64,000 nt of DNA from Thiogranum sp. GTDB lineage: Bacteria > Pseudomonadota > Gammaproteobacteria > DSM-19610. The DNA is taken from contig JASBST010000002.1 of the NCBI GenBank assembly GCA_030148775.1, forward strand, positions 1 to 64,000. The letters are read 5' to 3'. Made by a program: the position numbers and the translations under genes. The notes under the pieces were generated by a model. It saw only the letters and a list, made by a program, of their open reading frames with translations. It was not told where the DNA came from and ran no database searches. This document shows positions 1 through 64,000 of this stretch, in pieces; positions within the stretch are counted from its first letter, which is position 1, and every line of letters begins with the position of its first letter.

Positions 1-370
1 CGAGGCACGCCAGGCCCCGGGCCAGCACGTTGCCGAGCACGCTGGCCGCGGCGACGTAGCCGAGCGCCGGCACACCCTCGTGCTCGCGCCGCAGACGGGT
101 GAAGCCTAAATGCCCGCGGTCGGAGACATGGATGGTGTGGATCGGGCAGACGGCGGATTCCAGCTCCGGCCACAACCCCAGGCCCGAGAAAATGCGCTGC
201 GAACCCTGGGCCAGGGCGATGCTGCGTTCGTCGTCGGCCGCGCCGCGCTCGCCGCCGAGCGGCGTGGCCTCGACCACATGGGTGCGTATCCCCGCCTGCC
301 CCAAAGCGCAGGCCAGGCTGGCGCCGACCAGACCGCCGCCGACGATCAGGACGTCGGTGTCATTGCTCAT
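1..370 (-). CDS. ubiH: 2-octaprenyl-6-methoxyphenyl hydroxylase UbiH, N-terminal part (gene runs off the window edge)
   Basis: FAD-dependent monooxygenase of ubiquinone biosynthesis. Reading the minus strand from the ATG at 370 gives 123 residues. The N-terminus MSNDTDVLIVGGGLVGASLA is a Rossmann FAD-binding GxGxxG motif. It is followed by a DERSIALAQGSQRIFSGLGLW segment and by IHVSDRGHLGFTRL, both hallmarks of the UbiH/VisC/Coq6 family. The UbiH-type IHVSDRGH stretch, together with pepP immediately upstream (the pepP-ubiH order of enterics), favours UbiH over UbiI or UbiF. The upstream frame has no plausible start before a stop, so the ATG at 370 is secure. Only the first third of the protein is in the window, so its C-terminal part cannot be judged. 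Confidence 0.9.
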   Translation of the reverse strand, partial: MSNDTDVLIVGGGLVGASLACALGQAGIRTHVVEATPLGGERGAADDERSIALAQGSQRIFSGLGLWPELESAVCPIHTIHVSDRGHLGFTRLRREHEGVPALGYVAAASVLGNVLARGLACL

Positions 371-471
371 GGCGATCCACTGGGCACTCGCCCGGGCGGG
401 CGCGGCGCCGACACCCTGGGTAAACGACGGACGCCATACAGCGAACGGTTAGGCCTGCTCGCGTCACTCAT
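367..471 (-). CDS. possible 34-residue leader peptide coupled to ubiH
   Basis: A strong Shine-Dalgarno-like AGGAGG (475-480 on the minus strand) sits between pepP and ubiH. It is just upstream of an ATG at 471 whose frame stays open for 34 codons (MSDASRPNRSLYGVRR...). The frame ends in a TGA that overlaps the ubiH ATG as ATGA. The peptide is Arg/Pro-rich and resembles no family I know. The spacing from AGGAGG to the ATG is only three bases, which is short. It may be a translated coupling leader for ubiH or a chance frame. Confidence 0.25.
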   Translation of the reverse strand: MSDASRPNRSLYGVRRLPRVSAPRPPGRVPSGSP

Positions 472-497
472 TCACCTCCTCACCGCGCCAACGCCGC

Positions 498-1799
498 TCA
501 TCCGGCCATCAGCGCTTCGATTTCGTCGGCCTGCTTGGGCACCTGTTTGCTGAGAATGTCGCAGCCGTCACGGGTGACCAGTACATCGTCCTCGATACGC
601 ACGCCGATATTCCACCATTTGCGTGCCACTCCGCGCCCGGGCGAGATGTAAATACCCGGCTCCACCGTGAGCACCATGCCCGGTTCCAGCACCCGCCATT
701 CATCGCCAACCTTGTAGTCGCCGACATCGTGCACGTCCATGCCCAGCCAGTGACCGGTGCGGTGCATATAAAAGCGGGTGTAGGCCAGCTCTTTGATCAG
801 CGAAGGCGTGCGGCCCTTGAGCAGACCGAGTTTCACCAGGCCCCGGGTGATGGTCTTGACCGCCGCCCGGTGCGGCGCATCCCAGGTGTTACCGGGGTAG
901 ACTTCGTCGATCGCCGTCAGTTGCGCCTCCAGCACCAAATCGTAGACGGCGCGTTGCGCCTTGCTGAAGCGACCGTTGACCGGAAAACAACGGGTGATAT
1001 CGGAAGCATAGCATTCATGTTCCATCCCCGCGTCGATCAACACCAGGTCGCCGTCGCGCAGCTCGGCGTTGTTTTCCGTGTAGTGAAGAATACAGGCGTT
1101 CTCGCCACCGCCGACGATGCTCGGATAGGCGGGCTCGCCGCCGGCCTTGCGGAATTCGTGCAGAAATTCCGCCTCCAGTTCGTATTCCCGCATGCCCGGG
1201 CGACACACCTGCATGGCACGCTTGTGGGCACGCGCGGCGATGTTGGCCGCCTGGCGCATGACTTTGATTTCCGCGCGGCTCTTGTACAGGCGCATATCGT
1301 GCACAAAGTGCTCTAACGACACGAACTCGTCCGGCGTATGCTTGCCCGAGCGCGACTGGCGGCGCAGACCGCTGACCCAACCGATGACACGCTGGTCGAA
1401 TTCGGGTGCCACACCCATGGTATAAAAGACCCGTTCGCGGTTTTCCAGCAGACCGGGAAGAATATCGTCGATATCGCCGATGGGAAACGCGTCGTCGGCG
1501 CCGTAGCGCTCCACCGCGCCGTCCGGGCCCGCCCGCCGGCCGTTCCAGGTCTCCTTCTCCGGATCACGGTCGCGGCAAAACAGCAGGAACTCGCCATGGT
1601 CCCGGCCGGGTGCCAGCACGGCCACCGCTTCCGGCTCGGAGAAACCGGTGAGGTAGAAGAAGTCGCTGTCGGCGCGAAACGGATAGTCGATGTCGCGATT
1701 GCGCAAGCGTTCGGGGTTGGTGGGCACAATGGCGATCGCATCCTGACCCATCATATGCATCAACTGCTTGCGCCGGCGGGCGAATTCTTTTTGATCCAT
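498..1799 (-). CDS. pepP: Xaa-Pro aminopeptidase PepP (M24B)
   Basis: Cytoplasmic aminopeptidase P that removes an N-terminal residue preceding proline. It has 433 residues, close to the E. coli enzyme. The N-terminal aminopeptidase P domain (about 1-165) is followed by a pita-bread catalytic domain. All five dinuclear-metal ligands are visible: Asp256 (LIDAG), Asp267 (SDITR), His350 (HRTGHWLG), Glu380 (TVEPGIY) and Glu403 (VRIEDD). The start MDQKEFARRRKQL matches the family. It lies 8 bases downstream of ygfB and upstream of ubiH, so ygfB-pepP-ubiH probably form one operon, as in E. coli. Confidence 0.97.
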   Translation of the reverse strand: MDQKEFARRRKQLMHMMGQDAIAIVPTNPERLRNRDIDYPFRADSDFFYLTGFSEPEAVAVLAPGRDHGEFLLFCRDRDPEKETWNGRRAGPDGAVERYGADDAFPIGDIDDILPGLLENRERVFYTMGVAPEFDQRVIGWVSGLRRQSRSGKHTPDEFVSLEHFVHDMRLYKSRAEIKVMRQAANIAARAHKRAMQVCRPGMREYELEAEFLHEFRKAGGEPAYPSIVGGGENACILHYTENNAELRDGDLVLIDAGMEHECYASDITRCFPVNGRFSKAQRAVYDLVLEAQLTAIDEVYPGNTWDAPHRAAVKTITRGLVKLGLLKGRTPSLIKELAYTRFYMHRTGHWLGMDVHDVGDYKVGDEWRVLEPGMVLTVEPGIYISPGRGVARKWWNIGVRIEDDVLVTRDGCDILSKQVPKQADEIEALMAG

Positions 1800-1807
1800 A
1801 GTCTTCG

Positions 1808-2371
1808 CTATTGCAGTCGGGCCGGCGCCCGGCTTGGCTGCAACTCCTCGTTAATGTAGAGCACCCCGATACGGACGAATTCGAGCACCTCCTCGAAAGC
1901 CGCCAGTTCCGCCTCGTCCTGGGTATCCAGTTCGAAATCCACGCGCGCGATCTGCGTCAGATCCTGCAGCAACTCACCGATCGCCTCGGGCAGTTGCTGC
2001 GCGTCGGACACGCCGCCGAGACCGAGGCCGGAGAGGAATCCACCGCACCAGCCGCCGAGCGACTCGGCCCTTTCGCGCAAACTGTCGTCATCGTCCGGCA
2101 ACAGCAGCGCGAATTCCAGCGCCGGGCTGTTGAGGCCCGCCAACGTCTCCTCATAGAGTGCCTGCAGCCGCTTCGCCGCCGCCACCTGCGCATCGTCCTT
2201 CGGGTTGTAGTCGTCAAACACCTGTGTCATCCACAGCCTGGGGTCGGCGCTGCCGACGGCGCAAACCAACCCCGCCAACAGCCCGTGGCAATCGGCGGCA
2301 TCCAGCGGCGCCTGGGCGCGGACCAGCAGATCCTCGATTTCGTAATAGTCAACACTTTGATTTGCAGACAT
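1808..2371 (-). CDS. ygfB: YgfB/UPF0149 family protein
   Basis: 187-residue all-helical cytoplasmic protein of the UPF0149/YecA-like family. The N-terminal pattern of DYYEIEDLL followed by DAADCHGLLAGLVCAVG is diagnostic. The segment ESLGGWCGGFLSGLGLGG near residue 105 is the second conserved block. Biochemical function is not settled; a regulatory role has been described for the Pseudomonas homologue. First gene of the ygfB-pepP-ubiH run, divergent from the TIGR02449-zapA pair, with a 61-base divergent promoter region between them. Confidence 0.93.
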   Translation of the reverse strand: MSANQSVDYYEIEDLLVRAQAPLDAADCHGLLAGLVCAVGSADPRLWMTQVFDDYNPKDDAQVAAAKRLQALYEETLAGLNSPALEFALLLPDDDDSLRERAESLGGWCGGFLSGLGLGGVSDAQQLPEAIGELLQDLTQIARVDFELDTQDEAELAAFEEVLEFVRIGVLYINEELQPSRAPARLQ

Positions 2372-2432
2372 TGTATAATTATCGCACAGCGTCGAGATTG
2401 ACGCATTTTTAGCCCTTCACTATAGTGGGTGC

Positions 2433-2666
2433 ATGTCGAATTCTACTCCCCAATCCGTCACCGAACAGGAACTGCGCAAACTGGAAGCCCGCCTGGAAGA
2501 CCTGGTGCGCACCATTTCCCGGCTGAAGGAAGAAAACCGTTCCCTGCGCAATCAGCAGGACAGCCTGGTGACCGAGCGCGCGGGCCTGATCGAAAAAAAC
2601 GAACTGGCGCGCAACCGCGTCGAGGCGATGATCAACCGCCTCAAGGCGATGGAGCAGGGCGCATGA
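2433..2666 (+). CDS. TIGR02449 family short coiled-coil protein
   Basis: 77-residue protein predicted to be one continuous coiled coil (ELRKLEARLEDLVRTISRL...ENRSLRNQQDSLVTERA...). Proteins of this size and heptad pattern sit just before zapA in many Gammaproteobacteria and are named TIGR02449; they resemble the division factor ZapB in shape. The stop codon overlaps the zapA start (ATGA at 2663-2666), indicating translational coupling. A role with ZapA in Z-ring organisation is inferred from position and shape only. Confidence 0.85.
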   Translation: MSNSTPQSVTEQELRKLEARLEDLVRTISRLKEENRSLRNQQDSLVTERAGLIEKNELARNRVEAMINRLKAMEQGA

Positions 2667-2986
2667 GCCGTCCCGCCAAAGACGCCAAGCCAATGCGGAT
2701 TCACATCCTCGACAAGGAGTATCTGGTGGCATGCCAGGACGATGAGCGCGAGGCGCTGTTCGCCTCGGCCGAGTTCCTGTCGGAGAAGATGAAGGAAATC
2801 CGCGACACCGGCAAAATCGTCGGCGCCGACCGTATCGCCGTCATGGCCGCGCTCAACATGGCACACGAGTTGCTCGAACACAAAAACGCCAAAGACGACT
2901 ATCAGCACGTCATCAGCTCGCGTATTCGCGCCCTGCAGGAAAAAATCGACGTGGCGCTGAATAACGGCAACCAACTCGAACTGTAG
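2663..2986 (+). CDS. zapA: cell division protein ZapA
   Basis: 107 residues from the ATG at 2663, which overlaps the preceding stop by four bases; the frame is open further upstream but that part is a shadow of the TIGR02449 gene. ZapA binds FtsZ and cross-links protofilaments at the division ring. The N-terminal globular domain contains IHILDKEYLVACQDDERE, followed by a long helix with IVGADRIAVMAALNMAHELL, a strongly conserved ZapA block. A C-terminal coiled-coil segment ends the protein. Followed by 6S RNA and fau, the same order as in E. coli. Confidence 0.93.
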   Translation: MSRPAKDAKPMRIHILDKEYLVACQDDEREALFASAEFLSEKMKEIRDTGKIVGADRIAVMAALNMAHELLEHKNAKDDYQHVISSRIRALQEKIDVALNNGNQLEL

Positions 2987-3155
2987 CGTGGCCGCACGCG
3001 GGCGGCCGCTATCCGGGCTCTCGACCCGCAGCCGCCGGACCAGGCTTGCCAGCGGTGACTGTCGCCTTGCGGCGACCCGACGCCAACAAAAATAAAGCGC
3101 ACACCCCGTGTGAATAAATCCGCCAGAAAAAGCCGCGTGGCGGCACAATCTTTTG

Positions 3156-3161
3156 TATAAT
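3156..3161 (+). promoter_or_regulatory. -10 box (TATAAT) of the 6S RNA promoter
   Basis: A perfect TATAAT lies 9 bases before the first base of the predicted 6S RNA terminal stem, at the expected distance for sigma-70 initiation. No clear consensus -35 box is visible 17 bases further upstream. Confidence 0.6.
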
Positions 3162-3170
3162 TGTCCTGTA

Positions 3171-3350
3171 CCTTCTGCGCTGCGCGTTAGCGGTTACGAT
3201 CCTCTTGAGCCTAATTATTGTCCTGGGGGATGGGCTTGGCAGGACCCGTGTGCATGTCCGCCGCGAGTGGAAAGCCTTCGGTCCGTCACTCGTCCCCACC
3301 TGAACCACTGGTTCAAGGGCAATAATCGCGACGGCAAGTGCGGAAGGTGC
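3171..3350 (+). ncRNA. ssrS: 6S RNA (SsrS)
   Basis: About 180-nucleotide RNA that mimics an open promoter and sequesters sigma-70 RNA polymerase. The ends pair: CCTTCTGCGC at 3171-3180 with GTGCGGAAGG at 3338-3347. The conserved 3' segment CCTGAACCACTGGTTCAAGG (near 3300) matches the CTTGAACCAAGGGTTCAAGG element of E. coli 6S RNA, and CGGTCCGTC is also present. The location between zapA and fau is the canonical gammaproteobacterial site. A T-run follows at 3353-3359. Exact ends are estimated from the pairing. Confidence 0.9.
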
Positions 3351-3382
3351 GCTTTTTTTGGCATTGTGGCCAAATAGCGAAC

Positions 3383-3976
3383 ATGTGCGATCGCTCCAAA
3401 CAACGACGACAATTACGCGCCCGACGCCGCTCCCTGAACCCGCAAGAACGTCGACGACGTAGCGAAGCCCTGTGCCGGCGCTTGTTTTCGCAGGCGTTGT
3501 TCCGCAACAGCCGGCGCATCGCGGTCTATCTCGCCAGCGACAACGAAGTGGACACCAGGCCGATACTGGAACGCGCCTGGAGTCTGGGCAAGGAAATCTA
3601 TCTTCCGGTGCTGGCTCCCTTTCTGCACAACCGGCTCTGGTTCACCCGCTACGAAGCGGACACGCCGCTGGTGCGCAATCGTTTCGGCATCGCCGAACCG
3701 CGCAGCGTCCACCGTCGACGTATCCCCAGCCACGCCCTGGATCTGGTGCTGACCCCCCTGGTCGGCTTCGACACCAATGGCAACCGCCTGGGCATGGGCG
3801 GCGGCTTTTATGACCGCAGCTTCGGTTTCCTCTGTCGGCGCCAGCGCTGGCGCAAGCCACGGCTGGTGGGGCTGGCCTATGACTTCCAACAGCTGTCCGA
3901 ACTGCCCGCCCGCGATTGGGATGTTCCCTTGAGCGCGGTGGCCACCGACAGCGACTGGCACGTTTTCACCCACTGA
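3383..3976 (+). CDS. fau: 5-formyltetrahydrofolate cyclo-ligase
   Basis: 197 residues from the ATG at 3383; the longer frame from 3338 would begin inside the 6S RNA and is rejected. Converts 5-formyl-THF to 5,10-methenyl-THF with ATP. The N-terminus is basic (KQRRQLRARRRSL), then RIAVYLASDNEVDT, followed by the nucleotide-binding LVLTPLVGFDTNGNRLGMGG block and GFYDRSF, which mark the MTHFS family. Located directly after ssrS, as ygfA is in E. coli, where processing of the joint transcript is known. Confidence 0.93.
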   Translation: MCDRSKQRRQLRARRRSLNPQERRRRSEALCRRLFSQALFRNSRRIAVYLASDNEVDTRPILERAWSLGKEIYLPVLAPFLHNRLWFTRYEADTPLVRNRFGIAEPRSVHRRRIPSHALDLVLTPLVGFDTNGNRLGMGGGFYDRSFGFLCRRQRWRKPRLVGLAYDFQQLSELPARDWDVPLSAVATDSDWHVFTH

Positions 3977-4009
3977 CATGAAATCTAAAAACGCCCGGGG
4001 GCAACACAC

Positions 4010-4486
4010 ATGAACTACTGGCTGATGAAATCCGAACCCGATGTTTTCGGCATCGAGCACCTGCAGGCGATGCCGAAAAAAACCGAACACTGGGACGGCG
4101 TACGCAACTATCAGGCGCGCAACATGATGCGCGACGACATGAAGCGCGGCGACCAGGTGTTTTTTTATCATTCCAACTGCGACGAACCGGGCATCGTCGG
4201 CATCATGGAGGTGGTCAGGGAGGGCTATCCGGACCACACCGCCTGCGACCCGGAAAGCAAATACTACGACCCCAAAAGCGACCCGGACAATCCACGCTGG
4301 TATATGGTGGACGTGAAATACCGGCGCACCCTGAAGCGGGTGATCACGCTGAGTGAACTAAAAACCTATAAAACACTGGAAGACTGCCCGCTGGTACGCA
4401 AGGGCAACCGTCTGTCGATCATGCCGCTGACGAAGAAACAATGGGACTTCATCCTATCGCTGGAAACGCGTAAAGCCAAAGCCTAA
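4010..4486 (+). CDS. EVE domain-containing protein
   Basis: 158-residue single-domain protein of the EVE (PUA-like) fold. Diagnostic segments are NYWLMKSEPDVF at the N-terminus, then WDGVRNYQARNMMRD and GDQVFFYHSNC. EVE domains bind modified bases in DNA or RNA, and this stand-alone type is widespread in Proteobacteria with no settled role. It lies 33 bases after fau and its TAA overlaps the convergent ilvA stop, so the two genes end tail to tail. Confidence 0.9.
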   Translation: MNYWLMKSEPDVFGIEHLQAMPKKTEHWDGVRNYQARNMMRDDMKRGDQVFFYHSNCDEPGIVGIMEVVREGYPDHTACDPESKYYDPKSDPDNPRWYMVDVKYRRTLKRVITLSELKTYKTLEDCPLVRKGNRLSIMPLTKKQWDFILSLETRKAKA

Positions 4487-6000
4487 CCGCCGAGAAACAG
4501 GGCGTAGGCCGGGTTGTCCTGCTCCTCGAAATAAATATAGCCCAGCTCGTCGAGAAAGGCGCGAAAGCGGCGCTTGTCCTGCGCCGGCACCTGCATGCCC
4601 ACCAGCACGCGGCCGTAGGCGGCGCCGTGATTGCGGTAGTGGAACAAGCTGATGTTCCAGTCCTTGGCCATGCTGGAGAGAAACTTCAACAGCGCGCCGG
4701 GGCGCTCCGGGAATTCGAAGCGATACAGCACTTCGTGCTCGAGGCCCCGGGCGTGACCGCCCACCATGAAACGGATATGCGTCTTCGCCATTTCGTTGTC
4801 GGTCATATCCACCACCGGATATTTCTCGGCCCGCAGTTTGTCAATCAACTGCTGGCGCTCTTCGTCCTCGCCCGACAGCTGCACGCCGGCGAACACCTGT
4901 GCTTCGCGTTGGTCGGCGTACCGATAGTTGAACTCGGTGATACCGCGCCTGCCCAACGCCTTGCAAAAGCGCAGAAAACTGCCCGGACGCTCGGGGATGG
5001 TCACTGCCAGCAACGCTTCGCGCCGCTCGCCCAACTCGGCGCGCTCGGCCACGTAGCGCAGGCGGTCGAAATTGATAGTGGCGCCGCTGTTGATCGCCAC
5101 CAGGGTCTGGCCGCGCGCCGCGTCGCGTTCGACATACTTTTTGATTGCCGCCACCGCCAGCGCGCCGGCCGGTTCCACCATCGCCCGCGTGTCGTCGAAG
5201 ATGTCCTTGGTGGCGGCGCAGATTTCGTCGGTGCTCACCAGAATGACTTCGTCGACGTACTGGCGGGCAATGCGCCAGGGTTCCTTGCCCACCTGGCGCA
5301 CCGCCACGCCATCGGCGAAGATCCCCACCTGCTCCAGTACCACGCGACGCTTGCGCCTGAGTGCCTCATACATACAGGGCGCATCCTCGGGTTCCACGCC
5401 GATCACCTTGATTTCGGGACGCAGGGCTTTCAAATAGGCGGCGATACCCGCGATCAGTCCGCCGCCGCCCACCGGCACGAACACCGCGGTGAACGGATCG
5501 CGGTGCTGTTGCAATAACTCCATGGCAATGGTGCCCTGACCGGCGATCACGTCGGGGTCGTCGTAGGGATGGATAAACACCATGCCGCGCTCGGCGGCCA
5601 GCGTCCGGGCGTGCGCGTAGGCCTCGTCATAGGTGTCGCCATGCAACAGGGTCTTGCCGCCCAGCGCCTGGACCGCGGCGACTTTGATGCCGGGCGTGGT
5701 CCGCGGCATGACGATCAGCGATTTGAGTTTGCGGTGACCCGCCGCCAGCGCCACCCCCTGGGCGTGATTGCCGGCCGAAGCAGCGATGATGCCATTGGCG
5801 CATTCGGCCTCGCCGAGGCCGGCGATCTTGTTGTAGGCCCCCCGCAGCTTGAAGGAAAACACCGGCTGCAAATCCTCGCGCTTGAGCCAGATGTGATTGT
5901 CCAGGCGCTGCGAAAGCGTCGCCGCGTAGTCCAGCGGCGACTCCACCGCGACGTCGTAGACGCGGGAATTCAGGATTTTTTTCAGATAATTATCGGTCAT
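4483..6000 (-). CDS. ilvA: threonine ammonia-lyase, biosynthetic (IlvA)
   Basis: PLP enzyme that deaminates threonine to 2-oxobutanoate, the first committed step to isoleucine. 505 residues, the length of the allosteric form. The PLP lysine is Lys51 in SFKLRGAYNK; the phosphate-binding glycine loop is VGGGGLIAGIAAYL near residue 177. The C-terminal part (about 325-505) holds two ACT-like regulatory domains, with ERPGSFLRFCKALG and ERPGALLKFLSSM, consistent with isoleucine feedback. It is monocistronic here; the start MTDNYLKKIL matches relatives. Confidence 0.97.
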   Translation of the reverse strand: MTDNYLKKILNSRVYDVAVESPLDYAATLSQRLDNHIWLKREDLQPVFSFKLRGAYNKIAGLGEAECANGIIAASAGNHAQGVALAAGHRKLKSLIVMPRTTPGIKVAAVQALGGKTLLHGDTYDEAYAHARTLAAERGMVFIHPYDDPDVIAGQGTIAMELLQQHRDPFTAVFVPVGGGGLIAGIAAYLKALRPEIKVIGVEPEDAPCMYEALRRKRRVVLEQVGIFADGVAVRQVGKEPWRIARQYVDEVILVSTDEICAATKDIFDDTRAMVEPAGALAVAAIKKYVERDAARGQTLVAINSGATINFDRLRYVAERAELGERREALLAVTIPERPGSFLRFCKALGRRGITEFNYRYADQREAQVFAGVQLSGEDEERQQLIDKLRAEKYPVVDMTDNEMAKTHIRFMVGGHARGLEHEVLYRFEFPERPGALLKFLSSMAKDWNISLFHYRNHGAAYGRVLVGMQVPAQDKRRFRAFLDELGYIYFEEQDNPAYALFLGG

Positions 6001-6124
6001 TAGCGGATAATACAGGTTGCATCGGGGTGGCCGTCAACGGCCGCCGACGTGAAATCCGGCCCCCGGTCGACGCGCGCCCCCAAAAAACCGTATGATTCCC
6101 CAAAACCGCAGTTCGGAGAAGAAA

Positions 6125-6783
6125 GTGAACCAGGACGAATTGAAGAAACAGGTCGCCGAAGCGGCCCTGGAATATGTGGAATCCGGTAGCATCATCGGCG
6201 TCGGCACGGGCTCGACCGCCAACCATTTCATCGATTCCCTGGCAAAAATCAAGGGCAGAATCGACGGCACTGTCGCCAGCTCGGTGGTCAGCGCCGAGCG
6301 CCTCAAGAGTCACGGCATTCCGGTCATGGACCTCAACCAGGCGGGGCAACTGTCGCTGTACGTGGACGGCGCGGACGAGACCAATGAGTTTCTGCAACTG
6401 ATCAAGGGCGGCGGCGGTGCGCTGACACGCGAAAAGATTGTCGCCGCGGCCAGTGACACTTTCGTCTGCATTTGCGATGAAAGCAAACTGGTCAAGGTAT
6501 TGGGCACCTTTCCCCTGCCGGTGGAGGTCGTTCCCATGGCGCAGAGCTATGTCGCGCGCGAACTGGTGAGAATCGGCGGCCGGCCGGAACTGCGCCAGGG
6601 CTTCACCACCGACAATGGCAATATCATCCTCGACGTCAAGGGGCTGGAAATCATGCAAGCCCGCCAGCTGGAAAGTCAGCTGAACGATATCGCCGGCGTG
6701 GTCACCGTGGGTATTTTCGCCAACCGGCCGGCGGACGTGCTGCTGCTCGGCACCGCCGCTGGCGTGGACACACGCAAGGTGGC

Positions 6784-6787
<4 letters not shown>
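6125..6787 (+). CDS. rpiA: ribose-5-phosphate isomerase A
   Basis: Interconverts ribose-5-phosphate and ribulose-5-phosphate. I choose the GTG at 6125 ([15 protein letters not shown]), which aligns with the E. coli start MTQDELKK, gives 220 residues, and has GGAGAA at 6115-6120. The ATG at 6092 would add 11 residues without family support. Visible motifs are [18 protein letters not shown] with the catalytic Asp pair, and [11 protein letters not shown] with the catalytic Lys and Glu. The stop overlaps the convergent purD stop by two bases. Confidence 0.95.
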
Positions 6788-8115
<1,328 letters not shown>

Positions 8116-9678
8116 TTAATGACGAAAGTGACGCATACCCGTGAACACCATCGCCATGCCGTGTTCGTCCGCGGCCGCGATGGTTTCCTCGTCGCGCATC
8201 GATCCGCCCGGCTGGATCACCGCACGGATGCCGGCCTGCGCGGCCTGGTCGATGCCGTCGCGAAAGGGGAAGAAGGCATCCGAGGCCATGACCGAACCCG
8301 CCACTTCCAGACCGGCGTGCTCGGCCTTGATGCCGGCGATGCGAGCGCTGTTGACTCGGCTCATCTGACCCGCACCGACGCCGATCGTCATAGCGCAGCG
8401 GGCATAGACAATGGCATTGGACTTGACGAATTTCGCCACCCGCCAGGCAAAGAGCAAATCCTCCATTTCCGTGTCGCTGGGTGTGCGTTTTGTCACCACG
8501 CGCGTCTTTTCAAGCAGACTGAGGTCGGCGTCCTGTACCAGCAGGCCGCCATTGACGCGCTTGAAATCCAGCCGCGGCGCGGCGCTATCCGGCCACCTGC
8601 CGCATTCCAGCACGCGCACGTTTTTCTTGGCTGCCAATAGCGGTAACGCCGACGCCTCCACCGCAGGTGCGATAATCACCTCGACGAACTGACGCTCGAC
8701 GATGGTCTGCGCCGTGGTGGCGTCGAGCGGCCGATTGAAGGCGATGATGCCGCCGAAGGCCGATTCCGGGTCGGTGCTGTAGGCGCGCTCGTAAGCCTCG
8801 AGCAAGCTTCCGCCCTGGGCCACGCCGCAAGGATTGGCATGTTTGACAATGACGCAGGCGGGCGCGGCGTCGAATTGCTTGACGCACTCCAGCGCCGCGT
8901 CGGTATCGGCGACATTGTTGTAAGACAGCGCCTTGCCCTGCAACTGACGCGCGCTCGCCAGGGTGGCCGCCGCGGGATCGTGTTCGATATAGAAGGCGGC
9001 ACCCTGGTGCGGATTCTCGCCGTAGCGCATGCCCTGGGCTTTTTTGTATTGCAGGCTGAGTGTGCGCGGAAACGCCTCGCGCTCCCCTTCGGACGAGCGC
9101 GCCCCCAGGTAATTGGCGATGGCGCCATCATAGCGCGCCGTATGTTCGAACGTCTTCACCGCCAGGCGATAGCGCGTCGGCGCCGTGACCGCGCCGCTGT
9201 TGGCGGCCATTTCCTCCAACACCACGCAATAGTCGGCGCTGTCGACGACGACCGTGACCGCGGCGTGATTCTTGGCCGCGGCGCGGATCAGGGTCGGCCC
9301 GCCGATGTCGATATTCTCGATCGCTGTCGCCAGATCGCAATCGGGGCGCGCAACCGTCTGCTCGAAAGGATAGAGATTGACCACCACCATATCGATGGCG
9401 GCGATGGCGTGCTCGCGCATCACCGCGTCGTCGGTACCGCGGCGCCCGAGAATACCGCCGTGGATTTTCGGATGCAGGGTTTTCACCCGACCCGCCATCA
9501 TTTCGGGAAAGCCGGTATGATCGGACACTTCGATCACCGGCACGGCGTTGTCGCTCAGCAACTTGGCCGTGCCACCCGTGGAAAGTATCTCGACACCGGC
9601 GGCGTGTAGTTGCTGTGCGAAAGATACAATACCCGTTTTATCGGAGACGCTGATTAGCGCGCGCTGAATGGCAGACAT
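8116..9678 (-). CDS. purH: bifunctional AICAR transformylase/IMP cyclohydrolase PurH
   Basis: Catalyses the last two steps to IMP. 520 residues, full length. The N-terminal MGS-like IMP cyclohydrolase domain starts with [12 protein letters not shown] and carries [11 protein letters not shown] and [13 protein letters not shown]. The C-terminal AICAR transformylase domain carries [24 protein letters not shown] with the folate-site Lys-His, and GMRHFRH at the end. It lies between fis and purD on the same strand, with 42 bases to purD, forming the common purHD pair. Confidence 0.97.
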
Positions 9679-9764
9679 GATAAATACCTGAGAGCTAAGG
9701 CACGGAACCTCCTTGCTCCGTGTCCCGCTGAGTTAAGACGAAAACAGAAAAATCAACGAATGAG

Positions 9765-10100
9765 TTACAACAAACCGTGTTGTTTGAGTTTCTTGCGTAA
9801 AGTACTGCGATTGATCCCGAGCACTTCGGCCGCCCGCGTCTGATTGCTGCGGGTGTGCTGCATGATGCTTTCCAGCATCGCCTGCTCCACCTGGCCAATG
9901 ACCATGTCGTAGACCCCTTCGGCCTGATGGCCGTCGAGATCGCGGAAAAACAGCTCCAACGCCGACTGCACCGCAGCCCGCAGAGGCTGCTTGCGTCGTT
10001 CCTGGGCCACCAGCGTGCGCGCTTCCTGTGCGCTACGTTCCTGAGCCACCCGCGTGTGCGCTTCAGCGCTGCTGCTGTGCAGCGATGCCACCGCGCTCAT
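9765..10100 (-). CDS. fis: DNA-binding protein Fis
   Basis: Nucleoid-associated DNA-bending homodimer and growth-phase regulator. 111 residues against about 98 in E. coli; the C-terminal core is full ([14 protein letters not shown] to QHGLL) with the helix-turn-helix [20 protein letters not shown]. The extra length is an N-terminal basic/acidic segment that contains a 13-codon tandem duplication (VAQER...ARTLVAQER). The start ATG overlaps the dusB stop (ATGA at 10097-10100), the conserved dusB-fis coupling. Confidence 0.95.
9997..10064. repeat. two-copy 39-base tandem repeat inside fis
   Basis: A 29-base unit beginning CGTTCCTGRGCCACC occurs at 9997-10025 and 10036-10064, a period of 39 bases (13 codons), with three mismatches. 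It preserves the fis frame and lengthens the poorly conserved N-terminal arm, leaving the DNA-binding core untouched. Confidence 0.85.
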
Positions 10101-11083
10101 GCCGCCATCTCCCCGGTGGCGGACAAACGATCAAAGTAGGTTTCGATAAGGGTCATCTGCTCCTCGGCACTTTCCGCGCTGTTGATCTGCCGGCGGAACC
10201 CGGCACCGTCACGCTGGCCTTTGCTGTACCAACCGATATGCTTGCGCGCCACCCGCACACCCGTGTATTCACCGTAAAATGCGTATAAGTTATTAATATG
10301 CTGAATCATAATGGTGCGAATCTCCTTCGCCCGGGGCTCCGGCATAAATTGCCCAGTGGACAAGTAATGTTCAACTTCCCGAAATATCCAGGGTCGTCCT
10401 TGCGCGGCCCGACCTATCATGACCGCGTCGACGCCCGTCGATTCCAGTACCTGCCGGGCTTTCACTGGGTCGGTAATGTCGCCGTTGGCGATTACCGGCA
10501 CCGTGACAGCCTGTTTCACATCGCGAATCGTCTGGTATTCGGCTTCGCCGGCAAAGCCGCAGGCACGGGTGCGCCCATGAATGGCCAATGCCTGCACGCC
10601 CGCCTGTTCGGCGACTTGCGCCACCACGACGGCATTGCGGTTACCGGGCTCCCACCCGGTGCGAAGCTTGAGTGTCACGGGCACATCGACGGCCGCTACT
10701 ACCGCCTCGAGGATCCGCCCAACCAGGTGTTCGTCTCGCAACAGCGCTGAGCCCGCCATGACGTTGCAGACCTTCTTGGCCGGACAACCCATATTGATGT
10801 CGATGATCTGGGCGCCGCGCTCCACGTTGAAACGCGCCGCATCGGCCATCATCTTCGGGTCGGCACCGGCAATCTGCACAGTACGGGGTTCAACCTCTCC
10901 CTCGTGATCCATCCTCCGCAACGTCTGTCTGCTGCCCAACAGTGCCGAATTACACGACACCATTTCCGAAACAGCAAGACCGGCGCCCATCGCTTTGCAC
11001 AGCTGTCTGAACGGCCTGTCGGTTACGCCCGCCATCGGTGCAAGTACCAGACGATTGCGCAACTTGTAAGGACCGATCTGCAT
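10097..11083 (-). CDS. dusB: tRNA-dihydrouridine synthase B
   Basis: FMN-dependent enzyme that reduces uridine to dihydrouridine in the tRNA D-loop. The start is the ATG at 11083 ([20 protein letters not shown]), matching E. coli MRIGQYQLRNRL and giving 328 residues; the frame continues upstream without family similarity. The FMN-binding barrel shows [12 protein letters not shown], then the catalytic Cys100 in [12 protein letters not shown], then VIANGDI and [11 protein letters not shown]. Translationally coupled to fis. Confidence 0.96.
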
Positions 11084-11281
11084 ACGGTGCAAAGAGCTCC
11101 TCAATAAATTACGAAGGGAAAGGCGGCCAATCATACGCCCAGAATTCTTTCGGGAAAAGTCTTGACAGAATTTTTTTCCTGCATCCATGCCGGTGGCGCA
11201 GAGGTCTTTTTTTATAGGCTGGAACGCCTATCAACGCTTGACAAGTACGAGTGTGTAAAAATTAACCACTTGCAATCGATA

Positions 11282-12289
11282 TTAGAGAAAATCGAACTGG
11301 AAGGAAACGGCGCGTTTACCGGGGTCGACCACTTCCAGCATGACCAATGTTTGTTCGCCGGGAGCCATGCCGCGCGCCGGACTTGTGTCGTGCAAATATT
11401 CCTCCGGCCGAAAACGGCGCACCGCCACCGGCGCGCCGGAGATATCGGAAAAGGCGATCTGAAGCACTGGATAAGCCTGCACATAACTGGCGCGGTTGAC
11501 AAATGCCGCGCTCACCAGCAACGCATCCTTGACGTTGGGGTGGTCGCGCACTTCGCGCTCGACCATCTCCACACGCGCAAGATCGTGGCGCAGCGGCAGG
11601 TTGCACGCCAGGGGCTGGCACAGCCAGTCGAGCGCCGGTCGCAACGCGCTGAGCTGCGCCAGGCGATTGCGATCCCACCAGGCGTATTGGGCCAACAAGG
11701 TGAGCGTCAGCAGCAACGAAGCGCCGAGCGCACCCCAGCGCGTGCGCGGTTCCGGCGTGACCGTCATCGCCTGTAATAAAAGTCTTTCCGCCGGATCGTC
11801 GCTAAGATCATCCGCCGAACCGTCCCCGGGAGGCACGAATTCGGCGGCGCAGGGTTGCGCATAGCAGTCGGCATCGCTGCGCCCCAAACCGGACGCAGAC
11901 CGCTCCGCGCCGGCCCCGATCCCCGGCTGTCGCGCCACCGCGGTTTCGGGCCGCGGCGTTTCGACCGGGCCCGGCAACGCAGACGGATCCGCGGCCGCCG
12001 GCCGGACCGGCGCCTGCGCGCGGGTGTCCGCCTGCCGGGTCTCGCCGGGGTCCATCGCAACGCCGGAGACCTGGTCCAGGGCGCGATCGACCAGGGCGTC
12101 GATTTCCCGCGCCACGTCCTCGGAGCGCGGGTGCCGGTGGGTCAGCGCCTGCCGCGGATCGTCAAAAACGGCCGACACGGCGTCGAAAACCGTGCGGCAC
12201 TGACTGCAACGCACCTGCCCGCCGGCGGCGCCGAGCTGGGCGGCGGTGATGGAATACAGCGATTGACACGCGGGACAAGCAACGTACAT
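11282..12289 (-). CDS. zinc-ribbon and DUF3426 domain-containing protein
   Basis: 335 residues from the ATG at 12289. An N-terminal zinc ribbon with Cys5-x2-Cys8 and Cys28-x2-Cys31 (MYVACPACQSLYSI ... VRCSQC) is followed by a long acidic/proline-rich linker (about 40-180). A single transmembrane helix follows at about 187-205 (LGASLLLTLTLLAQYAWW), then a C-terminal DUF3426 domain (about 215-335) predicted to lie in the periplasm. This family sits between prmA and dusB in many Gammaproteobacteria. Its function is unknown; the frame upstream of 12289 overlaps prmA and is not used. Confidence 0.9.
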   Translation of the reverse strand: MYVACPACQSLYSITAAQLGAAGGQVRCSQCRTVFDAVSAVFDDPRQALTHRHPRSEDVAREIDALVDRALDQVSGVAMDPGETRQADTRAQAPVRPAAADPSALPGPVETPRPETAVARQPGIGAGAERSASGLGRSDADCYAQPCAAEFVPPGDGSADDLSDDPAERLLLQAMTVTPEPRTRWGALGASLLLTLTLLAQYAWWDRNRLAQLSALRPALDWLCQPLACNLPLRHDLARVEMVEREVRDHPNVKDALLVSAAFVNRASYVQAYPVLQIAFSDISGAPVAVRRFRPEEYLHDTSPARGMAPGEQTLVMLEVVDPGKRAVSFQFDFL

Positions 12290-12320
12290 GGGATTCCCTG
12301 CCAGAGTTTTCCTTGATCGA

Positions 12321-13220
12321 CTAAGACCTTTCAGCGGCAGACCGGCGCAGCGCCTGAAGTCGCACCCAGCCGTCGCGCTCCGCGCCGGGCAGGAAGTCGA
12401 ACCGGTCCGCATAGGCCTGCCGCACCGCATCCGCCTGCTCGGCCAGTATGCCGGAGAGCAGCAGATGGCCACCCGGCCTGACCGCCTGCGTCAATCGCTG
12501 CGCCAACGCAATCAGCGGATTGGCGAGAATATTCGCCATCACAAGATCATAGCACTGCGCCGATGCAGCATCAGGCAGACGGGTTGTCAGCCGCGCCGCG
12601 ACCCGATTGCGGGTCGCATTTTCGACACTGGCGACAAGCGCCTGGGGGTCGATGTCGACACCCGCGGCCGCGCGGGCGCCCAGCTTCAAGGCGGCGATGG
12701 CCAGCACACCAGAGCCGCAGCCATAGTCCAACACCGATAAGCCCTGGGGCGGGTGGCGGTCGAGCCATTCCAGGCACAGGGCGGTGGTGGGATGGGTGCC
12801 GGTGCCGAAGGCCAGTCCGGGATCAAGATCGATCAGCACCTGGCCCGGTGCCGTCTCGGGCCGCTGTCCGGCCGGACAGATCCAGAGTTTGTCGCCGAAG
12901 CGCATCGGCTGGAAGCGCTCCAGCCAGACCCGTTCCCAATCACGATCTTCCAGGTCGACGAGCTGCGACCGCGCCAAAGCGTCGGCGCCGAAATCCACGC
13001 CCAGTGCGCGACGCACGCGAGCCAGATCCACATCGGCTTCGAACAGCGCGGTCACCCGGGTCGTCGGCCACAGCGGCGTCGTGCCCGGCTCGGGCTCATA
13101 GAGCAGCTGATCGGCGGCGTCGACCAGCGTGACCGACAACGCGCCCTGCGCCTCGAAAAAGGCCGACAGCCGCTCGGGATCCAGATTGCCGGCTTCGACG
13201 GAAAGTTGTTGCCAGGCCAT
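12321..13220 (-). CDS. prmA: ribosomal protein L11 methyltransferase PrmA
   Basis: Trimethylates ribosomal protein L11 with SAM. 299 residues, typical length. The N-terminal substrate-recognition domain (about 1-55) is followed by the Rossmann methyltransferase with DPGLAFGTGTHPTT (133-146) and motif I LDYGCGSGVLA (164-174). A MANILANPL motif IV lies further on. Placed between accC and the DUF3426 gene in the conserved aroQ-accBC-prmA series. Confidence 0.97.
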   Translation of the reverse strand: MAWQQLSVEAGNLDPERLSAFFEAQGALSVTLVDAADQLLYEPEPGTTPLWPTTRVTALFEADVDLARVRRALGVDFGADALARSQLVDLEDRDWERVWLERFQPMRFGDKLWICPAGQRPETAPGQVLIDLDPGLAFGTGTHPTTALCLEWLDRHPPQGLSVLDYGCGSGVLAIAALKLGARAAAGVDIDPQALVASVENATRNRVAARLTTRLPDAASAQCYDLVMANILANPLIALAQRLTQAVRPGGHLLLSGILAEQADAVRQAYADRFDFLPGAERDGWVRLQALRRSAAERS

Positions 13221-13272
13221 GCATAGCGTCCAAGGGGAAAACAGATACGAGCGAACCGGTCACCGACGCGGC

Positions 13273-14613
13273 TCACAAACCGAGTTTTTTCTCCAGGTAG
13301 TGGATATCCGTGCCACCGGCGATGAACGCCGCGTCATTGCAGATATCCTGGTGCAGCGCGATATTGGTACGGATGCCATCGATGACGATCTCGGACAGGG
13401 CGCCCCGCATGCGCGCCAGGGCCGAGCCGCGCTCGTCGCCGTAGGCGATCAGCTTGGCGATCATGGAATCATAATGGGGCGGTACCGCGTACCCATTATA
13501 GATGTGCGTGTCGACACGGATACCGGGGCCGCCGGGCGCGTGGTACTGGGTAATGGTCCCCGGCGACGGCATGAAGGTCTTGGGATCCTCCGCGTTGATG
13601 CGGCACTCGATCGCGTGACCGCGCCAGCAGATATCTTCCTGCGCGTAGGACAGTCCTTCGCCGGCGGCGATGCGCAACTGTTCCTTGATGATATCCACGC
13701 CGGTGACCATTTCGGTAACCGGGTGCTCGACCTGCACCCGGGTGTTCATTTCAATAAAGTAAAATTCCCCCTCCTGATACAGGAACTCGAAGGTGCCGGC
13801 GCCGCGATAGTTCATCCGGCGACAGGCCTCGGCGCAGCGCTCGCCCATGGCGGTGCGCTGCTGCTCGCCGATCCCGGGCGCCGGCGCCTCTTCGCTCACC
13901 TTTTGATGGCGACGCTGCATGGAGCAGTCGCGCTCGCCGAGGTGAATGGCGCTGCCTTCGCCGTCGGCCAACACCTGGAATTCGATATGCCGCGGCGTCT
14001 CGAGAAACTTCTCCATATAGACGGTGCTGTCGCCGAAGGCCGCCTGCGCCTCGCTGCGGGTCAGGGCGATCGCGTTGCGCAAGCCCGCCTCGGAGTGCAC
14101 CACCCGCATGCCGCGGCCGCCGCCGCCGGCCGCCGCCTTGATGATAATGGGGTAACCGATATCGCGCGCCAGCCGGAGATTGGTGTCATCGTCATCGCCG
14201 AGCGGCCCGTCGCTGCCCGGGACGCAAGGGACGCCGGCGGCTTTCATGGCGCGGATCGCCGCCACCTTGTCACCCATGGTGCGAATGCTCTCGGCACGCG
14301 GCCCGATGAAGACATAACCGCTGTTCTCCACCCGCTCGGCGAAATCGGCGTTTTCGGCGAGAAAACCGTACCCGGGATGGATCGCCACGGCGTCGGTGAC
14401 TTCCGCGGCGGCGATCAGCACCGGAATATTCAGATAGCTCTCGGCCGACGCCGCCGGCCCGATACAGACCGATTCGTCGGCCAGCAGCACGTGCTTGAGA
14501 TTACGGTCGGCCTCGGAATGCACGGCGACGGTCTTGATTCCCATCTCCCGGCAGGCGCGCAGGATACGCAAGGCGATTTCGCCGCGATTGGCAATGACGA
14601 CTTTATCCAGCAT
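13273..14613 (-). CDS. accC: acetyl-CoA carboxylase, biotin carboxylase subunit
   Basis: ATP-dependent carboxylation of the biotin on AccB, the first half-reaction of fatty-acid synthesis. The start is the ATG at 14613 ([20 protein letters not shown]), giving 446 residues; the longer upstream frame is accB shadow. ATP-grasp features are visible: the [12 protein letters not shown] glycine loop, [15 protein letters not shown], and [19 protein letters not shown] with the catalytic Asn/Arg/Glu set. It lies two bases after accB. Confidence 0.97.
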
Positions 14614-14615
14614 GG

Positions 14616-15074
14616 TCAGCTGATGACGAACAGCGGCTGGCCGTATTCGACCGGCTCGGCGTTGTCGGCCAGAATGGCCGTGATTTTTCCGGCTTTGTCG
14701 GCCTCGATCTGATTGAGCATCTTCATCGCCTCGATGATGCACAGGGTGTCACCGACACTGACCTCGGAGCCGACTTCCACGAACGGCGTCGCCCCGGGGG
14801 AGGAGGCCCGGTAGAAGGTGCCGACCATGGGCGAATTGACGGTATGGCCGGCGGGGGCGGACGTCAGCTCGGCGGACGGCGTTTCCGTGACGCCCGGGGC
14901 GGCGCTACCCGCGGCCGCCATCGCGGGCATCATCGCCAGCGGCGGATAGGCTTGCGGCGCGCCCGCCGCCTGCCGGCTGATACGAACGGATTCTTCACCT
15001 TCGTGAATTTCTATTTCCGCGACACCCGATTCCTCGAGCAACTCGATAAGTTTCTTAACCTTACGAATGTCCAT
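14616..15074 (-). CDS. accB: acetyl-CoA carboxylase, biotin carboxyl carrier protein
   Basis: 152 residues. The N-terminal helix ([16 protein letters not shown]) is followed by an Ala/Pro-rich flexible linker and the biotinyl domain (about 78-152). The biotinylated residue is Lys118 in EAMKMLNQ, with the thumb sequence [16 protein letters not shown] just before. Expressed with accC; AccB is known in E. coli to autoregulate the accBC operon, which cannot be read from this sequence. Confidence 0.96.
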
Positions 15075-15174
15075 GGTGTTCCTGCAGGCCTGGTAAACGC
15101 GCGCAAGTATAACGTCATCTGCGGGGAAATGTTAGGGAAATGCGCCGAATTTCGGCGATTGGGCGTCTCGACAG

Positions 15175-15618
15175 CTAGCTCTTGCGTAAATAGGCGAGCG
15201 CGGCCTGCAGCGCCAACTCGTAGCCGATAGGCCCCAGGCCGCTGATGACACCGACGGCGATGTCAGAAAAATAGGAATGTCGACGAAAATCCTCACGGGC
15301 GTGAACGTTCGACAGATGAACTTCGATGAACGGAATGCCCACCGCCAACAGGGCATCGCGCAAGGCGACACTGGTGTGAGTGAACGCAGCCGGATTAATA
15401 ATAATAAAATTAACACCTTCATCGGCTGCGGAATGGACCTGATCGATAAGTTCATATTCTGAATTAGATTGGAACGTGAGCAACTGTACGCCGGCCGCCC
15501 TCGCCACCGGCCCCAAGCCACGGGTAATATCATCTAAGGTAGCCGAACCGTAATGCGCCGGCTCGCGGACACCGAGCAGGTTCAAATTCGGACCGTTCAA
15601 AACTAGGAGCGTGGACAT
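15175..15618 (-). CDS. aroQ: type II 3-dehydroquinate dehydratase
   Basis: Third step of the shikimate pathway, trans-elimination type. The start is the ATG at 15618 ([20 protein letters not shown]), giving 147 residues; the frame from 15636 adds six unsupported residues. Catalytic Arg18 and Tyr23 (VREPAHYG) are present, as are [11 protein letters not shown], the [16 protein letters not shown] block and [12 protein letters not shown] with the catalytic His. It is first of the aroQ-accB-accC-prmA series, 100 bases upstream of accB. Confidence 0.96.
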
Positions 15619-15771
15619 TGCTAGCCAAATCACCAAAAATCCATAGCATCATAGCAGCGGGACATCGCGATAATCCAGCTATGCGCGAGACCAGAAGCGC
15701 AGAGACATCAGGACCCCGCTAACCGTGCTCGCAAGACGAGACTAGACGCATGGGCAACGAAACCGGTACCG

Positions 15772-18123
15772 CTACCGCGATCTGCGCCTTTGACGCAAGA
15801 ATGTAAGGAAGGATAGTCGAAGCAAAAGTAAAGCGGCCAATAAAACCGGGAAATCCAACCCGATCCGGTTAACATCCGACAAAGTTCGCTTACCTAGCGT
15901 GGCGCAGCCTCCACCACTCGAAACGCCGCCGTCAAGCCTGAGAACAACCGGACCGCCCGGATCGACGATACGACCGTTGGCCACTTGGTCATTGTCGCCG
16001 CGCCCCCCATCGGTGAGATGGAGCGTCACTTGGTTAGCGGAAATCTCGGCTCCAGTCCCCGTCGTCGCGTCAAAAGCAAAAAGATACCAATGTTCGGGCA
16101 CGAGGAACGGGCTCTCGCCCGGAAGCCTACCAAACTTGAAATAATCGCTCGCTGAACGTCCCTTGGGAAGATACAGCTTCACCACAGCGCTACCACCGGA
16201 GCCAGACGGCACATTATCGACGATGAAAGCAAAAAAACCATTGGCAAACTCCAGCGTACCCTCGTTGATAGTTGGGACTGCACCGAGTGACGCACCCTCC
16301 ACCAAACGCACATCGCGCAAGACACCAACTGAAGTTTCGATCGTCACATAATTACCGGCTTTGTCCAGCAAACTTGTCACGTTTTCCTGGGAAGCATCCG
16401 GTATCCCGTCCCGATTGGCATCACCTTCATTGGGCGCGGCCTGCTCGACACGGTCACTTACACCATCGGCATCCTGACTAGCTGTGGCGACGATTGGAAC
16501 ATCAATCGAAGGCTGAGTAGGATCGTTGCTTCGTACTCGTAAGACCGCCCTAAATTCGCCAGCGGCTGTCGGATTAAAATTGATCACTTCACTGCAAGCC
16601 GAAGATCGTGGCGCGATGGGAATATCGATACAGTTAGCGGTTGCGACAGAAAATAGCGCTGCATCCGTTCCCAAAACATCTACCGCAGATAGAAACAAAT
16701 CGTCGACACCCGTATTTGAGATACGCAACGAAGCTGTTCTCGACTCCCGAAATCGAACATCAGGAACTACAATCTGCTCGGGCAGCTCAATAGCCGGCTC
16801 CAGTAGAGCCACATTAGCCTTTAGGCTGACCTGCGCCATTTGATTACCAGGATCAGCCAGCACATTAACTGTCGCAGTCTGCTCACCCACCGAAAAAACA
16901 AACAACTTCACCAAAAAGGCACAGCTTTGCCCGATGGCAAGCTGAGCACCACTACAACCGTTGGCGGAGCCAGGGATACTGAACGCATTTGCAGAATCAT
17001 TGGAAATCGACAATTCAAGCGGAAACAGCTGCCCTCCCCCATGATTAGTCAGCGTTACATTGAGTTCCCGTGGTTGCCCCGTTCCAACCGTACCAAAATC
17101 GAGCGCCAGCGGTTGAACTTCAAGTACGGGCGTCTCTGGGACCCCCCTTCCACGTACCGTAATCACCAAGCCTGGCCGATCAGAATCGTTGGACGGGACG
17201 TCGAAACTATCCTGCAAGTCTCCGACAGCGTTGGATGCCAATGCTATATCGACGGCACACGTGGCCGTGGGGGCGAGCGATCGTCCGGAACAGTTGTCAC
17301 CACCACTTGAAAAACTAAACGGCGTGACTAAACCGTCGCCCCCTCCGACACCACCGACTAGTAGGTCCTGGCCACCAATATTCTGGATGGTCAATGTCCG
17401 GGTGACAGGATCGCCATTTATAGCAACGAGACCAAAGTCCAGCTCTACAGAATCAGGATATACCGCCGCGGGAGGGTCGATAACAGCCCGGCGCAACGTG
17501 ATAAGATTCGCCTCGTTAACCGTAGCTGTAACGTCGATGACAGGCAAGGATACAAACGCGCCACCCTCGTTCACCACGCCTAAAGCACTCACACTGTCGA
17601 TGAGAGTCATACCATCACCAAGAACTCGGCCGAATACCGTGAATCCGCCGTTTTGGCTATCGAGATTGGCTGAATTGTCTCGCAGGTTAACAAACCACTC
17701 CGACGTCGCACTATCTGGGTCACCTCCCAACTTGGCCATAGCAACGGTACCACGCACATTTGAGCGAGTCGGATCAAACTCGTTCTGGATAGAAGCGTCT
17801 GTGGAAATGTGTGGAGCGCTATCTGGCCCGAATGCGCCCAGCGTCGAATCGTAAGCATAACCACCGCCCTGAATGACGAAATCCGGGGCACTGCGATGGA
17901 TAAATGTCCCGTCATAACGGCGACCGCCTTTCCCATCGTCGATATAATTTAGAAAATTGGCAACGGTGATCGGCGCGTCTACGTCAAAGAGCGTCATGTA
18001 TACCGCCCCCCCTGGTTGGTTGCCAAAATTCAGATCCAGTCTCACCACAGTAGCGGCAACCCGCTGAACATAACAACAGGTCAGAACAAGTAGTAAGATA
18101 AACCAATAGCTTAATCTCGACAT
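15772..18123 (-). CDS. secreted cyclophilin-type PPIase with choice-of-anchor D and U domains and a Cys-containing C-terminal sorting-type tail
   Basis: 783 residues. A signal peptide (1-24, MSRLSYWFILLLVLTCCYVQ) is followed by a cyclophilin-like peptidyl-prolyl isomerase domain (about 25-205) with FIHRSAPDFVIQGGG, VRGTVAMAKLGGDPDSATSE and FTVFGRVLGDG. Then come about three choice-of-anchor D (ASPM/SPD2/Hydin-like) repeats at 220-550 and a calcium-loop-like DADGVSDRVE ... DANRDGIPD stretch. A choice-of-anchor U domain follows (about 590-715, with PEHWYLFAFDATTG and VANGRIVDPGGPV). The C-terminus (735-783) has SSGGGC, a hydrophobic helix and QRRRSR, the layout of JDVT- or GlyGly-type sorting tails; which type is uncertain. 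Predicted to be exported and surface-bound. First gene past the housekeeping block. Confidence 0.82.
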   Translation of the reverse strand: MSRLSYWFILLLVLTCCYVQRVAATVVRLDLNFGNQPGGAVYMTLFDVDAPITVANFLNYIDDGKGGRRYDGTFIHRSAPDFVIQGGGYAYDSTLGAFGPDSAPHISTDASIQNEFDPTRSNVRGTVAMAKLGGDPDSATSEWFVNLRDNSANLDSQNGGFTVFGRVLGDGMTLIDSVSALGVVNEGGAFVSLPVIDVTATVNEANLITLRRAVIDPPAAVYPDSVELDFGLVAINGDPVTRTLTIQNIGGQDLLVGGVGGGDGLVTPFSFSSGGDNCSGRSLAPTATCAVDIALASNAVGDLQDSFDVPSNDSDRPGLVITVRGRGVPETPVLEVQPLALDFGTVGTGQPRELNVTLTNHGGGQLFPLELSISNDSANAFSIPGSANGCSGAQLAIGQSCAFLVKLFVFSVGEQTATVNVLADPGNQMAQVSLKANVALLEPAIELPEQIVVPDVRFRESRTASLRISNTGVDDLFLSAVDVLGTDAALFSVATANCIDIPIAPRSSACSEVINFNPTAAGEFRAVLRVRSNDPTQPSIDVPIVATASQDADGVSDRVEQAAPNEGDANRDGIPDASQENVTSLLDKAGNYVTIETSVGVLRDVRLVEGASLGAVPTINEGTLEFANGFFAFIVDNVPSGSGGSAVVKLYLPKGRSASDYFKFGRLPGESPFLVPEHWYLFAFDATTGTGAEISANQVTLHLTDGGRGDNDQVANGRIVDPGGPVVLRLDGGVSSGGGCATLGKRTLSDVNRIGLDFPVLLAALLLLRLSFLTFLRQRRRSR

Positions 18124-18461
18124 TTAATTCTACTTATTATTTAGTTCAGCTCGCCATCAGTCAGAACTTCGAGCCCCTGCGAAGCCTAACCCCGGCACTA
18201 GTCTACCGATAATAGCCATTTAGGGTAAAGCGTGCCCGCAAGAATTCGCGGATCAGAGTGCATCCGAGGTACCAGCGGCGCCAAACCCACTAAAAACTAG
18301 TTAAAATCCGACATGGATATTTTCCTGATATAATTTTATTTATGGCAACCCATTTACACAATAAAACAAATTATACAACAGCATCGAAAAACGAATTTGA
18401 ACCAGACTCCGCTTCCCGACGCCTGAGATTAACTTAACAACATTTCGACGATTCACCTGCT
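18124..18461. other. divergent intergenic region with no recognised gene
   Basis: 338 bases between two divergent accessory genes. It is A+T-rich around 18310-18380 (ATATAATTTTATTTATGG). It probably holds the promoters for both directions, but no operator, RNA or clear -35/-10 pair can be supported. Confidence 0.5.
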
Positions 18462-20627
18462 ATGGTAGCGAACAATATTAAACGCGCCGAAGACCTGTTA
18501 AGGGCAGGGCGTATATCAGAAGCGACAGCCTACTGCACCAGGGTGCTGACCTTACACCCGAACGTTCCTGAGATACGGGAATTGCTTGGCAATATCCTGC
18601 TGAACAGCGGCCATGCAATCGAAGCACAGCTTCATCTTGAGCACGCGAGCCGACTGCGGCCAGGGAACGTCAACATCCTTCTCAGGTTAGGAGCCGCCCA
18701 GCTCGCCGGAGGAGCCACTGGCGGCGCGGAAGACACATGGAGAAAGATCCTCGAACTGGATCCCGGCAATGTAGAGGCTCGAACACACCTCGGCGACAGT
18801 GCCGCAGCTCGCGCCGCGTTCGATGAAGCATGCTTCCATTACCGTGCCGCATTAGAGCAAAAAACCCACGATGCAAATCTGGTATGTCGACTGGGGCGCA
18901 TGCAACTACAACAAAACCAGAGAGAGGATGCATTCTTCAGCTTCTCCCGCGCAGTTGAACTAAACCCTCAGCTAGCGGAGGCACATTTTTATATCGGGGC
19001 TCTGTATCTGGACAGTGCGAATGTCGAACAGGCGCTGCATCACTTTCATCAGGTCCTGAAAATTCATCCGAACAGCCCGGAAACTCACGGCAACATCGGG
19101 GCTGCCTATTACATGAAGGACGAGCTGGATCTCGCCTGCGTATCCTATCGTCGCGCTATTGAACTGGCGCCCCGCTATACCGAAGCACTGAACAATCTCG
19201 GAGCGCTTTTGCATCGCCAGGGAAAGGTCGTGGAGGCGAAGAACGTGTATGAAAAGGCCGTCGCGGTTCAGCCTGACAATATGTTGTGGAAGTTTCGCGC
19301 CACCTCGCTATGCCCCACGGTGACCGGTTCGCGCGATGAGATAACCGCGTATCGGGAGAAACTACTTATTGCGCTGCGACGATTCGCGGAATTAAGACCA
19401 AAAACTTGCCCCGAACAGCTGGTCTCCGAAGGAATCTATCCGCCGTATGCCCTTATGTACCAAGGAGAGGACGACCGGATCATCCGCGAAGCATACGCGC
19501 GAGCTTTCCAGCATATCTTCCCTGCACGCGAGCCTGAACCGCAATCTGGATTCCCACGCATCGGGTTTCTAGTAACCCGGCTGCATGAGGATATATTTCT
19601 GCGCTCCATGTCCGGGATCATCAGCAGATTAAATCCCGATCTCGCGGACCTGTACATTATCTGCGCCGCTAGTGCGGCTGATCACATGCGCCAGCAATTC
19701 CCCGATCGAGCACTCGGCATCATTCCGCTCAGCGGTCACATCAGCCAAGACGCCGAAAAAATACGCAGCACGCATTTGGACGTGCTATATCACTGGGAAA
19801 TTGCCACAGATGCGACCAACTATTGGTTGGCATTTTTCCGCCTTGCGCCCGTGCAATGCACCTCGTGGGGAATCCAAGTCACCTCAGGCATTCCGACCGT
19901 AGATTACTACCTATCGAGCGAGTCAGTAGAACCCGAAGACGCGCAGAACCATTATACGGAAAAGCTGATACAGGCTCGAGAATTATTGAGCTACCAATAT
20001 TCGCGCGCCCACCCAAAGCACGTCTATCCGCGCGAGCATTTCGGAATAGGCAACGACAAGAATCTATACTTCGCAGTACACCAAATCGGAAAATTCCACC
20101 CGGACTTTGACCCTGTGATGGCAGAAATCCTGCGGAAAGATCGAGATGCAGTGATAGTCATTGCGCGAGACCGCTGGGGTCACGCGGCCGAGCAGCTTGA
20201 GGCCCGCTTCGCAAAGACGATTCCCGAGGTCGCCAAACGCATCCTGTTCGTGCCCCGACTGCCGCCAGACGACTACTACAACCTGATGGACCAATCAGAT
20301 GTAATTCTTGACCCCCCTTATTACGGAGGAGTGAACGTCACCTACGATGCACTATCATTTGAAAAACCGATAGCTGCGAGCCGCTCACCGTTACACATAG
20401 GGCGCTATGCGGCCGCCTGCCTGGAGCGGGTCGGGGCCAGCGAGTGCATCGCAGAAAGTCTGGAGCACTATGCCGAAGTTGCTGTACAACTCGGCCGGAA
20501 TAGAGACCATAGGCTACAGATAGAGAAAGTCATCAGAGAAAACAAAGGCGAACTGTTCGAGAACAAAAACTCTGTATTCGAACACGAAAGAATTTTTGAG
20601 CTTCTTATAGCAAAGGCGCGTACATGA
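18462..20627 (+). CDS. TPR protein with divergent GT41 (SPINDLY/O-GlcNAc transferase-like) C-terminal domain
   Basis: 721 residues. About eight TPR units fill residues 1-280 (for example AEAHFYIGALYLDSANVEQA and YTEALNNLGALLHRQGKVVEA). From about 365 a GT-B glycosyltransferase domain begins (FPRIGFLVTRLHEDIF) with a SPINDLY-like organisation: LDVLYHWEIATDATNYW, PVQCTSWGIQVTSGIPTVDY, and a Lys in VHQIGKFHPDFD where GT41 enzymes have their nucleotide-contacting Lys. The usual DTFPYNGTTTTCEAL block is replaced by DPPYYGGVNVTYDALSF. Predicted cytoplasmic sugar transferase to a protein side chain; donor and target unknown. It overlaps the next glycosyltransferase gene by four bases. Confidence 0.8.
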   Translation: MVANNIKRAEDLLRAGRISEATAYCTRVLTLHPNVPEIRELLGNILLNSGHAIEAQLHLEHASRLRPGNVNILLRLGAAQLAGGATGGAEDTWRKILELDPGNVEARTHLGDSAAARAAFDEACFHYRAALEQKTHDANLVCRLGRMQLQQNQREDAFFSFSRAVELNPQLAEAHFYIGALYLDSANVEQALHHFHQVLKIHPNSPETHGNIGAAYYMKDELDLACVSYRRAIELAPRYTEALNNLGALLHRQGKVVEAKNVYEKAVAVQPDNMLWKFRATSLCPTVTGSRDEITAYREKLLIALRRFAELRPKTCPEQLVSEGIYPPYALMYQGEDDRIIREAYARAFQHIFPAREPEPQSGFPRIGFLVTRLHEDIFLRSMSGIISRLNPDLADLYIICAASAADHMRQQFPDRALGIIPLSGHISQDAEKIRSTHLDVLYHWEIATDATNYWLAFFRLAPVQCTSWGIQVTSGIPTVDYYLSSESVEPEDAQNHYTEKLIQARELLSYQYSRAHPKHVYPREHFGIGNDKNLYFAVHQIGKFHPDFDPVMAEILRKDRDAVIVIARDRWGHAAEQLEARFAKTIPEVAKRILFVPRLPPDDYYNLMDQSDVILDPPYYGGVNVTYDALSFEKPIAASRSPLHIGRYAAACLERVGASECIAESLEHYAEVAVQLGRNRDHRLQIEKVIRENKGELFENKNSVFEHERIFELLIAKART

Positions 20628-21715
20628 ATATCGCCTTCTACACGCAGGGCACCTTATTCAATGGGCGCACCATTGACGAAAAAGGATTAGGTGGCAGTGA
20701 AAGCGCGCTTTGCTTTATCGCCAGAGCGTTACACTCTCTTGGCCACAATGTCAGCGTGTTCAACAACTGCGATCATCCGGGCGATTATGACGGCATCCGC
20801 TACTCGAATTACTCGGAACTGGTGGCCTATTCACGAAGCAACAATATCGACATCTGCATATTTTCACGTTTTTATGAGCCTATAGCAGAAGTTCGGGTAC
20901 GAGCCCGGGTACTTTGGCTGCACGACATCGCCAGCACACCCTACTATCAAGATGCAATTCCCGTATTAAATAGTATGGTATCGCGCTATTTTTTTATCAG
21001 CAAATGGCAGCAGCAAGGATTTCAGCGTGCGTTTCCGATTCCTGCCTCGCTTCAGTACCTGACCCGCAACGGTGTCGAACCGAAACATTTCTCCGCTTCG
21101 GTGCAGCGCGAGCCTGCAAAGCTGATCTACGTCAACACGCCCTATCGCGGACTAGACGTACTGCTGCAACTGTTTCCCGCCATTCGACGCGCCGTCCCCG
21201 AGGCAGAGCTATTTCTATTTACGGGCATGGCCCTATACGGCAGCCAGTTCGCGGCCTGGGAGCAAAGACTGGCGCCGTTGTACGACCTGGCGCGCAGCAT
21301 GGAAGCCGTCCATCTCTGCGCACCGCTGCCGAAACGCGCACTGGCTGCCGAATTGCTATCGGCGCGACTTGCCCTCTACCCGAGCCACTTTCCAGAATGC
21401 TGCAGCGTCGCTTCGCTAGAATGTCAGGCTGCGGGCACTCCCATGGTGACCTCCGCGCTGGCCGGACTGCAGGACACCATTATCGACGGATTCACAAGTG
21501 TACTAATCCCCGTTGACGACACCGAAAGAATAAGCCACTCGCCGCTGTATCAGGCCCGCTTCATCAATCAGTGCATACGATTACTCAATGACGATTTAAG
21601 CTGGCGGAAGCTTAGTGACAATGCCAAAAACCATATCAACAAACGCTTTACCTGGCGCACGATTGCCCTCGAGTGGATCGACGAATTCCAAAAGATTCTT
21701 GCTACGCCCGGTTAG
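20624..21715 (+). CDS. glycosyltransferase, GT4-like
   Basis: 363 residues, GT-B fold without membrane segments. The N-terminus MNIAFYTQGTLFNGRTIDEK leads to GLGGSESALCFIARAL, a glycine-rich acceptor-side loop common in GT4 enzymes. The C-terminal half shows KLIYVNTPYRGLDVLLQLFP and the nucleotide-sugar binding PSHFPECCSVASLECQAAG with the E-x7-E arrangement typical of retaining GT4. The ATG overlaps the stop of the TPR-GT41 gene (ATGA), so the two are probably co-translated and may act on the same product. Substrate unknown. Confidence 0.82.
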   Translation: MNIAFYTQGTLFNGRTIDEKGLGGSESALCFIARALHSLGHNVSVFNNCDHPGDYDGIRYSNYSELVAYSRSNNIDICIFSRFYEPIAEVRVRARVLWLHDIASTPYYQDAIPVLNSMVSRYFFISKWQQQGFQRAFPIPASLQYLTRNGVEPKHFSASVQREPAKLIYVNTPYRGLDVLLQLFPAIRRAVPEAELFLFTGMALYGSQFAAWEQRLAPLYDLARSMEAVHLCAPLPKRALAAELLSARLALYPSHFPECCSVASLECQAAGTPMVTSALAGLQDTIIDGFTSVLIPVDDTERISHSPLYQARFINQCIRLLNDDLSWRKLSDNAKNHINKRFTWRTIALEWIDEFQKILATPG

Positions 21716-21718
21716 CCT

Positions 21719-22234
21719 TTAGTTTATGCCGTCACTCCCTGCAGACTGACGCGAGTTTTCGGACTTTCCCGGGAAATCGCTGAAGGTATCCCGCGCACGC
21801 CTGGATACCAGCAGATAGCAAATCGCGGCAGCACTGGCCGCGATTTGAACCCAGGCCAGGTCTCCTATTCCCCAGGAAATCCCAACTATTACCGGAATTA
21901 CCTGGCCGATAATATTGAGCGCTGCGGAACCGATCAGAAACTGTCGCCCACACGACCATATCCTGCGGACGCGTGCCGATGCGTTTGCGCTGCGGCGCGT
22001 CCAAGCATAGACCACCGCCAACGCAGGAAGCCCAGCCAGCGCCGCAACAATCGGGAGCAGCTCATAATCGCCGTATACCATACTGAACAGCTCCCCCCGA
22101 CTGCGGATATCGACCAACGAGACAATCAAAATCACATAAGGCCGCACCAGATAGAGGATAACAAGCCACATCGGCATACTGACTTTGAGACAAAGCTCCT
22201 TGTTGTAGGCATCAGGCGGATAAATCGTATTCAC
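21719..22234 (-). CDS. DUF2919-like membrane protein
   Basis: 171 residues with about four predicted transmembrane helices: MPMWLVILYLVRPYVILIVSL, LLPIVAALAGLPALAVVYAW, LIGSAALNIIGQVIPVIVGI and WVQIAASAAAICYLLV. The opening pattern (a short polar start, then MWLVILYLVRPY) resembles the DUF2919/YfeZ family of inner-membrane proteins. Function unknown. It converges on the preceding glycosyltransferase with only three bases between stops. Confidence 0.6.
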   Translation of the reverse strand: MNTIYPPDAYNKELCLKVSMPMWLVILYLVRPYVILIVSLVDIRSRGELFSMVYGDYELLPIVAALAGLPALAVVYAWTRRSANASARVRRIWSCGRQFLIGSAALNIIGQVIPVIVGISWGIGDLAWVQIAASAAAICYLLVSRRARDTFSDFPGKSENSRQSAGSDGIN

Positions 22235-22410
22235 TGATGTTCCTCATCCATCGAAGTATAAATGGGATGCCTGTATACTCAGAGCCGCAGGTCGACTTTC
22301 GTGCGGCGTATCGAGCAGAAAATGGGTCGCTAAACTCTCTGTTCTGACAATATGCGCATACATGTGTGGGTGTTATCTCGGCATAGAGCACGGCTTGTCA
22401 ATCCAAGTAT

Positions 22411-24042
22411 TCAGACACCAGGCATCCGCGCATGATGCTGGCGCAGAAGCACTAGGAATCCTTTCACAGGCTCCCCTTTTTCGATCCTCACAACAGTATC
22501 CTCCAGCGAGACCACTTCGAATCCAAATTCATCGGCAAGCTCCCGTAGGTAGCGTTCGGCATGAGCGTAACGCGCCTTCAGGTGCAACTCAAATGGGTAC
22601 ACTTCAGTGGACTCGACGGAGAAGACAAACACACCGTGATCTATCAGTGCGGTACGAGCACCGTCGAACACTTCGTTCAAATCACCAATATAGGGGAACA
22701 CATCCGCACCTATGATATGGGAGAACTGAGACGCTCCGTCCTTCATGGGCTTTACAACATCTCCCACCATCAGATCATCGTATACACCTCTTGCCCGCGC
22801 AGTGTCGATCATCTTGGGCGACAGATCTACGCCCACTAGCCGGCGAGCATGCTCCCGAAACCGCGGACCGCACAAACCAGTACCACAACCAATGTCAAGA
22901 ATATCCAACCCCTTGCCCAGCAGACCGGCGCGAGCTAGCATCTCACCAATCTTTTCAGGAATTCTGTAACTAAGACGACCCACCAGACTTTCGTCGAAGG
23001 TTGCGGCGTAGGAATCGAACAAGCTCGCCACGTATTGCGAATCGGCTCGTTTAGGGGTGGGGCCGTCGCCGAGTGCAGCCAGGATATATCGTGTCTGGGA
23101 ATTGCCTGGGTCCAGTCGCCCAGCTTCACGCATATGGATAAGCGCCCGTCCCCGGTCGCCCATGTCTCGGTAGGTTATCCCCAGACAAAACTGCGCTTCG
23201 GCATTGCCCGGTTCGAGCTCCCCGGCACGAATGGCGCATGCCAGGGCCTCGTCATGCCGTCGCTGTCGAAGCCGTACTGCGGACAGCCCCAGCAGCGCCT
23301 TGACGCTAAGCGGATGCTGTTCGAGTATAGATGAGTAACTGCGATCCGCCGCGTCCAGGTCGGAGCACTCCACCAACAACTCCGCGAGACCCAGCCGGGC
23401 ATGCAGATTATCCGGCGCTGCCGCCAGCACATGGGAATAGATCGACTGCGCACTACCGCTGTTGCCAAGCTTGCGACAAACACAGGCCTTGTTGATCAGC
23501 GCATCGGGATAGCCCGGCTGAAGCCGGATCGCTTGATCGAAACAGGAATCGGCCTCTTTCACCGCCCCAAGCGCCAGCAATACACTACCTAGATTGTTGT
23601 AACCCTGAGGATTTCCCGGCTGAAGCTTCAACGCTGTCCGGTAACATTGTTCTGCCTGCCGATATTCACCCTGGCGGAACCATAGATTACCAAGGCTCGT
23701 CTGCGCTTCACTGTCGCCGGGACGTTCGACCAGAACACGCTCGAAACACGCCTGAGCTTCATCGATCTTTCCCTGCTCCAATAAGGCTGCTCCGAGATTT
23801 TTCAGAGCACCGCTATAGCCGGGCTGCAACGCGACGGCACGACGCGCGCAAGACTCCGCCTCGGTATAACGGCCAGTCATCCCATTGATCGCGCTCAGCA
23901 TGTACCAGGCTTCGGCGTCTTTTTTGTCGGCTTGGCAGATTTCGCGAAACGCGCTGATGGCATCATCGAGACGCTGGTTGCGAAACAGTGCCATCGCCTC
24001 AAGCTTTCGCTTGGCCAGATTCTTTTTTGTCGCCAAAAGCAC
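22411..24042 (-). CDS. TPR-fused class I SAM-dependent methyltransferase
   Basis: 543 residues. TPR units occupy residues 1-320, starting with a DAEAWYMLSAINGMTGRYTE unit that is shared with the sulfotransferase-fused paralogues of the window. After a linker (KRADSQYVASLFDSYAATFD), which is common in TPR-methyltransferases, a Rossmann methyltransferase follows: motif I LDILDIGCGTGLCG near residue 378, then LVGVDLSPKMIDTARARG and ADVFPYIGDL. The C-terminus ends VKGFLVLLRQ, which is DREV/UbiE-like. Predicted to methylate a TPR-selected substrate in the cytoplasm; target unknown. Single gene on the minus strand. Confidence 0.85.
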   Translation of the reverse strand: MLLATKKNLAKRKLEAMALFRNQRLDDAISAFREICQADKKDAEAWYMLSAINGMTGRYTEAESCARRAVALQPGYSGALKNLGAALLEQGKIDEAQACFERVLVERPGDSEAQTSLGNLWFRQGEYRQAEQCYRTALKLQPGNPQGYNNLGSVLLALGAVKEADSCFDQAIRLQPGYPDALINKACVCRKLGNSGSAQSIYSHVLAAAPDNLHARLGLAELLVECSDLDAADRSYSSILEQHPLSVKALLGLSAVRLRQRRHDEALACAIRAGELEPGNAEAQFCLGITYRDMGDRGRALIHMREAGRLDPGNSQTRYILAALGDGPTPKRADSQYVASLFDSYAATFDESLVGRLSYRIPEKIGEMLARAGLLGKGLDILDIGCGTGLCGPRFREHARRLVGVDLSPKMIDTARARGVYDDLMVGDVVKPMKDGASQFSHIIGADVFPYIGDLNEVFDGARTALIDHGVFVFSVESTEVYPFELHLKARYAHAERYLRELADEFGFEVVSLEDTVVRIEKGEPVKGFLVLLRQHHARMPGV

Positions 24043-24150
24043 CCTCCCACAACCCAGCGCAACCGTCCAGGCAACAACTGACCATACTAGCGCTAAAGCC
24101 TAGGGCACGAGCAAGTCGTCGCCGTAGCGAGAAACTGGGCCAGATGACCC

Positions 24151-25050
24151 TTACGGAGCAATACTGGCAGTGATTCCACCAACAGGATAACCGTCGATGT
24201 CGAACGCCTGCACACTATTGACGGTCAGATTCGTCACGCCTCCGGCGACATAGAACTTGAAATCATGCATAACCGTGATCTCGCCATCGCGCGCTGGCAA
24301 AAGCACTATTTTCATAGTCGCGCCATCGTCGTTCCAGGAAAGATTTTTTATGTAACCCAGCGGATTCACAACATAGGCGCGCCCCACCCCTCCGTTGTCG
24401 GCATCCGGATCATGCGTGAGTTCTACCTGTACAGCGTAGGGAAGAACCGCGCCATCCAGCGATACAGTGTAATGACCGACTCGCTTCAGTGATGCCAGCA
24501 TCTCCGCACTAAGCGGGCCAACCGACTCCGCATCAAAACTACTAGTGCTACCATCTGGAGCAACTATCTCCACTGTCGATCTGGCGGTTTCACCCTCGGG
24601 GTTATCAATCATGATTTCAGTCGCCCCTCCGCCGACCGGTAACGACACGGGCAGATCTACAAACACCACCGTCTGCCACCAGTCCTTGTCGCTGTCGGAA
24701 GAGCCATTGGGAACCGTAAAATTCGCCGTGGTACTTGCGTAGGTACGTGCGAACGGCGTCAGATCCTGATCTGTCTCACGCGATATGATCATGCTCGCCA
24801 ACGGATCGGGATATAGGTTGACGACCGCTCGGACCCGCGTATCGCCCGGTGAATAGATGGTGGGCACCCCTCCCGGCGGCGTGATCGTGACGGTGATGTT
24901 GCTGGGATCGAAGTGATGCTTCCAACCGGCAGCCACAGCGACGGTACCACCGGCCCGAGCGTACTCGTGAAATACCTTGTCGCCGGCACAACTCCATACT
25001 AATGGCAGTGTCAGTACGAGAAGAATGGCTACCCTAGCCCATTTCGTCAT
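24151..25050 (-). CDS. predicted lipoprotein of unknown function
   Basis: 299 residues from the ATG near 25050 (MTKWARVAILLVLTLPLVWSC); an upstream GTG would add an unlikely 42 residues. The N-terminus is a signal peptide ending in a lipobox-like VWSC with Cys21, so lipidation is predicted. The mature part is rich in beta-strand patterns (VTITPPGGVPTIYSPGD, TVEIVAPDGSTSSFDAES) and resembles no family I can name. It lies upstream of, and divergent from, the TPR-sulfotransferase operon. Confidence 0.65.
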   Translation of the reverse strand: MTKWARVAILLVLTLPLVWSCAGDKVFHEYARAGGTVAVAAGWKHHFDPSNITVTITPPGGVPTIYSPGDTRVRAVVNLYPDPLASMIISRETDQDLTPFARTYASTTANFTVPNGSSDSDKDWWQTVVFVDLPVSLPVGGGATEIMIDNPEGETARSTVEIVAPDGSTSSFDAESVGPLSAEMLASLKRVGHYTVSLDGAVLPYAVQVELTHDPDADNGGVGRAYVVNPLGYIKNLSWNDDGATMKIVLLPARDGEITVMHDFKFYVAGGVTNLTVNSVQAFDIDGYPVGGITASIAP

Positions 25051-25520
25051 CTCATTCTCCCCCGTTTTTTTGTTCTGTAGGATTTGCACCGACAGCATGC
25101 CGGCGACCACCTTTGATGAATAGGTTATCGGCTTCGATCGCGGGGTGCAAGAATTCATCAAAAGCGCATGGTGCACGGCCCACGCTCGAACGAATAGGTC
25201 TATATTATTGATAGTTAATGACTAATATTCACCTGACCCGAGGTCTCGAAGACCGTTCCGACCCTAGCCTCGCAAACCGCCGAACCGCGCCCTCTTGCAT
25301 TCCCGCTAGTGGACCGACACACTGAAAATGGGCATATAGAGCTAGCCTGAGTACGATCGATACTGGCTGCCCATGGCCAAAAATTAATACCAACTAAATC
25401 GTCTTGGCGAGACAGCGTCGATGGTCATAAGTTAAGGAGCACGCGGCTTGACCACGTTCGATGGTACACTAACCGCTAACCCTGAAAATGAACTAAATTA
25501 TTACACTTGGGTACCGAACA
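25051..25520. other. intergenic region upstream of the TPR-sulfotransferase operon
   Basis: 470 bases between the divergent lipoprotein gene and the first TPR-sulfotransferase gene. It holds A+T-rich patches (TCTATATTATTGATAGTTAA near 25198) that could be promoters. No reading frame with family similarity and no RNA element is seen. Confidence 0.5.
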
Positions 25521-27587
25521 ATGAGTAACGAAAACGTCACCGAGATGGTCGAACAGGCCAGCGCTCACGTGGAAAATCAGAATTTCAGCGAGGCTCGCAC
25601 ACTTTACGCCGAGATCTGCAGAATCGACGGCGACAATGCCGAGGCTTGGCTTATGCTGGGCGCGATTGACGGCCAGACCGGCGCCGTGGCGAGCGCTATT
25701 GACAACGTCCAGCGCGCCATTCAGATCCAACCCGACTATGCCGATGCTCATCTGACTCTGGCCCATCTCCAGCACGCAGTTGGTCAGCCAGAAGCAGCGC
25801 TGGAAAGTGCGCTGACGGCAACGCGTGTAGCACCAGACTACGGCGAAGCCTGGGTGTTCTTAGCGGGTCTGGCGGGACAATCCGAAAATCTGTACGACAC
25901 AGAAGCGTTCAGCCGCCGGGCGGTAGACTGCCTTCCTGACAACGCCGCGGCGCACGCTAATCTTGCCGGCTCGCTGCACCGGCAGGGGCGATTGCAGGAA
26001 GCTCTATGTAGCTACCGTAAGGCTCTTGAACTCAATCCCTCGCTGTTCGACATCCGGGTGAATTTCGCTAACGCCTTACTTTCGGATGGCCGATACGATG
26101 AAGCGGTCGCAAGTCTGGAAGAATGCATCGGCCTGACACCCGACCACCTCGACACCCGTATCAACCTCGGTATGGGTTACTTACTGCAGGGCCGTCTAGA
26201 TGCCGCAGTCAACACGCTGACAGAGGCCGCGTCCAGCGCTCCAGAATCAGCCGAAGCCGAGATGCGTCTCGCTATGGCGTTAAAAGAACGTGGCGATCTC
26301 GAACAGGCGCATGCCCACTATGTACGTGCACTAGAACTGAAACCCAACGACGCGGTAATCATGTCGGAAATCGGCCTAGTACTCGAGGCGTCGGGCAGAT
26401 TGACGGAGGCGCTGGAAACCTATCAGAACATTCTGCAATTCGCCCCGGATTCCCCGGATATTGTTGCCGCGGAAGCCAGCGTATGGGAAAAACGCGGCGA
26501 CCTCCAGGCGGCATTAGCTAGACTACGGCCCATCATAGACGAAGGAAGAACAACCCCGAGAGTAGCACTAGTGTTTTCGCGGCTTTGTCCAGAGCTGGAT
26601 GTTTGCCAAGAGGCGATGAGTCTACTGGACTCACAGCTCCATTCCGAGAATCTCACCACTTCGCTGCGCGCCGAGCTGAATTACGCAGCGGGACGACTAC
26701 TGAACAACGCCGGTCAGTACAGTAAAGCATTCGAAAGATACACAGAAGCCAACACCCTTAAACCTCGGCAATACGATGCAAGCGAATACGCCAATTACAT
26801 CGACAGGATCACCGCTACATTTACGCGAGAAACACTGGATCGATTGCCGATTGCCACGACAAACAACCCACGCCGCCCTATCTTTGTTGTGGGCATGCCC
26901 CGCTCCGGGACCAGCCTGATCGAACAGATCCTGGCCAGCCACCCCAAAGTCCACGGTGGTGGAGAGCTCAAAACGATTTTCAATATTGTCGACAACATTA
27001 CCGAACACACTGGTACAGCCACCTTCCTCGAAGGTGTGCTCGAACTCAATCAGACCCATGTCAATAATCTGGCTCACGAATATCTCGAACGACTAAACGA
27101 AGTATCGTCCACTGCCGACCGTGTGACTGACAAAATGCCTCATAACTTCCATCACCTTGGATTGATTAGTAAACTTTTTCCTGAGGCGGCAATCATTCAC
27201 TGCAGCCGCGACCCGCTTGACACCTGTCTTTCGTGCTACTTTCATGATTTCTCGGGACACCACCCCTACGCTTACGATCTCAACGCGCTGGGCGAGCATT
27301 ACGCTAACTACCAGCGACTGATGAAGCATTGGCGAGACGTTGGTGTCCGTTTCTTTGATTTATCCTACGAAGCGCTGCTAGAGGACACGCGAACGGTAAC
27401 TCGTTCGCTACTCGATTTCTGCGATCTGGACTGGAACGAGGGCTGCTTGCGTTTTCACGAGACCGAGCGTACTACACTCACTGCAAGCTATGCACAGGTT
27501 AGGCGGCCACTTTATCACTCGGCCGCCGGACGCTGGCGAAACTACGAGCCCTTTATCGACGACCTCAAGGCCAGGCTGGGCTCCTAG
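25521..27587 (+). CDS. TPR-containing sulfotransferase, operon gene 1
   Basis: 688 residues. About eleven TPR units (1-390) begin with DNAEAWLMLGAIDGQTG. The C-terminal Sulfotransfer_3-type domain has the PAPS 5'-phosphosulfate loop RPIFVVGMPRSGTSLIEQIL near 453, the GGGEL strand, and TDKMPHNFHHLGLI. A 3'-phosphate-binding IIHCSRDPLDTCLSCYFHDF follows near 557. The domain closes with the SYAQVRRPLYHSAAGRWRNYE signature shared by all paralogues here. No signal peptide, so cytoplasmic. It would transfer sulfate from PAPS to a hydroxyl of an unknown substrate. First gene of a six-gene operon; 12 bases to the next gene. Confidence 0.88.
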   Translation: MSNENVTEMVEQASAHVENQNFSEARTLYAEICRIDGDNAEAWLMLGAIDGQTGAVASAIDNVQRAIQIQPDYADAHLTLAHLQHAVGQPEAALESALTATRVAPDYGEAWVFLAGLAGQSENLYDTEAFSRRAVDCLPDNAAAHANLAGSLHRQGRLQEALCSYRKALELNPSLFDIRVNFANALLSDGRYDEAVASLEECIGLTPDHLDTRINLGMGYLLQGRLDAAVNTLTEAASSAPESAEAEMRLAMALKERGDLEQAHAHYVRALELKPNDAVIMSEIGLVLEASGRLTEALETYQNILQFAPDSPDIVAAEASVWEKRGDLQAALARLRPIIDEGRTTPRVALVFSRLCPELDVCQEAMSLLDSQLHSENLTTSLRAELNYAAGRLLNNAGQYSKAFERYTEANTLKPRQYDASEYANYIDRITATFTRETLDRLPIATTNNPRRPIFVVGMPRSGTSLIEQILASHPKVHGGGELKTIFNIVDNITEHTGTATFLEGVLELNQTHVNNLAHEYLERLNEVSSTADRVTDKMPHNFHHLGLISKLFPEAAIIHCSRDPLDTCLSCYFHDFSGHHPYAYDLNALGEHYANYQRLMKHWRDVGVRFFDLSYEALLEDTRTVTRSLLDFCDLDWNEGCLRFHETERTTLTASYAQVRRPLYHSAAGRWRNYEPFIDDLKARLGS

Positions 27588-27599
27588 CAACAACCAGTA

Positions 27600-29648
27600 A
27601 TGGGCCTACGGAGCAAAGTGTCCCGCAAATCCGGCCCCAGATTGCCCGGTAAACAGCCCACCAAGGCCGATCTTTTGGCGGCGATACAGCGGCGACGACT
27701 GGGCGAGGCCAGGACCCTTGGAACGCGCCTGTGCGAGCTCCACCCAAATGACGCCGAAGCCTGGTTCCTGCTTGGATCAATCCACGGCGGACTCAAAGAC
27801 TTTCCGGCCGCGGCGCAGTGTTGTCACCGCGCAGTAACGCTGCAACCTGCCAATGCAATGGGTCACCATAATCTCGGCATAGCGTTGAGCCGATCCGGAC
27901 AGTTCGATACCGCTATCGACGCCTTTCGTCAAACACTGAAACTACGCCCCGACATGATCGAGTCTCGGCTCGAACTCGCCAACGCACTCCAGTTGTCCGG
28001 CGATCACCAGCGGGCCATCGACACCTACAGACAAGTGCTGGCTCAGTGCCCGGATCTAGTTGCGGCGAGTATCAACCTGGCGCACGCCTATGTGGCGGCG
28101 GGAAGTCTCGAGGCATCAGCAGACGTCTGTCAGCGAGTTCTCAAGCAACAACCGGACCAGACAGAGGCGCTGCGTCTGCTAGCCGATATCAATCTGCAGT
28201 GTAGCCGGTTTCAGCAGTCCTGCGACCTGTTCAGGCGTCTCATCCACCTGAACAGTGGGGACGCGAGCGCATACGCCGGGCTCGGCAGGGCACTTAAGGA
28301 AGCCGGTCAACTGGATGAAGCGTTGGAAAGTACGCGACGGGCTGCGTCAGTCGAACCCAACTCCCCCGCCTGGCAGCTGCAATTAGGAACCATTTATCAA
28401 GCATGCGAGGAACTGGAACAGGCGCTTGAATGTTACCGATCGGCACTAATGCTGGCGCCTGACCTGGCGCCGGCAATCAACAATATCGGACTGGTCCTGC
28501 AGGCACAGAACAGAGCAGATGAGGCGATCGGTTACTACCATAGAGCGATCGCCCTGGCCCCTGATCAGATTGAGGCGTACGTCAACCTAGCCAAGAGTCA
28601 GCGTGAACTGAACCAATTGGAGGCAGCAGCGGCAACGCTGGACGAGGCTGTGGCGCGGCAACCCGATGCGGTGGCTCCGCACTGGGACCGATCGTTAGTG
28701 TGGTTGCAGCAAGGTGACTTTAGTAGGGGCTGGCCAGAGTATGAGTGGCGGTGGGAAGGCAAGGGACTGGTGCGGCGGGGCTTTCCGCAGCCACTGTGGG
28801 ACGGCGCGCCATTGCAAGACAAGACACTGCTAGTGCATGCCGAACAAGGCATAGGCGACGAGATCATGTTCGCGTCCTGTTTCCCGGAACTGCTCACGCT
28901 TGCCGGGCACCTGATTATCGATTGCGACCCGCGGCTAGCGCCGCTGTTCGCCCGCTCATTCCCGCGAGCTCACGTCCACGGCGGCACCCAGGCCGAAAGT
29001 TTCACTTGGCTCGATGCACTGCCACGTGTCGATTTCCAAAGCCCCGCCGGCAGCCTATTGCGCCACCTGCGTCCGACTCTGGCGACGTTTCCCGCGCACA
29101 CCGGCTACCTTCAGGCTGATCCCGTCCAGCGCGAACACTGGCGTCGGCGGTTGGAAGAGATCGGCCCGGGTCTTAAGGTGGGGATCTCTTGGCGTGGCGG
29201 TCGTGATGCGACGCAGAAGGCGAAGCGTTCGATACGGCTGTCGATGTGGGAGCCCATCCTGGAAGTACCTGGCGTTCAATTCGTAAGCTTGCAGTATGGC
29301 GACTGTGTCGCAGAACTCGAACAGGCCCGAGAGCAGCTGAGCACGCAGATCAAGCACTTGCCGGACCTCGATCCGGTCGCTGATCTGGATAGATTTGCCG
29401 CTTTAATCGCCGCACTCGATCTGGTCATCTCGGTCGACAACTCGACGGTGCACCTGGCCGGCGCGCTGAACACTCCAGTTTGGTGCCTGCAGCCGTTTGC
29501 AGCCGACTGGCGCTGGCTATCGGACACTGAACACTGTCACTGGTACCCCTCCCTCATACACGTGCGCCAGCGAGCGCCTGGCCAGTGGGACCGTGTGATA
29601 GCTCGAGCGTCTGATCGGCTGCAGCGCCTCGTCGGACCAGGGAGTTGA
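27600..29648 (+). CDS. TPR protein with GT9-like glycosyltransferase domain, operon gene 2
   Basis: 682 residues. TPR units (1-365) again open with the DAEAWFLLGSIHGGLKDFPA unit. The C-terminal part (about 370-680) begins DRSLVWLQQGDFSRGWPEYE, the standard linker of TPR-glycosyltransferases. It then shows LLVHAEQGIGDEIMFASCFP and LKVGISWRGG, then LDLVISVDNSTVHLAGALNT and PVWCLQPF, matching the ADP-heptose-transferase (GT9) fold. It sits inside a run of TPR-sulfotransferases with near-zero spacing, so glycosylation and sulfation probably act in one pathway. Donor sugar unknown. Confidence 0.85.
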   Translation: MGLRSKVSRKSGPRLPGKQPTKADLLAAIQRRRLGEARTLGTRLCELHPNDAEAWFLLGSIHGGLKDFPAAAQCCHRAVTLQPANAMGHHNLGIALSRSGQFDTAIDAFRQTLKLRPDMIESRLELANALQLSGDHQRAIDTYRQVLAQCPDLVAASINLAHAYVAAGSLEASADVCQRVLKQQPDQTEALRLLADINLQCSRFQQSCDLFRRLIHLNSGDASAYAGLGRALKEAGQLDEALESTRRAASVEPNSPAWQLQLGTIYQACEELEQALECYRSALMLAPDLAPAINNIGLVLQAQNRADEAIGYYHRAIALAPDQIEAYVNLAKSQRELNQLEAAAATLDEAVARQPDAVAPHWDRSLVWLQQGDFSRGWPEYEWRWEGKGLVRRGFPQPLWDGAPLQDKTLLVHAEQGIGDEIMFASCFPELLTLAGHLIIDCDPRLAPLFARSFPRAHVHGGTQAESFTWLDALPRVDFQSPAGSLLRHLRPTLATFPAHTGYLQADPVQREHWRRRLEEIGPGLKVGISWRGGRDATQKAKRSIRLSMWEPILEVPGVQFVSLQYGDCVAELEQAREQLSTQIKHLPDLDPVADLDRFAALIAALDLVISVDNSTVHLAGALNTPVWCLQPFAADWRWLSDTEHCHWYPSLIHVRQRAPGQWDRVIARASDRLQRLVGPGS

Positions 29649-29652
29649 AGCT

Positions 29653-31527
29653 GTGAATATGACTCCGCCGTCGAGCTGCGATAAATCCGAAATCACAAGA
29701 CTGATCCAGAGTCAGCAGATCTCAACCGCCCATGAACGCTGTAAACAGTTGTGTTTACGGCATCCGAACGACGCGGAGGTCTGGTTTCTGATGGGTGCGA
29801 TCAACGGCCAGCTGGGTGATTTCTCCGTAGCCGAAAAATGCTGCCGTCGGGCGCTTGAGTTGGCACCCGGCCAACCAGCCCTATTGACCAACCTCGGGGT
29901 TGCCCTATTGCACCAGGGCAAAACCGAGGAAGCGAAGCGACAGCTGCAAGCCGCGACGCGAGCCGACGCTTCAAACGCCGCCGCATGGCTGGAGCTTGCC
30001 AATACCTACAAGCTAAGCGCGGAACCCAGAGAAGCGTTGCGCGCCTATGAACGGGTTCTGACTCTGCGACCGGGCGCCTACGCCGTCCACTACAATCTAG
30101 CGCTGACTCTACTGGAACTTGACCGAGACGACGACGCCAGCCGACATTTAGCGCAAGCTATCAAATTCAACAATCAGTTCCTGGATGCGTATCTACACCT
30201 GAGTGCAATATATATACAGAGACGACAGTTTCGACAGGCGGGCGAACTCCTAAAGAACGGCCTGCATGCACTGCCCGGGAATGCCGAGCTATATTTCCGA
30301 TTGGGGGTGGCATGCCAGGAACAGGGAGAGACCAACCGCGCCATCGAATGCTACCGACAAGCACTGGAGTCAGAACCCGCACACGTCGATGCTCATATCG
30401 GAATTGCCGGCGTGCTCGGCCTGGAAGGAAACTATGATGAGGCTCATCAAATACTGCGAAAAATACTAGCAGTACAACCACCGACGGCCTCACTCGGCAT
30501 AACGTTTGCAAATCTTGCATCACGGATCGGAGCCGAGCGGGAAGCCACCGACATGCTTCTGCAGCTCCTGAAAGAACAACACACGGAACGAATTCGCTCC
30601 AAATTGGAGTTTGCTCTTGCCAGCCTGTACGACCGCGCGGGCGAGTACGATACCGCCTTCGAATACTTTCGCAGCGCCAACCTCAACGCCGGCACCCGCT
30701 TCGACGCTCGCACCTGTACGGACGGATTTAACCGACTGAAAGCAGTATTTTACAGCTCTCGCTCCGAGCCGCGCGTTCGCACCTCCGACAACAGTTTGCG
30801 ACCTGTATTCATTGTTGGGCTACCGCGCTCTGGAACGTCGCTCGCAGAGCAAATTCTAGCCACTCATCCGAAAGTCTTCGGCGCAGGTGAGCTGCCACTG
30901 ATACATGAGTTACCTGAACGCGTTCGCGCAATAGCCGGCATGGCCGCGCCACCTTACCCTCAGTGCCTGAACCTGTTGACCTGTGAGCAGCTCGAAGCTC
31001 TGGCGCAAGAATACTTTGCGCATTTGAAAGCGCGTTCGGAAACGGCATCTTGGGTGGTTGACAAGGCACCGATCAATTTTTTACATCTTGGACTGATAGA
31101 CCGCATGTTCCCTGATGCCCGAATCATTCACTGCATGCGCGATCCGATGGACACCTGCCTATCGTGCTATTTCCACGATTTCAGCGGCGACTATGCCTAC
31201 GCGTACGACTTACGCGATCTTGGTTTCTACTACCGGCTCTATGAATCGCTTATGCATCATTGGCGTAAGCATCTCGATATAGCGATTCATAATGTTCGAT
31301 ACGAAGATATAGTAAATAAACCCGAACGTGAGATCCGACGGATGCTTGCCTTCTGCGGTCTGAACTGGGATCCAGCCTGCATGGAATTCCACAAAACAAA
31401 ACGAACAGTTGCTACAGCGAGTCACAGCCAAGTGCGACGGCCACTGTATTCCAGCTCCATAGGCCGCTGGCGCAACTATGAATCGCATCTTGCCGACCTC
31501 TCAGACGCATTGTATGGTGGTGATTGA
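29653..31527 (+). CDS. TPR-containing sulfotransferase, operon gene 3
   Basis: 624 residues. TPR units at 1-330 begin with DAEVWFLMGAINGQLGDFSV. The sulfotransferase domain has the PAPS loop RPVFIVGLPRSGTSLAEQIL near 383, VDKAPINFLHLGLIDRMFP, and the 3'-phosphate motif RIIHCMRDPMDTCLSCYFHD near 491. The C-terminal signature is SHSQVRRPLYSSSIGRWRNYE. The translated sequence is closest in layout to the gene at 25521. It begins 4 bases after the TPR-GT9 stop and its own stop overlaps the next start (ATGA at 31524-31527). Confidence 0.87.
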   Translation: MNMTPPSSCDKSEITRLIQSQQISTAHERCKQLCLRHPNDAEVWFLMGAINGQLGDFSVAEKCCRRALELAPGQPALLTNLGVALLHQGKTEEAKRQLQAATRADASNAAAWLELANTYKLSAEPREALRAYERVLTLRPGAYAVHYNLALTLLELDRDDDASRHLAQAIKFNNQFLDAYLHLSAIYIQRRQFRQAGELLKNGLHALPGNAELYFRLGVACQEQGETNRAIECYRQALESEPAHVDAHIGIAGVLGLEGNYDEAHQILRKILAVQPPTASLGITFANLASRIGAEREATDMLLQLLKEQHTERIRSKLEFALASLYDRAGEYDTAFEYFRSANLNAGTRFDARTCTDGFNRLKAVFYSSRSEPRVRTSDNSLRPVFIVGLPRSGTSLAEQILATHPKVFGAGELPLIHELPERVRAIAGMAAPPYPQCLNLLTCEQLEALAQEYFAHLKARSETASWVVDKAPINFLHLGLIDRMFPDARIIHCMRDPMDTCLSCYFHDFSGDYAYAYDLRDLGFYYRLYESLMHHWRKHLDIAIHNVRYEDIVNKPEREIRRMLAFCGLNWDPACMEFHKTKRTVATASHSQVRRPLYSSSIGRWRNYESHLADLSDALYGGD

Positions 31528-33605
31528 TGTCTAAAAACCGCGTGCTTGATCAAGTCCGCCATCTTTGCGGTTGTCAGCGTTTCGCCCAGGCAGCTTTACT
31601 TATCGATCACTACTGCGAATCTCACAGCGTGGACGCAGACACCTGGTACGTCCGAGCATCTGTGCATGCGCACCTAGGCAATCTTGATCAAGCAATCGAC
31701 AGCTGCCGCCGCGTCCTGATCGTTCGACCGCGAGACCGGGGGGCACGTTACAATCTTGCTGTCGCGCTACAGCATGCCGGACGACTGCACGAAGCCCGCG
31801 ACGCGTTTGACGAACTTCTAACGCAGTACCCCGACGACGTTCGGGCGCTGCGTGCCGCCGGAACTCTCAGCCTCCAGTTGGGCAATCTTGATCAGGCCGT
31901 CGCTCGGCTGCATCAGGCGGCGTCCAAAGAACCCGCCGACGACAACACACTTATCTCGCTGGCCGACGTCTTGCACAGAAAAAAAGCGGATAGAGAGGCG
32001 CTGAAAAAGCTTAATGCGGTTTCACCCGCCAGCAAGTCCACGGCAGAATACCAGTTTCTTCGCGGCGTGGTGTTGTATGCGCTGGGACGGCATGAACAGG
32101 CCCTGGATTGTTATCGGCATACGCTCAATCACGACCCGCGCAATGTTGGCGCTCTCAACAACCTCGGCCATCACGAAATGGAGCAGGGGCGTTTTGATAG
32201 CGCTGTCGACTATTTCCAACGTGCGGTGAATCACAACTACAAACATCCCCTCTGCCACCTTAATCTCGCCATTGCCCAGGAAAGCCTAGGCCACTTGGCG
32301 GTGGCGGTCGACAGCTACAAAACCGCTCTATCGCTCGATCCTGCATGTGCGGATGCCGCCGTGCAGATGGGCTTCTGCCTCACCGATATGGGCCGCTACA
32401 CCGAGGCCGACGCGGCCTTTATCGGCGTATTGGCCACTCGCCCGGGACACGAGCCTGCCCTGGCGGGTCGCGCCATGCTCCTGCACCGCAGGGGACAGAA
32501 CGCCGAGGCGCTCGATACGCTCGCACCCTGCCTCGCCTCTTCACGGCTCGATCCACAGGCGGCACAGGTTCTCGCCCGAGTTGCACCGCATATCGGTCGC
32601 ATTGAGGAATCCATTGTCTCGATCGAAAAGTCTCTAGAATCGGTACGAGGCGACCGGGACGCCGAAGCCTCTATGCGCTTCGCCCTGGGTGAACTCTATG
32701 ACAAATCGGGAGAGTACGATCGGGCCTTCACATGTTTCCGTGATGCAAACCGTGTCGCCCCCGGCCACTTCGATAGTGAGCAACACCGCCGCTTCATTGA
32801 TGATATACGCACCGTTTTCTCTCCACAGGCCATGCCACGACTTCCGCGCTCCGATCTCCACACACAACGGCCGGTTTTCATCGTCGGCATGCCGCGTTCT
32901 GGCACGACCCTCATCGAGCAGATACTGAGCGCCCATCCCGACGTTTACGGTGCGGGAGAACTCACCATAATCGGTGACATCGCGCATGGGCGGCTTCCCC
33001 TGACCCGCGGGTGGGCTCCATATCCGGCCTGGATCTCCCGTCTCGATGCGACCGACATCGGCCGCTTGACGGAAGCGTACCTCAACTCTCTTCCTCAAGC
33101 GTCATCCCACGCCGTACGAACGACGGACAAGATGCCGCATAACTTTCTCTATCTAGGGCTGATCGAGATGTTGTTCCCCGATGCCCGTGTCATTCATGTA
33201 AATCGGGATCCGCGCGACAACTGCCTCTCTCTTTATTTTCAGCGGATGAATCCGATGCACGCCTATACCCAGGACCTCCGGACGCTGGGAACTTACTACA
33301 TACAGTATGAGTCTTTAATGCGACACTGGAATCAAGTCGTCGGCATCCCCATGTTTAACGTAAGATACGAAGATGTGATCAACCACTTCGAGGAGACGTG
33401 CCGCTCCCTGATCACTTTTTGCGGCCTGAAATGGGATGCACGATGCTTGGCATTCCATGACATCGACCGCGCGGTCAATACACCCAGCTATGACCAAGTA
33501 CGCCGACCGATCTACCGCAGCTCGGTCGACAGATGGAAACACTACAAAGCGCATGTTAGCGGGCTAGTTGAAGCCCTGCATCCTGCCGGCACGGGGGATT
33601 TCTGA
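31524..33605 (+). CDS. TPR-containing sulfotransferase, operon gene 4
   Basis: 693 residues, the longest of the family here. TPR units at 1-395 include DADTWYVRASVHAHLGNLDQ at the start. The PAPS loop is RPVFIVGMPRSGTTLIEQIL near 450, followed by TDKMPHNFLYLGLIEMLFPD. The 3'-phosphate motif is VIHVNRDPRDNCLSLYFQRM near 555, in which the usual Cys after His is Val and the FHDF block is FQRM. It therefore belongs with the 33607 gene as a somewhat different subtype. The C-terminal signature is SYDQVRRPIYRSSVDRWKHY. Four-base overlap with the preceding gene. Confidence 0.87.
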   Translation: MMSKNRVLDQVRHLCGCQRFAQAALLIDHYCESHSVDADTWYVRASVHAHLGNLDQAIDSCRRVLIVRPRDRGARYNLAVALQHAGRLHEARDAFDELLTQYPDDVRALRAAGTLSLQLGNLDQAVARLHQAASKEPADDNTLISLADVLHRKKADREALKKLNAVSPASKSTAEYQFLRGVVLYALGRHEQALDCYRHTLNHDPRNVGALNNLGHHEMEQGRFDSAVDYFQRAVNHNYKHPLCHLNLAIAQESLGHLAVAVDSYKTALSLDPACADAAVQMGFCLTDMGRYTEADAAFIGVLATRPGHEPALAGRAMLLHRRGQNAEALDTLAPCLASSRLDPQAAQVLARVAPHIGRIEESIVSIEKSLESVRGDRDAEASMRFALGELYDKSGEYDRAFTCFRDANRVAPGHFDSEQHRRFIDDIRTVFSPQAMPRLPRSDLHTQRPVFIVGMPRSGTTLIEQILSAHPDVYGAGELTIIGDIAHGRLPLTRGWAPYPAWISRLDATDIGRLTEAYLNSLPQASSHAVRTTDKMPHNFLYLGLIEMLFPDARVIHVNRDPRDNCLSLYFQRMNPMHAYTQDLRTLGTYYIQYESLMRHWNQVVGIPMFNVRYEDVINHFEETCRSLITFCGLKWDARCLAFHDIDRAVNTPSYDQVRRPIYRSSVDRWKHYKAHVSGLVEALHPAGTGDF

Positions 33606-33606
33606 C

Positions 33607-35472
33607 ATGAACAACAGGGCACTCAAACAAAGAGCCACCAGTCTGTTTCACGCGCAAGACTACACCGCAGCGTGCGGTTTGCTGAGTCAGTGCTGCGAGC
33701 AAACACCGGGCGACATCGAGGCGTGGTACCTGTTTGGCGTGGCCAGCGCCATGCTCGGCCACCTCGGAAACGCGGAAACTGCGTGCCGACGAGTACTTAA
33801 ACTGAATCCCGCCATCCCCGGCGCTTATGTCAATCTCGTGAATGTTTTGTTAATGACCGATCGTGTTCCAGAGGCTGTCGATGCTTGTCTGAAAGGCTTG
33901 GAGTGCGCCCCAAAAAATGCTCAGCTCAAGAGCCTGCTCGGTACCATCAGATGGCGCGAGGGGAAAATTCCTGAAGCGATTTCAGAGTTCGAAGCTGCAA
34001 TTGCGCTGGACCCAGACCAAGCGGAGACACAGAACAATCTCGGTGCGCTGTTATGGGAACAGCGTCGCTTCGAAGAAGCCGCAATTTACCTGCAACGCGC
34101 GCTGTCTCTAGCGCCGGAGTATGCAGATGCGCACGCCAATCTCGGCAACGTCTTGACCGAGATGGACCGGACCGACGAGGCCATTCACTGCTATCGCAAG
34201 GCGCTGCAATTGCGGCCTGAGCTATCCAAGAATCACTGCAATCTCGGCAAAGCCTTACAGACTCAGGGCGATGACAGCGCCGCCATGACGTGTTTCGATG
34301 CAGCGATCAGAACAAATCCTGCGGACGTAGAGGCAATCATCGCGAAGTGTGAACTTCTCGAAGTAATGAATAGAGCGGACGAAGGGCGGGAACTAATAGC
34401 GCCCTTGATGAAACGTAAAACCCCTTCTGCAAAGGCGGCACTGGCGTATGCCAAACTCGCATCCGATCAACAAACTAGATACCAAGCTATCGAATATCTC
34501 GAATCGGTCTTGCATGGCTACGTTCCCCCACGCGAGCAGGTCGATATTCACTTCGCGCTCGGGGATATGTATGACGGCATCGAGGAATACGACAGCGCCT
34601 TTCGTCACTACCGTATTGGCAACGAAGCAGATTCCCGGCCGTTTGACCCCGAAAAAGCCAAGTTCTCTGTCAGCAATATAATGCAGTCGTTCTGCAAGCA
34701 GACGCTGGGCAGCCTGCCGCGTGCGGAATGCGACTCGGAAGCCCCCATGTTTATCCTCGGCATGCCCCGATCAGGCACGTCTTTGGCGGAGCAAATACTG
34801 GCCAGTCACTCCGACGTTCACGGTGGCGGCGAGCTCGATTGGCTCTGTAGTATTACCGGCCGCCTGCCTGCGTTGCTCGGCAGCTCTCAACCGTATCCGG
34901 GCTGTATTCGCCTGCTGACAGCGCAGGCTATCAACACGTGCGCTCATGAGCATCTGGATCGACTGCGCACATTGGCTCCGCAGGCGCAGCGCATCAGCGA
35001 CAAAACCCCCATGAATTTTCTCGATATCGGACTGATCACACTATTATTCCCAAAAGCGAGGATTGTCCACTGCCGGCGCGATGCGCGTGACAATTGCCTG
35101 TCTATTTACTTTCATCGTTTCAATGCCCACCATGCCTATGCGACTGATCTAAGATCGCTGGGGTTATTTTACGGGCTATACGAACAGTTGATGCAGTATT
35201 GGGAGAACGTCCTTACAACAGAAATTTTTCGGATGGGCTATGAAGAGACAGTAGCCAAGCCCGAGGACATGACCCGCGACCTGATAGCGTTTGTCGGTCT
35301 GGAGTGGCAGGAAGCCTGTCTGCGATTCTACGATTCGCGCCGCATCGTGCACACCCCCAGCTACAAGCAGGTTCGACAACCGATCTATAGCCGATCCGTC
35401 TGGCGCTGGAAACACTATGAGCAGCACCTTGACCCGCTGCTGGAAGCCCTAGCACGGCCTCTGAAGATATGA
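33607..35472 (+). CDS. TPR-containing sulfotransferase, operon gene 5
   Basis: 621 residues from the ATG at 33607, one base after the previous stop; the in-frame ATG at 33568 lies inside the preceding gene and is rejected. TPR units (1-330) open with DIEAWYLFGVASAMLGHLGN. The sulfotransferase domain has the PAPS loop APMFILGMPRSGTSLAEQIL near 379, SDKTPMNFLDIGLITLLFPK, and the 3'-phosphate motif IVHCRRDARDNCLSIYFHRF near 485. The C-terminal signature is SYKQVRQPIYSRSVWRWKHYE. Its stop overlaps the next start by four bases (ATGA at 35469-35472). Confidence 0.87.
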   Translation: MNNRALKQRATSLFHAQDYTAACGLLSQCCEQTPGDIEAWYLFGVASAMLGHLGNAETACRRVLKLNPAIPGAYVNLVNVLLMTDRVPEAVDACLKGLECAPKNAQLKSLLGTIRWREGKIPEAISEFEAAIALDPDQAETQNNLGALLWEQRRFEEAAIYLQRALSLAPEYADAHANLGNVLTEMDRTDEAIHCYRKALQLRPELSKNHCNLGKALQTQGDDSAAMTCFDAAIRTNPADVEAIIAKCELLEVMNRADEGRELIAPLMKRKTPSAKAALAYAKLASDQQTRYQAIEYLESVLHGYVPPREQVDIHFALGDMYDGIEEYDSAFRHYRIGNEADSRPFDPEKAKFSVSNIMQSFCKQTLGSLPRAECDSEAPMFILGMPRSGTSLAEQILASHSDVHGGGELDWLCSITGRLPALLGSSQPYPGCIRLLTAQAINTCAHEHLDRLRTLAPQAQRISDKTPMNFLDIGLITLLFPKARIVHCRRDARDNCLSIYFHRFNAHHAYATDLRSLGLFYGLYEQLMQYWENVLTTEIFRMGYEETVAKPEDMTRDLIAFVGLEWQEACLRFYDSRRIVHTPSYKQVRQPIYSRSVWRWKHYEQHLDPLLEALARPLKI

Positions 35473-37442
35473 CCACGCCCGTTCCCATCGCCGAACTTAA
35501 GCGGCAGGCGGAAAACGCATTTTCGGCTGGCGACCTACATGCCGCCCGGGACCTGCTCAGGAAGATTTGCTCGGCAGCTCCGGACGACTTTGAGGCCTGG
35601 CAGCATATGGGCCATGCCTGCGAGCATTTGGCACTGTTCGAGGACGCGCTGCTTGCCTGGAACGGCGCACTGCGGGTAAAGAAGACGTCGGCCATGGCGC
35701 TGTACGGCCTGGCACAGGCACAGCTGCAACTGGGCGATTTTCAAGGCTGCATCATAACCTGCCGCAACTCGCTGGCGCACGATGCTTCCCGGGTCGGCAT
35801 CCGTACGCTGTTCGCGCGCGCAGCCTTGGCGCTCGGTCAAAGCGAAGACGCGGTAGAGTGTCTACGGCAAGCACTTGTCCTGAAAGCGGACTCCGCGCCC
35901 TTGCATCATGAGCTCGGGAAAGCTCTGCTTGCCCAGCAGAAGGCTGAACAGGCGATGGACTGTTTTCACCAGGCCATCAAGATTGACGCTACTAATATTC
36001 AATATTTTTTGGATCGTGGTCTGTGCTTTTTAGGACAAGGGGATCTGATAGCCGCCGCGCGGGACTTTAGCATTTGCACAGAAATGCAACCGAACTATGT
36101 ACCTGCCCTGATTAACCTGGGCATGATCGCGCTCGCCGAGGATCGACTCCAGGACGCCATGATCTATTATAAAAAAGCGCTGACCGCAGACCCGGCTTCG
36201 ACCGAGACACTTTGCAATATAGGGCATCTGCTTCTGCTTATGCACGATTATGAAGGCGCTCTGGCACATTACCGCCAGGCCGCTCGGATCGCTCCCGATG
36301 ATCCGATCGCCGCGGCAGGCGAGGCCAGCGCCCTGGAACGCCAGGGCGACAAAGAAGCCGCGCTGCATCGTCTCGAACCCTTTCTCGAAACTGAAAACAC
36401 GCATTCTCGAATCGCCTGCGCCTTCGCAACCGCCAGTTCGGCCAAAAAGCAGGAGCGCAACGCCGCCGCGCTAATGGAACGCGTGTTACAAAAACAGTTC
36501 CTGACTCGCGACGAACAAACCAATCTACATTTCGAACTGGGACGCCTCTACGATCGCTTTGGCGAATACGACAAGGCCTTCCGGCACTACGCGCAAGGCA
36601 ACGCCGCGGTACCGCGCTGTTTTGATCGTGACCGGCACAGCTCGGCGATCGACGAAATGATTTCTACTTTTTCCGTAGACTTCTTCGCCCAGACAAAACC
36701 AGCATCCAATACGGATGAAATGCCTATTTTCATCGTCGGTATGTCCCGTTCAGGCACCAGTCTGATCGAGCAGATACTTGACAGCCATCCCAACGTACAC
36801 GGCGCCGGGGAACTGGAAAAGATCAAGAAAATCGCCGCTCGATTAGCGCAGCAGGGCGGTTCTATGGGCACCCTTCCGCAATATCTTACCCGGATTCGCC
36901 GAGGCGAAATCGACCAACAGGCGATGACTCATCTCACTTGGTTGCATGCCGTCGCCCCAGGCGCCCGTTTCGTTACCGACAAGATGCCCAGCAACTACAT
37001 GTTCCTGGGATTGATCGCGCTGTTGTTTCCAAAAGCGCGCGTGATCCACTGCCGGCGCAATCCAATGGATTCCTGTCTCTCGTGCTACTTTCACCAGTTC
37101 GCCAGGGGCCACGACTACAGCTACGACTTAGGCAATCTCGGTCACTACTACCGGGAATACGAACGACTCATGCGCCACTGGCGTGAGACCCTGCCGTTGC
37201 GCATGATCGATATCCAGTACGAACAGTTAATAGAGAAATTCGAACCCGTCACCCGAGGATTGCTGGATTTTCTCGGGCTTGACTGGAACCCGGCGTGTCT
37301 CGCCTTTCACCGCAACCCTCGCCTGGTATCCACAGCAAGCTATGACCAAGTGCGCCAGCCGTTGTACAGCCGATCGGCAGGGCGCTGGCGAAACTATGAG
37401 CAACATCTCAAGCCATTGGGAAAAGCGCTAAAACAAGAATAG
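35469..37442 (+). CDS. TPR-containing sulfotransferase, operon gene 6
   Basis: 657 residues. TPR units at 1-360 start with DFEAWQHMGHACEHLALFED, the most diverged version of the shared first repeat. The PAPS loop near 418 reads MPIFIVGMSRSGTSLIEQIL, with Ser replacing the Pro found in every paralogue; the catalytic-loop Arg, Gly and Thr/Ser are kept. The 3'-phosphate motif is VIHCRRNPMDSCLSCYFHQF near 524, and the C-terminal signature is SYDQVRQPLYSRSAGRWRNYE. Last gene of the tightly packed operon; the following oxygenase gene starts about 100 bases later and may be co-transcribed. Confidence 0.87.
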   Translation: MTTPVPIAELKRQAENAFSAGDLHAARDLLRKICSAAPDDFEAWQHMGHACEHLALFEDALLAWNGALRVKKTSAMALYGLAQAQLQLGDFQGCIITCRNSLAHDASRVGIRTLFARAALALGQSEDAVECLRQALVLKADSAPLHHELGKALLAQQKAEQAMDCFHQAIKIDATNIQYFLDRGLCFLGQGDLIAAARDFSICTEMQPNYVPALINLGMIALAEDRLQDAMIYYKKALTADPASTETLCNIGHLLLLMHDYEGALAHYRQAARIAPDDPIAAAGEASALERQGDKEAALHRLEPFLETENTHSRIACAFATASSAKKQERNAAALMERVLQKQFLTRDEQTNLHFELGRLYDRFGEYDKAFRHYAQGNAAVPRCFDRDRHSSAIDEMISTFSVDFFAQTKPASNTDEMPIFIVGMSRSGTSLIEQILDSHPNVHGAGELEKIKKIAARLAQQGGSMGTLPQYLTRIRRGEIDQQAMTHLTWLHAVAPGARFVTDKMPSNYMFLGLIALLFPKARVIHCRRNPMDSCLSCYFHQFARGHDYSYDLGNLGHYYREYERLMRHWRETLPLRMIDIQYEQLIEKFEPVTRGLLDFLGLDWNPACLAFHRNPRLVSTASYDQVRQPLYSRSAGRWRNYEQHLKPLGKALKQE

Positions 37443-37546
37443 GCTATTACGGACCTGCCGGCCAACCCCGTAAATTCGCCGGACAGGCCGCTGTAAGTTT
37501 GATATCGTAACAGCGTTCTGCAACCGCCGAGCCCATGGAGCGCGAA

Positions 37547-38257
37547 ATGTCTTACGACTGGATCAATACCGCCATCGACACGATAGAGCTAAGGCAGCAG
37601 TTCGGACGAAAAGGACGCTTGCGGATAACTAACATACTCGAACCCACTCGCGCTGTCGCCATCCAGCGAGAGCTTGCTACATTGGCCACATGGACACTCT
37701 GTTATATAGAAAAGGGGCAACCGCACGGCGTTGCGCTGCACGAGTGGGACACGTGGGGACCGACACGCCAAGCCCACTTTCTAGCCGCGGTCAACAAAAC
37801 CGCAGCCAGCGGCTTCCAGTTTCTTTATCTGCATCACGCGCTGACAGAGCTTCCGACCACCACTGCCCCCGACTCGGCACTGAGACAATTTCAGGGGTAT
37901 CTCCAATCCTGGCGTTTCATCGAATTTCTCAAATCCGTCACTGGTAGTCAAGATGGCGTACGCGTAGATGCCCATGCCGCCCGCTTTTCCTCCGGTCACT
38001 TCCTCAACAGGCATAACGACTCGGAAGATCCGGCCCGGCGCATTGCCTATGTGTTCAATTTTACGCCTGAGTGGCGCGCGGACTGGGGCGGAACACTGCA
38101 TTTCATGGAACGAGACGGCACTATCAGCGATTCCTTTGCACCTCTGTTCAATTCGCTGGTGCTGTTTCGGGTACCTGTACTTCACTATGTCGCCCCGGTT
38201 GCCGCATTTTCGCCGACGCCGCGCCTATCGATCACCGGCTGGCTGTATGCGCAATAG
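37547..38257 (+). CDS. 2-oxoglutarate/Fe(II) oxygenase, prolyl 4-hydroxylase-like
   Basis: 236 residues from the ATG at 37547, chosen because GGAG ends six bases before it; the ATG at 37535 is the alternative. The C-terminal double-stranded beta-helix holds the iron ligands His156-x-Asp158 (NRHNDSED) and His213 (LHYVAPV), and the 2-oxoglutarate-binding Arg226 (PRLSITGWLYA). The family hydroxylates proline or a related side chain in proteins or peptides. Placed right after the sulfotransferase operon, it could create the hydroxyl that other enzymes here modify; that link is inference. A decayed copy of its 3' end lies at 42016-42080. Confidence 0.83.
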   Translation: MSYDWINTAIDTIELRQQFGRKGRLRITNILEPTRAVAIQRELATLATWTLCYIEKGQPHGVALHEWDTWGPTRQAHFLAAVNKTAASGFQFLYLHHALTELPTTTAPDSALRQFQGYLQSWRFIEFLKSVTGSQDGVRVDAHAARFSSGHFLNRHNDSEDPARRIAYVFNFTPEWRADWGGTLHFMERDGTISDSFAPLFNSLVLFRVPVLHYVAPVAAFSPTPRLSITGWLYAQ

Positions 38258-38402
38258 CGAAGGTGCGCTACCCGTCCTGCCGATGGGTATGGCCGGAAAC
38301 CGACTAATACGCATCTACCGGACTTTTCGGAATAGACTGAATGGGTTAGCCAAGGTATGATCGGGTGATCAACCACTATCAGTATCGTGTCGTTACCTGG
38401 GT

Positions 38403-39023
38403 ATGCACACTCATCAACGCAACCATTGCATTATTTCCGGAACAGGCCGGGCCGGCACATCATTCCTCGTACAATTGCTAACGTACCTGGGTCTCGACAC
38501 TGGATATACGGCATCCAACTTGGTTCTACATGCTGGCGCCAGGGCAGGACTCGAGCATGATATACGCATGCCGGATTGCCCCTATATCATAAAAAGTCCC
38601 TGGCTGTGTGATTATCTCGCCCATGTTCTGGAATCCGGAAGAATCAAGATAGACCACGCGTATATTCCCTTCCGTGCGCTGCCGGCGGCAGCGGAAAGTC
38701 GAATATTTGTGGAAAAACAAGTGAATGGGCCGCACTCATACAAAGGGTGTCCCGGTGGACTGTGGCACACCAGAAACCCTGAAGAGCAGGAATCGATCCT
38801 CGCCAGACAATTCTTCAAGCTCGTAACTGTACTGGGGGAGTGGGATATTCCGACAACGTTCCTCTCATATCCGAAGCTGGTACGCGACCCAGAGTATTTG
38901 TATCGCAAGTTAAGATTTCTTGTTGAGGATATTGAGTTTACCTGTTTCGAGCGCGTATTCCGTGGCACCGTAAGACCTGAGTGGGTACACTCCTTCGGTG
39001 AAGAGGCGGGAGATGGTAAGTGA
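38403..39023 (+). CDS. sulfotransferase-like P-loop protein
   Basis: 206 residues without TPRs. The N-terminal loop CIISGTGRAGTSFLVQLLTY (residues 9-28) matches the P-loop of sulfotransferase-fold proteins. A later SYPKLVRDPEYLYRKLRFLV segment resembles the region that follows the 3'-phosphate site in that fold. Short for a sulfotransferase and lacking a clear 3'-phosphate RxPxD motif, so activity is uncertain. It starts 145 bases after the hydroxylase gene; part of its sequence recurs in the remnant at 42084-42116. Confidence 0.65.
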   Translation: MHTHQRNHCIISGTGRAGTSFLVQLLTYLGLDTGYTASNLVLHAGARAGLEHDIRMPDCPYIIKSPWLCDYLAHVLESGRIKIDHAYIPFRALPAAAESRIFVEKQVNGPHSYKGCPGGLWHTRNPEEQESILARQFFKLVTVLGEWDIPTTFLSYPKLVRDPEYLYRKLRFLVEDIEFTCFERVFRGTVRPEWVHSFGEEAGDGK

Positions 39024-39132
39024 CGTTTGTGATAGACCGGTGGGGAGTGATTATCGGAAGCAGCAAGCTGCGGTTTCATGACGCTATGGGTGGTGAAAAA
39101 TCCATGCTTGACCGGGCAAAAGAGTGACACAC

Positions 39133-39813
39133 ATGGCTGAACCAAAGATACTGGTCATAATTCCCACATACAATCGTCCTGCCATGTGCGGTCGGGCAAT
39201 AGAGAGCTTGCGAAGACAGGACTTCCAGGATTGGTTGCTGGTGGTAGCCAAAAACGGTGGCGCCAAACATCTTACCGACTACGTTAATGCTCTCGGGGAT
39301 CAGTTGGCTCAACCACGGACGCGACTACTGGTGTTACCGGAAAAGGGGCTCGGCTATGCCCTGAATGAAGCTGTTCGTCATTTCGGGACTCCACCTTTTT
39401 TTGCCGTCCTGGAAGATGATGATGAATGGGCGCCGGAGTTTCTCTCGACTATGTATCGATACATTACGGAGACCGGGGCTGATGCGGTACACTGCATGCA
39501 GATCCAGGAGCCGGATAACAAGCAATCTAACGGTGCACCCATGGACAAGGCTCGTATTCGGATGGTGAACTGGATAAATTTCCCCATGTGCTTGTTCCGG
39601 GTCGACATGTTTCACAAAGTAGACGGTTTCTGCAACGACGCAGGGCCGGCAACGGACTGGGATTGGCACCTTCGCAACCTGGCGGCGGGAGCGCGATATG
39701 AATTCCTGAACCAGGTGTTGGTGAGGCACCACTGGCATGGCTCCAACTACTGTGTGCAGGTGGATGGCCGACCGTTCGTTATGGAGCGTATGCAGCAGGG
39801 TTTTTACGGGTAA
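39133..39813 (+). CDS. glycosyltransferase family 2
   Basis: 226 residues from the ATG at 39133; an in-frame GTG at 39124 would add three residues. GT-A fold: KILVIIPTYNRPAMCGRAIE at the N-terminus, then VLEDDDEWAPEFLSTMYRYI with the DxD metal motif at about residues 97-100. A later GPATDWDWHLRNLAAGARYE carries the acceptor-side acidic/Trp motif. No membrane helix. Probably adds one sugar to a cytoplasmic acceptor; donor unknown. Part of a loosely spaced set with the P-loop protein and the methyltransferase. Confidence 0.85.
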   Translation: MAEPKILVIIPTYNRPAMCGRAIESLRRQDFQDWLLVVAKNGGAKHLTDYVNALGDQLAQPRTRLLVLPEKGLGYALNEAVRHFGTPPFFAVLEDDDEWAPEFLSTMYRYITETGADAVHCMQIQEPDNKQSNGAPMDKARIRMVNWINFPMCLFRVDMFHKVDGFCNDAGPATDWDWHLRNLAAGARYEFLNQVLVRHHWHGSNYCVQVDGRPFVMERMQQGFYG

Positions 39814-39902
39814 CGCTATCGTGTGTGGTTTAGTGGGACCCGCGTATACGTTAACTGTCTTTCAAGCGCATGAAAGGTAGGTAGTTATGAGAGGGATGGG
39901 CT

Positions 39903-40382
39903 ATGACCGGCAACCCAGTCAAAGTTGATATCTGTTGCGGAGGTAACAAGCAACCCGGCTTTATCGGTGTTGATATCGTGGAGGCTCCGGGCGTGGATAT
40001 CGTGTGTGATCTTAGGGAGCGATTCCCGTTCGAGGATAATTATGTAGATTACTTGCGCGCACATGACGCCATTGAGCATCTTCCGGACAAGATCAAGACC
40101 ATGAACGAAATCTATCGGGTGTGCAAGAACGGCGCGACAGCGGATATCAAGGTTCCATCTACAGATGGTCGGGGAGCCTTCCAGGATCCCACGCACGTGT
40201 CGTACTGGAACATCAATTCGTTTCTTTACTACACCTCCGATGTACAAAGTTATTACCAGCTGAATCGTACATACGGATTCATGGGAGACTTCAAGATTCT
40301 GAATATGCAGAATGTCAGCGCGATGGATGGGGTCGTGTGGGTGGTCGCCAATCTGCAGGTTATTAAACAGGAATCGCCATAG
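39903..40382 (+). CDS. SAM-dependent methyltransferase-like protein
   Basis: 159 residues. Motif I is VDICCGGNKQPGFIGVDIVE at 7-26, followed by VDIVCDLRERFPFEDNYVDY and AHDAIEHLPDKIKTMNEIYR, the usual methyltransferase type 11 order, ending with a GATADIKVPSTDG strand. It is short and the last strands end abruptly at a TAG directly joined to a G+C-rich gene remnant, so the C-terminus may have been cut by recombination. Substrate unknown. The opposite-strand frame over this region is a shadow. Confidence 0.75.
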   Translation: MTGNPVKVDICCGGNKQPGFIGVDIVEAPGVDIVCDLRERFPFEDNYVDYLRAHDAIEHLPDKIKTMNEIYRVCKNGATADIKVPSTDGRGAFQDPTHVSYWNINSFLYYTSDVQSYYQLNRTYGFMGDFKILNMQNVSAMDGVVWVVANLQVIKQESP

Positions 40383-40383
40383 A

Positions 40384-40503
40384 CTGGCGGCCACCGCCCG
40401 CGGCGTGAAGTACTTCTCCGCGGCGCCCACCACAACCGCGGTCGTGTTCATTCCAGGAAAGCCTGCGGCCACCGTATTGACAAACGGCAGCGTTGCCAAT
40501 TAG
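40384..40503 (+). pseudogene. C-terminal remnant of an unidentified gene
   Basis: Directly after the methyltransferase stop, 39 codons are open in a different frame and end at TAG 40501-40503 (LAATARGVKYFSAAPTTTAV..., ending NGSVAN). Codons are strongly G/C-ending (CTG GCG GCC ACC GCC CGC), unlike the flanking genes, which suggests the tail of a gene from a G+C-rich source. No start or family could be identified. Confidence 0.35.
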
Positions 40504-40573
40504 TCAAATCGGAGTCAGAGAACAATTTTCGCTAATACCTAGAGATAGTTGCTCTCTGCCCCCCGTCGCTCGA

Positions 40574-41741
40574 CTACCGACAGGCGCCGGTTGTCACATC
40601 GATCCACGGACCTCCGTCGTTGGGATCGTTTTCGTCCACGCAGTTGCCATTATATATGAGCAGATGCGTGTCAGTACCACCAGCATGTTCCACCACCATG
40701 TCGGCGCCGTCTTCCGAGACGATATCAGGAAGAGTGGAACCCCCTTCCCACAAGTATGGCGCCTTCACGGTACCACCATTGTTATCGATTCGCGTTATGG
40801 TGCCGCTTGTCGTCTGAAGATTATAAGAAGACCCATTCGCGTGTATCAAACCTCCGCTAGCGACCGCCAATGCAGTTACGTCATTGGCGGTATTGCTTAG
40901 TACGTCGATTCCAGTGCCATGACTGTGAATCACACCCCCAGACCTGGCCCTGATAGCAATCAACGGGGCATTCGCGTTACAGTCTTCGCTGAGCACACGA
41001 ACAACTGACCCGTAGACGTGGGCTTCGGCTGCGTTTTGTATCGATAACGCGACGGGGTCATTAGGATTCGTGTAATTGCATTGCAGATCTAGAGTTATTT
41101 CTGATCCAGAAAACCAGCTTTCATCGCAGTTTGCCGTATAGACTTTCGATGCTGAAAAAACATCCGTTGACACGACACGGCTACCGAACCAGTTATGTCT
41201 TCCTCGTGTGGCACCACAGGATATTAGAGGCTCCTGCCAGGCGTAATATTGTGCATTTATATCAATGTTGCTCCAGTTAGAATTTCCACCGCCCTTCCAT
41301 TTAACGGCGCCTCCGCTTCCGTTATACGAGTAGATGCGCAGATCCTGAAAGTTCAATTCGGTGCACGATGCAATATCAACCACGATACCGTTAGAAGCAC
41401 TGATAGTGGTTTGTCCACGCCCGGAGCCAGTAAATGAGATATAGCCGGTGAAGCCGTTATCCGGATCGCAAGCCAAACCTATTGCATTGAACGTACCGGC
41501 ACCTATCTTCACCTCCAACGGGTTGGTGGCTGACGGCTTTGGATTTCGCGCATTGACAATCCAGTCAATAAGCGCTCCAACACTGGTAAAGCAGTTGTCG
41601 ATATCGGCACCGGCCTCAGTACAGTCCGATCGCAACTGCACCACCGCGGCGTCAGCATCAATCGTGCTGGCCGCCTCGATAACACCGGGCACAATCGTTA
41701 TACCGGCAAGCAGAAATACACAAAAATGTGAGTATTTTCAT
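40574..41741 (-). pseudogene. exported parallel beta-helix-like protein with a frameshift in the signal peptide
   Basis: The open frame from a GTG at 41692 encodes 372 residues. Upstream, a perfect GGAGG (41747-41751) and ATG (41741) begin MKILTF in another frame. Removing one base from the A5 run at 41722-41726 would join them as MKILTFCVFLLAGITIVPGV, a convincing signal peptide. So the gene carries either a real +1 frameshift or a homopolymer sequencing error. The mature part has short repeated strands (GRGQTTISASNGIVVDIAS, NFQDLRIYSYNGSGGAVKW, RARSGGVIHSHGTGIDVLS), the pattern of right-handed beta-helix proteins, with several Cys residues. Function unknown. Confidence 0.6.
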
Positions 41742-41880
41742 GGCATCCTCCTGGTACGCTTGGTTAGAGTGAGATACGGCCGCAAGCGTTTTTACAGCCG
41801 CTACTTTGTCCGGGCTTCTACGCAGTAGCTACTGGGTACAAAACAACTGCGTTCCGCCCGTTAGTCAGTTCAGCACATCA

Positions 41881-41902
41881 GAGAGAGAGAGAGAGAGAGA
41901 GA
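41881..41902. repeat. (GA)11 dinucleotide repeat
   Basis: Eleven uninterrupted GA units between the beta-helix gene and the sulfotransferase remnants. On the minus strand it is (TC)11. It lies about 140 bases upstream of the ATG at 41741, in the untranslated or promoter region of the frameshifted gene. Confidence 0.95.
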
Positions 41903-42015
41903 TCCAATTCATCATTCAGCAGCATACAACATCTGCATTACGCACTGGCCGACCCCCCACGACCCATGATAATTGCGACTTGATGCTGGAACAAGTCCAG
42001 GTTTTTCTCGAATTA

Positions 42016-42080
42016 CCCCGGTTGCCGCATTTGCGCCCGCACCGCGCCTATCGATCACCGGCTGGCTGTATGCGCAATAG
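42016..42080 (+). pseudogene. 3'-terminal fragment of a prolyl 4-hydroxylase-like gene
   Basis: Encodes PVAAFAPAPRLSITGWLYAQ followed by TAG, nearly identical to the end of the oxygenase at 37547-38257 (PVAAFSPTPRLSITGWLYAQ). The DNA matches almost base for base over about 65 bases. Only the 2-oxoglutarate-binding end is present; no upstream part is recognisable. A remnant of duplication or recombination. Confidence 0.75.
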
Positions 42081-42083
42081 CAG

Positions 42084-42116
42084 AGGGACTCGAGCATCAT
42101 ATACACATGCCGGAAC
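42084..42116 (+). pseudogene. internal fragment of the sulfotransferase-like gene at 38403
   Basis: The stretch beginning GGGACTCGAGCATCATATAC copies 38545-38577 of the intact P-loop gene with only a few mismatches (GGACTCGAGCATGATATACG there). It follows the hydroxylase fragment by a few bases, while in the intact locus about 290 bases separate the equivalent points, so a deletion joined the two pieces. Confidence 0.65.
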
Positions 42117-42123
42117 GCAGGGG

Positions 42124-44103
42124 TCAGGGTACGTATACCCCCTGCAGTGCAGCAGTCAATGGCTCAATATACTCCTCGTAATGCTTCCACTTGCAGACAG
42201 CGCTTGAATATATCGGCTGACGCACCTGATTATAACTTGCTGTGCGCGTCACGCGCTCTGTTTGATGGAAAGACAGGCATCGACGATCCCAATCCAGACC
42301 GCTGAAATCCACAATCTCGCGAATCGTCGTTTCCGGCGCGTCAATCACCTCTTCGTATACGACATCCTTGATCGGGATGCTCAACGTCCCGGCCCAGTGC
42401 GCCATGAGTCGACGGTATTGCACGTAATAGGCACCCAGACTCTGCAGATCGTATGCATACGGATGCACCCCGGAAAAATCGTGAAAATAACAGGAAAGAC
42501 AGGTATCACGTGGATCGCGTTTGCAATGGATGATGCGCGCGGCAGGAAACAGCAGCCCGATCAGGCCGAGATGCAGGAAATTAGTCGGCATTTTATCGGT
42601 GACCCGGCGCGCATCCGGTGCAAGCTCGGATAGCAGACCGAGGTATTGCTGCGACATGGCGTTGGCCAAATCGGGGCTCAGGCGGGTCGCGCATGCGGGC
42701 CGGGCATCGTCCATGCCTAGTAGATCCCGTAGCTGCACCGCAATACGGTTTATTTCGCGCAATTCGCCAGCGCCGTGCACCTGCGGATGGCTGGCCAGTA
42801 TCTGCTCAATCAAACTGGTACCCGAACGCGGCATGCCAACGATGAATACCGGCCGATCGGATAGCTGCGCCGGCCGTGGCGCCTGCGCCAGAAACTCTTG
42901 ATCGAAGGTCTTGATGAGCAGATCTATAAAAGTTGAATGGGCTTCGGCATCGAAGCATTGCCCTTTTATGGTATTACCCAGGCTGAAATGCTCGAATGCC
43001 CGGTCGTACTGCGCCAATGAATCGTACAATTGGCCGAGCTGGAAGTGCAGACGTGACCGCTGCGCCGACCAGAGCCCGGGCTCCTCGAGCGATTTCTTCA
43101 GAATGGAGATCGCTTCGCGCTGCCGCCTGGACGTTTTACCGAGAGCGGCGTAAACGGTCGTCACATTCGGATGTCTGCAGCCTGCCGTCACCAACGGGTC
43201 GATGATCCGGAAGGCGGCATCCCGCTGCCCCTTCAGATCCAGAATCGCCGCCTCGCCGGCAAGCGCATCTTCGTAGCCCGGCGATAACGTCCCGGCCCTG
43301 CGATACGTCAACAGGGCACCGTCGAGATCACCGATCTGCCGATAGACGTTGCCGAGGATGACGTGAAGCGCCGGGTTTTGCGGAAGCAGCCGCACCGCTC
43401 GCCGCGCAAACTCCAGCGCCTGGTCCAGCAGTCCCGTGTCTTTGCAGACATTGGCCAGATTGCCGCAGGCGTCGGCGTAATTCGGCGCAAGCTCAATAGC
43501 CTGTAGATAGCTTCTGCTCGCATCCGCCAGCTCCCCCTGCGCCTGCTGAACAAGGCCCATGGCGTTGTATGCTTCGGGATAATGCGGCCTGTATAACACT
43601 GCGCTCTCAAATTGACCGATTGCCTCGTCAAATCGCCCCAGGTCCTTGAGAACGGTACCCAGGTTGTAACTGGCGATGGCAAAATCGGGTTTCAACCGCA
43701 ATGTATGCGCGTAGCTTGTAGCCGCCTCTTCGAGCCTGCCCGCTGTCTGCAGCGCGACGCCCAGATCATTGCAGGCCGCTACGAAACCCGGTTTTAGCAA
43801 AACGGCCTTTCGGAAACACTCGATCGCTTCGTCCAGCCGGCCTTGCGCCTCCAGGACTGTGCCCAGCGCATGATATATCTCCGGCTGAGAACCGGAACCG
43901 GAAATCGCCAGGGCCTCGCGAAAATCCAGTTCAGCATCGGCCAGTCGACCGAGCTGCGCATCGAGCTTCCCCAGCATCAACCAGGCAGCTTGGTCTGCCC
44001 TACGTATCTCGCAGATTGCCCGATAAGCATCCCGGGCCTCTGCGAGACGGTTGGCGGCGATCGCGGCTCGCGCCTGCTCCAGCAGTTTGCCTGTCTCTCT
44101 CAT
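42124..44103 (-). CDS. TPR-containing sulfotransferase, minus-strand member
   Basis: 659 residues from the ATG at 44103 (MRETGKLLEQARAAIAANRL), which aligns with the starts of the operon paralogues; an in-frame ATG at 44172 would add 23 basic residues. About eleven TPR units fill 1-390. The PAPS loop RPVFIVGMPRSGTSLIEQIL lies near 417, with TDKMPTNFLHLGLIGLLFP. The 3'-phosphate motif RIIHCKRDPRDTCLSCYFHD lies near 521, and the closing signature is SYNQVRQPIYSSAVCKWKHYE. Base composition is clearly richer in G+C than the operon copies at 25-37 kb, suggesting a separate origin. The hydroxylase/sulfotransferase remnants lie just past its stop. Confidence 0.87.
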   Translation of the reverse strand: MRETGKLLEQARAAIAANRLAEARDAYRAICEIRRADQAAWLMLGKLDAQLGRLADAELDFREALAISGSGSQPEIYHALGTVLEAQGRLDEAIECFRKAVLLKPGFVAACNDLGVALQTAGRLEEAATSYAHTLRLKPDFAIASYNLGTVLKDLGRFDEAIGQFESAVLYRPHYPEAYNAMGLVQQAQGELADASRSYLQAIELAPNYADACGNLANVCKDTGLLDQALEFARRAVRLLPQNPALHVILGNVYRQIGDLDGALLTYRRAGTLSPGYEDALAGEAAILDLKGQRDAAFRIIDPLVTAGCRHPNVTTVYAALGKTSRRQREAISILKKSLEEPGLWSAQRSRLHFQLGQLYDSLAQYDRAFEHFSLGNTIKGQCFDAEAHSTFIDLLIKTFDQEFLAQAPRPAQLSDRPVFIVGMPRSGTSLIEQILASHPQVHGAGELREINRIAVQLRDLLGMDDARPACATRLSPDLANAMSQQYLGLLSELAPDARRVTDKMPTNFLHLGLIGLLFPAARIIHCKRDPRDTCLSCYFHDFSGVHPYAYDLQSLGAYYVQYRRLMAHWAGTLSIPIKDVVYEEVIDAPETTIREIVDFSGLDWDRRCLSFHQTERVTRTASYNQVRQPIYSSAVCKWKHYEEYIEPLTAALQGVYVP

Positions 44104-44293
44104 CCCAAAGTTTCGGAAATGACCATCGAACCGCTTCCGGCCGGTGGCGAGCAACCGTTTGGTTGTAATCATTGTCAGTGCCCGCCTATTATACGCACAT
44201 CGGGCGCTTGATCAGGCATCGACCCGACGCACATTAACTTACTGAATATAATAATATTTATATCTACACATACATCTGCAGCCCGATTAACCC

Positions 44294-44636
44294 ATGCCGG
44301 GACCCAGGCTACGCATCGTCCATCACATGGCCCGCAGCGGCACCACGGTAATCACTAGGTGCCTGCTCGATGGACGGGGTGCTGATGCTCAGTGAGATCC
44401 ATCAGCTCGGCCTGCAGCAGCATAATCCACTGCAACAGGCGGACCAGTGGTTTGACCTGTTCACCGAGAGCGAACGCGAGACGCTTGGAACCCGTCCCTC
44501 CCGCTGCGGCGAGATCCGCCCACCACCCGCCCACGAGCAGGAACCAGCGCTGCTGGAACGCATGGTGAACAATCCGGATTTCCGTGCCGCGATCACCCTG
44601 CTGGGCTACCCCGAGATCAACGGCCGGGACCGGTAA
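44294..44636 (+). pseudogene. frameshifted and truncated sulfotransferase-like gene
   Basis: From the ATG at 44294 the frame reads MPGPRLRIVHHMARSGTTVI, a P-loop of a stand-alone sulfotransferase-like family, and stops in Gln-TGA soon after. The continuation MDGVLMLSEIHQLGLQQHNP is in another frame from 44370, one base out of phase. The second part ends at TAA 44634-44636 after about 88 codons, well short of a full domain. The TAA overlaps the ATG of the next gene (TAATG), so the downstream TPR-GT41 gene may still rely on translation of the remnant. Confidence 0.75.
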
Positions 44637-46468
44637 TGCAGGATTTCGCCCGGCAACTTCAGCTCGCTGTCCACCACTTTCAGTCCGGTCAGCTGGAGCA
44701 GGCCGAAGGGCTGGCGAAGACGTTGCTAGCACAGCAACCGGAACATACCGGGCTGCTGCAACTGCGGGGCGAAATCGCGATGCATCGCGCCGATCTCGAT
44801 GCGGCCCGGCAGTTCTATGAGCGCGCCGTACAGGCCGCACCAGGCGACCCACAGGCGCAGTTCCGGCTGGCGACATTGCTGTTTGCCAAACGCGACGTCG
44901 CCGCGGCCGAACAGCATTACCGGGAGGCCATCCGGCTCAACCCGGCTTACTGGCAGGCGCGCGCCAATCTCGGCCTGTTGTACCGAGCCGACGGCCGGTT
45001 TCACAAGGCCGCGCTCGAATTCCGACAGCTCCTGCAGACGACACCGGAATTCACCACGGCGTTCTTCTACCTGCTCGACTGCCTGCTGTCGCTCGGCAAC
45101 CTGGAAAGCGTCGCAGCGATGTCCGATGAAATACGCGCGGTGGCCGAACGCTGCGCGAGCTCCGACCGGGAACGCGATTTCGCCGCCCTGATGTACCTCG
45201 CCCCGCTGGTCGACCTGCCCCGGCAGGATGTCGACCGGCTGGCGCAGAAGATGGACCGCCTGCTGCACAAGCCCGCGCGTATCGCCGTCGATCACCCGCC
45301 GACCGCAAGCGGACGGCTGAGGATCGGCTATCTGTCACCGGACTTCGGTGACCACCCGATCAGTCACGTCACCCTGCCGATCTTCGCGCAACACGATCGC
45401 GACCGCTTCGAGATCATCGCCTACTCGCTCAATCAGCGTACGCGGGACAATGACAGGGAGTATGTGTCGCGAATCCACGATGATTGTGACGCGTTTGTGG
45501 ATCTTTCCACCAGCGATCCGCAGACCGCCGCACGCCGCATCGCGGCCGATGGAGTAGCCATACTGGTCAACCTTGCCGGCTACATGTCGCCGCTGAGCCT
45601 GGAAATCTGTTCCTGGCGACCGGCACCCGTACAGGCCTACTGGCTGGGTCACGGCTGCGGCCTGGGGCTGTCGTGCATCGACTATGTCATCGCCGATGAG
45701 ACGGTCCTGCCGCAACGGCTCGCCACCGGTTATCGCGAGAGAATCGCCTGGCTCCCAGACTGCTATCACTGTGCGGACACGCCGCCGATCGACGAGGCCA
45801 CGCCGTCGCGCGCCGCCCACGGGCTCGACGAAGGCGCCTTCGTGTACTGCGCCTTCAACAACCCGAACAAGATCGACCGCGCGGTGTTCGACGTGTGGAT
45901 GAACATCCTGCGCCGGGTACCGGGCAGCCAGTTGTGGCTGTCACACCCGGGCAAGGACCCGGCGCTGGCCGACAACCTGCGCGCCGCGGCCGCGGCGCGC
46001 AGCATCGATGAGCAACGGCTGGTATTCGCCGAGCGGGTACCCGACAAGGCCGCCCATTTCGCCCGGCACCGGCTGGCGGACCTGTTTCTCGACACTTTTT
46101 GCTACACTGCCGCCACCACCGCGATCGATGCCCTATGGTCGGGCCTGCCGATACTGACCCGCCCGGGTGAAGACTTTTATTCGCGCATCTGTGCCTCGCT
46201 GGTCACCAACGTTGGGCTGGCCGACATGATTTGCGTGTCGACCGCTGAATACGAAGAGCGCGCGGTGGCGCTGGCTGGTGACCCGGATGGACTGGGCCGG
46301 ATTCGCGAACGACTGGCGAGCAGTCGGCACTCAGCACCGTTGTTCGACGCGGCAGACTTTGTTCGCCAGCTGGAGGCCGCCTATACCGAAATGTGGCGTC
46401 AGCGTCGAGATGGCATGCAGCCTACAAGTTTCCGCATTCCGCGCGACAACTGCGAACCCCGTGCCTGA
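44636..46468 (+). CDS. TPR protein with GT41 (O-GlcNAc transferase-like) domain
   Basis: 610 residues. TPR units at 1-150 (for example YWQARANLGLLYRADGRFHK) precede a GT-B domain starting GRLRIGYLSPDFGDHPISHV, the standard SPINDLY opening. Further blocks are VAILVNLAGYMSPLSLEICS, PVQAYWLGHGCGLGLSCIDY, FNNPNKID with the conserved Lys, and DTFCYTAATTAIDALWSGLP. The usual GYPGTTG is replaced by GHGCGLG, so donor or acceptor preference may differ from classic enzymes. G+C-rich like the gene at 42124-44103. Coupled to the sulfotransferase remnant by TAATG. Confidence 0.87.
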   Translation: MQDFARQLQLAVHHFQSGQLEQAEGLAKTLLAQQPEHTGLLQLRGEIAMHRADLDAARQFYERAVQAAPGDPQAQFRLATLLFAKRDVAAAEQHYREAIRLNPAYWQARANLGLLYRADGRFHKAALEFRQLLQTTPEFTTAFFYLLDCLLSLGNLESVAAMSDEIRAVAERCASSDRERDFAALMYLAPLVDLPRQDVDRLAQKMDRLLHKPARIAVDHPPTASGRLRIGYLSPDFGDHPISHVTLPIFAQHDRDRFEIIAYSLNQRTRDNDREYVSRIHDDCDAFVDLSTSDPQTAARRIAADGVAILVNLAGYMSPLSLEICSWRPAPVQAYWLGHGCGLGLSCIDYVIADETVLPQRLATGYRERIAWLPDCYHCADTPPIDEATPSRAAHGLDEGAFVYCAFNNPNKIDRAVFDVWMNILRRVPGSQLWLSHPGKDPALADNLRAAAAARSIDEQRLVFAERVPDKAAHFARHRLADLFLDTFCYTAATTAIDALWSGLPILTRPGEDFYSRICASLVTNVGLADMICVSTAEYEERAVALAGDPDGLGRIRERLASSRHSAPLFDAADFVRQLEAAYTEMWRQRRDGMQPTSFRIPRDNCEPRA

Positions 46469-46502
46469 ACGCTACTACCCTAAGACAGGATTAGTAGTTG
46501 TA

Positions 46503-46549
46503 ACAACCGGGACAAGAAGACTCCCCTTTGTCTTGCCGGTCCCGGTTGT
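46503..46549. terminator. hairpin between convergent genes
   Basis: An 11-base perfect inverted repeat (ACAACCGGGAC at 46503-46513 and GTCCCGGTTGT at 46539-46549) with an inner AAGAC/GTCTT stem. It lies between the TPR-GT41 gene and the convergent VPLPA-CTERM gene. There is no strong T-run on either side, so termination efficiency is uncertain. Confidence 0.55.
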
Positions 46550-46558
46550 CTCTGTTTA

Positions 46559-47452
46559 CTACTGTGTTTTATTGCGACCTCGCCGCGCTACACCCACCAG
46601 TCCCAATAGCCCGGAACCAAATAACCATACCGCGGGGGGCACGGGAATCGGTGGCGGAGGTGGTTCGACGCTGGTGACTGTAAGTTGGGTGAAATCGAAG
46701 TTGGCATTGAATCCGGGGAACGGGCTCGTGCGCATCGGTGAACCGCCGATACCGATATCCCCGTTGGTGGCATCCGTTACCGTATCCACGACCAGCGGCG
46801 TAGTGCCGCTGGGATTGGTACCCAACATTACCGTGCCGATGTCAGTAGTATTGAACGTGGTAGTGACAATCGGGGCAGGCCCGATCGGTAACGTATAGCT
46901 CTGTTTGCCCGAGGAGAACACCGTATTGTCACTCGCCGCCAGCCCCCCTCCCGTAATCAGGTCGCCCGCCAGACCCGCAAGCGCCAATGGGGTAGCAAGC
47001 GGATCATTCAGATCTACGCCGGCCGTGCTCAGGTGCTCGAAAAATCCGCCCGCATCCAATACGATGCTGACTGGAATACCGTTATTGCCGTTCCAGTTGA
47101 AACCCATATTGCCAAGGATCAAACTACCCGCGCCGCCCATTCCGTCGCCTATAGCCTGAAATGTGACCGCGGTGGTTATAGCTTCTCCACTGCCAAAAAA
47201 CGAAAATGGTGTGACCGATCCAGTGCCACTTTGCGTGAGCAGGTCAAAACTCATCGAACCGCTTACCGGTGTTCGCCAGCCGTACCAAGGACTAACGCTG
47301 TTCTGATCGGTATTATTCAGCGCCGTACCCGTCGGGTTGAGCATTGTTAGCAACCCGCTAAAGTCCATCTGCAGTGATAGCGCAGAGGACACCGACGGCA
47401 CACTCAAAGTAGCCGAAATGGCGGCCGCCAGAATCGTTTTCTTTTTCATCAT
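46559..47452 (-). CDS. VPLPA-CTERM (PEP-CTERM-like) sorted protein
   Basis: 297 residues from the ATG at 47452, preceded by GGGGAG eight bases upstream. The signal peptide is MMKKKTILAAAISATLSVPS. The ectodomain carries PFSFFGSGEAITTAVTFQAI, LILGNMGFNWNGNNGIPVSI, QSYTLPIGPAPIVTTTFNTT and DIGIGGSPMRTSPFPGFNAN, shared with the proteins at 49995-50834 and 53370. The C-terminus PVPPAVWLFGSGLLGLVG followed by ARRGRN is the tripartite VPxPA motif, hydrophobic helix and basic tail recognised by exosortases. Predicted outer-surface or matrix protein; function unknown. Confidence 0.88.
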   Translation of the reverse strand: MMKKKTILAAAISATLSVPSVSSALSLQMDFSGLLTMLNPTGTALNNTDQNSVSPWYGWRTPVSGSMSFDLLTQSGTGSVTPFSFFGSGEAITTAVTFQAIGDGMGGAGSLILGNMGFNWNGNNGIPVSIVLDAGGFFEHLSTAGVDLNDPLATPLALAGLAGDLITGGGLAASDNTVFSSGKQSYTLPIGPAPIVTTTFNTTDIGTVMLGTNPSGTTPLVVDTVTDATNGDIGIGGSPMRTSPFPGFNANFDFTQLTVTSVEPPPPPIPVPPAVWLFGSGLLGLVGVARRGRNKTQ

Positions 47453-47778
47453 AGTTGGTCTCCCCGTCCTCCAAAGACGTTTCAAGCCCGTAGTTCTTTA
47501 AATCTAGAAGCAATACCCGCGCCAGTCAAAAAATATTCATAAATATCATATAGTTATTAAAAGTGTAGAACTACTACTGGCATATGACTATAAATTATCT
47601 CGACAGCAAAAGTGTAGGACAAAAAATAACTTTATTCGTAGGAAGAATACCGATACTGTAGAATATTAATATAAAACAGAGGGATACTTCTACCGGTGAG
47701 TGTTATGCAAAGGTAACAGAGTGTAAGATAAAGCGTCACATTCACGGGCCGAACCAAATAGTTCAGCGCCGGTAGGTA
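47453..47778. other. A+T-rich intergenic region
   Basis: 326 bases between two minus-strand genes, strongly A+T-rich from 47525 to 47680 (ATATCATATAGTTATTAAAA). A likely promoter region for the VPLPA-CTERM gene; no specific box or RNA can be supported. Confidence 0.5.
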
Positions 47779-48753
47779 TTAAGCAAGCAGCTGGGACCAA
47801 ATACCAACGATATCGTCTTTCTCGCGTCGACTGGAATAGGTTTCACGTACAAACCGCGACGCGGCATTCCCCCAAGCGCGAATCCGCCCTGGATCTTTAT
47901 CGGCTGTTTGGATGAGTCGCTCAACGCTGTCGGCAAAACCGATAATGTCGCCAATCGGAACCGGGAACGAAAAGTCCGGTTTAAAGTACTCGGAACCGCC
48001 CAATCCGTCGTAACCGGCGACCACACAGCCACTGGCCATGGCCTCCGCCGGAGGCAGTGGACAGCCTTCCGGATATCCGAAACTAAGGAAAAACATCGAA
48101 TCGCGCATGACCGCTGCCACGCCGGCCTCGTCCAAGCCCTCTATGGAAACCACCTGAAAGTCTCTCAGCGCCGCGCGCGCCCTGAGCAACCCCAGCACCT
48201 GGACAGCGTCTTCCGGGTGTTTGCGTGGCATAAAACAGATTTGCCGCTGCTTTGCTTCTGAATAGGTAAAACGCTCGCCAATGGCATTGTGAATACGGAA
48301 CACCGTTGCCTTGGGATAAGCGTAGCGCAAGTAAGTTTGACTGTCCTCGGACACTACGATGGTCGCCACATATTCCTGGGGGATAGCGTATGGCAGCACG
48401 AATTCTGCGGCTAGTACGGATGCGACAGAATGCCCGAGAAAGGTGTAATAGCAATTCTGATTAAAAATGACTTTGCGCGCGGCGGGCGAAATCTGCGGCA
48501 ACCGCGTGACATCGAAAGTACGCGGCCCGTAAATTTCCGGAATCACCAAAAAATCGCATTCTCGGACAGTGACGTCGGCAAGATATTCCACCCGAGTGAT
48601 ATTGTCGAACCAGTTGCAACGAAACCCAGACTGCGCATGCAGCACGGAGGCAGAAAAACCGCTGCGGTTGAGCACGTCGACATGCCGATATAGAATCTTT
48701 ACGCCTCCGGATGCTTTATTATTGTCGGGTGTCAGAACGTATATATGGGGCAT
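47779..48753 (-). CDS. glycosyltransferase, GT4-like
   Basis: 324 residues from the ATG at 48753 (MPHIYVLTPDNNKASGGVKI); an upstream ATG at 48789 adds 12 residues without support. GT-B fold: the N-terminal SGGVKILYRHVDVLNRSGFS loop is typical of rhamnosyl/WsaF-like and other GT4-type enzymes. The C-terminal SFGYPEGCPLPPAEAMASGC block with E-x7-E is the nucleotide-sugar site. No membrane segments. Donor and acceptor unknown. Divergent from the CgeB-like gene. Confidence 0.82.
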   Translation of the reverse strand: MPHIYVLTPDNNKASGGVKILYRHVDVLNRSGFSASVLHAQSGFRCNWFDNITRVEYLADVTVRECDFLVIPEIYGPRTFDVTRLPQISPAARKVIFNQNCYYTFLGHSVASVLAAEFVLPYAIPQEYVATIVVSEDSQTYLRYAYPKATVFRIHNAIGERFTYSEAKQRQICFMPRKHPEDAVQVLGLLRARAALRDFQVVSIEGLDEAGVAAVMRDSMFFLSFGYPEGCPLPPAEAMASGCVVAGYDGLGGSEYFKPDFSFPVPIGDIIGFADSVERLIQTADKDPGRIRAWGNAASRFVRETYSSRREKDDIVGIWSQLLA

Positions 48754-48842
48754 GGTCACCGGTAGACCCACGTCTCGGTCGAAGCACACTTAAAACGCGG
48801 ATATTACCATATCGGTAGGTATCGCGAACATGACAGAAACCC

Positions 48843-49772
48843 ATGCGAATTCTGCTTGCGAAAATGGCGCAATCACCTTATAACCGTTCCATCTGGATGG
48901 GTCTCTCCGCGGCCTTTACCCGTATGGGTCATAAAGTGACGGAAATCGACGCCGCCTTGCTACCAACACCGGAAACACTCGGCCCCAACCGACCAGATCT
49001 GTTGTTTGCCGTGCATGGCGGCAATACTGACCCTAAGGTGCTCCTCCGCTATCGTGACGCGGGGATTGCAACCGCCGTTTATTTGCTGGACGAACCCTAC
49101 GAGGTGGACGCCTCGACACGCTGGGCGCAGGCCTATGAGTGGGTGTTCAGCGTCGACCGCAACACAGTACCGGTGCACAGTGAATATGCGAACGCGCTCC
49201 ATCTGCCGCTTGCCTACGACGACGGCGTTTTCAGCCCAAGTGGTGCAAGTATCGAATCCGACATCTTACTATTGGGTTCACCGTTCCCCGCGCGCTTACC
49301 TTTCCTGAAGCCAATCCGAGACCGCTGGGGTGAGCGCGTCACCTGGGTCGGACCGGGTTGGTCGGAGTTCAGCCATGCCGGACGTCATATCGCGGGATTT
49401 GTAACCCCTGAGGACTGCGCACGCTTTTATCGGGGAGCAAAAATTGTTATCAACATCCACCGCGATCCGCACTGGAGCCATTTCGGCAACCTGAATCGGC
49501 GCGCATTGTCGCCGAGTCATCTCAATCCGCGCTTCTGGGAAGCAGGGGCCTGCCGGACCTGCCAATTGTGCAGCTGGCGCAACGATTTGAAAACCTTTGC
49601 CCCTAGAACACCGAGTTTTCACAGCCCGGCAGAGCTGACTGATCGTCTCGACTACCTTTTAAGTAACGAAGAAGCGCGCCGGGACAGTGCAAAGCGCTTA
49701 TACGGCAAGGTAAGACGCCACACTTATCTGGACCGGGCAACAACGGTGCTCAAGGCTATCGGCAAGTCATAA
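48843..49772 (+). CDS. CgeB-like glycosyltransferase family protein
   Basis: 309 residues with a GT-B-like fold. The N-terminus MRILLAKMAQSPYNRSIWMG is followed by DLLFAVHGGNTDPKVLLRYR and TAVYLLDEPYEVDASTRWAQ. The C-terminal NPRFWEAGACRTCQLC matches the NxRxFEaxacGafql motif of CgeB/DUF3880 proteins, often found in surface-polysaccharide and maturation-crust clusters. Activity is inferred from the fold. Starts 90 bases from the divergent GT4 gene. Confidence 0.72.
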   Translation: MRILLAKMAQSPYNRSIWMGLSAAFTRMGHKVTEIDAALLPTPETLGPNRPDLLFAVHGGNTDPKVLLRYRDAGIATAVYLLDEPYEVDASTRWAQAYEWVFSVDRNTVPVHSEYANALHLPLAYDDGVFSPSGASIESDILLLGSPFPARLPFLKPIRDRWGERVTWVGPGWSEFSHAGRHIAGFVTPEDCARFYRGAKIVINIHRDPHWSHFGNLNRRALSPSHLNPRFWEAGACRTCQLCSWRNDLKTFAPRTPSFHSPAELTDRLDYLLSNEEARRDSAKRLYGKVRRHTYLDRATTVLKAIGKS

Positions 49773-49887
49773 CCGAGGCCATTTCTCTGCCCCTTGCCGA
49801 TTATGGCTCAGACCAGGCCAAGTAGCCGATCGGCCGGCGCTTTTAGCAGACGAACCGGCCCACTTTCCGGCGTCGTTGTTTATATTT

Positions 49888-49920
49888 AAAAAAAAACGGG
49901 GCAAGGTTTCCCTTGCCCCG
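49888..49920 (-). terminator. intrinsic terminator of the 49995-50834 gene
   Basis: Ten-base perfect stem CGGGGCAAGG (49897-49906) and CCTTGCCCCG (49911-49920) with a TTTC/GAAA loop. On the minus strand it is followed by nine T. It lies 75 bases past the stop of the VPLPA-CTERM gene; a classic Rho-independent terminator. Confidence 0.92.
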
Positions 49921-49994
49921 CTTGTACTGCTTACTCAGGCTATTGCCGCCGCTCTATTCACTTCAACAGCGCAAGCCCGCTGCGCGAGCGAGGC

Positions 49995-50834
49995 TCATGC
50001 CTTGCGCCTACGCGCCACGCCGACCAAGCCCAACAGGCCCGAACCGAACAGCCACACGGCCGCAGGCACCGGTATGGGCGTCACGGAATCAATATGGATG
50101 TTGGTTATATCGAAGTTGGCGTTGAAGTTCGGGAACGGCCCCGCCCTCATCGGCGAACCACCGATACCGATATCGCTGTTGGTAGCGTCGGTCACGGTGT
50201 CGGCAACTAACGGCAAGGTTCCACTCGGGTTAGTACCCAGACCGACGGTCCCGATGTCGGTGGTGTTCCAGGTGGTGGTGACCATCGGCGCCGGCCCGAT
50301 CGGCAGGGTGTAGCTCGTCTTACCGAAGTTGAACAGGGTATTGTCGCTGGCAGCCAGCGCGCCGGTTCCCGAGATATTCTGCGACGTGGTCACGCCGCCA
50401 CCGACGGCTCCGAAGAAGCCTGCAGCGTCTAAGACAATACTTACCGGAATACCGTTGTTACCGTTCCAGTTGAAACCCATGTTGCCCAGCACCAGCGTGC
50501 CTGGACCGCCCGTGCCGTCGCCAATGGCGTCCATGGTGATGGTGGTGGCGATGGCCAAGCCGCTACCGAAGAACGAGAAGGGTGTGACGTCAGCCGTGCC
50601 CGAACCCGCGACGGTATCAAACGAGAAAGTTCCCGTTACCGCGGTACGGCGCTGATACCAAGGGCCGCTGGAAGGAGCATCACCGTTCACCAGCGCCACG
50701 CCATCCGGCTGCAGCATGGTGAATACGCCGGACCAGGACGCGGTGATGGTGTCGGCAGCCGCCGGCACCGCTGCGCCACCGAGAACGGCAGCAACCGCGG
50801 AAGCGACGGCAGTTTTCTGGACTAAATTCTTCAT
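49995..50834 (-). CDS. VPLPA-CTERM (PEP-CTERM-like) sorted protein
   Basis: 279 residues. The signal peptide (1-27, MKNLVQKTAVASAVAAVLGG) precedes an ectodomain with SWSGVFTMLQPDGVALVNGD, GPWYQRRTAVTGTFSFDT and NMGFNWNGNNGIPVSIVLDA. The C-terminal sorting signal is VPAAVWLFGSGLLGLVGVAR plus RRKA. An upstream AGGAGGAG (about 50845) supports the start. It is highly similar to the first 250 residues of the protein at 53370, and less so to the one at 46559. Probably processed by an exosortase encoded elsewhere. Function unknown; own terminator downstream. Confidence 0.9.
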   Translation of the reverse strand: MKNLVQKTAVASAVAAVLGGAAVPAAADTITASWSGVFTMLQPDGVALVNGDAPSSGPWYQRRTAVTGTFSFDTVAGSGTADVTPFSFFGSGLAIATTITMDAIGDGTGGPGTLVLGNMGFNWNGNNGIPVSIVLDAAGFFGAVGGGVTTSQNISGTGALAASDNTLFNFGKTSYTLPIGPAPMVTTTWNTTDIGTVGLGTNPSGTLPLVADTVTDATNSDIGIGGSPMRAGPFPNFNANFDITNIHIDSVTPIPVPAAVWLFGSGLLGLVGVARRRKA

Positions 50835-51815
50835 CTAAGGACTCCTCCAATTAGGGGTGTTGGTTTTTCACGTTGAGCATTATCGATAATGATCGAGCGG
50901 ATCTAGTTTGGCTGCGGTAGTAAAGTTCCCCCACGATAGGTTGCCGAATTTTTCGTAGAACCCAAAATCAGGATTGCAGCCAAACATAGGGCACGCTTCA
51001 TTACAAAGTCGACTCGCGACCTTATCACTATTGTGCAAACACTAGACCAACTCCACGAACTCCCGAAGAGTCAATGGCTTGCGAGATGTTACAGGGAAGA
51101 ATAAAGCCTTGGTATCACGCAACTGTTAATTCGATCGACAGTTTGCTGGATGAGCCCCGCCCCTGTTTACTTGCGTTAAATAATTAAAAAACATTAGCTT
51201 AATAGGCCTTTGCGACCATTGCCTGCGGCCGCGATTACTGTAAGGAAAGTCGACGCGAAAGCCATCGTTCAAGCCCTGCACCTCTGAGGAGGGAGGACAT
51301 TCAGCACAATGGGGCGGTTCGCCGCTCTGCGTCGGCGTAAAAGCAAACACTACGGCAGCCTCCTAGCACCCCAGCTCCCGAGTCTCGGCACCATTTTCGG
51401 CTACCCTGTCACGGATGATCCCGAGCTTAATTTTGGCTCCGATCAATTCTTGCTTGCTCGGCGTGTGGCGTTACATCTTTATGCACCTTGATCCGACAGG
51501 TTGTAGGTGGACGTTTCTGACTCCAGTCTAGCGGTTAATTTGTAGCATCACGCCGCAGCTAGGCTGCTTGACAGCGTATAAACTGGTGCTTACGCTAGCA
51601 AAGATTGTCTACCGGCTATGCCAAGGGGTTCGCAATACCGCTGAATTTCAATCTCGCCATAAGTGCGGTGACTTAGCGTTACGTAAAAAAATATTATTTT
51701 TACCATATCCGCCCAGCGCGCCATCAGGCCGACCCGGGTGGCTTTGCTAGAACAATTCCAAATTGAGATTGTGCCCCTTGCGGCACACGTCAGGGTGACA
51801 CGGAGGAGATTAAGA
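50835..51815. other. long intergenic region without a recognised gene
   Basis: About 980 bases between divergent VPLPA-CTERM and FadL genes. Short frames (for example 51309-51491) have no family similarity or ribosome-binding site. An A/T-rich patch near 51690-51710 may be part of the FadL promoter. No tRNA, CRISPR or inverted-repeat element was found. Confidence 0.5.
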
Positions 51816-53207
51816 ATGAAGTTAATATCGAGGATACTGGCGCCGATCGTCGCCGGAGCCATGTTGGGTCTACCGACCCTAGTCTCTGCAACCAACGGGT
51901 ACTTCATGATCGGCTACGGTGCCGTATCGCGGGGGATGGGGGGTGTTGGCGTTGCGCTACCGCAAGGCGGTATGGCATCGGCATTCAACCCGGCCGCGAT
52001 GACTTTCGTCCCGGTCCAAACCATGCAAGTCGATGGTGGCGCGGAGTTTTTCCTGCCGCCGCGTGCCGCTCAGCAGGACAGCGCCTTGCTGGAAAGTGGT
52101 TTCCCGGGCGCCGACGGTCCGGTCAACCATAAGAGCGGCGCGAACGTCTACTTGATTCCGAGCATGGGTGGCGTGTATAAGTTCAATCGCAAGCTCACCA
52201 TCGGCATGTCGGCGATCGGCAACGGCGCCGGTTCGCGCTATGATCAAACCATTCCCGGCAATCCCGGCTGTATGGACGGCAATCAGTCCGGCCAACTCGG
52301 CTCGTCATTCTTCAACGTCAACTGTTTGGGTGGACCGACGGCCGGTGTCAACCTTATCCAAATGCAGATGCTGCCGAGTGTCTCGTACAAGATCAATCGC
52401 AACCAAGCGGTTGGGATGTCACTGGCGATCGGCGTGCAGACGTTCCGCGCCTTCGGTCTGCAGGCGTTCGACTTTCTGGGTTTCTCCGCCGGTGGCACTG
52501 GTAACCTGACAAACCGGGGTAACGACTGGGCCTATGGCGCGGGCGTGCGATTCGGCTGGATGGGCAGATTCTTCGACGAACGACTCAGCCTCGGCGCCAA
52601 CTATGCTTCCCGCGTCTATATGACCAAGTTCGACAAATACAGGAATCTGTTTGCCGAACAAGGCGGCTTCGATATTCCGGAACATTTCGCTGTCGGGCTT
52701 GCCTACGCAGTCACCAAAGACATCACCGTCGCCTTTGACGTGCAACACATCCGGTACGCTTCGGTCAACTCGGTGGGCAACCCCGGTCCCACGCCCGCGG
52801 ATCCCAATAACTTTTTCCCGCCGGGCTACACATTTCTGGGCGCGGACAATGGCTTAGGTTTCGGATGGCAGAATGTAACGGCGTATAAGCTGGGCATCGA
52901 TTACCGGTTAAATAGTACTTGGAGCGTGCGCGCAGGCGCCAACTACGCCAAGACTCCGATCCAGGAAGACCAGGTGCTGTTTAACATGCTGGCGCCGGCA
53001 ACGCCCGAATGGCATGCAACTTTCGGCTTGACCTATCGCTCGTCGCCGAACCTGGAATTCACGTTCAACTATGTCCATGCCTTTAAGAACGTGATCAAAG
53101 GGCCGACAGCCTTCGGCCCTGTTTCCGGCGCCGTGGTACAAGGATCAAACGCATCCATCGCCATGGAACAAAACATGCTGGGGTTCGCCCTAGCTTATAA
53201 ACTATAA
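51816..53207 (+). CDS. OmpP1/FadL family outer-membrane transporter
   Basis: 463 residues from the ATG at 51816, preceded by GGAGGAG with seven-base spacing; the earlier frame start at 51738 is not supported. The signal peptide is MKLISRILAPIVAGAMLGLP, cleaved near VSA. The mature start ATNGYFMIGYGAVSRGMGGV and then ALPQGGMASAFNPAAMTFV is the FadL N-terminal hatch with its NPA motif. The rest is an alternating beta-barrel ending in FALAYKL, with a terminal aromatic/aliphatic strand. FadL homologues take up long-chain fatty acids or other hydrophobic compounds; the substrate here is unknown. Confidence 0.92.
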   Translation: MKLISRILAPIVAGAMLGLPTLVSATNGYFMIGYGAVSRGMGGVGVALPQGGMASAFNPAAMTFVPVQTMQVDGGAEFFLPPRAAQQDSALLESGFPGADGPVNHKSGANVYLIPSMGGVYKFNRKLTIGMSAIGNGAGSRYDQTIPGNPGCMDGNQSGQLGSSFFNVNCLGGPTAGVNLIQMQMLPSVSYKINRNQAVGMSLAIGVQTFRAFGLQAFDFLGFSAGGTGNLTNRGNDWAYGAGVRFGWMGRFFDERLSLGANYASRVYMTKFDKYRNLFAEQGGFDIPEHFAVGLAYAVTKDITVAFDVQHIRYASVNSVGNPGPTPADPNNFFPPGYTFLGADNGLGFGWQNVTAYKLGIDYRLNSTWSVRAGANYAKTPIQEDQVLFNMLAPATPEWHATFGLTYRSSPNLEFTFNYVHAFKNVIKGPTAFGPVSGAVVQGSNASIAMEQNMLGFALAYKL

Positions 53208-53219
53208 GCTGACGCCCTA

Positions 53220-53256
53220 GGCGGCGAAAACTGGTCTATAAACGGGTCTCGCCGCC
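53220..53256 (+). terminator. possible terminator hairpin after the FadL gene
   Basis: Eight-base inverted repeat GGCGGCGA (53220-53227) and TCGCCGCC (53249-53256), 13 bases past the FadL stop, followed after a few bases by GGCATTTT. The loop is long (21 bases) and the T-run weak. Confidence 0.4.
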
Positions 53257-53369
53257 GACCGGCATTTTACTGATTAACGCGCCCGCCACTCAGAATAGCG
53301 ATCGCGGCGGAAACTCCTACAGGAGAAGAGTCCGCCAAGCACAAGGCAGGGCGCATCAGGAGGAGTTAG

Positions 53370-55976
53370 ATGAATCACAAGCACCGCAATGCAATAAACC
53401 TGACACCACTGGCCACGGCCATGGCCGTGGCCCTCGGGTCCGCTGTTCTTCCCAGCAACTCGCCGGCGGACGACATCATCATGAACTGGAGTGGCGTGTT
53501 TACCATGCTACAGCCCGACGGCGTGGCGCTGGTAAACGGCGATGGTCCCAGCACCGCTCCCTGGTACCAGCGTCGCACGGCAGTTAGCGGCACCTTGTCA
53601 TATGACACCGCCGCCGGCAGCGCCACGGCCACCATCGCCCCCTTCTCGTTCTTCGGCAGCGGGCTGGCCATTGCCACGACGGTCACGATGCAATCGATTG
53701 GCGATGGCTCGGGAGGTCCCGGCACACTGGTACTGAGCAATATGGGCTTCAACTGGAACAGCAACAATGGTATTCCGGTCAGCCTGGTATTAGATGGCAA
53801 CGGCCTGTTCAGCGCCTTTGGCACCGGCGTTACCACCGGCTCGAACGTTAGCGGTGCCGGGTCGCTGCCGGCCAGCGACAATACCCTGTTCAACTTCGGC
53901 AAGACGAGCTACACGCTGCCGATAGGTCCGGCTCCGCTGGTCAGCACCACCTGGAACACCACCGACATCGGAACCGTCAACTTGGGCACTAACCCCAGTG
54001 GTACCCTGCCGCTAATTACCGACAGTGTGACCGATACCACCAACAGCGATATCGGTATCGGTGGCTCGCCGATGAAGGCCGGCCCCTTCCCTAACTTCAA
54101 TGCCAACTTCGATTTTGCCTCATTCAGCGTGACCAGCGTGACCGACACCACTCCGCCTGACATCACACTGAACGTCTTCGCCGCCACCAGCGAGACCAAT
54201 CCGGTCAACCTCAATGTCGGCGATACGTACACCGAGCCCGGAGCAAACTGCACCGACCCGGTCAGCCCCGCCAATCCCGGTGCCGACAACCTCGGGGCCG
54301 CGACGGTCGGTGGCGACACCGTCAACACCAGCAGTGCAGGGACCTACGTGGTAACTTACGACTGCGCAGACAGTTCCGGGAATAACGCGGTTCAGGCGAC
54401 CCGTACGGTAAACGTGACGGCGGCGGGCACACCGGTGATCACCATCGTCGGGAACAACCCGTTCACGCACGAAGCAGTAATCGATAATCCGTACACCGAT
54501 CCTGGCGCGACTTGCAACGACCCAGAAGATGGCGCGATCGCGCCACTCGACGGGTCTTTCACGGCACCGCAAGATTTCAAAACCACCAGCAACAACGTCA
54601 ATGAAAATGTTCCGGGCGCCTATCAGGTCGTCTATGACTGTACTGATTCAGCCGGCAACTCTGCACCTACAGCCACTAGGACAGTAAACGTGGTCGACAC
54701 TACCAGCCCCGTCATAACGCTGACACCCGGTTGTGTCGGCGGCATCACCATCGAGGCTGGCGACCCCGATCCAACGCCCGTGGCAACCGCCAGCGATGAG
54801 GTGGATGGTGACCTGACTGGATCCATCAACGCCACCGGATCGGTCAATACAACACCGAACTTCATTACCGGTCAGCTGTCGCAGGCCTTCCCGCTCAATT
54901 GGACAGTACAGGATTCGTCCCTGAACCAAGGAAACGCAAGCTGCAACGTCGTCGTTGGTCGCCCCGCGCCAGTGGTCACCTTGCTCGGCTCGGCGACTGT
55001 CAATTTAAACGTCGGCGAGTCATTCACTGACCCTGGCGCTACCTGCCAGGATTTCAAAGATGGCGATTTAGGGGCGGCGACGCCGGACACAGTGGTGGAT
55101 ACCAGCGTGGAGGGCAGCCAGCCGATCACCTACTCCTGTACCGATTCGGACACCAATGTCGGCACTGCGGTGCGCAATGTTACGGTGGGCGGCAATGTCT
55201 TCGTTAACAGTAACTTTTCCATGATCAACCCAGCAGGCAAAACCATCGGCGGTACAAACGACGTCACCAGTACCTGGGACGGCACGCTAAACACACCGAC
55301 GGATCTCGCAAACGGCACCACCACTGTGAATATGACCTTAGAGTCAGCACGGCCTGAGCCTTTCTTCGGATCCACCTGGGTGGCACACGATGTAAGGGTA
55401 TTTGGCCCAGGCACCTATCAGTTCGAGACCTGCGATACGCCGGGATCAACAATCGGCTCTGTGCCCTGTTTTCCACCGAATATACTGACGATGACCGTGG
55501 GTCCAGATCAGGTCGGCGCTCATATGCTGTTCGACTGGGGCATTGCCGACCCGACAACGGCGTGTGGGAAGAACAGCTGCAATATCGATGTGGCGATCGT
55601 CTGGAACAGGAATCAGACATTCCCACCCGAGTTTCTTTATCAGGGAGCGGCCGGATTGGCGCCAGATCCGGCCACCGCCTGGAATTTGGGGGTGGTAGAT
55701 ACGGTCGATGACAGCAACTCCACTCCCGGCATCCGCATGGTTGACGGGCCGTTCGCCGGCTTCGAAGCCAACTTCAACCTGGCGACATCGGTATCCAACG
55801 TCGAACAGCCGACTGTCCAGGCCTCGATACCTAGCCCCGGCGGAATCAGTAGCGCTGGTTGCGTCATGGGACCGACTGCCGGAGATTTGCCATTAAGAAA
55901 ACATGGCGAGTGGATTTTGATAGCGGGCTTAATGGCGTGGTGGGGGCGCGTAATCCGGCGCCGTAGTCGTAGCTAA
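53370..55976 (+). CDS. secreted chimera: VPLPA-type ectodomain plus DUF5011/Ig-like repeats and a Cys-containing C-terminal tail
   Basis: 868 residues; AGGAGGAG four bases before the ATG. After the signal peptide comes a domain (about 35-255) nearly identical to the VPLPA-CTERM protein at 49995-50834 (MNWSGVFTMLQPDGVALVNG), but without the VPLPA tail at its end. Four Ig-like DUF5011 repeats follow at about 260-610, each with a LNVGDTYTEPGANCTDP- or SFTDPGATCQDF-like opening and Cys pairs. A second, diverged copy of the ectodomain then lies at about 615-815 (FSMINPAGKTIGG ... GPFAGFEANFNLA). The C-terminus has SSAGC, a hydrophobic helix and IRRRSRS, like the tail of the protein at 15772-18123. 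Probably surface-exposed; ligand unknown. Confidence 0.85.
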   Translation: MNHKHRNAINLTPLATAMAVALGSAVLPSNSPADDIIMNWSGVFTMLQPDGVALVNGDGPSTAPWYQRRTAVSGTLSYDTAAGSATATIAPFSFFGSGLAIATTVTMQSIGDGSGGPGTLVLSNMGFNWNSNNGIPVSLVLDGNGLFSAFGTGVTTGSNVSGAGSLPASDNTLFNFGKTSYTLPIGPAPLVSTTWNTTDIGTVNLGTNPSGTLPLITDSVTDTTNSDIGIGGSPMKAGPFPNFNANFDFASFSVTSVTDTTPPDITLNVFAATSETNPVNLNVGDTYTEPGANCTDPVSPANPGADNLGAATVGGDTVNTSSAGTYVVTYDCADSSGNNAVQATRTVNVTAAGTPVITIVGNNPFTHEAVIDNPYTDPGATCNDPEDGAIAPLDGSFTAPQDFKTTSNNVNENVPGAYQVVYDCTDSAGNSAPTATRTVNVVDTTSPVITLTPGCVGGITIEAGDPDPTPVATASDEVDGDLTGSINATGSVNTTPNFITGQLSQAFPLNWTVQDSSLNQGNASCNVVVGRPAPVVTLLGSATVNLNVGESFTDPGATCQDFKDGDLGAATPDTVVDTSVEGSQPITYSCTDSDTNVGTAVRNVTVGGNVFVNSNFSMINPAGKTIGGTNDVTSTWDGTLNTPTDLANGTTTVNMTLESARPEPFFGSTWVAHDVRVFGPGTYQFETCDTPGSTIGSVPCFPPNILTMTVGPDQVGAHMLFDWGIADPTTACGKNSCNIDVAIVWNRNQTFPPEFLYQGAAGLAPDPATAWNLGVVDTVDDSNSTPGIRMVDGPFAGFEANFNLATSVSNVEQPTVQASIPSPGGISSAGCVMGPTAGDLPLRKHGEWILIAGLMAWWGRVIRRRSRS

Positions 55977-56001
55977 CGTCCCATCACGGCGTCCTTGCCG
56001 G

Positions 56002-56042
56002 AAAAAAACGGCGCGGTCCAAAAAGACTGCGCCGTCTTTTTT
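56002..56042. terminator. bidirectional intrinsic terminator
   Basis: Eleven-base stem ACGGCGCGGTC (56008-56018) with GACTGCGCCGT (56025-56035), loop CAAAAA, flanked by seven A on the left and six or more T on the right. It serves the chimera gene on plus and could also stop the convergent oxygenase gene on minus. Confidence 0.9.
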
Positions 56043-56143
56043 CAGCGCATATTAATTTGTTTAAATATTCGGCCAAGCCAGCCCATAGGATAAGGCTTGA
56101 GCATCGTCCGTGCACAAGCTAGGTGACACTGCACTTAGTTTAC

Positions 56144-56815
56144 TTATGCGCGCCGCAGCCAGCCAGACACCGTATAACGATGCTCGGTAGCCGCTGGACT
56201 GACACACGAGATAAAGTGGTCGGCTGGGACAGCGAACACCGACAAGGCGTTCCATTGCGGAGGCAGCACCATATTTTGCAGCATGAGAAACCCCCCCCAG
56301 TCGAGCTTCCAGTTACGACTGAAGTTAAATGCTAGGGCCACTGCGTTGTCCGGATGATGATCGTCCCGGTGCATGCCGAGGAAACAGCCCTTGGCGTAGC
56401 AATTGTGTTCAAAATCAGACGTTGAGGCAATAGCATAATCTCCGACGATTGCCAATATAGTCTCAAGAAAATCCGCCGAATGGAGGAAATCGTCAAACTC
56501 TTTCAATATTCCATTCTGCAATGCAGCGGAATTCGAGTTTAGCCGAACATAAAACAGATCTTTCACGTCGATAGCAGTTTCATTTTTTTTTAAATATGCC
56601 AGGAAGTCTCTGACATCATCAAAATTATCCGTTATTGGGATACGAAGCTGATGGCCCTGCTTGTAATCCTTTATTTCCAGATCCCAGCTCAGTCCGCTCA
56701 GGGCCGCGTAGATGGCATCCGCCGCCTCGGGCCTCAATATTCCGGGAATGGCGATCGCACGCGTCTGGGCGAAAGCCTGGGCGTAATCGAGAATTCGAAG
56801 GTCTGGGTTAAGCAT
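56144..56815 (-). CDS. 2-oxoglutarate/Fe(II) oxygenase, prolyl 4-hydroxylase-like
   Basis: 223 residues. The iron ligands are His149-x-Asp151 (GMHRDDHHPD) and His200 (VPADHFISCVSP); the 2-oxoglutarate Arg is Arg213 (HRYTVSGWLRRA). The barrel strands ALAFNFSRNWKLDWGGFLML match the prolyl 4-hydroxylase-like pattern VYVFNFTPEWRADWGGTLHF of the protein at 37547-38257, its paralogue. Predicted to hydroxylate a protein or peptide side chain. Divergent from the sulfotransferase-like gene at 56969. Confidence 0.85.
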   Translation of the reverse strand: MLNPDLRILDYAQAFAQTRAIAIPGILRPEAADAIYAALSGLSWDLEIKDYKQGHQLRIPITDNFDDVRDFLAYLKKNETAIDVKDLFYVRLNSNSAALQNGILKEFDDFLHSADFLETILAIVGDYAIASTSDFEHNCYAKGCFLGMHRDDHHPDNAVALAFNFSRNWKLDWGGFLMLQNMVLPPQWNALSVFAVPADHFISCVSPAATEHRYTVSGWLRRA

Positions 56816-56968
56816 AGTTATCTCGCGACATGGTGGAGTTGGGTAATGACCGTTAGCTCCGCGAATGGGCAGAGGCTGCGGCTAGCTGATTCAAAGTATA
56901 TAATCACCGAGAGCCTAGGCGAAGACTTTTGAGCAGCCACCGGGCGCTGGTACAGTTCATGGAAACAG

Positions 56969-58021
56969 ATGCCTGAATTAGAACAAATATTGGCAGACCC
57001 GGCTTGGTATCCCGAACAAATCGATCTGAAGCGGCGAGTCCTGCGCTTCTGTCCGATGAACTTGCAAACTTACGGTCAGTCCGCGTTTCTCGATCATCGC
57101 ATCATACGGGGTGCAGGCCATGCCTTCGAGTTACCACTGGACACCGCCGTAGCCATCGGGCGGACTATCACCTATCGTCGCGGTCATTTCGTTTTCCACA
57201 GCGCATTCTGCTGTTCAACGCTGCTATCCAGATATCTGGAGCGCGTTGACCGGTTGCTAGTCCTGCGCGAGCCGCATTCACTTTATGAAGCGGGGTCAAT
57301 ACTGCGCTTTTACGGAACGCCACTCGAATTCCCGTTCTCGCGAGAGGACTGGCGCCCGCTTTTTCGCTTCATTTCCGCATTGTTGACGCGCACCTTCTCA
57401 TCCTCCCAGATCAGCGCAATCAAACCCACCGACGGATGCAGCAATCTGATGGCGGAGCTAATGGCCACACACCCGGACCATCTAGCTGTTTTGGTGTTTG
57501 TCGGGCTGGAACGCTTTCTGGCATCGGTCCTGCGGACCAACGAACGTCGCGAATGGGCTCGGATCAGAGTGAGAGAACTGCTATTGGATCGGCGCGGCGA
57601 CCCGTGGACAAGAAACATGGAGCCCTCAAGCATGGAGGACTGGCGGGCCGCTACGCTGGTCTGGCTGTTGCATATGGATAGTTTCCGCAAGCTCCTGGCC
57701 GCGTATCCTTGCAGGGTTCGCTGCGTAAACGGGCAAATGGCGGTGGAAAGACCTCGTGAAACGTTAAAAGCAATCTGTACGCACTTTGGGACAAAAATCT
57801 CTCTCGAGCAAGTTACCAGTATTGTCGATACTGTTTCGTGCAGCGGGCATGCCAAGGCTCCCGCCACATGTTTCGATGGGCAATCTCGCGATCTGACTTA
57901 TGCCAAATTCCGGCGCGAACACGCGCCGGAAATCGCATCTGCGCTAAGATGGGCGGACCAGGTGTCGAATGGCTGGGCGAGCACTGCCCCCGTACCACAG
58001 GAGTCGATCCTCCCTCCATAG
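56969..58021 (+). CDS. sulfotransferase-fold protein with AFCCSTLL P-loop
   Basis: 350 residues. The loop FVFHSAFCCSTLLSRYLERV (75-94) takes the place of the PAPS-binding P-loop seen in other sulfotransferases; a family with this HSAFCCSTLLxR motif is usually annotated as hypothetical or sulfotransferase-like. A long helical C-terminus (residues 180-350) carries SSMEDWRAATLVWLLHMDSF, common to that family. The Cys pair in the loop is unusual for a nucleotide site, so activity cannot be assumed. It stands next to a hydroxylase and a TPR-GT41 gene. Confidence 0.65.
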   Translation: MPELEQILADPAWYPEQIDLKRRVLRFCPMNLQTYGQSAFLDHRIIRGAGHAFELPLDTAVAIGRTITYRRGHFVFHSAFCCSTLLSRYLERVDRLLVLREPHSLYEAGSILRFYGTPLEFPFSREDWRPLFRFISALLTRTFSSSQISAIKPTDGCSNLMAELMATHPDHLAVLVFVGLERFLASVLRTNERREWARIRVRELLLDRRGDPWTRNMEPSSMEDWRAATLVWLLHMDSFRKLLAAYPCRVRCVNGQMAVERPRETLKAICTHFGTKISLEQVTSIVDTVSCSGHAKAPATCFDGQSRDLTYAKFRREHAPEIASALRWADQVSNGWASTAPVPQESILPP

Positions 58022-58090
58022 GGATCGAACTTACTCCAAATTAGAAAACCCGCTGAAGGTTCAAAGCTATCGATCTGCGATTCTTAGCCT

Positions 58091-60040
58091 TCAGACTGTT
58101 CTTCTCGCCATTTCCGCGAATGCCGCTTCCAGGGACGCCATATAGTTTTTAGAATCGCACAGCGAACTCGCCTCCATCTTTGCGCGCAACTGGCGGCGCC
58201 AATGCACTCGCATGCGAACCTCTTCTGCAGCCGAAACCGCTTTCTCCACATACTCCGCATCTGTGCTGGCGACATACTCGCCCAACCCCATGGCGCCGAG
58301 GAGACTCGCTCCGACGCGTGATACATGAACGTCGCCGGCGCGAGTGACGACGGGAACTCCCATCCAAACTGCCTCACAGGTGGTGGTCGTCCCATTATAA
58401 GGAAAAGTATCCAGTGCGACGTCAATCTTAGCGTATAGCGCCAAATGGTCTTTTTTGCTAGCGACCTGCCCGCCTAAAATGAGACGGGTCTCAGGGATAC
58501 CCAATTGCGCGAATCGATCAACGACTAACAGACGCGTTTCCGGGTCGTCAAGACCGGCACTTTTCAACCACAGTTTTGCGCCGGGAGTTAGTCGGAGAAT
58601 TTCGCTCCAAAGTAGAAGCGTTTCCGAGGAGATTTTCGCTAACGTATTGAACGAGCCGTAAGTGATATGAGCCGAATGCGAGCTTGACATCAGTGCAATA
58701 GACGCACCATCGGCGGGCGGGCTGTAACACAAGAAACATCCGGGAAGCCTGATGAGACGTTCGCTGTGCAGGCCTTCGGTTTGACCAACCGGGTCGGCAA
58801 TAGCGTCAGTGATTCGGAAGTCCATAGCGTCAAGTCCAGTGGTATTTGGGTACCCCAGGAAAGTCACTTGCACCGGGGCGGGCTTACGACAGAACAACGG
58901 CAGACGGTTGTTGGCCGTGTGCCCCGCCAAGTCTACGAGTATGTCGATACCATCGCCGGCAATCTTATGAAATAAAGCATTGTTGTCGAGCACTGAAACA
59001 TCATGCCATCGATCAGCGAACTGCCGAAGATGCAACGTCATTGGGTCAGGAGACCGCGTGTCTGAATAGCATATAACCTCGAATCTATCTGAATTTCGCC
59101 CCGCAAGAACCGGTTCGACAAAATATGCAACCGAATGGGTGCGGAAATCCGGCGATAGATAGCCGATTCTAATCCTTCTACCTGAAGCGACCGCGCGGCG
59201 AATCCCCGCTTTGGGTATAGAACTACAAACCTGCTTTGCCCAAGTACGGTGAGCGCTGGCAACTGTCCGCGGCGGCAGGACCTGATAGTTTAACGACAAA
59301 AGCAAACTGGAATACGGACCATTCCAGTCAGGACGCAATTTGATGGCCTTGCGGTACTCCTCCTGGGCCTGGGTTACACAGCCCTGAGCGAGAAAAGCAC
59401 TACCGAGATTGTTATAGGCTTCCACCAGATCAGGTTGATAGCCGATAGCCTGCCTGTAACAGGCAATCGCTTCCGCGAGTCTGCCCCAAAACTGATATAC
59501 GTTACCCAGTATATTTATTGCGTGGGCGTTGTTCGGTCGCAAAAATATAACCTTTTCCAAGTGTCGCTGCGCACAGTTATAGTCGCCCATGCTTTTGAAA
59601 GCGAGCGCAAGCTCGAGATGTGTCTCAGGATAGCGCGGATAATGCTGTGTAGCGAACCTTAGATGCTCGATCGCTTCGGCGGCTCGATTGGTTTTACGCA
59701 GCAGAACCCCTAAATTGTATCTGGCTTCCGCGAGCTCGGCATTCTTCTCAACCGCAAGTCTGTAGTAGCGTTCAGCCTGCTCCAGAGAATTAAATTCCTG
59801 GTGCAACGCGCCAAGATTGTTGAACAGTTCCGCACTGTGACAGCCGAGAGACACTGCTTCACCATAATAGGATATCGCCAAACTATAGTTTCCAACACGT
59901 TCTTCGAGCTGTCCGCGGATTACCCACCTATCCGCATCTGTTTCCGACGTCTCGCTTCGCGTGGCAAGAATCGCGCGCACCTCAGCAAGCCTGCCCTGCT
60001 GAATCAGCATCGACATGCGTTTTTTTTCACGGGGGCTCAT
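58091..60040 (-). CDS. TPR protein with canonical GT41 (SPINDLY/O-GlcNAc transferase-like) domain
   Basis: 649 residues. About seven TPR units at 1-250 (for example HAINILGNVYQFWGRLAEAI, LVEAYNNLGSAFLAQGCVTQ) precede GRRIRIGYLSPDFRTHSVAY. The catalytic blocks are DILVDLAGHTANNRLPLFCR, PVQVTFLGYPNTTGLDAMDF, TYGSFNTLAKISSETLLLWS with the conserved Lys, and DTFPYNGTTTTCEAVWMGVP, all close to the family consensus. Expected to transfer a sugar from a UDP-sugar to Ser/Thr of cytoplasmic proteins. Target unknown. It leads a minus-strand group of modifying enzymes extending to 63796. Confidence 0.9.
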   Translation of the reverse strand: MSPREKKRMSMLIQQGRLAEVRAILATRSETSETDADRWVIRGQLEERVGNYSLAISYYGEAVSLGCHSAELFNNLGALHQEFNSLEQAERYYRLAVEKNAELAEARYNLGVLLRKTNRAAEAIEHLRFATQHYPRYPETHLELALAFKSMGDYNCAQRHLEKVIFLRPNNAHAINILGNVYQFWGRLAEAIACYRQAIGYQPDLVEAYNNLGSAFLAQGCVTQAQEEYRKAIKLRPDWNGPYSSLLLSLNYQVLPPRTVASAHRTWAKQVCSSIPKAGIRRAVASGRRIRIGYLSPDFRTHSVAYFVEPVLAGRNSDRFEVICYSDTRSPDPMTLHLRQFADRWHDVSVLDNNALFHKIAGDGIDILVDLAGHTANNRLPLFCRKPAPVQVTFLGYPNTTGLDAMDFRITDAIADPVGQTEGLHSERLIRLPGCFLCYSPPADGASIALMSSSHSAHITYGSFNTLAKISSETLLLWSEILRLTPGAKLWLKSAGLDDPETRLLVVDRFAQLGIPETRLILGGQVASKKDHLALYAKIDVALDTFPYNGTTTTCEAVWMGVPVVTRAGDVHVSRVGASLLGAMGLGEYVASTDAEYVEKAVSAAEEVRMRVHWRRQLRAKMEASSLCDSKNYMASLEAAFAEMARRTV

Positions 60041-60085
60041 GAATGTTAGTTAGCTAACTATGTCAGCAGGAAACCGATCATGGGA

Positions 60086-60658
60086 TTACTTAATGACTTC
60101 AACATTCAGACTTATCAGCTGACCTAGTATGCGGACCGTACTGCAGTCATTGAAAAGACCAAACTCAGGAACCCGACGAATTCGCTCAAAACCGGCCTGG
60201 TGGAGAAAATACGAAATAAACTCCAGGGTCAGGCCTACCTTGTGGAAATCTGTTCGGTCTGTTTGACCCCCAAAGATTACCTGCATGATCAGGTATCGCT
60301 GCTCTACATCGATGGTCGGATGCAAAAACATCCGTGCCAATAGTTCGAAATCCGGAACGCTAATTTGCAGCAAACCGCCAGGTCTGAGCACTCGGTGAGC
60401 CTCGCGCAAAGCCTGTTGCAATTCCCCAGCATGACTGAGGTGTTCATACACATGTGATGCATAGATCGACTCAACGGAACCATCCGCGAACTGTCCGAGA
60501 TCAATGCAATCTCCCACATAATCGACATATCGACCTTCAGCGACATTAAGAATTTTCCAACCATCCTTGGCTTCCGTTCCGCCGATGTTGAGGCGTACAA
60601 CGTTCTCATTGAGCCCCCCGCCACCGGTCGCTGGATCGTTGAAGGGGATATCGTTCAT
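60086..60658 (-). CDS. class I SAM-dependent methyltransferase
   Basis: 190 residues. The Rossmann signature is partial: VVRLNIGGTEAKDGWKILNV replaces the usual GxGxG motif, a type known from predicted SAM-dependent methyltransferases in glycan clusters. Then YVGDCIDLGQFADGSVESIY, ASHVYEHLSHAGELQQALRE, AHRVLRPGGLLQISVPDFEL and a C-terminal substrate cap follow. Same strand as the neighbouring DUF6065 gene with 18 bases between, so likely co-transcribed. Target unknown. Confidence 0.82.
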   Translation of the reverse strand: MNDIPFNDPATGGGGLNENVVRLNIGGTEAKDGWKILNVAEGRYVDYVGDCIDLGQFADGSVESIYASHVYEHLSHAGELQQALREAHRVLRPGGLLQISVPDFELLARMFLHPTIDVEQRYLIMQVIFGGQTDRTDFHKVGLTLEFISYFLHQAGFERIRRVPEFGLFNDCSTVRILGQLISLNVEVIK

Positions 60659-60676
60659 AAGTATCGTCGGACTGTC

Positions 60677-61498
60677 TTATCGCCTTTTACGTCTATCGAC
60701 AGGCGGTTTACATCTGAACACATTCTTGTGATTCTTGGAGAGGTTACCCAACGTATCCCGCCCCCTGGCATAGTTTCCACTCCAGTAACCCTTCACCTCT
60801 GCTTCACTGTCCAGGTTGGACCGTGCCTTTTTCGCACCCAGTGCCCGATCCGTCGTCCACTGGATGACTTTACTCCGAAAAACCGGATCCTCGTTCACGT
60901 CTCGAACCTCGATCTGAAAGTCCTCTATATAGTTCTTGCGATATGGAAATATTCGACATATCGGTTCGCCCCGCTCGAATACGACAGGTCGATCCGGCTC
61001 GGTAAATTTCCAGTTCATTGAGAATCCATTTGGCAGCCAGTCAGTTTCCACGTAACCTTCAAGAGGCGTGATACCGCGCTTTGGCATATTTGCAGGGCCT
61101 GTTACGAGCATCCCGACGCCCGGGGGCGTACGAAAAATACATGGCGCATTCCAAGTTAGAATACCAGATCCGAAATGGGATTTCGGATTAACCGATGCAG
61201 GACCGTCCAGAAAACGTATCTGTAATGCTTCTACGGTGGTAGTTCCATCCCATACCACTTCGCAACGCACGGGGTTCAGCAACTGCCAACCCAGCGAGTT
61301 TGACATTGTCATCGGAATACAACGGTAAGCAAATCGATAAGGCGTTTCGTCCATCCATTCGCGACGGGGAGCTCCCGCGACGATTTCATCGAGGACATTC
61401 CCTGTCATCATCGGCTGATAATCCTCAAGCGGATAAGCGATGATCGCAGCCTTTTTTCTTCGTCTCGAACCGGGATTGTCGCCGCCTTTGCCTGCCAT
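60677..61498 (-). CDS. DUF6065 family protein
   Basis: 273 residues. Characteristic blocks are YRCIPMTMSNSLGWQLLNPV, SHFGSGILTWNAPCIFRTPP, GPANMPKRGITPLEGYVETD and GFSMNWKFTEPDRPVVFERG. I match these to the DUF6065 family from memory; no activity is known for it. Cytoplasmic, with a basic N-terminus and C-terminus. It occurs in this and similar clusters with TPR-GT41 and FkbM genes, which suggests a role in the same modification pathway. Confidence 0.75.
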   Translation of the reverse strand: MAGKGGDNPGSRRRKKAAIIAYPLEDYQPMMTGNVLDEIVAGAPRREWMDETPYRFAYRCIPMTMSNSLGWQLLNPVRCEVVWDGTTTVEALQIRFLDGPASVNPKSHFGSGILTWNAPCIFRTPPGVGMLVTGPANMPKRGITPLEGYVETDWLPNGFSMNWKFTEPDRPVVFERGEPICRIFPYRKNYIEDFQIEVRDVNEDPVFRSKVIQWTTDRALGAKKARSNLDSEAEVKGYWSGNYARGRDTLGNLSKNHKNVFRCKPPVDRRKRR

Positions 61499-61568
61499 TT
61501 TTCCTCCGACCTGGTTTTACATCAATCCACTTCCCAACACCCCTAAATCGCACGAAACAGGAAAGTTA

Positions 61569-62360
61569 TCAGTCCATACTTCGCGCCACACACAGGATAT
61601 CACGCGCCTCTATATCGACTGCCATTCCCAACAGATCATCCGGTCGACGCACTTCAATCAAGCTATCATAGGCGATTCGATATATATGATATCCTGCCTT
61701 GACCAACAGCTCGTACAGCTCCATGCTCTGACCGGAGCGCGTATTTTCCGCGATCCATTCCATAATAATCGCCGGCTGCTGCTCCCGAAGCAGTTTTTGC
61801 GCACCTCGAATCACCTCGAACTCCGCGCCCTCGATGTCCATACGAATAAGATCAATAGCCTGATGTTCGAAGAAACTATCAATACCAACTACCCGTACCG
61901 GAACCGTTCTGCACCTCGCACGCTGCAGCGGTTTCTTGAACGATGCGCCGCCCAGGCCATGGGGTAGCAATGGAAAATCCAACATCCCCTCCTGTTCCCA
62001 CAACCCCATACGATAAACGCTAGCAATCTGCGCGTAGCCATTAGTACGTATATTTTCGTGCAAGAATGCATGCAGCAACGGATTGGCCTCGAAACAATGC
62101 ACTTTGCCCGCCGCACCAACGGCCCTGGCGATGTTAAGGGCATGATAGCCGCAACAGGCACCACCTTCTATGACGACATCGCCTGCGCTGAGAATCTCAT
62201 CGATTACTCGAGATGTCGCCGGCTCATAGGATCCAGTCTCGCAAATCGCATTCTCCTGAAACGGTATCAGCCCTTTTGGCAGAGCATAGCGATGGCCATT
62301 GGACGTCTGCAACACCACAGACTCCAAGCCAATTTTCGTGCTTTCCGGCAACGTAACCAC
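61569..62360 (-). CDS. FkbM family methyltransferase
   Basis: 263 residues. The SAM site is DVVIEGGACCGYHALNIARA with KVHCFEANPLLHAFLHENIR, followed by NGYAQIASVYRMGLWEQEGM. The family-defining IDLIRMDIEGAEFEVIRGAQ is present in full. FkbM enzymes O-methylate sugars or small molecules. It is separated from the next gene by one base (62361) and so probably co-translated with the GT8-like gene. Substrate unknown. Confidence 0.9.
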   Translation of the reverse strand: MVTLPESTKIGLESVVLQTSNGHRYALPKGLIPFQENAICETGSYEPATSRVIDEILSAGDVVIEGGACCGYHALNIARAVGAAGKVHCFEANPLLHAFLHENIRTNGYAQIASVYRMGLWEQEGMLDFPLLPHGLGGASFKKPLQRARCRTVPVRVVGIDSFFEHQAIDLIRMDIEGAEFEVIRGAQKLLREQQPAIIMEWIAENTRSGQSMELYELLVKAGYHIYRIAYDSLIEVRRPDDLLGMAVDIEARDILCVARSMD

Positions 62361-62361
62361 G

Positions 62362-63033
62362 CTAACCCCCGTTTACTTTAAAGAGGTTTTTGCTCATGAA
62401 ATGAATGAAAAACGCCTGTCGGGCGCGCTCGAACTGATCAGGCCGTCTCAACAGAAAATTGAAACGCCAGTCGAGTTTCCTTAGACCGACATGGTCCTGA
62501 ACAATACGGTTTATGGTCGGTTGATCCTCATTATTAAAATCCAGGATCTGGTTCTTCCAGCCTAACCCTCTAATTTTTTTGCGAGTTTCCCTGTCTACCA
62601 GTAATACGCCAGAGTTAAAGTATGTCGATTCGTGCAACTTAAACAAAGTGAGTTGGCGGGCGATCGAGGCCTTGCGCCCTGGCTCTATGTTTGGATCGGA
62701 ATCCACCACCGGGACCGCGTAAAATCCCGGCTCCTGATAGCGCTCAAAGATATCAGGCCCTCGCGCTACGACATCGGCGTCCAGATACAAGATCCAATCG
62801 TAGATATCGAATTCGGGCTCGAATATCACGTAGCGCTGCCACGCCGGATGGAAGTCGTATATATCCAGCACGGGGCGGCAAATAACCTGATAACTTGCAC
62901 CAACCTCCCGGGCGTACTCCAAGGCGGCCTGGGATGCATACCTATACAACTCCGGGACATAGGAAAACATCGTGTGCCCCCTGTTACCAGAATCAATATT
63001 CACCTGAAACACCAGGTTATGGCTCTGGGCCAT
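62362..63033 (-). CDS. GT8-like glycosyltransferase
   Basis: 223 residues. Starts MAQSHNLVFQVNIDSGNRGH; the DxD metal/nucleotide motif is DWILYLDADVVARGPDIFER (near 78-97), then STYFNSGVLLVDRETRKKIR and NNEDQPTINRIVQDHVGLRK, as in GT8/glycogenin-type retaining enzymes. No signal peptide. Would attach a single hexose to an unknown acceptor. Immediately upstream of the FkbM gene. Confidence 0.8.
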   Translation of the reverse strand: MAQSHNLVFQVNIDSGNRGHTMFSYVPELYRYASQAALEYAREVGASYQVICRPVLDIYDFHPAWQRYVIFEPEFDIYDWILYLDADVVARGPDIFERYQEPGFYAVPVVDSDPNIEPGRKASIARQLTLFKLHESTYFNSGVLLVDRETRKKIRGLGWKNQILDFNNEDQPTINRIVQDHVGLRKLDWRFNFLLRRPDQFERARQAFFIHFMSKNLFKVNGG

Positions 63034-63175
63034 GCTTACCCCTCGCTAACGAACAGCCAACGACGTCGAGACAGCGACTTCCCAGACTTTGGCGGCCGAG
63101 CCTCACCCATCAATCAAGAGACAAAATACCACGCGACGCGAGTATTACCATCGATGTGCACAGTCCATCACACCA

Positions 63176-63796
63176 TTAAAACCGATAGTTGAACGCAGCA
63201 ATATCGCTTCGATACCGTTCGGCCACAATCGCCTGTGTCTCTTCGTCATAGTAGCTTCGGTAATCACTCCTCGATGAGCGCCTGTAATGCGGCACGGTCT
63301 GCAGCGGGATACCAAATTTGGCACAAAACGCGCGCAGATCTCTCTCCAGAAACTCAAATCTCCCAACCCAATCAAGCAACATTTTACCATTGTAATCAAT
63401 CATATAACTGACTTGAGGGTCGAAGTGAGGATCAAGATCCAGCTCATGGAGGGCCACGCAGAAGCCGCGAAATCCCCCACACTGAGCGATTTTCTCACCT
63501 AGCTCGGTATAGCGCTTTTCTTCATCCTGGACAAAATAATGATATGACGAAACCAGTCGGTCCCAAGGATTTCGGGCAATGGCAAATTTGAAGTATTTGT
63601 GCCACTCGTCCCCCATTCGTTCGCACAGACCTGCGGCCCGGATATGGCCAGCATTAACGACGTCCCCCTCGCCTAGAAACGAAACCAGCGCGCCTTGCCG
63701 TCCATCTCCGAGCATCGGCTCGCCTATGCTTGTCCCACCTGTCTTCGGAATGTGGATAAATATGAAACGATGTTTTCGTGATATAATCCAGCCCAT
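63176..63796 (-). CDS. sulfotransferase family 2 protein
   Basis: 206 residues. The 5'-phosphosulfate loop FIFIHIPKTGGTSIGEPML (residues 11-29) is diagnostic for Sulfotransfer_2 (HNK-1/chondroitin type). The 3'-phosphate region KYFKFAIARNPWDRLVSSYH (near 67-86) has the RNPxDRxxSxY pattern, and PQVSYMIDYNGKMLLDWVGR matches the later family block. Different family from the TPR-fused enzymes, so the window uses two or more sulfotransferase types. Usually acts on glycans. First gene of the minus-strand group ending at 58091. Confidence 0.88.
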   Translation of the reverse strand: MGWIISRKHRFIFIHIPKTGGTSIGEPMLGDGRQGALVSFLGEGDVVNAGHIRAAGLCERMGDEWHKYFKFAIARNPWDRLVSSYHYFVQDEEKRYTELGEKIAQCGGFRGFCVALHELDLDPHFDPQVSYMIDYNGKMLLDWVGRFEFLERDLRAFCAKFGIPLQTVPHYRRSSRSDYRSYYDEETQAIVAERYRSDIAAFNYRF

Positions 63797-63922
63797 AAAT
63801 TAAGTATCATACACAACCGTACTAAAAGAGTCCCTGGATCACCTGCGTTAAGAAAATGCTGTCCGGGCTTCGGGCAGTGTTGCCACGTTTTACCTTGAGG
63901 ACCACTTTAACCTGAGGACTAT

Positions 63923-64000
63923 ATGACTATCCGGTTAGTTTCACCAGCCACGTTCCTAGCTATCCTTTGGCTATGCTTTAGTCATACCAAGGCAACTTTC
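63923..64000 (+). CDS. N-terminus of a secreted protein (runs off the window)
   Basis: The ATG at 63923 is preceded by GAGGA and opens 26 codons to the window end: MTIRLVSPATFLAILWLCFS then HTKATF. The basic start, hydrophobic core and polar end form a signal peptide; only the very start is visible, so the family cannot be told. Divergent from the sulfotransferase at 63176-63796. Confidence 0.5.
   Translation, partial: MTIRLVSPATFLAILWLCFSHTKATF

Follow-up and report, generated by a model that had tools for sequence, protein, structure and literature searches.

What do five sulfotransferases and a glycosyltransferase-like protein, all built on TPR superhelices, modify when they are encoded head to tail in a single gene cluster? 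This question is raised by positions 25521 to 37442 of a 64,000-nucleotide stretch of Thiogranum sp. DNA (referred to as the window). The six predicted open reading frames are confirmed there, and a sixth sulfotransferase (ST) gene lies outside the cluster:

25521..27587, + strand: ST1, TPR-sulfotransferase, 688 aa (ATG start; PF13469, E 1.3e-45, plus TPRs)
27600..29648, + strand: TPR-GT9, 682 aa, in which a TPR superhelix is fused to a domain of GT9 (heptosyltransferase-like) type (ATG start; PF01075, 25.3 bits; TPRs)
29653..31527, + strand: ST2, TPR-sulfotransferase, 624 aa (GTG start; PF13469, E 5.4e-49)
31524..33605, + strand: ST3, TPR-sulfotransferase, 693 aa (TTG start at 31524, or ATG at 31527; PF13469, E 1.3e-41)
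33607..35472, + strand: ST4, TPR-sulfotransferase, 621 aa (ATG start; PF13469, E 4e-36)
35469..37442, + strand: ST5, TPR-sulfotransferase, 657 aa (ATGA overlap with ST4; PF13469, E 4.5e-47)
42124..44172, - strand: ST6, the one TPR-sulfotransferase of the island located outside the operon (PF13469, E 2.5e-45)

All six STs combine N-terminal TPRs with a Sulfotransfer_3 domain (PF13469) that scores over the cut-off (E 4e-36 to 5e-49 in ST1 to ST5), and Pfam searches find TPRs in all six operon proteins. The Glyco_transf_9 match of TPR-GT9 is weak and partial (E 1e-5, spanning 42 residues and scoring 25.3 bits where the cut-off is 22). The spacing between the genes is 12, 4, -4, 1, and -4 bases, as originally predicted; the third value becomes -1 if ST3 starts at the adjacent ATG (31527), which would give a 1-base TGATG overlap with ST2. 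The raw reading frame of ST4 opens at a TTG at 33568, and the ATG at 33607 was taken as its start. The proposal of a single operon is backed both by this spacing and by a same-order ST-GT9-ST block, also with short overlaps, in the congener G008 (L064, 5774-11584). In a sequence scan, promoter-like sites (9 versus 8.1 ± 2.8) and terminator-like sites (16 versus 14.0 ± 3.6) occur at chance level, so that transcript boundaries cannot be read from the sequence.

The PAPS loops and the C-terminal signature ascribed to these sulfotransferases are present in every copy. The signature aligns with the STDQVxKPVN..KW motif of the protein-tyrosine sulfotransferases (TPSTs), which also rank first in profile searches with the catalytic half (E 6e-20 to 1e-16). 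Residues R26, E47, K104, and S223 occupy the positions of the TPST catalytic Arg, Glu, Lys, and Ser and are invariant in 40 relatives; their roles are assigned by analogy with TPST2. In a fold search with a catalytic-only model of ST5, the top 13 matches are all TPSTs (TMq 0.71 to 0.79), followed by polyketide-synthase sulfotransferases (0.67 and 0.59), with SULT or heparan enzymes at about 0.5. The catalytic half is therefore closest to the animal TPSTs, both in sequence and in predicted fold. Metazoan TPST1 and TPST2 (3AP1, 5WRI, and 5WRJ) share with it the catalytic fold, the PAPS loops, the catalytic Arg/Glu/Lys/Ser positions, and a C-terminal DQVxKP..KW-type motif. In contrast to them, the window STs have no Golgi anchor, carry an N-terminal TPR superhelix, and are encoded in several copies per operon. 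They also lack the TPST segment GEETRVIPR, a basic stretch that lines the substrate groove, and have GELxxI in its place. The catalytic halves are 43 to 52% identical to one another, and the catalytic branches of the window STs measure 0.64 to 1.03 changes per site.

The TPR halves do differ, as had been noted, with 22 to 31% identity between them. The full-length AF2 model of ST5 has a pLDDT of 94.9. In fold searches with this model, SPY and OGT lead (8dtf at rank 1; the OGT TPR domain, 1w3b, with TMt 0.69), showing that the TPR half resembles the arm of OGT. These TPR matches swamp the full-length search and hide the catalytic kinship, hence the catalytic-only model used above. Eukaryotic OGT and SPINDLY and the bacterial TPR-GT41 proteins, some of them encoded in the same island, similarly place an N-terminal TPR superhelix before a C-terminal transferase; the catalytic domain of the STs, however, is a PAPS sulfotransferase rather than a glycosyltransferase. 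As the operon proteins have a sulfotransferase or GT9 domain instead of a GT41 domain, they would work like OGT/SPY-type enzymes without being members of that class.

That each arm may select a different target, as the original prediction had it, is partly supported. In G008, the TPR half of the first sulfotransferase matches that of ST1 with 225 bits (any other, at most 124), and the second matches ST2 with 158 bits (against 121); TPR halves thus match their positional counterparts best, and each position keeps its arm type. Full independence is disfavored by a position-specific N-terminal repeat type that is common to the STs, TPR-GT9, and a nearby TPR-methyltransferase, with a strong profile signal (64 bits in the methyltransferase). 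This module was considered as a uniquely conserved docking tag and rejected: its mean pairwise identity of 27.5% is no higher than the 37% of other TPR stretches, the latter being a best-register identity, which favors the control. It appears to be a repeat type shared by position only. The suggested comparison of dN/dS by halves is informative for ortholog pairs among congeners, where omega is 0.11 to 0.36 in the TPR half and 0.08 to 0.27 in the catalytic half, showing purifying selection in both, but not for the window paralogs, which are saturated at synonymous sites.

The operon sits in a low-GC variable island, where GC drops from 61 to 64% to 52 to 57%, bordered by aroQ-accBC on one side and an XrtA exopolysaccharide locus on the other. 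Congener islands span about 14 to 57 kb and hold differing ST sets. Besides the STs, the window contains the following features of the island and its flank:

13273..15636, - strand: conserved left flank accC-accB-aroQ (shared with G009, G012, and others)
18462..20627, + strand: OGT1, TPR-GT41 (PF13844, 58.3 bits)
22411..24042, - strand: TPR-methyltransferase with the shared N-terminal repeat type (PF08241/PF13649; N-terminal module, 64 bits)
24151..25176, - strand: secreted protein or lipoprotein whose gene diverges from ST1 (no family match)
37535..38257, + strand: 2OG-Fe(II) oxygenase just 3' of ST5 (PF13661, 74.1 bits)
44636..46468, + strand: OGT2, TPR-GT41 (PF13844, 271.5 bits)
58091..60040, - strand: OGT3, TPR-GT41 (PF13844, 188.6 bits; relatives in the G009, G010, G014, and G016 islands)

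ST6 on the minus strand, the three TPR-GT41 proteins (at 18462, 44636, and 58091), and the TPR-methyltransferase (at 22411) had not been mentioned in the original prediction. Homologs of the 24151..25176 protein are found in the G009 and G010 islands (38% to L148 18671-19618; 29% to L057 7867-8832). CysQ, which would recycle PAP, is encoded downstream (335 bits). A full APS kinase and a CysD/CysH family match were not found in the genome bin, which is 86.7% complete; full-length APS kinase domains are present in six congeners.

Candidate acceptors are encoded in the same island, together with a porin:

46559..47485, - strand: VPLPA1, secreted protein with a VPLPA-CTERM-like tail ...IPVPPAVWLFGSGLLGLVGVARRGRNKTQ, candidate substrate (no NCBIfam match; homologs beside congener STs)
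49995..50834, - strand: VPLPA2, VPLPA-CTERM protein, candidate substrate (TIGR03370, 28.0 bits, over the cut-off)
51738..53207, + strand: FadL/OMPP1-like porin of the outer membrane, a recurrent companion of the ST island (PF03349, 74 bits)
53370..55976, + strand: VPLPA3, large Ig-like surface protein with a C-terminal TM segment and Arg-rich tail, candidate substrate (PF16403, E 1.7e-37)

These neighbors are recurrent. VPLPA-CTERM genes lie directly upstream of STs, on the same strand, in G008 (L064), G003 (L068), and a further gammaproteobacterium (L090), those of G008 and G003 encoding VPLPA2 homologs; in G007 and G016 they adjoin an ST. VPLPA3 adjoins FadL in G003, G006, G008, G009, and G014. 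VPLPA2 and its congener homologs have TIGR03370 tails over the cut-off, and an exosortase match is found elsewhere in the genome (PF09721, 28.6 bits; cut-off, 25.7), as expected for VPLPA-CTERM/exosortase sorting. STs fetched from outside Gammaproteobacteria are not beside VPLPA genes, and a simple filter for sorting tails at the C termini of proteins encoded near STs in other phyla returned none of the VPLPA type.

The best reading, to which we assign a probability of roughly 0.45, is that the operon, within a variable surface-decoration island, encodes enzymes of the cytoplasm whose products are sulfated glycoproteins destined for the cell surface. Counting against it are the missing APS kinase and CysD/CysH matches, the weak GT9 assignment, and the STs from outside Gammaproteobacteria that have no VPLPA genes beside them. 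The activity, acceptor, cytoplasmic site, and division of labor that we infer for the STs would be as follows. ST1 to ST5 would be PAPS-dependent, with an OGT-like TPR superhelix ahead of a catalytic domain of the TPST type, and the TPR-GT9 glycosyltransferase alongside. The TPR arm may grip an acceptor protein that has yet to be exported; sulfate would be added by the catalytic end, most likely to glycans built on the acceptor by the neighboring TPR-GT41, GT9, GT2, and GT4 enzymes. The decorated proteins would then be exported and sorted, the best candidates being the VPLPA-CTERM proteins, which are rich in Ser/Thr and are encoded next to the STs, and several STs with different arms could serve different sulfation sites. 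The conserved ST-GT9-ST and VPLPA-ST neighborhoods point to concrete candidate substrates. More tentatively, the five to six TPST-fold STs with distinct TPR arms might write a combinatorial sulfate pattern on exported surface proteins, with arms of the same design as those of the island glycosyltransferases and methyltransferase, at a locus whose content changes from species to species, as in antigen loci.

A less probable explanation is that these are true bacterial TPSTs, each sulfating tyrosines of a different secreted protein, with the TPR arm replacing the acidic-motif recognition of TPSTs. It draws on TPST being the nearest solved structure in sequence and fold, on the positional arm types, and on the precedent of Xanthomonas RaxST (raxX-raxSTAB), a cytoplasmic bacterial TPST that acts before secretion (PMC9372746, PMC6637879). 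RaxST, compared here by description, is like the window STs a bacterial, TPST-like enzyme encoded beside secreted-protein genes, and it is cytoplasmic, as they are predicted to be (PMC6637879, PMC9372746). It reportedly acts alone, on a small peptide, and has its own dedicated exporter, whereas the window STs are TPR-fused and multicopy; on inspection, no RaxX or RaxAB genes were recognized among the window ORFs. The replacement of GEETRVIPR by GELxxI argues against tyrosine as the acceptor, as do the nearest secreted neighbors. The VPLPA-CTERM proteins are Tyr-poor (0.6 to 1.4% in the window), no tyrosine conserved across loci was found in them, and they were rejected as Tyr-sulfation substrates for having no conserved or strongly acidic-flanked Tyr; tyrosine sulfation of these neighbors is therefore doubtful. 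According to a 2022 review, TPST is not encoded by most bacteria and is only sparsely distributed (PMC9372746). If the STs act on proteins or on protein glycans, bacterial surface sulfation would be far more widespread and elaborate than thought.

Sulfation of an exopolysaccharide or lipopolysaccharide from the adjacent XrtA-type export locus is less likely again. In the window, as in G003, G009, G010, and G016, the direct neighbors of the island are XrtA export, chain-length, and kinase genes, and its conserved flanks and variable interior recall those of polysaccharide loci; however, inspection of the island ORFs recognized no flippase, polymerase, or initiating transferase, and TPR arms usually recognize proteins.

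Fixed stoichiometry of the six proteins, as in one hetero-complex formed through translational coupling, had been read from the overlapping or near-overlapping genes and is very improbable. Many bacterial operons have overlapping start and stop codons. The ST-GT9-ST order is kept in G008, where each gene finds its best full-length window match in the gene at the corresponding position (473, 411, and 405 bits; the TPR-GT9 counterpart is L064 7864-9720). However, ST copies turn over within the genus, the number of catalytic domains being 1 in G009, which has no cassette, 6 in the window, and at least 9 in G016 (nine candidates scored), and this spread does not support fixed stoichiometry; no close ortholog of ST1 to ST6 was found in the congeners examined. 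Redundant copies, kept by chance or by selfish tandem amplification, are equally improbable: arrays elsewhere are clearly local duplications (L092, L062, L083, and L135), but the window STs have diverged deeply while keeping their catalytic residues intact, orthologs of the congener copies are under purifying selection, and each position keeps its arm type. The members of the window array form no recent duplication clade, so that an origin by recent local duplication is not supported either.

Literature searches for TPR-sulfotransferases returned nothing relevant under the names tried. TPST-fold enzymes with OGT-like arms are encoded in 59 of the 274 sampled Gammaproteobacteria, some in tandem arrays. 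Such arrays (L105, L087, L092, and L096; G136, G059, G277, and G251) consist of two to four or more genes head to tail, some of them overlapping, so the window operon belongs, as a large variant, to a family that is widespread and apparently unstudied; it differs from the other arrays in being among the longest seen and in including a TPR-GT9 gene.

The six genes of the original prediction, five TPR-sulfotransferases (ST1 to ST5) and a TPR-GT9 protein (GT9), are present head to tail, spaced by 12, 4, -4, 1, and -4 bases, and the same window contains a further sulfotransferase, ST6:

25521-27587 (+), ST1
27600-29648 (+), GT9
29653-31527 (+), ST2
31524-33605 (+), ST3
33607-35472 (+), ST4
35469-37442 (+), ST5
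42124-44172 (-), ST6

ST3 has an alternative ATG one codon past the reported TTG, which makes its overlap -1. Pfam finds PF13469 and TPRs in all five operon sulfotransferases, and TPRs with a weak and partial GT9 match in the second gene. The window belongs to the 97.7-kb contig C53 of a 3.1-Mb, 86.7%-complete bin, and profile searches of this bin find full TPR-sulfotransferases only in the window. A distant sulfotransferase-like match (G000:C1:47655-48275) lies within a 2488-aa open frame of the same genome.

Pairwise identity among the sulfotransferases is 43 to 52% in the catalytic halves and 22 to 31% in the TPR halves. A profile of all six retrieves the tyrosylprotein sulfotransferases TPST1/2 as top solved structures, and the predicted SYxQVRxPxY..RW signature aligns to STDQVxKPVN..KW of TPST. 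All of 40 sequences share the catalytic-domain residues R26, E47, K104, R129, S137, and S223. In a fold search with the catalytic model (pLDDT 90), the 13 top-ranking structures are TPSTs, and matches to full-length ST5 (pLDDT 94.9) are headed by SPY and OGT because of the TPR arm. By these profile and model comparisons, the architecture is a TPST-like head carrying an OGT-like arm.

A profile of the first 72 residues of ST1, ST2, ST5, and ST6 matches the N-termini of a TPR-methyltransferase (64 bits), GT9 (56), ST4 (44), and ST3 (27), scoring at most 18 bits on internal repeats and at most 15 on the three window OGTs (TPR-GT41 proteins). OGTs of other islands (congeners G009 and G010) carry this element. 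In 20 relatives, all matches better than E 1e-12 share a contig with sulfotransferases, bar a short fragment of G011. Raw identity of the element is no higher than in the rest of the arms, so it is a shared repeat type and no proof of a common partner.

The island is a variable region of 52 to 57% GC (61 to 64% outside). Its left flank (purH, dusB, prmA, accC, accB, aroQ) is syntenic in congeners; on the right are XrtA-type exopolysaccharide export, chain-length, kinase, and ATPase genes, several scoring under the curated cut-offs of XrtA models, and then CysQ. This 3'(2'),5'-bisphosphate nucleotidase, which removes PAP, lies past the window end on C53 (L160 6141-6935, -), downstream of the export genes, a position kept in G009 and G016. 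From coordinates, the approximate island length is 46 kb in the window, against 14 kb for G003, 20 kb for G009, and 57 kb for G010, the last inferred from one contig. The compact island of the closed genome G009 reads aroQ, VPLPA3, FadL, VPLPA2, OGT, lipo341, one sulfotransferase, and cyclophilin, then the export genes. A 783-aa protein of the window (15772-18123, -) combines a cyclophilin domain, choice-of-anchor domains D and U, and a Cys-TM-Arg tail, and it has homologs at G009 and G012 loci.

In a tree of 145 catalytic domains, many of whose deep forks are unsupported, the window copies have long branches (0.64 to 1.03) and no close congener ortholog; ST3, ST4, and ST6 cluster weakly. Clear orthologs are common to congeners G016, G007, and G010. 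Congener G008 retains the window order as ST-GT9-ST with short overlaps. Its full-length best matches are positional (473, 411, and 405 bits), most clearly in the TPR halves (225 versus at most 124 bits; 158 versus 121). Among congener ortholog pairs, selection is purifying on the TPR and catalytic halves alike, and dN is greater in the TPR half. The fixed stoichiometry proposed for the operon is contradicted by sulfotransferase copy-number variation.

At a threshold of E 1e-40, the family is found in 59 of 274 sampled Gammaproteobacteria. These have between one and at least nine matches per genome, the upper figure being a minimum because up to nine candidates were scored in each. Arrays of three or four members at ~2-kb spacing occur in G136, G059, G277, and G251, and arrays of two or more at loci L105, L087, L092, and L096. 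Gammaproteobacterial L105 (1153-14797) has four consecutive TPR-sulfotransferases, comparable to the window array, with another upstream and a fragment downstream on the opposite strand. Single ORFs with two sulfotransferase domains, fused TPR-sulfotransferases, are encoded in Bradyrhizobium sp. STM 3843 (L144 2407-6633, 1408 aa) and at G139:C1 174358-177225 (1363 aa). The component parts and the tandem habit already exist elsewhere; the array extent, the GT9 member, and the reading as a TPST on an OGT arm seem undescribed in the searchable literature.

On the best reading, these are putative cytoplasmic sulfotransferases that would sulfate exported, probably glycosylated, surface proteins. 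Secreted VPLPA-CTERM proteins, the candidate substrates, recur in congener islands with a FadL-like porin, and a VPLPA gene lies immediately upstream of a sulfotransferase, on the same strand, in G008, G003, and gammaproteobacterial L090. The window VPLPA proteins contain 19 to 21% Ser+Thr and 0.6 to 1.4% Tyr, and none of their Tyr residues is conserved between loci. Although the enzymes would need PAPS, neither a full APS kinase nor a match to the CysD/CysH family is found in the 86.7%-complete bin; full-length APS kinase domains are found in six congeners.

The island also encodes two 2OG-Fe(II) oxygenases (37535-38257, +; 56144-56815, -), which could possibly hydroxylate the same surface proteins. 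Three further small proteins are a Sulfotransfer_2 member (63176-63796) and two without a Pfam match (56969-58021 and 38403-39023) that look P-loop/sulfotransferase-like by eye.
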